Below, piece after piece: positions 1 through 27,610 of a DNA stretch of 27,610 nucleotides. A program made the position numbers and the translations under genes. Source of the stretch: a virus; IMG/VR virus record IMGVR_UViG_3300017776_000137, positions 1-27,610 of that record. The stretch is one strand, 5' to 3'. Numbering within the stretch: position 1 is the stretch's first letter; every line of letters begins with the position of its first letter. Below the pieces are notes generated by a model. It did not search any database, was not told where the DNA came from, and saw only the letters and a program-made list of their open reading frames with translations.

Positions 1-1
1 A

Positions 2-1705
2 GCGCTCCAGAACATTGGCAGCGGTCTGAACAGCGCGACAGGGGATGCGATGTTCATCCACTCTCTCGGCATGCCGACGTTGCAGGGTGACGGCAACAAC
101 GTGCAGAACACGGCTGCGGCCAGCTCCAAGGAAGTCAGCCTTATCGACCAGTTCGTCGGTCTGGCCAGTTTCATGACGTTACCCGACACAACGGTCGACT
201 TGCACTCGTACCACGTCGTCGGCCTCGGTCGACAGACTGCTGTTCAGCAGACAGGTAAGGTGCATCACAGCGGCGGTGCCATCGAACTGCCGGTGCATAG
301 CGCCAAGTGGCTCTACTACAGTCTTGGACGCGAGGTCGTCAGCAAAGACAAGTGCGGCACGCGTGCGCATGCTGAAAGCCCGGTGCCAACCATTTACGCC
401 AACATTTCGCCGGGCCAGACTTACCTCGACGTGACCAGCAGTCAGAGCGGTAGCGTTCGCTTTGGTTCAAGTACAGACGCTGCCGTTGGTGACTACGTTC
501 TCATCAAGGACACGACACTCGCCCCTACGACCACGTACAAGACCCCGGAAACCGGTAGCACGCAGTATTGGCCCAACGAGTCAAGCAGTTCCTCCTTGTC
601 CAGCGACGCCGTTCACTTCGAGTGGGCTGAGACCAGCGAGTGCCGCCGCATCTCCGCCATTGAATCGCTTGGCAGCAGCCGCTTCCGACTTTACGTCGAC
701 GACCCGTGGCAATTCACGCACACAACATCCGACACCATCGAACTGCGTGAGTACGAAGACGACCTTGGCAACAACAGTCCGAACATCACTGACGATGCCA
801 AGGACATTCGCAACCCAGTGCATCGCCTCCTGTTCTCCTCAGACACCATCCCGTCGTTCTGCATGGAGCATAGCGTCCGCACGCGCGACATCGGCTCGTT
901 CAACGCGACTGGTGAGTCAACGACGGCTCCCGGTAGCACGGGCGACAGCAAGCAATTGACGCGCATCTTCCGCGGCTGCAAAGTGGTTGAGTGGGAACTG
1001 AGCAGCACGGTCGATGCTGAACTCAAGTACCGCTGCGTCTTCGACGCGCTGTCCACCTACACGGACACCGGTCGACTCGAATCATCGAACAAGGGTGACC
1101 GCTACACTGCGCACCGCATGTTCCAGAACACGGCGGACACCAAGAAGAACCGCAAGGTGGCCGGCATTCCAAAGAACGGCGAGAAGCCGTTCATGTTCTA
1201 TAACGGCACCATTTCGATGTTCGACCAGAACATGACCTACATCAGCGGGTTCGAGTTGCGAGGCAAGACGGGTGTTGAACTGTTCCACACCATCCAGAGC
1301 AACCCTGTCGCCGAGTCTGTCGATTCGTCCACGTCGCTGAGCCTGAAGCAGGTGCCATACGGCGGCACGCGGAACCCCTCCGTCATCCGCGAAGGCCGCG
1401 AGGAGTTCGAGATGGAAGTGACGCTCGCACTTGAAGACGCGACGTTGATTCACGAAATCCGCACGCACATTCAGAGGGGTGGCACCGTGGGGTCGACTGG
1501 TGGCACTATCATGCTTAATTTCATCAAGCAAGTAGCCAGCGGCGGCTCGGGTGAATCACCCAACCTCCGCATCGTCATCGACGATTACTTGATTACTGCC
1601 CTCCCTGTCCCAGTACCTGACGACAAGGGCCTACTGTTCACCACCTTGAAACTGAAGCCTCAGAACATCAAGGTCATGAGCACCGACGCCGACTACCACT
1701 TGTGA
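2..1705 (+). CDS. Putative major tail (tube) protein, 5'-truncated
   Basis: The reading frame is open from base 2 with no stop, and residues before the first ATG (base 50) read as plausible protein (ALQNIGSGLNSATGDA), so the true start is probably outside the window. The C-terminal 120 residues look like a phage tail tube protein: a beta-rich stretch with EFEMEVTLALEDATLIHEIR, then PNLRIVIDDYLITALPVPVP and a closing strand FTTLKLKPQNIKV. Residues about 110-240 (counted from the ATG) look like an inserted beta domain with a Ser-rich loop and the motif VGDYVLIKD. Tube proteins polymerise into the channel through which DNA leaves the head. Position immediately upstream of a chaperone-like pair fits. 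No sheath-like features are seen, so it is unlikely to be a contractile sheath. Ends in TGA. The role is inferred from fold-like pattern and gene order. Confidence 0.6.
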   Translation, partial: ALQNIGSGLNSATGDAMFIHSLGMPTLQGDGNNVQNTAAASSKEVSLIDQFVGLASFMTLPDTTVDLHSYHVVGLGRQTAVQQTGKVHHSGGAIELPVHSAKWLYYSLGREVVSKDKCGTRAHAESPVPTIYANISPGQTYLDVTSSQSGSVRFGSSTDAAVGDYVLIKDTTLAPTTTYKTPETGSTQYWPNESSSSSLSSDAVHFEWAETSECRRISAIESLGSSRFRLYVDDPWQFTHTTSDTIELREYEDDLGNNSPNITDDAKDIRNPVHRLLFSSDTIPSFCMEHSVRTRDIGSFNATGESTTAPGSTGDSKQLTRIFRGCKVVEWELSSTVDAELKYRCVFDALSTYTDTGRLESSNKGDRYTAHRMFQNTADTKKNRKVAGIPKNGEKPFMFYNGTISMFDQNMTYISGFELRGKTGVELFHTIQSNPVAESVDSSTSLSLKQVPYGGTRNPSVIREGREEFEMEVTLALEDATLIHEIRTHIQRGGTVGSTGGTIMLNFIKQVASGGSGESPNLRIVIDDYLITALPVPVPDDKGLLFTTLKLKPQNIKVMSTDADYHL

Positions 1706-1714
1706 GGGATTCAG

Positions 1715-1933
1715 ATGCCAATGCGACACTGGATTTCCCTTCACCCGTCGGCTGCCTACATTCCAGCGGTCCTTGAGGCCGACGAAGAAGAAGAGGGCGG
1801 AGAGTACCTCTTCGACCCAGAAGCCGGGAGGGCCAGCGACAACCCGTTCGCCCACCTGCATCTGGAGGATGCCCCCTCGACAGAGGCGGCTTCCGATGCG
1901 AGCGTGAGTGAGTATGCCACAGAACAAGAGTGA
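1715..1933 (+). CDS. Small acidic protein of unknown function
   Basis: A 72-codon ORF starting 9 nt after the tail protein stop, with GAGGG at 1704-1708 six nt before the ATG; a second in-frame ATG at 1721 is possible. The product is strongly acidic (run EADEEEEGGEYLFDPEAG around residues 21-38) and has no cysteine, signal peptide or membrane segment. Its last codons overlap the start of the next ORF by about 20 nt, as expected for translational coupling. It sits between the tube protein and the chaperone pair, a place where head-tail or tail accessory proteins are common. I do not recognise a family and assign no function. That it is a real gene rests on spacing, the ribosome binding site and the absence of a better frame in this stretch. 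Confidence 0.6.
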   Translation: MPMRHWISLHPSAAYIPAVLEADEEEEGGEYLFDPEAGRASDNPFAHLHLEDAPSTEAASDASVSEYATEQE

Positions 1934-2294
1934 ATTAGAAATTGACGGAAAAGCCTACACCATTCTGACGAAGAAGTTGACCTTCTTCGACGTACAGGCT
2001 GTTGCACCGCTACTGGCCCAAGGCTCACTTGACTTCTCAGCATACTGGAGGCACGCGTTCACCAAGTGGTTGGAGTTTTACGACGCCAAAGACCAGTGTG
2101 CCGAATACCCTGACATCGAAGGTCTTAGTCCAGAAGTAGGGCAGAGGCTTGCCGCACTGCTTCCTGAGCCCGCTCAAGTGATGGAGTGGCTGGTTTTTCG
2201 GGAGGCGAAGTCGGCCGCATCAAACACTTCGTTCACGGGCGCAGTGTGGTCGAGCGACTTCGCTACCAACGAGAAGGGATGGAGTACCTTCTGA
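1914..2294 (+). CDS. Putative tail assembly chaperone, zero-frame product (lambda G-like)
   Basis: About 126 aa from ATG 1914; a GTG six nt earlier (1908) is an alternative start. The N-terminus (SELEIDGKAYTILTKKLTFF) has the short beta-hairpin then helix character of small tail assembly chaperones, followed by helical sequence with an aromatic-rich stretch (AYWRHAFTKWLEFYD). These proteins coat the tape measure while the tail tube assembles and are absent from the virion. The gene lies between tube protein and tape-measure candidate, exactly where G/GT pairs lie. The last 32 codons, beyond the slip site at 2192-2198, look unlike conserved protein (SNTSFTGAVWSSD...), whereas the -1 frame there continues as plausible helical protein. 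Family assignment is by position and architecture, not by a recognised motif. Confidence 0.55.
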   Translation: MPQNKSELEIDGKAYTILTKKLTFFDVQAVAPLLAQGSLDFSAYWRHAFTKWLEFYDAKDQCAEYPDIEGLSPEVGQRLAALLPEPAQVMEWLVFREAKSAASNTSFTGAVWSSDFATNEKGWSTF

Positions 2295-2446
2295 TGACGC
2301 ATTACCGAATGACTCTGCAGGACGTGAGAACACTGAGCATCGAAGACGCCAAGCAGTTGCTTTACTGGGCACAGGCCATGCAGGGCGAAGAGCAGGCTGT
2401 GCAAGAAGCAGTCTACTTGGGGTATGACGTTATCCCAGAACTGTAG
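2186..2446 (+). CDS. -1-frame extension of the tail chaperone (lambda GT-like), probably made by frameshifting
   Basis: This frame is -1 relative to the preceding ORF and overlaps it by more than 100 nt. It has a GTG at 2186 with no usable ribosome binding site, so it is best read as the C-terminal part of a frameshift fusion: ATG 1914 to the T run at 2194-2198, then this frame to TAG 2444-2446, giving about 177 aa. The extension is helical and charged (VVERLRYQREGMEYLLMTHY, then TLSIEDAKQLLYWAQAM). In lambda the GT fusion binds the tape measure through the G part and tube subunits through the T part. An alternative is a separate 50-aa gene starting at ATG 2294, which overlaps the upstream TGA (TGATG) and could be made by re-initiation. 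Both readings keep this frame coding. Confidence 0.5.
   Translation: MAGFSGGEVGRIKHFVHGRSVVERLRYQREGMEYLLMTHYRMTLQDVRTLSIEDAKQLLYWAQAMQGEEQAVQEAVYLGYDVIPEL
2192..2199 (+). other. Candidate -1 ribosomal slip site
   Basis: Bases 2192-2199 read GGTTTTTC. In the zero frame the codons are GTT (2193-2195) and TTT (2196-2198); a -1 slip re-pairs the TTT codon perfectly with 2195-2197 and continues at TCG. The first codon re-pairs imperfectly (GTT to GGT), so it is not a textbook X XXY YYZ heptamer, but the five-T run is right at the point where the two overlapping frames would need to join. A GGGAGG purine block follows directly, ending 8 nt after the run. Inference from frame geometry. Confidence 0.4.
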
Positions 2447-2871
2447 TGAAGCATATGGATGGCAATATCGACCCCCGCTCTGTCGAAGCGATGGAGAAGT
2501 TCCGAGAGTACAGCAAAGGTGCCAAGGACAACATGCAGGCTCTGCAGCAGCAGATGGACCGGTTCACCAAGTCCATGGCCATGACCAAGGCTGAGACGCG
2601 TGACTTGACCGAATCACTTCGCACAATGGGCAACACACCTGCCCTTCAGCAAACGGCTGGCGCTTCACCCGTTGGCGCTGCAGCCGGGGCTGCGGCAGCC
2701 GCATCATCGACGACCAACGTCACGGTCAACCTGAAGATTGACGTTAGCGGGGTCACGGACAAGACCGACAAGAAGGCACTGGCCAAGGAAATTGGTGCCA
2801 TGGTCACCAAGGAATTGCGTGCCAAGATGGGCGGCTCGCTAACGCAGAGCGGCTTCAACAGGAGTGGCTAA
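2446..2871 (+). CDS. Putative miniature tape measure protein or tape-measure C-terminal fragment
   Basis: 141 aa from a GTG at 2446 that overlaps the upstream TAG by one base; an ATG three codons on (2455) is an alternative. Residues about 5-62 are charged and heptad-like, a likely coiled coil (MEKFREYSKGAKDNMQALQQ and onward). A Pro/Ala/Gly-rich linker with AGAAAAAS follows at about 65-88, then a short beta strand (TNVTVNLKIDVSGV) and a helix (KALAKEIGAMVTKELRAKM) with a Gly/Ser end. The last two elements closely resemble the C-terminal end of many phage tape measure proteins. The position after the chaperones is the tape-measure position. Tape measures are normally 600 to several thousand residues, so this is exceptionally short, and no hydrophobic membrane-interacting segment is present. 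It could instead be a tail tip initiator. Confidence 0.45.
   Translation: MKHMDGNIDPRSVEAMEKFREYSKGAKDNMQALQQQMDRFTKSMAMTKAETRDLTESLRTMGNTPALQQTAGASPVGAAAGAAAAASSTTNVTVNLKIDVSGVTDKTDKKALAKEIGAMVTKELRAKMGGSLTQSGFNRSG
2860..2864 (+). promoter_or_regulatory. Ribosome binding site that bears on the start of the 838-aa protein gene
   Basis: AGGAG at 2860-2864 lies inside the end of the upstream gene. It is 8 nt before an in-frame TTG (2873), a good spacing, but overlaps the GTG at 2864 and so cannot serve that codon. The TTG start would place the mature N-terminus closer to the conserved PIRL motif, as in the downstream paralogue. Confidence 0.4.
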
Positions 2872-5380
2872 GTTGGTTGACGCGGGAGAGCGGTTCCCCA
2901 TTCGCCTCGTACAAGAGGACGGCGGCACCATCTCCCTCGATGCGACCAGCGTCGACATTGTTGTCGAGCGACAACAGAGCAACTTCGGCATTCCTTTCTT
3001 CGACGCCCGTAAGATGGGCATTGACCTCAATCAAGCGCAAGTGTCCATTGAAGTGCAAGGCATCTTTGCGGATGACCTCGGACAAGAGCAGACTGCGCAA
3101 GCAATCGCTACGCTTGACTTTTATCAGCCTCAGCAACTCGTGACGTGGGGTCAGCCTTTCGGCGGCGCAACGGGCGGCGTGAACACCAGTCCGATTTCAT
3201 CGCAATTCAACTTGGCAAATTCCATTGGCGGCGTCGGCACAACTGGTATCGGCGGAACCATAGGCCATACTGGTGACTTTGGTGGTGGACTGGGCGGCTC
3301 TATCGGCAACCCGCCCGTCAATGTACGTGACTTGGGCAACTACATTCTGCAATACTGGAATGAGAAGTACATTGACTTCCCAGTGGCCTATTGGGTCGAG
3401 AACACCATTCGGTTGGAAAACCCAGTGCAGACTGGTCTTCAGGTTTGGCTCAGGGCTGATGCGCTCACTACGCTCAGCGACGGCGATGTCGTCGACACGT
3501 GGAACGAAAGCAGTGCTGGTCGAAATGCGACAGCGACCGGCTCTCAGAGGCCTGTATTCAGAGACGCGGGTCCACGACCCTTTGTCCAGTTTGATGGCAG
3601 CGATGACCGCATGACGGTGTCCAATGCAGCGTTCTTCAACTCAGAGGAGTTCACCATCTTCACGGTGTTCAAACCTGACGTGGGGGCTAACGAGAACACC
3701 GTGGTCGACACGAATAACGGCTACAGGGTCGTCGCCGACATGGATGATACGCGAGCGAAGGCCTACTGGTACAACGGTGGTTCGAGCATCAATGCGACCA
3801 GCAGCACGTCTTCTGTGAAGTTGACGGGGCTCAGCCTTGTCGGCTACACCATGGAGGACACTGGCTCAGATGCACAGTCTGACCAAGTCAAACTCTACGT
3901 GAACGGCAAGTTGGAAGCCACGACCAGCAGTACAACGTATCAGCCGAGCGGGACAGACCTTTTCATCGGCGCTACCTCTGGTGCTGGCGACCACTTCAAC
4001 GGCGGTATCTACGAGGTGCTCTACTACAATCGAGTGCTGACTCAGACCGAGCGTGAGGAAGTCGAAGGTTACCTGTCTCGCAAGTACAACGTCCCGCTGA
4101 CTCCCAGCCACCCTTACCGCGACATGCGTTACAACTTCGACAACGTCCATGTACGCATCGCCTTCGACAAGGACATGGTGGCCAGTAAGCGAGAAGAGCA
4201 CGGCTTTCTGAACAGTCGAAGGAGCACCGGCCTCAGCGTCACAGCCGTCAGCGGGAACACGCTCACGCTTAGCGGTGACCCGCGTGAATGGTTCGAGGTG
4301 GCCGAATCCAACCGAGAATACTACGTGTCCTTTCAGGGGAGCAACGGTTCTGTCCGTATCAACCCTACGTTGAGTCTTTTCGTAGCAAAGGTAGTTTCAA
4401 CTACGTCCAATCAAATTACCATTGAGCCGATTGTTCCCGGCTACACCGTTGTCCAGAACGACGTCCTCATCATGGAACCACTTTCTTATCGTTCGCCCGA
4501 ACTGATAGGTAGCCCTAACGAACCCGTCATCATCATTCCCATCAAGAATGCAGACACCTTCGACAGACAGGCGCTGCCGGACAAAGCAGTCGGACCTGAG
4601 TTCCCAACGCACGCAGATGGCTCTACGGCACGAGACACAGGTGGAGGAATCACACGTACCGACGAGTACATCACTTACCTGCTGTCAAAGGCGCTGACCA
4701 GTTCTTATCTCAACATAGGCCGAGCCGTCAACGCTGCAGGGGACAAGACCATGGACAAGGTGTTCACGACGTCCATTGGCCAATCCTACAGCGAGCACAA
4801 CTCTCGGCTGACCATTACGCAAGTCTTCCCGTCGTCACTGGGTCGCCTGTCGGACAGCATCAACACGACGCTGGGAGTCGGCCAAATGCCCGTCACCGAG
4901 GGCTTCTCAGGTGGTCGCAGTGGAAAGCGCGTGAAGAGCGCAGGCGACAAGGTGCAAGACGTTCTCGGCGTCTTGGCCAACAGCAACAACTTCAGCACCA
5001 TCAACGGCTTCAACAATGTGGCCCAAGCGCTCAATGTCGGACTGGACTTTGTCCAGTCTCAGGTATATGCTTCACAAGGCCCGAGTGACTACATCAGTGG
5101 TATTCAGATTCCCTACAACACGTCAATCACCAAAGGCGAAAACGCGCTTGACGCGGAAGTGGCTCAGCGCAATTTCTTCTTGACGACAGAGGGCGGCACC
5201 TCTGGCAAGTTGTCCAGCGTCAACGACATTCACGCCTCTCGTGCTTTTGCACCGGGCTTCCAAGGCCACCTGAAAAATGGCATCAGCGGGCTGGTTGCTG
5301 GCTTCAGCGTCAACCGAGATGCCGAGATGAAGGCCTACGAATTTTCGCTTGTCTTCATGCCTGCCGACATTATTCTCTGA
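2864..5380 (+). CDS. Tail/baseplate structural protein with inserted LamG-like domain; paralogue of the next gene
   Basis: 838 aa from GTG 2864, or 835 aa from TTG 2873, overlapping the upstream stop. The N-terminus (PIRLVQEDGGTISLDATSVD, then VSIEVQGIFADD) aligns with that of the downstream gene, as does the C-terminus (SAGDKVQDVLG near residue 692, GIQIPYNTSIT near 746, RNFFLTTEGG, final strand YEFSLVFMPADIIL). Between them, residues about 187-412 form a LamG/concanavalin-type jelly roll: GLQVWLRADALTTLSDGD at the start, FVQFDGSDDRMTV, FTIFTVFKP, VKLYVNGKLEATTSS and YYNRVLTQTEREEVEGYLSR at the end. Such domains bind glycans or other ligands. A Gly-rich stretch lies near residues 125-155, and a small beta module (LTLSGD to NDVLIMEPL) follows the jelly roll. 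Its place after the tape-measure candidate suggests a distal tail or tail-tip protein. The LamG call is firm by eye; the tail role is inferred from position. Confidence 0.65.
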   Translation: MAKLVDAGERFPIRLVQEDGGTISLDATSVDIVVERQQSNFGIPFFDARKMGIDLNQAQVSIEVQGIFADDLGQEQTAQAIATLDFYQPQQLVTWGQPFGGATGGVNTSPISSQFNLANSIGGVGTTGIGGTIGHTGDFGGGLGGSIGNPPVNVRDLGNYILQYWNEKYIDFPVAYWVENTIRLENPVQTGLQVWLRADALTTLSDGDVVDTWNESSAGRNATATGSQRPVFRDAGPRPFVQFDGSDDRMTVSNAAFFNSEEFTIFTVFKPDVGANENTVVDTNNGYRVVADMDDTRAKAYWYNGGSSINATSSTSSVKLTGLSLVGYTMEDTGSDAQSDQVKLYVNGKLEATTSSTTYQPSGTDLFIGATSGAGDHFNGGIYEVLYYNRVLTQTEREEVEGYLSRKYNVPLTPSHPYRDMRYNFDNVHVRIAFDKDMVASKREEHGFLNSRRSTGLSVTAVSGNTLTLSGDPREWFEVAESNREYYVSFQGSNGSVRINPTLSLFVAKVVSTTSNQITIEPIVPGYTVVQNDVLIMEPLSYRSPELIGSPNEPVIIIPIKNADTFDRQALPDKAVGPEFPTHADGSTARDTGGGITRTDEYITYLLSKALTSSYLNIGRAVNAAGDKTMDKVFTTSIGQSYSEHNSRLTITQVFPSSLGRLSDSINTTLGVGQMPVTEGFSGGRSGKRVKSAGDKVQDVLGVLANSNNFSTINGFNNVAQALNVGLDFVQSQVYASQGPSDYISGIQIPYNTSITKGENALDAEVAQRNFFLTTEGGTSGKLSSVNDIHASRAFAPGFQGHLKNGISGLVAGFSVNRDAEMKAYEFSLVFMPADIIL

Positions 5381-5389
5381 GGTGAAACC

Positions 5390-7396
5390 ATGGCCATCCC
5401 AATCCGACTTCTCGCTGGTACAAACGGCGAAATTCAAGTGGATTTGAACGCACAGAGCATTGACATCGGAGTTGACCGAAACATCAGCGCTTTTCCGACA
5501 CCCAACAACGTCTTGAAGCGGTTTGCTTCTGACACGAACATCCCTCGCATCACCGTCGAGATTGACGGCATTCTTGACGACGACGCAAGTATCGACACGC
5601 CCACTGGCGTACAGCGCACCCTTCCGTCACGCATGCTCTTCAACTTCGGCAGCATGTTGCCGACAGAGCCGTTTTCTCCCTTTAGACCCGCTCGCAGGCC
5701 ATACACAATGCGCTCAGGTACGAGCAGCCTTAGGCTGGTATCTGAAGAGGTCCTCTATCCAAAATTGACGGCAGTGTTGAGTCGAGCAAAAGGTTCTACT
5801 GCAACTCTAAGCAATTTGACGACCAACCCGTCTCATCAACTGTTCAATCACCACGGTCAATTCTCTGCCAGACTCAAATTTCCGGGCAGCCATTCCGCAA
5901 GTGCAACTGGTGCGCTGACGGTCGCATCAACCCTCAGTCTCCAAGGCTCTGTTCTGAGTATCGCTACTGACCCAGATAAGTTGGGTGCTTCCGCGATTCT
6001 GAGTATCGGTGACCGCATCGTCAAATCTGACGGGACGTTTCTTGGCCTTGTTTCGACGTTGACGTCGACAACCATCACGTTCGCTTCCGCTTTGCCAAAT
6101 GCAATCTCCGCCAACGACGAAGTCTTCATCAGTCCGAAGTGCTTCAATAGTCGTTCAGAGTTTCTCGGCTACCTAAGCACAATTTCTCTGAATGCTGCAA
6201 ATCGGACCTATGATGTGGTGCTCACGGAACCCATTTTGGAGAATGTACTGGTAGGCGATTCAATTACCATCAATCAAAGTGAGAACGACATCGTTAGTCG
6301 TCTTCATCAGCGAAAATTGAAAATTGTCCCGAACTACTGGTTGGAGGACCCGGCACGTAACCCAAAAGGCTCTCTGGCAAACACCGACGTTGATTTCCCG
6401 TCTGGTCGAAACATTGGTGTACGACTGCAGTTCAATGCGAACAAAACCTCGCCAATTTTAGGAGGCTCCGACCAACCAAGTATTCTTCACACTGCGACTG
6501 GCGTGAGTCGGGGCACGAGTTTTGCTGCCCGAGATGCCGCGCATTTCGACGCAGTGATAGACGTTCCAATTGGTGGTCTGGCAGATACCACTGGCCTTAA
6601 CCCGGCGGTGATTATGGCACAAATTGTCCAAGACGCTTTGACCAACGCGGCTGTTACGTCAGCCAACATCAGCAACGTCAAATTGGCACCGGGCAACGAC
6701 AAAACACTGACTGACGTATTCACGGTTACGCGACAAGGTTCGCTTGTTCTCGTAGAACAGCGCTATCAGCCAAACACCCCGGTTGAACACCCGCCGGTCA
6801 TGGACCGCTCGTTGGAAGAGGACTTTTCGCCTGAAGTGTTCATGTCCTCCACACAGTTTGACTCGGCCGCAAAGAAGTCCGCGGGAGACAAGGTACAGGA
6901 CCTGATAGGGCTCGTTTCTAACGCAGGTCGCCACTCCGACCTTTTCCGAGGCGTACAGATTCCATACGACAGCCTCATCACCAGTTCTGGTGTGACGGGA
7001 GTTGCTCGAAACTTCTTCCTGACGTTTGGGAATGTCCCCGCATCAGAGAAAGGGTCACTTGCCAATGAGCGGTCGGCCTCGCTTCCCATGCAAGGTCTGC
7101 TTCTGGATGACGTCGTTGGGGGCAACAAGGCTGACGAGGGGAGCAGAGAGGGTGGCTTGTTGAGCCGCTTCGCAGACAAGATGGGAGATTTCGGAGACGA
7201 CCTCCAGTCATTGACGGGCTTCCTTGTCGATAACGTGCAGTCGCTGTGGGTCACGATTGACCGCAGCATTTCACGGGGCAACGATGGCGGCATTCGGATT
7301 ATCCCAGAGAAGGTTCATGTGCGATATGATGCTGGCAAGAACTACTACACGTTCCACATGGTGCTTGTCGCCACGGACTTCGTGCTGGGGGTGTAA
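5390..7396 (+). CDS. Tail/baseplate structural protein, paralogue of the upstream gene
   Basis: 668 aa, ATG at 5390 with GAGGTGA (5379-5385) four nt before it and starting 9 nt after the upstream stop. The ends match the preceding protein: IPIRLLAGTNGEIQVDLNAQ and ITVEIDGILDDD at the start; SAGDKVQDLIGLV near residue 497, GVQIPYDSLIT near 521, ARNFFLTFG, and the last strand YTFHMVLVATDFVLGV. The centre differs: instead of a LamG domain it has a beta module (GDRIVKSDGTFLGLVSTLTS, ending NDEVFIS, about 205-250), a segment with HQRKLKIVPNYWLEDPA, and a linker-rich 560-620 region. The paralogy is strong evidence that the shared ends form one conserved core with exchangeable central inserts. Part of the middle (about 5740-6760) is visibly AT-richer than its surroundings. 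Probably a distal tail or baseplate component; exact family not recognised. Confidence 0.6.
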   Translation: MAIPIRLLAGTNGEIQVDLNAQSIDIGVDRNISAFPTPNNVLKRFASDTNIPRITVEIDGILDDDASIDTPTGVQRTLPSRMLFNFGSMLPTEPFSPFRPARRPYTMRSGTSSLRLVSEEVLYPKLTAVLSRAKGSTATLSNLTTNPSHQLFNHHGQFSARLKFPGSHSASATGALTVASTLSLQGSVLSIATDPDKLGASAILSIGDRIVKSDGTFLGLVSTLTSTTITFASALPNAISANDEVFISPKCFNSRSEFLGYLSTISLNAANRTYDVVLTEPILENVLVGDSITINQSENDIVSRLHQRKLKIVPNYWLEDPARNPKGSLANTDVDFPSGRNIGVRLQFNANKTSPILGGSDQPSILHTATGVSRGTSFAARDAAHFDAVIDVPIGGLADTTGLNPAVIMAQIVQDALTNAAVTSANISNVKLAPGNDKTLTDVFTVTRQGSLVLVEQRYQPNTPVEHPPVMDRSLEEDFSPEVFMSSTQFDSAAKKSAGDKVQDLIGLVSNAGRHSDLFRGVQIPYDSLITSSGVTGVARNFFLTFGNVPASEKGSLANERSASLPMQGLLLDDVVGGNKADEGSREGGLLSRFADKMGDFGDDLQSLTGFLVDNVQSLWVTIDRSISRGNDGGIRIIPEKVHVRYDAGKNYYTFHMVLVATDFVLGV

Positions 7397-7398
7397 CG

Positions 7399-10300
7399 AT
7401 GACGCTGACCATAGACCCCGGTTTCGGCTTGCGCTTCAACGGCGTAAGCGACAGCGTTCTGGTTCCGGTGAACCAGAACTTTGTTCATGGTCTTCAGCAA
7501 GAAGAGCGTAAGTCTCTGCCGAATGCACTGTCGGCGTTCACCCTTGAGACGTGGTTCATTCCTGACTCAGGAGGCACCATCTTTGAGCAAGAGAACGTTA
7601 TGCGACTCACAGTCGGCAGTCCCAGCAGTCCGGCTCCAGCAACGTTTGAGATTCGTCTGCGCAACCAAGCCAGTGGACGAGATGCAGTTTTCTCACTGTC
7701 CACGGCCAAGCCGGTCACGAAGGCCAACGGTCGGCTCGCATACTGGGACGGGGTGCTGTTCCCGCATAGTGATGAGGTCAACGACGCTTACCTCGCCACC
7801 GACGTTGAGCGGGACGACGTGACGGCGTTCAACGAAGGGCACAGAGAGTTGCTCAACGTGACTGCAATGTTTGACGGGCGCATTCTCAGCCTGCTCATCA
7901 ATGGCGATTTGGCGGTGTCGAAGACGCTTGATGAAGTGCATGAACTGGTGCCACAGCAGAACAGCATGTACCTCGGAGGTCGCGGCGGTGATTTCCGTGG
8001 GACATTGGAAGCCATTCACTGGTCCAGTGGAGCGATGCCCTCCGGCCATCAGCAGTATGCCCCAGTCAAGAGCGACAACACGCTTGGCCTGTGGCGGTTT
8101 GAAGAGCCCGTTAGCCCGATTACGACCATCACCACCTCGCCGTCAATCTCGGCATCAACGAGCGCTACTTCGAGCATCAACATTGGAGCGACGGCTGCGC
8201 AGACACTGGTCGATGAACTGAGCGGTCAGAGCGGGCTGACGTCTCTGGACTTCACAGCCAGCCCTTACAGTGGTGGCTCGTACAAAGTCACTGTCTACTC
8301 CGCCTCCTCTTCTTCGGATGTTTCAATCCCAAAGGTGCCGTACAACATCTTGGTCAACCCATTGGCTTACAGCCAGACGACAGGAAAGCCCACGAACAAG
8401 GCACCTGAGCGTTTGCGCCTGATGGCGATTGACGCCAGTGCGGGAACTATCACCGTCGAGTCCATCCACCTCGACTTTGCATCCAACGCCAGCACTGGTC
8501 GTCGCGGAGCGCTCATGGCTCACGACGCAGGTCGCTTCGTCATCATCACTGGCGACTGCATTGTCGACACAGGTGAGGGCAACGAGTTCCAGCCCTACGG
8601 CAGCGGCACGCAGTTTTCTCAGCGACAGAGCCAAGTCATCATTGACGAGAGTGACTTCGAGCACAGCGGCATCATGTTCTCTCAGAGCATGGCCATTGAT
8701 GACCATGAGTACAACAAGTTCTCGGCCAGCACGACCAACATGGGCTCCAAGTTTGTCACCGGGCATAGCGGAAGGCACACGCTCAACCATGTGGTCAGTC
8801 ACCCGTTCATGGGTACTCTCCCACCAACAAGCGCTCACGAAGTCGAGAAGAAACTGGACATTGGTAGCGATGTGATTTCTGCAGCCTTCCCCAGCCAATT
8901 CTCCGATATTCGCTCAACAGTCCCGAGCAATAGCGTCGTTACTTCCTACGATACACACGGGCCGATGACTGTTCAGTTTTCTGCTGCAGCAGGCTTGGTC
9001 AACACTGTCGTCGAAAACGGTATGTCCGACATCGCTGACTCAAAGCGTAGCATTCTCGCCATTGGTGGGCCAAAGTTCGACCCAACGCCGTTCATGCTCA
9101 AGGCAGTCTCTGGCAACCAAGAAGCCGGCGACACGAAGTTCATGGTCCCCTCGTCCGAGGCTCGTATCGCCACGCTCTCTGTTCCCCGACTGCGGTCGTA
9201 CAGTTACGCCCCCTTCGTGCAGGTTCACTACGATGCTATCGACTTCGAGGGCTCCCAGTTCACTGTAGGGGCTACGAGTCGATTGACTGCGGGTATCAGT
9301 GGGGCGAACAAGGTACTGACGCTTCAGAGCGCCAAGTCGTTTGGGTATGACGGACAGACCATCTTAGCATCAGACATCAGCATTGGTGGCGTCACCGCCT
9401 CTACGACCGCCGGCGTCACAGCAATCATCAATCATTCAGCGAAGACGCTCACGCTTTCAGCCGCGGCGCAGTCCAGTTTCGTCACGTTGGCTGTGACCGG
9501 CGCCATCGTGCAAAAGACTGACAACTCGCCAAAGTTGATGGTGACAAAAACACTACCTGACGTTGCTACAGAGTTGGCAAGTGGCTACTCAATTCTTGAC
9601 CTCATCCGAGATTCCATGGCCATTGAAGACTTGGAACTCGTCGCGCCCGGCGGCATCATTGAGTTTGAAACTCCAGAGATGTTCGTGTTTGAAGACGGCG
9701 AACTGGAGGGCGAGCACGCGGAAGGCACTGTTGCAGAAAGCGTACTGGACCGCTCGCTCTGCCCAGAGAACTACCTACCTTTGACGTCCAGTGACCCCGT
9801 GCAGACCACGCCGCAGGCCATCGCTGTGGCGAACGCCGACCTGCAATCGCGCGGCTCTATCTTCCACCGGTTACTCGTTCGAGCAGATGAGACCGACAGC
9901 GTTGGCTTTGAGGACACGGGCGGCTTCAGCGTCAGGAAAGCGACCAACGGTGCTCGCCCCCGCACGGGTGTACGCATTAACAACGGCTCAGGCTACTCTT
10001 CTTCGACTTCCTCTGCCATGACTGTTGATGGTGTAGATGCGACCACAGTCATTGCCGTCAACGACATTCTGTACAAGTCAAACGGCAAGAACTTGGGCAA
10101 AGTCACCGCCGTCACGTCCACCTCTGTGACGATTGGCGGTGGCACCAGCGACGCTCTGGTCGACAACGACGAACTGTTCACCCAACCGCAGATGGTTGGA
10201 CGTGGCACAGTCAACCAGAGTTCTTGCGTGCACGAGTTCTTCGACATCATCGAGCACACAACGAGGGGTAAGAAGACCCGCCTGATTGTCCAGCCCAGCG

Positions 10301-13300
10301 ACCGAGCGCGCCTCAACATGCTGAGTAAAATGCTCACGGGTACGGACAGCAGTAGCACGGTGACCATTGAAAGTCTCGTGGCACGTGGACGAGTCGTCTC
10401 TTTCTCTGACGATGCTGATGGTCAGACCGTTATGCGTGCGCATGGCGTCATCGGTGACCTCGCATCATCCAGCGTGAACGTCAAGGGTTCAGCGGCACCC
10501 GACTCACACATCGTGAAGGAAATCATGCCGGGAGCACCGGTCGTCACCATGATGCTTGGAGGTGGCGGGCAAGGCGCGGTCAACACCAAGGAGACGTGGG
10601 ACCCCAGCCCTCTGGGCCGCCTCGCTTGGAACACGCGACGCGACTGCCAAGCCGTGGTCAGTTCGACGAGCAGTACGACTGTCGTGGTGCTCCCTCTCAA
10701 CAACAAGGCGGATGACCTGCAATCATGGGGAACCTACTGCTTCCCGAAGGTTGGTCGGATTTACCTACAGTTGGCGACAAACCAAGGTGAAGGTATTGAG
10801 TTTGCCAGTGCTGAATACACCAGCAAGACTGGGACGACATTCACGTTTGCTTCCAGCACCGGACACCTCGGAACGGGGAAATTCGTCCTTGCGGACGGGT
10901 CCGAAGCCGACTCTCTGGCAGCGTGGATTACGGCGACATCAATTACCGCAGGAAGCGTCATTCACCTCGACGACAAGTTCAGCGAGGAAACCATGTGCAA
11001 TGATGGGACGACCATCAATGACCGATTGTTCCAGACTCTCGACACAGTCCAACACGACTACCAGTTGGGCACGCAATACGCAAGCACACGCGCACTGGTA
11101 GAGATTCCGCTCTTTGAGGACTTCTTCTTCGATAACCCAGAGAGGGGTGTCTTCCCCGGACCCAACAACAGCATGAAGTTGCACGTTGATGCGACGCATA
11201 CGGCTCATTCTTGGAATCCCAGCCCGGTCGGTCGTCGACCAGAGTCGGTCGCTCCCCGTGACCCTGAATTGTTTGGCCCGTTCTCCTACACGGTGCAAAA
11301 CCAGAGTCATCGTAGCGGGACCAAGGTCACACGCCCATACGACTCAGGTAACGCTCGCGTGTATGTCGAAGATGCTAACCTGTTTCCGATTCCTTCTGCA
11401 CCGCCGGTCGAGGTTGCCGAACTGGGTGGCAGTGCCCGCTACCGACGCGCTTTCCTCGCCAGCGGCGAGTGGGTCACCTACAGCGCTCGGGACACCACCG
11501 ACCACTACTTGACGGTCGTCGACAGCGGTGATGACCACGGGTTCAGCGAGCACTTCTTGCGCGACATCAAGGTAGGCGCACACATCTTCCCGTCTCCCGG
11601 CTACCAAGACATGTCCTACTCAGGCATCGCGGACAATCCAAGTCTCATCAGTGCTGGATATGAGAGCCGCCGCTCGTTTTACTTCGACCGCGCCAACGTG
11701 ATGACGCAGGGCGGTAACGTCGACTACGGCCTGCGACAGTACGTCAGCGCCATTGAACTTCGTGCCGGACCGACATCCAATCCGCACCTACCCCGCATTG
11801 CCAACAAGAGGCCGCGTGCTAAGGCTGTGTCTGTGACCGGTAGCCCTGCAACTTCAATCACACTTGATGATGCGTCACTATTCCCTATCGCAAGCCACGA
11901 CTCCAACTATAAATTCCGAGTCGGTTGGAAAGACGCTGCTGGGACGACGTATCGTGGTTTCTACGACAACCGTGTAGGCAACGTGCTAACCATCGTCAGT
12001 CCAGACTCAGGCTTTACGCCTGCTGTGGGTGACGAAATCTTCGTCGAAGACTTGCACGATACTACAGGGGGCCAATTCCCCCAGACACTGGAGACCTTCC
12101 TCAACCGTGCATGGGCTCACCCCTTCTGCGGTGGTGGGCTGCGACAGGGTGACACTGTCTGGATGAACATGCACTACACCAACCCTCACGCCATTGAGGG
12201 GTTGTTCTGCAAAAGCCGCGGCACACTCAACGAAGCAGAGGTCTGGTCTGGATTCAACGGTGGTGTCTCTGGTCCCAACGTCAGCCCCCGCGACAGCATT
12301 CCAATGGAGAACTTCTTGATTGGAAACACGTGTACTGAGACGGCTCAGAACCTCGTGCAGCACATCAACAAGACCATTCAATTGAACTACGAAGCGCTGA
12401 AGACTTCGACCACTGCACCCGTCGTGGCTTACATTGACCCATACCAATGCACCGAAGACTTTGCCCGCATCCTCCTTTACGACGTCGCGCATGACCGCGA
12501 GTTCATCGCATTCCAAGACCTACACATGCAGGTCCAGACAAGCGCCGCTGCCTCGTCCATCGGCAACGAAACCTCGTTCAGGACACCTATTCACAGCGCT
12601 GCAACGTCCGGCTCTGGGCTGGACGTAGCCGCAGGCTTCCCTTCACAGAATAAGCGCATCATTTCAACTCACAAGTCGGACTTCGTCGAATCAGCCTATG
12701 CCCACAACAGCGACTGGAACGAGAGCGTAGCCGACGGACTGTCTACTCACTACGTCGGCGGCGCTGATGATTTGGCTACCGACGGCTTCTCTGACCGAAC
12801 AAACAGCGCTACGGTCAAAACGGCTGCAGATGACGCATTGGTGAAGCATCAGAAGATTGATGCGGACACACGAGAACGGTCTACGTTCTTTGATACGCCT
12901 GACGGGACGCGCATCATCCCTGCATTCCTTGGCATGAAGGGGATTCGCGCAGGCACGCTTGACCTAACCAGTCACGATGAAGCACGGCTGAAATACCTCG
13001 ACCACTGGACGAAAATGGATTTCGTTCGTCGCTTGACGGTCGACTTGGGCGAAGTTGCCTTGCGAGACGGTGTGACCAGCATTGAATCTGCTGCACTGGA
13101 AGTCGTTCGCCTCATCAACCAAGCGGGAGCAAAGAACGGCAAAACGCATGCTCGGCGACCGAACGACCAGTTTCTCGGAGAAAGCAGCAAATTCGACCTT
13201 GCCAGCCCCGGACCAAAGAGCAGTGCCTTTGGCACCAACATCGACCCGGCGGCTACCCACCTGCACGCAGACTTTGCCGCAACAGCCTCGACTCACGACC

Positions 13301-16300
13301 CTGCGCCGTTCTGGGACCCCTCCAAGGCATTCTCCAGTCATGACCGTGGTACGCACATGGGCTACGTGCGCGCACACCTCGGCCGAGTTGTTCTCGATTC
13401 TGACGGGCGACCCGGCTTCTCAATCGTCATTCACTCGACGGTTCCCGGTGCAGCGGGTCGCAATTTCTGCACGTGGCTGGACAGCAGCAAAGCCCAGAGC
13501 CCGTATCGACCGCAGTTCCTTATCGGACATGGCGGTCGCTTCCGCAACTACTGGTGCCAACCTGACGAGGTTACGGGTGAAAACATGCACCCCGCACCGA
13601 TGCCTATCAACCGATTTGGGCGACCCTTTGCACCCATCACGACGCTCAAAGAGCACCTGCCGCCGGAGAGTCCGAGTGACGCTTTGCTCAACAACCTCGA
13701 TTTCGGACCTGACCGTGTTGACAGCACCACGACTCTGACTGACGCTTCGCGCGAAGGCGGGAGTGGTCGCAACGCTAACACGGCTCTCAACGAATCGTTT
13801 GAGACAAAGAGTCCTGCGTCGGTGCTGGTCGACGGTCTGCGAGTGGGCACCCAAGCACGGGCTCGCATCAACTTTGGTGGCTTGACGCAGGCTGGTATTC
13901 CCGGCTGGGCACCTGACGTAGGCAAGTGGGGCTTCGGCAACGACGGCACCGAGTCGAATCTACAGTCGCGTTATGGTACAGCGTCCAACGTTGCTGACGC
14001 CATGACGGTGACCACCGAGGGTAGCGCTGACGGCTACATTCCTCAAGCAGACCTCAAGGCTGAGAATATCGGCAAGTCACCGCTCTACGGCTTGCGCTTC
14101 GTCGACCACCGTGGCGACAACCACACCATCCGCTTTGTCTACCGGCAGAACGAGCAGAAGTTCGCCAGCGACAACACATACCTGCCACCCACCCTCGACG
14201 AAGAAATTCTCATCCATTTCGATGACCGGGACGTGTCGCAAGGTGGCTTCACCGTCGGCGCACACATGGTGGGCACAGGCGAAGTGTGCGGTGAAAAGAC
14301 AGGCGGCACCGCCAAGAAGTTCAAGGGTAACCTTTGGAACAACTATCCTTCGCCAATCGTCGGTGCGAAAGCGACGACGTCGTTGTCCTCTGGGACCATG
14401 ACCATCACGCTTGGGGCATCCTACGACACCAGCGCCCCCGCTGTTCTCCAAACTCACCCCGACCTCCTCGGCTACCTCGGATTCCCTGAGAGCGGTATGT
14501 TCCAGTTGTCCAAGGCCTCCAGTGGGGCGCAAGGACTCACGTTCTACTACACCAGTCGAACGCACAATGGTTACGCTGGACCGCACAAGTTCTTCGGCGT
14601 CATTGGCGGCTCGTCCAGTCACAGCAACGGCGACTGGTATCTGAGTCCACGCATCAACTTCACCTGCCTCCTGACTGACGAGGTCATGGCCGCAGCAGTC
14701 GAGCACGCTATCAGCGGTACGACTGAGACGTTCGACTGTCGGGACATGTTCGCACCAGATGGTCGCACACTGGGCGAGTGGGGCGTCAGCGCAGACGCCA
14801 TCCACGTCGTTGCCCGGAACACCGATAGGGTACGACTCGGACGCTTGTTCGACGTGCGGCGGACCAAGGACTTCGGTCTGATGGACGGGGCTTCGACTGA
14901 CGCTGTCGTGTCGACCAAGCACACTGGTGGACTGAGCAACGCTGAGGTTGATGCGGGAACGCGACTCGATGTTGGCTACATCCCTGAGACCGTTCTCCAC
15001 ATCACGACGAAGTATCGTGGCTCGAATGCAAACACGGCAACGCCTGTGCTCGTCGACAGTCAGAACAACGTCGTGGACGTCACGACATGGCAGCGTAACT
15101 TGCGAGGCGAGAACTTCATTGACGTGCCCGGTGACCTCGTCATTCCACGCGTTGATTCACCCATCATCGAGGTCCATACCTTCAACGGCGGAGCCGGAGG
15201 CGCACTTTCCACTATCGAGGTCGCATCGAACGAATCACTCGCACTTTTGGGCAAACTTGCCTCTGACGATGCGGACACGTGGGGAGAGCCGCTCATCGTG
15301 TGGTACAGCACTACCGAATACGCCGAAGTGCGCAGCAAGCCCGGCACCAGTAGCGTCATTCAATTGGACGTAGTGACTCACTCAGCCAACTTTGCAGTGG
15401 TGGCCGGAGACACGTTGTTCAAGGGCACGACGCGCGCGTCGGACGCTGTCCGTACAGATGGTGTACGCCGAGCCGGTAGCAAGAACGCGAGCCCCTTCCT
15501 GTATTTCCGTGGCGGGCGCGACAGCCCCGACCACTGGGTGCCGCTCTACTTCGGTGGAGGCTTCTCTGGTGCAGTGGTCGACATCAACGACGGCACGCAG
15601 AACGACTACGCTGACTTCTACACTCATCCCTACGCCTCTGGTCCGACGGGCTCGGCGGGCTTCCAGAACATCGGCGAGATGGCTGGCTCTCACGCACTCA
15701 TCGACACGAATGCAATGCTCGCCATGTTTCCCGGTACGCCATACCTTGACCAACACCGCGGTCAGAATCACCCGCCGTTCTTCAACCAAGATGCACTGTT
15801 GTCCTACGACATGGCCAAGGGTGCCAACGCCAAGGCCACAGGACTGACCTACACCGACGGCAGCCGTAGCGTTGCCATCAACGTCCCGACGCCACTCATC
15901 CTTCGCTTTGCACATCCTCACGCACGCTACAGTGCGACAGGCGACTCTGACGACCAAACCATCTACATGATTTTCGGACCGGGGCAGGCGTTCCCTCACA
16001 ACACGGCTGCACACGAACCGCAGGGCGCGAACATCGTTACGACTGGTAACGGCTACAGTGCAGTGCCCATCTACATTGGTGGTAACACGGCCAAGGACTC
16101 CTTCCTCCCTAATCAATTAGCCAACGGTGACGCAACGGAGCACTCAGGTCTGAACAGAACCAGTAGCGCCGCTGCCCACCTACCGATGACGACTTTCTTC
16201 CAGCAGAACAACACGCGGGGCTTCAACTACCCGATGAACTGGCAACCCGCCAAAGGCTTCCCTAACACAAACGCAACGGGAAGCAAAACGTATTCTCAAG

Positions 16301-19300
16301 CACTTGCGAAGGCGTTTTACTTTGAAGGCTCGGTCGCTACGACCAGCAACCTACCCAAACACTACCACCCGTTCAACTTCGTGTTCTCAGACCTTGCTGG
16401 CGCTTCAATCGGGAGCGCCACTCACACAACCACTCGCAAGTCTTCAGTCATCTGGCACATGGACGGCGGCTATCACCCCGGAGGCCACTTCCTTGATGAC
16501 CACGTGTCCAAGAACCCAAAGAACCCTGTAGCCAGTGCTCGCATTTCCACTGGAAGCGGAAACAAGCACAACGGTACTTCGTTCCGCCCAGCCGGTCTAC
16601 TGGCTAAGGCATACCGTTCCTTTTACGCATCCGCGGGGTCTGAGGGTGACCAAGTCGTTGATGAGAACGTCGTCATCGTTGACGCGACGCGTTGCCAAAA
16701 TGCAGAGGAACTGGGCGCAGTGCTCAGCGGAGCCATCAACACGTTCCCCGGCAACGACCCGCTGAAAGCCATTGGTGGCACGTTCATGCCGAGCATGCAG
16801 AACGCACACAACCAAGACCGCTACGGCTGGGTCGAGTTGCCGGTCGTCTCATACGCCGCAGAAAGCGGTTCTACACCTGCTTCATTGGTCGTCACCAGTA
16901 CGGCTACTACCTATCCCGAGTATGGTTGGCTACGTGTTTCCGATGGCACGTCTGCGGGCTCAACCCCTTACATCTCACATAGCGTCGGCTCGCCCAACAC
17001 CACATTTACACTCGCTGTTTCTCCGGGCACGACTGCCACAAACATCGTCGATTCTGGACTCAATGCAATTGCACCCGGAGGCGATTTCAAGGCGTACATT
17101 TGGACTAAGGCTGGAACGCATCGTCACAACAACACAGGCACTGCTTCGCGTGACCACATGACTCAGGTGCACTTTTCTGGTTATCATGACGCAGTAGACC
17201 GCACCAAGCCTGTCGGTGCTGTCGGCTGGCACGGGGAAGCGTATTCCTACCTCAACTCATATGAGGCTGAAACCAGCGTTGGCGCTGATGTTCACTTCGC
17301 AGGATTAGGTGCGTGGCACCCACTTTTGGGTTTCAGTCCATACGGCGCTGCAGAGACTTGTCTTACTGGAGGTGCGCCTACGGGGGCTACAGAGAACCCA
17401 GCGGCTACCTTTGTCCAAGACTACTGCGTCACTGGTCTGTCTACTCGCCATCTCATCGCTGTGGCTCACGAAGCCGAGTTGCCGATTATTGCCAAGGCCG
17501 ACCGTGATGGAATCTCTTGCTCAGGTGACTGGCTGTACATGGTGCAGAGCACGAACATTGCGCATGCAGGAACGACCGCATGGAGTACGAGTAAAGTGCA
17601 CAACCGAAGTCGCTACGTTGGTCCTGCTACGGCCGGACCCCACGTTGAAGCACAGATTCACAGTTCGCTTTCAGTGCCGAACGAGGATAGCGACTATCCC
17701 GCCGTCGGGTCTGCGCCGAGTGACGCGCAGTGGCATCGCACTATCCAGAGTGGAGACATGGTGAGAGCCAACGCCTGTCGCTACCCAACAGGTGACTTGT
17801 TCTGGGATGAGAGCGTCGTGATTCAGTCAGGTGCGCACGAGTCCGCAAGCACGCTCGGCGTAGAGTGCATCGGCGTCAGCAGCCATGACCACTACCTCGA
17901 CATCGCTGCCAGTGCGACCAGTATGCCGCACAACGGACTGTTCGGCTACTTCAGCAGCCGACACGCAGCGCGAAACTTCCTACCTGAGCACGTCGTTTGG
18001 AAGCGTATGGATGGCGGTAGCCTGACGATGCCAGCCGTCAACGCGCGTGGTCTCGGAATGATTCCGTGGGTCCAGCGAAAGGACAGCGGTGCCACTGATT
18101 TCAAGACGGTGGGCGAAAAGGTACTGGGGAACGTGCGCTTCTCTTTCGAGACGACCAACGCTGCCATGTTCCCCATCATCCAAGCACAGGAGTTGAGTCA
18201 CCCGCAATTGGCCGAGCAGCATCCGCTCGAAGTGCGAAACGCGCTTCTTATCCCCAACGAAGACCAGCAGTTCAAGAGTATGCTCGTCACTGACGATACA
18301 GGGCAAGAGCACTACTTGGACGGCGGCTCGCCCCTTGGCACCGTCATTCTCGACTTCCGACATATCAGTGACCGCGAAATCGAAGGCCTCGCTCCTGCAC
18401 TTGCAGGTGCAGGCGTCAACCCAAACCTCCGTATTCGCTTGCCCGAGCCTGACGAGATTCCGGGGAACATCGTTATCCGTAGCGGATTTGACCGTATTCA
18501 GGCATATCAAACTGAAACGATTGGCTCAGGTGGGTTGCAGCACCCTGCTCAGAACATCGCTCAGATTCGTCAGATGTTCAACAACGAATACAGCGGCCCC
18601 CGACTATGGCCTACATGGGAGAATAATGGCTGGGAGCACCTGAGTCAGGACGCAGTGGATATCTCGACTACTAAGAGCGACTCCCGCCTCAAGTTCCCCG
18701 CGTCTACCAGCGAAGGCTGGACAGACCACACGGGCAACGCGCCGTTGGAATCGGCTTACGAGCCTCATGACCGTAGCCTGTTCTTCCACGTCACACGCAT
18801 GGGTGTGAGCATGACGCATCGCTTTGACCTCGACGAACTCAACTATTCGAGTTACAGCGGCACAGAAATCAACGTCGCCACCACACCTGAAGCAGCGGTC
18901 TGGACTGACTCCACTGAGCAGAGTGGCGGCCGTTACTTCTTGCGTGTGTATGACCCAGCAACGGACAAAGGCGTGCTCGCCTCCTACACAGGCGTGTCCA
19001 CGAACAAGTTCACTGGCGTGGTCTATAGCCCAGACTTCGCATCCTTTGTCTTGGGTAAGACAGGTCTGAAGGTCGTCCCGTCTTACTACATGCCTGCTGG
19101 CAGCACGCGCATGTTCGCAGCCCGCCGCTTGCGTGACCACAGCGAATACAGTGGTGCCAGCCCCGACATGGTCAAACTCGATTGGTTCGACATCTACAGT
19201 GACCTGCCCAGTAGCACGGGAGCAATGGCCAACCCGTCTGCCCCTTACACGCGGATGACGGCTCCGAAAATGACGCCCATGCCTATTCCTCGCATGGGTC

Positions 19301-22300
19301 ATCACTACGTCACGCCGACCATGGCGATGATGCCCGGTCACTACGCGCACCCTGCATACCAGCGCCTTTACAGCCTGAACAGGGCTTGTGCCAGTTCTAA
19401 CCATGCACCGTATGAAGATTCGCTGATTGGGAACAGAGAGGGTACACGTACCAGCGTGACGTCGACGGTGCTGACGCACGGAAATGGGCGCGACCCACTT
19501 GTCTGGTTCTCAACGCCAACGGCTCCGTTCGGGCCAAGCGACATCCACGGCGGAGCGTTCACACTCCTGACCGAAACCAAACTGAAGTACGAAGGCTACG
19601 GCGTCGCAGCCAGTGCAGGTGCGAATGCGGGTGACGTGAACGCAGAGGGCGGACATACGCTTGTCTTGGAGGCGGCTAACACCTACACGATGAACAATCA
19701 CTTCCCCGACCCGCTGGAAGTCGGGGCCTACCAAATCATCATTCAGCCGAACGTGTTCAAGCAGCAGTTGCAGGGCTTCCATCAAAACCACGCGACTGAG
19801 AACAAGGCACCCAGTGAAGCGGGCACCAAGGTCACCGAGTTGACTGGGCAGCAAGTCAACACCGTCATCGCCATCGAAAAGGACATGTCCACTCGCGGGG
19901 CCTATGCACTGATTCTTGCCGAGGCAATGATGGCTGACGTGCGCGGATGCGAGGTGATTCTCAACGAAGTCATCCTCGACATTGAGCCGGACGCGAGCAG
20001 TCAGTTCACGAACTTGCCTCCACTGGCGTTGTATAACCCACTGGGCGTGCAAGAGAGCAGCAGCCCATCCTTCACCCGCAGAAGCCTACCTTATCGACCG
20101 GGCATGTTCCAAAGTGCGACGCCGGGCCGAACGCTGACCATCCCGTGGTGGGGCATTCTGCACAAGGACGGAGCCGATGCAACTGGTGCGGCTAAGTTCC
20201 GGCATTTGGAGTGGCACAGGCCAGACAACTACTACGAGTTCTGTCGAGTAGGCTATGGCGCCGTTGGTGCTCAGATGACACTGGCAGGCTACCCGACGTC
20301 TTTCTTGGACCTCTATGAGCCGCACAAGCGCCTGCGTAGCCTCAACCCGAACTGTATCGTCATCAGCGACAACGGCTCGTCCACCATCACAGTCGACGAC
20401 AACGCAATGTTCCCCGTCAAGCCCTACTTCGGCGAGGTGCTGGAATACACGAAGAACGGTGTGCGGTACACGGCCACCTACACCAATCGCACAGGTACGT
20501 TGGCTCACGCCACGCTGGGCGAGAGCGACACGTTCTCTGGCGTATCTGGCAACGCTGCGTTCTGGGCCAACATCGGTGCGAATACGATTCTCCGCCTCAG
20601 CCGGCCCTACGACAATGGGTCGTCTGATGACCTGTTCACACGCTCAGAAGTCAGCATCATGACACGCAATCTGCCACAATACGCCAACGGCAGTCGAGAC
20701 ACCAACTCACTGCATGCGCCTGACGCGTTCCTGTGCATGTGGCACCCCAACCTTGGCCGACCGTTCACATGGTACAGTGACAACGCCAGCCGTGCATTCT
20801 ACACCAACGCTGGGACTGCAGATACACCGGTCGACCAGAAGCCGCTCAACCACGTGCCAGAGCACTTCGAGACTATCCACTACCACGATTTCAACTACGT
20901 CGCCAGCAAAGGGCCGTTCGGTCTGGCGATGAAGTGGGTGGTGCCACCTCACGACCACGACAACAACGCAGGTACAGCGCTGAGCCACGACGGCACGCTG
21001 ACTTCTGCTACGGACATTGACGCCAAGGTTGACGGCGGAGGCACGCTGAATCACCAAGGTGGTACAGTAGGTTCCAACAAATACAACTTCTCGGGCTTTT
21101 GGCCCGGCGGTAGCCACGGTGGCGGTGCAGCGAGCCGGATGGAATCCTATGGTCACGCGTTGATTGGATGGGGCAGCGACACCTTTGGCATGGACTGCGA
21201 GACGTATCAGGATTCGACGGGCATTGCCACACTCTCACTGCCCAATGACCGCAACCGCTGCTTCGGTTACCGGATGGCAGTGCGCCAACTGTTCAACCGA
21301 CCTCGTTGGTCACCGTATGTGCGCGGCTGGCTTGAGGTAGCGAACAGCAACGCGATGCTCGGCTACTACCATGGACCACTTATCCAACAGGATTCCAAGA
21401 CAAATGGATGGGACTACGTTGGCTCGGATTCTGGACAAAGTGACCAAGACTTCGACGCGCTCTACGTTGGCATCCTTGAGCGCATCACGCAGGTCTCCAG
21501 CCTCCTCGGTCAAGACCAGATTGGGCGACAGGTGCGCTACAGCGATGGTCGTCGCATGACTGGGCCGTTCGGATGCCCAGTCCGTACCATGCGCAACGCA
21601 TCCACGACCACGCGCCTATTCCCCAACGATGAGGCAGGGCAAGGCACTGAAGACTTGGCTCGCGCTCACCGCCACTACATGGTCGACTGGTGGGGCAACA
21701 CGCGTGGCGAAGAAGTCAGGCGTTTCCCTGTGCGTGGATTCGGGTTGCGGCCATCGTGGGACCCTGAAGACGCATACGCAGACACCAACGTCACGCACCG
21801 CCCTGCGGCTAACGGCCTATTCGGTGGCGACGGAAACGACCGCTACAGCGGCAACGACAACAGCGGCAACAACGCGGCCACCAACATGGGCACGGCTGAC
21901 TGGTTCAACCCTGCCAGTGCGCTGCGTGTGGGCGACCGTGGAGACGGTCGAGGCGTCCGCTGGCCCACAGTGTTCAACGAAAGCCTACTGATGGCTGTGA
22001 GTGAGCCGCACGACGCAACTGGACTGGTCCTCAGCCATAGTACAGCCGAGCCTGCGTTTGGCCAAGGACTCGTGCGACCAAGCAACGTGGCGTTGCAGGC
22101 TGGCGAGATTGAGCGCGGTATCAGTGACCGAGTGGACCTCAACAGCGACGACGGCTTGCTCAAGCCCTCCGCACACGTAGGTGAGGGCGTCGAGTCGGTC
22201 AACGCCGACACGCGCGGTGCAGAGCCAGTCAGTCGCAACGACGTGCGCTTGGGCCTTGACGTGGACACCATTGCTGAACTCAACGATGGCGTGAGCCGAG

Positions 22301-23124
22301 AGTACGTCGTCATGTCCACAGAGGCATCCAGCCTGCACACGGACCGCGCAGTGGGGCAGCGGACAAACATCCGCGGTGCCTACGACGTGGGTAGTCGCAC
22401 CCTCAAGGACCTCGACATGACTGCTCTCAACTGGTCAGACAAGCCTGTGTCTGGCGTAGTCAAGCACTCTGATGCCCACGCCATGTGGCCACTTGGCGGC
22501 ACCTACGTCATGGAATGGAGCAAGCACGCGGGCGTCCTTGACGTCAAGGGATGGGGTAAGTCTGGCGCCTCGACCTCATCCAACCCGTATCAGGACAGCA
22601 ACCACGACCCCGTCAAGGAGAACGTGAACTATACGGACGGCACCATCGAGTTCCTGTATCGACCGGCGCATACGCTTGACGCCAAGCACAGTCAACTGTT
22701 CCGAGCCTTCCTCAACACAGGTGGTCGACAGACTGGCTCAAACTTCTACCGCGCCACGGCTGGCGGCAAGTACGGGCTGTTCACCAGCGACGCACCCAGT
22801 GCTCGTACTGGCACTCCGAGCAGCCCTCCTTACGCCCCCGTGTACGACGTGGACCCCTCTTCCCCGACCACCGCCGACAGCAATGGTCCGAAGATTCAGG
22901 GCGTCGACGTCGCTGGCTTCGACAAGACCGACGTCCGTTCCCCAGTCGCTCGCATGGTGATGTCCGAGAACACGTTGGAGCATTTCCGCGCCGACGCGAG
23001 TCGTCGCTCTACCGATGACGATGAGGGCGACTTCAGCGTGCAACCGCGCCACAGTCAAACCCTGCACCCCAAGGGTAGCAAAGGCGACACTTCCTTCAAC
23101 ACCGGAGACCACAGCGGAGAGTGA
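7399..23124 (+). CDS. Giant modular virion protein (5,241 aa) with LamG domains and repeated beta modules
   Basis: ATG 7399, two nt after the upstream TAA, with a G-rich ribosome binding site (GGGGGTG). One uninterrupted frame of 5,241 codons, roughly 0.57 MDa. Residues about 10-235 are a LamG-like jelly roll (FGLRFNGVSDSVLVP, AFTLETWFIPDSGGTIF, ILSLLINGDLAVSKTL, NSMYLGGRGGDFRGTLEAIH, TLGLWRFEEP). At 857-929 is a module also found in the downstream hub (INNGSGY, TVDGVDATT, LYKSNGKNLGKVTAV). Short beta modules of about 70-90 residues recur near 1086, 1318, 1475, 2325, 3160, 3833 and 4318, several with a DD..(L/M)FP motif. A Met/His/Pro-rich patch is at 3957-3987. A second LamG-like strand set (DGTIEFLYRPAHTL, SQLFRAFL) starts near 5079; the last 100 residues are Ser/Pro/Asp-rich. 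No enzyme motif, signal peptide or membrane helix seen. Likely a tail-tip, side-fibre or adhesion protein; exact role unknown. Confidence 0.75.
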   Translation: MTLTIDPGFGLRFNGVSDSVLVPVNQNFVHGLQQEERKSLPNALSAFTLETWFIPDSGGTIFEQENVMRLTVGSPSSPAPATFEIRLRNQASGRDAVFSLSTAKPVTKANGRLAYWDGVLFPHSDEVNDAYLATDVERDDVTAFNEGHRELLNVTAMFDGRILSLLINGDLAVSKTLDEVHELVPQQNSMYLGGRGGDFRGTLEAIHWSSGAMPSGHQQYAPVKSDNTLGLWRFEEPVSPITTITTSPSISASTSATSSINIGATAAQTLVDELSGQSGLTSLDFTASPYSGGSYKVTVYSASSSSDVSIPKVPYNILVNPLAYSQTTGKPTNKAPERLRLMAIDASAGTITVESIHLDFASNASTGRRGALMAHDAGRFVIITGDCIVDTGEGNEFQPYGSGTQFSQRQSQVIIDESDFEHSGIMFSQSMAIDDHEYNKFSASTTNMGSKFVTGHSGRHTLNHVVSHPFMGTLPPTSAHEVEKKLDIGSDVISAAFPSQFSDIRSTVPSNSVVTSYDTHGPMTVQFSAAAGLVNTVVENGMSDIADSKRSILAIGGPKFDPTPFMLKAVSGNQEAGDTKFMVPSSEARIATLSVPRLRSYSYAPFVQVHYDAIDFEGSQFTVGATSRLTAGISGANKVLTLQSAKSFGYDGQTILASDISIGGVTASTTAGVTAIINHSAKTLTLSAAAQSSFVTLAVTGAIVQKTDNSPKLMVTKTLPDVATELASGYSILDLIRDSMAIEDLELVAPGGIIEFETPEMFVFEDGELEGEHAEGTVAESVLDRSLCPENYLPLTSSDPVQTTPQAIAVANADLQSRGSIFHRLLVRADETDSVGFEDTGGFSVRKATNGARPRTGVRINNGSGYSSSTSSAMTVDGVDATTVIAVNDILYKSNGKNLGKVTAVTSTSVTIGGGTSDALVDNDELFTQPQMVGRGTVNQSSCVHEFFDIIEHTTRGKKTRLIVQPSDRARLNMLSKMLTGTDSSSTVTIESLVARGRVVSFSDDADGQTVMRAHGVIGDLASSSVNVKGSAAPDSHIVKEIMPGAPVVTMMLGGGGQGAVNTKETWDPSPLGRLAWNTRRDCQAVVSSTSSTTVVVLPLNNKADDLQSWGTYCFPKVGRIYLQLATNQGEGIEFASAEYTSKTGTTFTFASSTGHLGTGKFVLADGSEADSLAAWITATSITAGSVIHLDDKFSEETMCNDGTTINDRLFQTLDTVQHDYQLGTQYASTRALVEIPLFEDFFFDNPERGVFPGPNNSMKLHVDATHTAHSWNPSPVGRRPESVAPRDPELFGPFSYTVQNQSHRSGTKVTRPYDSGNARVYVEDANLFPIPSAPPVEVAELGGSARYRRAFLASGEWVTYSARDTTDHYLTVVDSGDDHGFSEHFLRDIKVGAHIFPSPGYQDMSYSGIADNPSLISAGYESRRSFYFDRANVMTQGGNVDYGLRQYVSAIELRAGPTSNPHLPRIANKRPRAKAVSVTGSPATSITLDDASLFPIASHDSNYKFRVGWKDAAGTTYRGFYDNRVGNVLTIVSPDSGFTPAVGDEIFVEDLHDTTGGQFPQTLETFLNRAWAHPFCGGGLRQGDTVWMNMHYTNPHAIEGLFCKSRGTLNEAEVWSGFNGGVSGPNVSPRDSIPMENFLIGNTCTETAQNLVQHINKTIQLNYEALKTSTTAPVVAYIDPYQCTEDFARILLYDVAHDREFIAFQDLHMQVQTSAAASSIGNETSFRTPIHSAATSGSGLDVAAGFPSQNKRIISTHKSDFVESAYAHNSDWNESVADGLSTHYVGGADDLATDGFSDRTNSATVKTAADDALVKHQKIDADTRERSTFFDTPDGTRIIPAFLGMKGIRAGTLDLTSHDEARLKYLDHWTKMDFVRRLTVDLGEVALRDGVTSIESAALEVVRLINQAGAKNGKTHARRPNDQFLGESSKFDLASPGPKSSAFGTNIDPAATHLHADFAATASTHDPAPFWDPSKAFSSHDRGTHMGYVRAHLGRVVLDSDGRPGFSIVIHSTVPGAAGRNFCTWLDSSKAQSPYRPQFLIGHGGRFRNYWCQPDEVTGENMHPAPMPINRFGRPFAPITTLKEHLPPESPSDALLNNLDFGPDRVDSTTTLTDASREGGSGRNANTALNESFETKSPASVLVDGLRVGTQARARINFGGLTQAGIPGWAPDVGKWGFGNDGTESNLQSRYGTASNVADAMTVTTEGSADGYIPQADLKAENIGKSPLYGLRFVDHRGDNHTIRFVYRQNEQKFASDNTYLPPTLDEEILIHFDDRDVSQGGFTVGAHMVGTGEVCGEKTGGTAKKFKGNLWNNYPSPIVGAKATTSLSSGTMTITLGASYDTSAPAVLQTHPDLLGYLGFPESGMFQLSKASSGAQGLTFYYTSRTHNGYAGPHKFFGVIGGSSSHSNGDWYLSPRINFTCLLTDEVMAAAVEHAISGTTETFDCRDMFAPDGRTLGEWGVSADAIHVVARNTDRVRLGRLFDVRRTKDFGLMDGASTDAVVSTKHTGGLSNAEVDAGTRLDVGYIPETVLHITTKYRGSNANTATPVLVDSQNNVVDVTTWQRNLRGENFIDVPGDLVIPRVDSPIIEVHTFNGGAGGALSTIEVASNESLALLGKLASDDADTWGEPLIVWYSTTEYAEVRSKPGTSSVIQLDVVTHSANFAVVAGDTLFKGTTRASDAVRTDGVRRAGSKNASPFLYFRGGRDSPDHWVPLYFGGGFSGAVVDINDGTQNDYADFYTHPYASGPTGSAGFQNIGEMAGSHALIDTNAMLAMFPGTPYLDQHRGQNHPPFFNQDALLSYDMAKGANAKATGLTYTDGSRSVAINVPTPLILRFAHPHARYSATGDSDDQTIYMIFGPGQAFPHNTAAHEPQGANIVTTGNGYSAVPIYIGGNTAKDSFLPNQLANGDATEHSGLNRTSSAAAHLPMTTFFQQNNTRGFNYPMNWQPAKGFPNTNATGSKTYSQALAKAFYFEGSVATTSNLPKHYHPFNFVFSDLAGASIGSATHTTTRKSSVIWHMDGGYHPGGHFLDDHVSKNPKNPVASARISTGSGNKHNGTSFRPAGLLAKAYRSFYASAGSEGDQVVDENVVIVDATRCQNAEELGAVLSGAINTFPGNDPLKAIGGTFMPSMQNAHNQDRYGWVELPVVSYAAESGSTPASLVVTSTATTYPEYGWLRVSDGTSAGSTPYISHSVGSPNTTFTLAVSPGTTATNIVDSGLNAIAPGGDFKAYIWTKAGTHRHNNTGTASRDHMTQVHFSGYHDAVDRTKPVGAVGWHGEAYSYLNSYEAETSVGADVHFAGLGAWHPLLGFSPYGAAETCLTGGAPTGATENPAATFVQDYCVTGLSTRHLIAVAHEAELPIIAKADRDGISCSGDWLYMVQSTNIAHAGTTAWSTSKVHNRSRYVGPATAGPHVEAQIHSSLSVPNEDSDYPAVGSAPSDAQWHRTIQSGDMVRANACRYPTGDLFWDESVVIQSGAHESASTLGVECIGVSSHDHYLDIAASATSMPHNGLFGYFSSRHAARNFLPEHVVWKRMDGGSLTMPAVNARGLGMIPWVQRKDSGATDFKTVGEKVLGNVRFSFETTNAAMFPIIQAQELSHPQLAEQHPLEVRNALLIPNEDQQFKSMLVTDDTGQEHYLDGGSPLGTVILDFRHISDREIEGLAPALAGAGVNPNLRIRLPEPDEIPGNIVIRSGFDRIQAYQTETIGSGGLQHPAQNIAQIRQMFNNEYSGPRLWPTWENNGWEHLSQDAVDISTTKSDSRLKFPASTSEGWTDHTGNAPLESAYEPHDRSLFFHVTRMGVSMTHRFDLDELNYSSYSGTEINVATTPEAAVWTDSTEQSGGRYFLRVYDPATDKGVLASYTGVSTNKFTGVVYSPDFASFVLGKTGLKVVPSYYMPAGSTRMFAARRLRDHSEYSGASPDMVKLDWFDIYSDLPSSTGAMANPSAPYTRMTAPKMTPMPIPRMGHHYVTPTMAMMPGHYAHPAYQRLYSLNRACASSNHAPYEDSLIGNREGTRTSVTSTVLTHGNGRDPLVWFSTPTAPFGPSDIHGGAFTLLTETKLKYEGYGVAASAGANAGDVNAEGGHTLVLEAANTYTMNNHFPDPLEVGAYQIIIQPNVFKQQLQGFHQNHATENKAPSEAGTKVTELTGQQVNTVIAIEKDMSTRGAYALILAEAMMADVRGCEVILNEVILDIEPDASSQFTNLPPLALYNPLGVQESSSPSFTRRSLPYRPGMFQSATPGRTLTIPWWGILHKDGADATGAAKFRHLEWHRPDNYYEFCRVGYGAVGAQMTLAGYPTSFLDLYEPHKRLRSLNPNCIVISDNGSSTITVDDNAMFPVKPYFGEVLEYTKNGVRYTATYTNRTGTLAHATLGESDTFSGVSGNAAFWANIGANTILRLSRPYDNGSSDDLFTRSEVSIMTRNLPQYANGSRDTNSLHAPDAFLCMWHPNLGRPFTWYSDNASRAFYTNAGTADTPVDQKPLNHVPEHFETIHYHDFNYVASKGPFGLAMKWVVPPHDHDNNAGTALSHDGTLTSATDIDAKVDGGGTLNHQGGTVGSNKYNFSGFWPGGSHGGGAASRMESYGHALIGWGSDTFGMDCETYQDSTGIATLSLPNDRNRCFGYRMAVRQLFNRPRWSPYVRGWLEVANSNAMLGYYHGPLIQQDSKTNGWDYVGSDSGQSDQDFDALYVGILERITQVSSLLGQDQIGRQVRYSDGRRMTGPFGCPVRTMRNASTTTRLFPNDEAGQGTEDLARAHRHYMVDWWGNTRGEEVRRFPVRGFGLRPSWDPEDAYADTNVTHRPAANGLFGGDGNDRYSGNDNSGNNAATNMGTADWFNPASALRVGDRGDGRGVRWPTVFNESLLMAVSEPHDATGLVLSHSTAEPAFGQGLVRPSNVALQAGEIERGISDRVDLNSDDGLLKPSAHVGEGVESVNADTRGAEPVSRNDVRLGLDVDTIAELNDGVSREYVVMSTEASSLHTDRAVGQRTNIRGAYDVGSRTLKDLDMTALNWSDKPVSGVVKHSDAHAMWPLGGTYVMEWSKHAGVLDVKGWGKSGASTSSNPYQDSNHDPVKENVNYTDGTIEFLYRPAHTLDAKHSQLFRAFLNTGGRQTGSNFYRATAGGKYGLFTSDAPSARTGTPSSPPYAPVYDVDPSSPTTADSNGPKIQGVDVAGFDKTDVRSPVARMVMSENTLEHFRADASRRSTDDDEGDFSVQPRHSQTLHPKGSKGDTSFNTGDHSGE
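9967..10188 (+). repeat. Beta module shared with the hub gene, copy in the giant gene
   Basis: Encodes residues about 857-929 of the giant protein: GVRINNGSGY, then TVDGVDATT, LYKSNGKNLGKV and a closing DALVDNDELF. The partner copy is at 24475-24702. Similarity is at protein level; the DNA has diverged at many third positions, so the event is old. Confidence 0.7.
11350..12051 (+). repeat. Two neighbouring FP-type beta modules in the giant gene
   Basis: Residues about 1318-1399 (ARVYVEDANLFPIPS at the start, VGAHIFP at the end) and 1475-1551 (SITLDDASLFPIASH at the start, VGDEIFVED at the end) share the plan: strand, DA.LFP, an RY/KF strand, a Y-containing strand, and a final VG..IF strand. 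Related copies appear near 10654, 14371 and 20350. Seen at protein level only. Confidence 0.5.
20350..20622 (+). repeat. Distant copy of the FP-type beta module in the giant gene
   Basis: Residues about 4318-4408 begin with STITVDDNAMFPVKPYFGEV and continue with YTATYTNRTGTLAHATLG, paralleling SITLDDASLFPIASH and FYDNRVGNVLTIV in the copy at 11821-12051, some 8.5 kb upstream. The DNA is not visibly conserved. Confidence 0.45.
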
Positions 23125-23130
23125 GATATC

Positions 23131-24786
23131 ATGGCGCTTGGCAAGAACACCGTGACTGGGCGCGCTGATGCAGCCCAGAACACTGTGATGAAACGTGTTC
23201 GCAAGCCACGCTTCGTCGACAACGCTGTCCGTCATGGTGAATACACGCGCAAGCAGTCAGGCTTCGTTGTTGAGAAGCCGACTGCGACGGACTTCGTTCC
23301 AACGTCTGAACGCAAGTATCGCCTCATCGAAGAGGAAGACACCATTCGTTTGCTTCACAATCCAACAGAGAGTGCGCGCTATGAAGGTGCGTTGTTCTAC
23401 GACGTGGACAAGGTTACCACCTCTACGCAGTTACCTGCACTGGTTGTCGGTTCTGAGGACCATAGGCAAGCATTGGTGCTCTCGCAGACGCAGGATGCGA
23501 CGAAGGGGACGCGTTACAGGCTGGAGAACCTGAAGGGTAGGTCTCTTGCTGAAATCGGCTTCACCGACAAAACCATTCGTTTTGTTCAGAAAATCGGAGT
23601 CGGGATGCGAACTTCTGACCTCGCTGGTCGCGTAGCCAAGGCCAACACAAGCAGCATCAACGGCGTGCGAGCCAAGCAGTCTTCTTCGACGTTCTTGGCT
23701 CAGGACTTCTACGGGGTCGAAGCGTTCACGGCGCTACGCTTTTTGGCCAAGCATGATGGTTACAGCCCACGCAGTGACCGGTTCGGTAACGTGTGCTACT
23801 TCCCGCAGTCCAACATCGAGCGCGAATATTTGGTCAATGAAACCCGAGTCATGGGTGGCACCCTCGATGATGACAGCGAAAGCGCGCCCAATCGAGTCGT
23901 TGTCCGCGGTCAGCCACGTGCAAACAACCACTCGAACGTGGTGCAAGTCGATGACTTCGGGCGTCAGGAGGCTGGTATTGTCGAAGTGCCGGGAGGCATT
24001 CACGCTCCGACGGCTGTAACCAAGGCCAGTGCACGAACCATTGGTAGGCGTATGCTTCGGATGGCGAAGAACGCCACTGGCTCCAAGAAGTTGCTCGACG
24101 TTGTTGGTGCTGGCAACATGCACCCCGGTGACATGATTTCTCACCAGACTCGCGTCGACAACGAGCGCTACATCATCCTCGGTAGTCGGCTCGACTTGAA
24201 CTCCCGCAGAACTGAACTGCACGTCAATTCGGTCGATGTTGCGCTCGAAGATGTGCTTCAGCGCTTCCAAGAGATTGACGTTAGCGGTAGCGTTGAGGCA
24301 AACGAGGAACGCAACCGACAGTTTGCCGTAGAAGAGTTCTCTACCTCATTCGGGTTCAAGTTCCGCGTGTCGTGGCAAATCGCTGAACGCGTGGACATGA
24401 ACCGGGGTGTAGGCTACACGCTTGGCTCCGTGCATCGAAACAACATCAACGGAGCGCTACTGCTCCAAAGCACTGGTGTGCTCATCAACAGTGGTGCTGG
24501 CTATGCTGCAGGGACGACGTCGTACACGGTGGATGGGGTCAATGCGACCACAATCTTCGGAACCGACAACCAAGCCGTGTACAAGCGCAACGGAAACAAA
24601 TTGGGTCACATTCACGCTGCGTCTGTCGGCGCGACCACTGTCGTCATCAAGTCAGCCAGCGTCCACGCCGTCGTCGACGACGAGGAATTGTTCGTGTTGT
24701 CCACCGCCTCCAACCCAGAGGCACGTAGCAACCATCTCAAACTGGGCGCTGTGCACAGTCGCTACTTGAAGAACAGGAGAGGATGA
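23131..24786 (+). CDS. Putative baseplate/tail hub protein (gp27/gpD-like)
   Basis: 551 aa, ATG 23131, six nt after the giant gene stop, with GGAGAGTGAG (23116-23125) as ribosome binding site. The N-terminus is basic and extended (NTVMKRVRKPRFVDN). Residues about 192-225 carry DFYGVEAFTALRFLAKHDGY followed by RFGNVCYFP, the pattern typical of hub proteins of the T4 gp27 / P2 gpD type. NRVVVRGQPR lies near 255, and after a helix comes GAGNMHPGDMISHQT (about 325-340) and RYIILGSRLDLNSRRTELHV, again as in hub C-terminal halves. Hub trimers cap the tube and join it to the spike or fibres. Unusually, residues about 449-524 add the module shared with the giant protein (VLINSGAGY, TVDGVNATT, VYKRNGNKLGHI). 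No lysozyme or peptidase motif is seen. Hub call by motif pattern and position. Confidence 0.6.
   Translation: MALGKNTVTGRADAAQNTVMKRVRKPRFVDNAVRHGEYTRKQSGFVVEKPTATDFVPTSERKYRLIEEEDTIRLLHNPTESARYEGALFYDVDKVTTSTQLPALVVGSEDHRQALVLSQTQDATKGTRYRLENLKGRSLAEIGFTDKTIRFVQKIGVGMRTSDLAGRVAKANTSSINGVRAKQSSSTFLAQDFYGVEAFTALRFLAKHDGYSPRSDRFGNVCYFPQSNIEREYLVNETRVMGGTLDDDSESAPNRVVVRGQPRANNHSNVVQVDDFGRQEAGIVEVPGGIHAPTAVTKASARTIGRRMLRMAKNATGSKKLLDVVGAGNMHPGDMISHQTRVDNERYIILGSRLDLNSRRTELHVNSVDVALEDVLQRFQEIDVSGSVEANEERNRQFAVEEFSTSFGFKFRVSWQIAERVDMNRGVGYTLGSVHRNNINGALLLQSTGVLINSGAGYAAGTTSYTVDGVNATTIFGTDNQAVYKRNGNKLGHIHAASVGATTVVIKSASVHAVVDDEELFVLSTASNPEARSNHLKLGAVHSRYLKNRRG
24475..24702 (+). repeat. Beta module shared with the giant gene, copy in the hub gene
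   Basis: Encodes residues about 449-524 of the hub candidate: GVLINSGAGY, TVDGVNATT, VYKRNGNKLGHI, ending VVDDEELF. Element by element it matches the copy at 9967-10188, with similar spacing between the conserved blocks. Confidence 0.7.
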
Positions 24787-24787
24787 T

Positions 24788-25144
24788 ATGCCGTTGTTGA
24801 ATGAAGGAACTCGATTTTTGGTCGACACGCTGAAGGACCGCATCAACGAGGTTGTTTTCGGATTTGACGGTACGTTGGCTACGCAGCAAGACGGCGGCAT
24901 TGGCAATCCAGCGGTGGTTGTTACGCCGAGTGTGAAGGTCATTGACGACAACACCTTGATGGTTGAGGCCAGCGTGCCTCTAAGCACGGCGTTCACGCGG
25001 CCTTTGCGAGAGGTCGTCATTCGCTATAAAAATCCGAGTGATTCGACAGACACGACGGACTTTATGCGCTACACCTATAACGCAATTGAGAAGACCAGTA
25101 ACAACGAGATTCAGTTTTCAGCACTCATCGAGGTGGGCATTTGA
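24788..25144 (+). CDS. Small baseplate or tail-fibre adaptor protein candidate
   Basis: 118 aa, ATG 24788, one nt after the hub gene stop, with a strong AGGAGAGG (24776-24783) upstream. The start MPLLNEGTRFLVDTLKDRIN is a short helix of the kind seen in small phage proteins that join fibres to the tail (typically LxNxGxxxIRDLxN). Then come strands around PAVVVTPSVKVIDDNTLMVE, a segment with FTRPLREVVIRYK, and an ending EIQFSALIEVGI. No cysteine, no signal peptide, no membrane segment. It lies between hub and fibre and its stop overlaps the fibre start, so it is probably co-translated with the fibre and may be its attachment piece. Resemblance to the adaptor group is by memory of the pattern, so the function is tentative. 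Confidence 0.5.
   Translation: MPLLNEGTRFLVDTLKDRINEVVFGFDGTLATQQDGGIGNPAVVVTPSVKVIDDNTLMVEASVPLSTAFTRPLREVVIRYKNPSDSTDTTDFMRYTYNAIEKTSNNEIQFSALIEVGI
25130..25136 (+). promoter_or_regulatory. Ribosome binding site supporting a TTG start for the tail fibre
   Basis: GAGGTGG at 25130-25136 is four nt upstream of TTG 25141-25143, which overlaps the TGA of the preceding gene (bases TTGA). The first in-frame ATG (25180) has no comparable site before it, so the TTG is the better start. Confidence 0.45.
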
Positions 25145-27610
25145 CCAATCCAACAGCAGGACACACCAGCGCAACCGGCATGGGCTCTGATGCTCAGGGT
25201 CTGCGAGATGGCGACGGACTGACCAGTCCGAGCCTGACAAATCTGTACGAAGGTCTGCACGGTAACGGTATCATGCGCCTTGGCGACGGTGCCAAAGGTG
25301 ACTCGCTGCGCAACAGCGTGGTCGCCAACACGCCCGGTTTCATCCAGATTGGTTCGTCTCAGGGCGAGGTCAAGGTCTACGGTGGCTTCTGCACCCTCGA
25401 CGGCGTCCTGTACAAGTTCGCCAACGGTCCGGGCTCGCACGAGACGTTCATCGTTGGCACAACTGGGGGCGGCGCAAGTCACAGCGGTGATTTGCCCAGC
25501 GTTCCGGGCAGTAACAGCGACGTCTTTGTCGTCGTGTACCTTGTCGGTAGGAGCACCCCAGAAGCACATCTGATGTACGAGATGGGTACGCCTGCTGCGG
25601 CGACGAGCGGAACACCGCTACTCCCCAACCGGTTCCTTTCCAGCCCGAGCGTTACAGGTAACACTGACTTGAACCATCAGACCACCGTGCTTGGAGTCAT
25701 TCGCTACACGATGTCGGGAGGGGCGGCCAACGTGACTGCCAGCCTCGGCAGCCCAGTCATCCACGACCGACGCACGTTCTTGCGCAAGTCTCCGCTTTAC
25801 CTGACGCCGATGACCAAAGGTGCCATTGGGAACGTCGATGCCGCCAATGCGCTATCTAACCCGGATTCTTTCTTTGCATCGCCAGAAGGAGGCGACCTCA
25901 CTGGAAGCACGTTCGGAGCCATCTGGCAGACGCACCGGGAGGACGTTGCTGGTGCCAAGCACGGCATCATTCTAACCGCCTTGCCGAAGAATCTCAACAC
26001 CACGCCTGTGACTGGCACCTACGTGCTTGGCCCAGACAGGTTGGAAGTCATCACTACATCAGGTAACGTCACGTTCACGTTCGACGAAGCCAATATCTGG
26101 GTCATCACGACCGATGCCGCGCGAACCATCAATCCTACGGGAGTTTTCTCCGCAGGTCACGTTGTGGACATCTTCCACAAGGCTGGTGCGCACAACCTAC
26201 ACTTCGACTCCACCAGTGGAGGACACAGCAGCACGCCCATCAACGTCAACATTGCATCAGGAGAATCTGCTCGATTTGTGTACGATGGAAGCAACTGGCA
26301 TCAGGTTATCGCCGCTCCGTCCAGTTTCCCTTCTTCCAGCGGCGCGACTGGCCTTGTGCAGTTATCGAATGGCTCTGGTGGCTTCACGAGCGACACGAAG
26401 TTGGCATGGGCCAGCGGCTCTTCAACGCTGACGGTAGATGGCAAACTTACCGTCACTGGACTCATTGACCCTACCGGGCTGGTCATTGACGAGAAAGCAA
26501 ACGTAGCGGGCACTGGTCACAGCACTGCTGCCGGAAAGGGTCTGCTCTGGGTCAAGGACGACGCTCCGAACCGACTGTATTTCACAGACGATGCAGGGAC
26601 CGACAAGAAGGTCATTCATGCCACGGACAGCGTCACTGAACTGAGCGACGTGAGCAACGTTGGCTCTGGTGCCATCATCACTGGTTCCGAGCGCAGCAAA
26701 TTGAGCGGCATTGAGGCAAATGCAGATGTAACTGATGCAACCAATGTGACCGCCGCAGGAGCGTTGATGGACAGCGAGGTGACCAATCTTGCGTTTGTGA
26801 AGGGGCTGACTGGCGGCGTTTCCAACGGGAATGTGCTGGTCGCCAACGCAGCAGTAGCAGACAATGACTTCTTGAAAATCGACGGAACATCCGTCGAAGG
26901 TCGAACTGCTGCTGAGATGAGGGGTGATTTGAACGTAGCGGATGGTGCGACTGCAAACGCAGGTACAGTCACGAGTGTCGCTACGACGGCACCCATCACG
27001 GGCGGCACCATTACGGGGTCGGGCACAATTGGCATCAGCGCCGCAACGACGAGCGCAGCAGGGTCAATGTCTGGTGCGGATAAGACGAAACTCGACGGTA
27101 TCGAGGCGAGTGCCACAGCCGACCAAACAGACGCTGAAATTCGTGCGGCCGTCGAAGCGGCTTCTGATTCCAATGTCTTCACCGACGCCGACCATACCAA
27201 ATTGAACGGTATTGCTGCAAGCGCGACCGCATACGCAGATGCAGACGCCATCGCTGCCGTTGAAGGAGAAGCAACATTGGCTTTGACGGGCGATGTTACC
27301 ATCGCCGCAGGCAAAGGTCTGACTGTTGACGGAACTACCTTACACGTTGACGCTACTAACGACCGAGTGGGCATCGGAACTGCTTCACCCGCTACTGCTT
27401 TGCACGTTGAGGGGGCAAACCACATCATCAGGGTCAAAGACACGTCTGCCGGTGATAGCGCCCTTACCCGCACAATGGGTGGACTTGAATTGTCTGCTGC
27501 GGGAATGAACACCTCGTCGAAGTTCGGCGTCCCCATCAAGTTCATGTCCACGGACAGCGTCACTGAACTGAGCGACGTGAGCAACGTTGGCTCTGGTGCC
27601 ATCATCACTG
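25141..27610 (+). CDS. Tail fibre protein, 3'-truncated
   Basis: I read this frame codon by codon from TTG 25141 to the window end: 823 codons, no stop. An ATG at 25180 is the alternative start. The N-terminal 250 residues (LRDGDGLTSPSLTNLYEGLH, VYGGFCTLDGVLYKF) look like an attachment and shoulder domain. Residues about 290-385 form a Thr/Ile-rich beta segment (ANIWVITTDAARTINPTG). Further on are three copies of the tail-fibre motif KL(S/D/N)GI(E/A)A.A (26686-26742, 27076-27129, 27187-27246), a TDSVTELSDVSNVG repeat, and DRVGIGTASPATALHVEG near residue 743. In many fibres VGIGT motifs precede a C-terminal peptidase S74 self-cleaving chaperone, which would lie beyond the window. It should mediate host surface recognition. 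Fibre identity is well supported; receptor unknown. Confidence 0.8.
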   Translation, partial: MTNPTAGHTSATGMGSDAQGLRDGDGLTSPSLTNLYEGLHGNGIMRLGDGAKGDSLRNSVVANTPGFIQIGSSQGEVKVYGGFCTLDGVLYKFANGPGSHETFIVGTTGGGASHSGDLPSVPGSNSDVFVVVYLVGRSTPEAHLMYEMGTPAAATSGTPLLPNRFLSSPSVTGNTDLNHQTTVLGVIRYTMSGGAANVTASLGSPVIHDRRTFLRKSPLYLTPMTKGAIGNVDAANALSNPDSFFASPEGGDLTGSTFGAIWQTHREDVAGAKHGIILTALPKNLNTTPVTGTYVLGPDRLEVITTSGNVTFTFDEANIWVITTDAARTINPTGVFSAGHVVDIFHKAGAHNLHFDSTSGGHSSTPINVNIASGESARFVYDGSNWHQVIAAPSSFPSSSGATGLVQLSNGSGGFTSDTKLAWASGSSTLTVDGKLTVTGLIDPTGLVIDEKANVAGTGHSTAAGKGLLWVKDDAPNRLYFTDDAGTDKKVIHATDSVTELSDVSNVGSGAIITGSERSKLSGIEANADVTDATNVTAAGALMDSEVTNLAFVKGLTGGVSNGNVLVANAAVADNDFLKIDGTSVEGRTAAEMRGDLNVADGATANAGTVTSVATTAPITGGTITGSGTIGISAATTSAAGSMSGADKTKLDGIEASATADQTDAEIRAAVEAASDSNVFTDADHTKLNGIAASATAYADADAIAAVEGEATLALTGDVTIAAGKGLTVDGTTLHVDATNDRVGIGTASPATALHVEGANHIIRVKDTSAGDSALTRTMGGLELSAAGMNTSSKFGVPIKFMSTDSVTELSDVSNVGSGAIIT
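26621..26683 (+). repeat. Exact 63-nt direct repeat, first copy
   Basis: Starts CCACGGACAGCGTCACTGAA and encodes TDSVTELSDVSNVGSGAIIT in the fibre frame. It is identical over 63 nt to 27548-27610, offset 927 nt (309 codons, so in frame). The base just before each copy differs (G versus T), setting the left boundary. Confidence 0.95.
26686..27246 (+). repeat. Three KLDGIE-type tail-fibre repeats
   Basis: Copies: SERSKLSGIEANADVTDAT (26686-26742), ADKTKLDGIEASATADQT (27076-27129) and ADHTKLNGIAASATAYADAD (27187-27246). The motif is common in phage fibre shafts, often repeated. The first copy directly follows the first TDSVTELSDV unit, so another copy probably follows the second one outside the window. 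Confidence 0.8.
27548..27610 (+). repeat. Exact 63-nt direct repeat, second copy, running into the window end
   Basis: Identical to 26621-26683. Because the window stops here, the true right boundary is unknown and the repeat may be longer than 63 nt. Confidence 0.95.

Follow-up and report, generated by a model that had tools for sequence, protein, structure and literature searches.

In tail proteins of the lambda J or Tal type, the tail hub shares one chain with large additional parts, and in lambda J these parts follow the hub domains. The baseplate hub of Haloferax tailed virus 1 (HFTV1), an archaeal tailed virus with a non-contractile tail, is represented by chain BD of PDB entry 9H4P (953 residues), presumably gp44; a carbohydrate-binding domain at its C-terminal end was proposed by its authors, and a hub partner of several thousand residues is not described in the excerpts of that paper (PMC12494034). 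In Thermus phage P23-45, the tape-measure protein is a virion component of 5,002 residues (PMC10770324, in excerpt). Among the viruses of MGII, clade 1 of Nishimura et al. bears a thermosome (PMC5332604, in excerpt), and Aoguangviridae carry GroEL (PMC10768690). The giant protein analysed here is not described in PMC10768690, PMC12999244 and PMC13108676 or in the excerpts of PMC5332604, PMC10160649, PMC12451623, PMC5628999, PMC8651126 and PMC12494034.

The window, i.e. the whole stretch of DNA analysed, is the entire IMG/VR record IMGVR_UViG_3300017776_000137 (27,610 bases), a genome fragment of a marine archaeal virus that is uncultured. It contains the following features (coordinates in the window):

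2..1705, + strand: tail tube protein, 5' end cut by the contig end (PF18906 Phage_tube_2, E 1.1e-5, 25.6 bits against a cut-off of 27; syntenic in relatives)
1908..2294, + strand: candidate tail assembly chaperone, by position; conserved between genomes
2446..2871, + strand: possible short tape measure (141 aa, 50% helix formers), following the chaperone candidate
2864..5380, + strand: putative distal-tail-type protein o4 with an inserted LamG domain (3593-4051, E 1.6e-19)
5390..7396, + strand: putative distal-tail-type protein o5, by synteny, with a mobile module of ~75 aa at aa 171-251
7399..23124, + strand: giant, putative tail-tip protein (ATG start, 5,241 stop-free codons, ~565 kDa, 57% of the window)
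7855..8037, + strand: N-terminal LamG-like stretch of the giant (PF13385, E 8.5e-4, 13.8 bits against a cut-off of 27.6)
9967..10194, + strand: mobile ~75-aa module in the giant (aa 857-932; E 2.9e-33 with its own HMM, which was built partly from this copy)
20359..20601, + strand: predicted small beta-barrel in the giant (aa ~4321-4401; AlphaFold block means 49-85, the sole confident part of 1,200 modelled residues)
22966..23121, + strand: conserved C-terminal tail of the giant, beyond whose corresponding point relatives run on into the hub
23131..24786, + strand: tail hub of the baseplate hub type, as judged from its model (hub fold at aa ~157-399, mobile module at aa 449-525)
24788..25144, + strand: small conserved tail protein o8 (118 aa), whose profile finds a counterpart adjoining the hub gene of G099
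25141..27609, + strand: tail fibre, 3' end cut by the contig end (PHROG tail fibre families, best E 1e-18)

No family match was obtained for the chaperone candidate or for o8. The profiles of o4 and o5 both matched one 409-aa protein of the distant relative G099.

The sequence-only reading had described the giant as a single virion-type gene in a tail module, lying next to a hub candidate, filling more than half of the window with one open frame and containing no recognisable enzyme. The frame was confirmed at its full length, and the other points held as well. Searches against Pfam and PHROG yielded no family for the giant at E 0.001, enzyme families included, the weak matches being Laminin_G_3 (0.0051), PKI (0.075) and phrog_16087 (0.043). 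Sequence searches of PDB with five alignments of the giant returned chance-level matches (antibody chains, a Na/Ca exchanger) or nothing. The phage collection contained no relative of the giant (searched with two pieces, E 1e-5), of the tube or hub, or of the proteins of G094 and G099, and megablast of 25 kb against the same collection gave no match. A full-length match to a described family was found in none of these libraries. In prokaryote genomes, two short patterns from the giant produced 25 matches, none of which was confirmed. The giant frame contains no tandem repeats; the 20 largest of 32 families of direct repeats consist of 20-35 nt in 2-3 copies that are mostly 70-86% alike.

Homologues of similar length were found on other IMG/VR contigs. 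Frames of more than 5,000 aa numbered 36, and after exclusion of G091, G096 and G102, which are cut by the end of the contig or stretch, 33 complete single frames of 5,168-6,359 codons were retained (window included), all from separate contigs of tailed archaeal viruses with a GC content of 0.42-0.57 and including the near-duplicates G000/G007 (97%) and G005/G011 (98%). Lengths were counted from the first ATG, GTG or TTG after a stop and may be a few residues off. Scanning with the first 1,000 residues of the giant identified 12 contigs, whose best segments were 67-100% identical; seven of the 12 also matched the C-terminal 841 residues, with one open frame of 5,194-5,264 codons each. A scan with the hub gave 87 relatives, and in the best 80 of these 87, all screened by blastp (upstream frames were tabulated for 66), giant sequence lay upstream of the hub at 70 loci, while at the other 10 the hub starts at most 1.3 kb from the end of the locus. 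A second clade was opened by a scan with the PolB of G004. The hub was found in 40 of the 41 PolB-related contigs and the C-terminal giant profile A2 in 34 (both counts including that of the query itself); the seven contigs lacking A2 comprise six with the hub at the contig edge and G063, which is cut at the tail module. The giant profile A9 was compared with 37 records (35 of 63 loci plus L182 and L109), 24 of which gave no match; G063, G092, G094 and G101 were followed up.

The 19 giants compared first were colinear and 58-98% identical, with 1,840 of 5,241 positions invariant in ten representatives. Between the two clades, identity amounted to 43-45% over ~4,900 aligned residues, again in colinear order, and 1,125 positions were invariant in 25 giants of both clades. 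The invariant residues include many Trp, Tyr, Arg, His and Cys. The larger differences in length are due to insertions at a few fixed sites. The region least conserved between the clades is aa 501-1000 (6-31% identity per 100 aa, with gaps counted as differences); conservation remains high up to the last residue, a hypervariable tip is absent, and the C-termini are similar in both clades. In a comparison of G005 with G007, the giant and the hub were each 73.5% identical, the tube 72%, the MCP 92%, o4 52% and o5 45%. Values of dN/dS per window were 0.037-0.089 for G010/G002 and 0.027-0.179 for G014/G033, with dS above 1 in many windows of these two pairs, and 0.066-0.172 for G058/G071. The giant gene is real, strongly conserved and of virion type. 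Judged from sequence, such conservation fits a structural protein that bears load better than a tip that determines host range.

LamG-like segments had been proposed for both ends of the giant. The N-terminal one was recovered as a weak match below the cut-off, and none was detected in the last 441 aa of the window's giant. Laminin_G_3 was found at E <=0.1 in nine of 16 aligned giants (best 1.4e-4), the window's segment not being among the nine; PF13385 did not exceed its cut-off anywhere in the window's giant but did so in the neighbouring o4. Opposite aa 5055-5059 of the window's giant, a LamG domain is inserted in G044 and G057. In the tail modules as a whole, LamG matches were present in 15 of 15 records at E <=0.001 and above the cut-off in 13; these Laminin G/ConA-like lectin domains (PF13385) make up a small fraction of the giant.

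The same ~75-aa module occurs in the window within the giant (9967-10194), the hub (24475-24705) and o5 (5900-6142), and additionally in a small protein by the capsid genes of G005 (32785-33411). Altogether, 52 copies were found in 50 proteins of the searched set, near-duplicate genomes included. The hub copy (aa 449-525) is predicted to form a small beta-barrel. AlphaFold modelling of aa 4042-5241 of the giant gave no trustworthy fold (overall pLDDT 29.3; 35 alignment rows, all from one clade) apart from the barrel at aa ~4321-4401. Profile self-comparison revealed stretches of ~85 aa similar to this barrel at aa ~1300-1400 and ~1470-1560 (best probability 73 and 65). In VIA, the barrel reached Z 7.7 to 6.1 and tied with F1-ATPase barrels; the giant barrel and the hub module copy resemble small barrels in the Mystique tail tube, the former also lambda tail-tip chains, with ties for both to generic F1-ATPase or pyruvate kinase barrels.

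The identity of the neighbouring gene 23131-24786, until then a hub candidate, was supported by the fold of its model (m76a0f41073f5; pLDDT 66.3, middling confidence). All 32 PDB matches of the model at E <=0.001 were structures of phage tails or baseplates, a gene transfer agent or contractile-injection/VgrG systems, including lambda tail-tip chains and the HFTV1 chain 9h4p_BD (E 1.7e-7), although with low TM-scores (TMq 0.21-0.30) and large rmsd in Foldseek. VIA comparison of residues ~157-399 gave Z 11.0 for MuSo2 and MC58 tail proteins, 10.5 for Mu gp44, 10.0 for HFTV1 and 8.1 for the T4 puncturing device, the well-matched part being the hub core of ~200 residues at 4-6 A. The hub alignment, which comprised the window's protein and 48 of 53 non-redundant hubs (L050, L062, L086, L112 and L120 left out; the 49 aligned hubs being 21-77% identical to that of the window), produced chance-level matches or none in sequence searches of PDB, and Pfam and PHROG gave weak matches or none, except for phrog_1887 and phrog_10359 with hubs of the G092/G101 type. 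On the strength of the modelled fold, the gene is taken to encode the tail hub.

In the window, giant and hub are separate genes (7399-23124 and 23131-24786) and not one chain, and the giant was therefore classified as hub-associated rather than as a Tal protein. Two distant relatives carry parts of the giant on one chain with the hub. In the 2,775-aa protein of G103, giant profiles matched aa 840-960 (E 2.1e-36) and 1987-2064 (2.6e-8) and the hub profile matched aa 2199-2674 (8.2e-33), so that the last match, which belongs to the C-terminal part of the giant, ends at aa 2064 and the hub begins at 2199. The 2,435-aa protein of G099 similarly showed a giant match (E 1.5e-26) followed by the hub (1.4e-25; all E-values for one genome). 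In G099, giant profiles matched three adjacent proteins in order (796, 1,598 and 2,435 aa), the last of which ends in the hub, and a similar trio is present in G103 (at least 989 aa, cut by the contig end, then 1,850 and 2,775 aa). The giant matches in both genomes cover stretches of ~40-200 residues and do not run end to end.

A third arrangement was seen in G092, G094 and G101, in which a small LamG gene (hhalign probability 71 to the N-terminus of the giant) is followed by a protein of 2,104-2,117 aa with a C-terminal hub (hmmsearch --max E 3e-6 to 1e-8; hhalign 81%). The hub end matched a PHROG tail-protein family in both proteins scanned, from G101 and G092 (E 3.3e-5 and 5.7e-5), and no resemblance to the giant was detected in the leader part (best probability 12). 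At the level of sequence profiles, comparison of the hub with windows of the giant gave no hhalign probability above 30. A tree of TerL and portal proteins, which has no outside root and was used for grouping only, formed one group of G099 and G103 and another of G092, G094 and G101, both distinct from the two clades of giants. The one-chain arrangement of G099, G103 and G101 resembles that of J- and Tal-type proteins; it differs from J in that the extra parts lie N-terminal to the hub, and the two main clades have them as a protein of their own, of far greater size. On the simplest reading, giant and hub function as a single unit of the tail tip, whose two parts are covalently joined in certain lineages and made as separate proteins in the rest.

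Taken together, the giant is best explained as a structural protein of the tail tip (baseplate) that acts as one unit with the adjacent hub and resides on the hub's chain in some relatives (probability roughly 0.7). Of the three possibilities raised by the sequence-only reading, a baseplate scaffold came closest, given that in relatives this sequence is part of the hub's own polypeptide, and no support was found for a decoration strand. The giant would be located at the tail tip of the virion and would assemble on the hub, probably via its conserved C-terminal tail. The resulting tip body would be large, possibly trimeric and then of ~1.7 MDa, and would bear LamG domains and mobile barrels (modules of carbohydrate-binding type) at fixed sites. 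This body would contact the surface of the archaeal host, perhaps by binding glycans, and may pass the ejection trigger to the hub. A farther-reaching proposal, advanced tentatively and with the odds slightly against it, is that this is a never-described virion organ. It would be a body of megadalton size at the tail tip, built from a chain that ranks among the largest known in virions (5.2-6.4 thousand residues) and has its own folds; it would have arisen by fusion of tail-tip genes and separation of the hub, been kept across a whole group of Poseidoniales viruses and perhaps be folded with the help of the viral thermosome of these genomes.

Other readings were weighed against the same data. 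The giant might be an adhesion fibre or receptor-binding protein of great length that is attached by one end and extends outward, which would fit the N-terminal LamG, the weak conservation of aa 501-1000 and the insertion of modules at fixed sites. This reading is nevertheless unlikely: there are hardly any repeats (only the three alike stretches of ~85 aa), conservation does not fade into a variable tip, a separate fibre-type gene lies downstream, and relatives have parts of the giant on the hub's chain. Since these matches are partial, slightly more weight is given to the fibre than it would otherwise receive. An injected or head-internal protein, such as cargo or a virion enzyme, is improbable; the invariant Trp, Tyr, Arg, His and Cys residues could hide an unrecognised catalytic site, against which stand the lack of an enzyme family match and of a credible sequence relative in PDB, the gene order and the one-chain fusion with the hub.

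It is still less probable that the giant is a tape-measure protein that sets tail length, as in P23-45, despite the precedent in size and its position in the tail module. The part of the P23-45 protein compared (2,764 aa) is rich in helix formers (57% versus 33% in the giant), and windows of 30 aa free of Gly and Pro account for 6.9% of that part and 0.4% of the giant. In addition, the giant gene occupies a different place in the gene order, after and not before those of o4 and o5, and its length varies by insertions at fixed sites. The alternative candidate for this function, the 141-aa gene, is itself weakly supported, a point in favour of the giant; its assignment is weak because the likely counterparts in other groups (344-494 aa, 25-42% helix formers) are not helix-rich. 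A tape measure encoded by this gene (2446-2871) would imply a very short tail. An artefact of assembly or frameshifting that fuses several genes is refuted as a general explanation by the 33 complete single frames on separate contigs of differing GC content and by dN/dS below 0.2 in every window of three pairs, although the content is split over several frames in G013 (1,652 + 3,702 aa) and G017 (960 + 4,411 aa; both ends present), breaks also occur in the fragments G003 and L127, and G099 and G103 have several genes.

The contigs with complete giants derive from tailed archaeal viruses that possess a thermosome and an archaeal-type PolB. Genes for terminase, portal, prohead protease and an SU10-type MCP are present in G005, together with one for an AAA protein interpreted as a clamp loader, and the best of the listed matches of the G005 PolB are haloarchaeal tailed viruses (24-25% identity). 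Chaperonins are of group II (thermosome) in G005, G072 and G103 and of the GroEL type in G101 and G094. The gene content reported for Magrovirales (PolB, chaperonin, HK97-type head genes, HMG-CoA lyase, ~90-110 kb) was found in the relatives and not in the window fragment; the longest contigs comprise 109,462 and 107,632 bases. Magrovirales/Aoguangviridae and the MGII clades share with these viruses a thermosome or GroEL, PolB, an HMGL-like gene, contigs of up to 109 kb and replication and virion genes that run in opposite directions (PMC10768690; PMC5332604, in excerpt). Because the thermosome is as in MGII clade 1 and GroEL as in Aoguangviridae, the viruses are, from their gene sequences, probably Magrovirales-like viruses of Poseidoniales. 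The best match of the viral thermosome among 11 genome loci was a Ca. Poseidoniales MAG (41% identity), which is suggestive. G004 carries a tRNA-Arg(TCT) gene (L038:11744-11817), the sole tRNA in 15 stretches scanned; this type is reported for an MGII virus (PMC5628999, in excerpt) and is a suggestive host link.

Several further observations were made on these genomes. G004 (L038:502-2901) combines the virion module of clade 1 with a PolB like that of clade 2, 38% identical to the one of G005, which suggests an exchange of modules between the clades. Between its portal and protease genes, G005 encodes a poorly conserved protein of 2,009 aa (34-44%; 24127-30156, L023:4127-10156), with a sub-threshold stretch resembling ATP-dependent DNA ligase at aa 1597-1691 (E 1.1e-4). 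For the protein of G005 9870-10589 (L022), counterparts exist in both clades as well as in G103 and G092/G094/G101; it gave no Pfam match and contains a P-loop, DIGGEE and NKAD, presumably small-GTPase-like motifs. A protein of 433-439 aa between terminase and portal (G005 19885-21204; G003 17218-18519, L030) has counterparts in all groups; the G005 copy contains what is presumably a LAGLIDADG-like stretch, and a Pfam scan of the G003 copy gave no match.

For this group of viruses, the giant provides a marker gene and, together with the hub, a natural series in which genes at the tail hub are fused or split. It also represents an extensive conserved protein sequence that matches no known fold. 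The giant takes up about a sixth of a 100-kb genome and is likely part of the organ by which these viruses contact their host.
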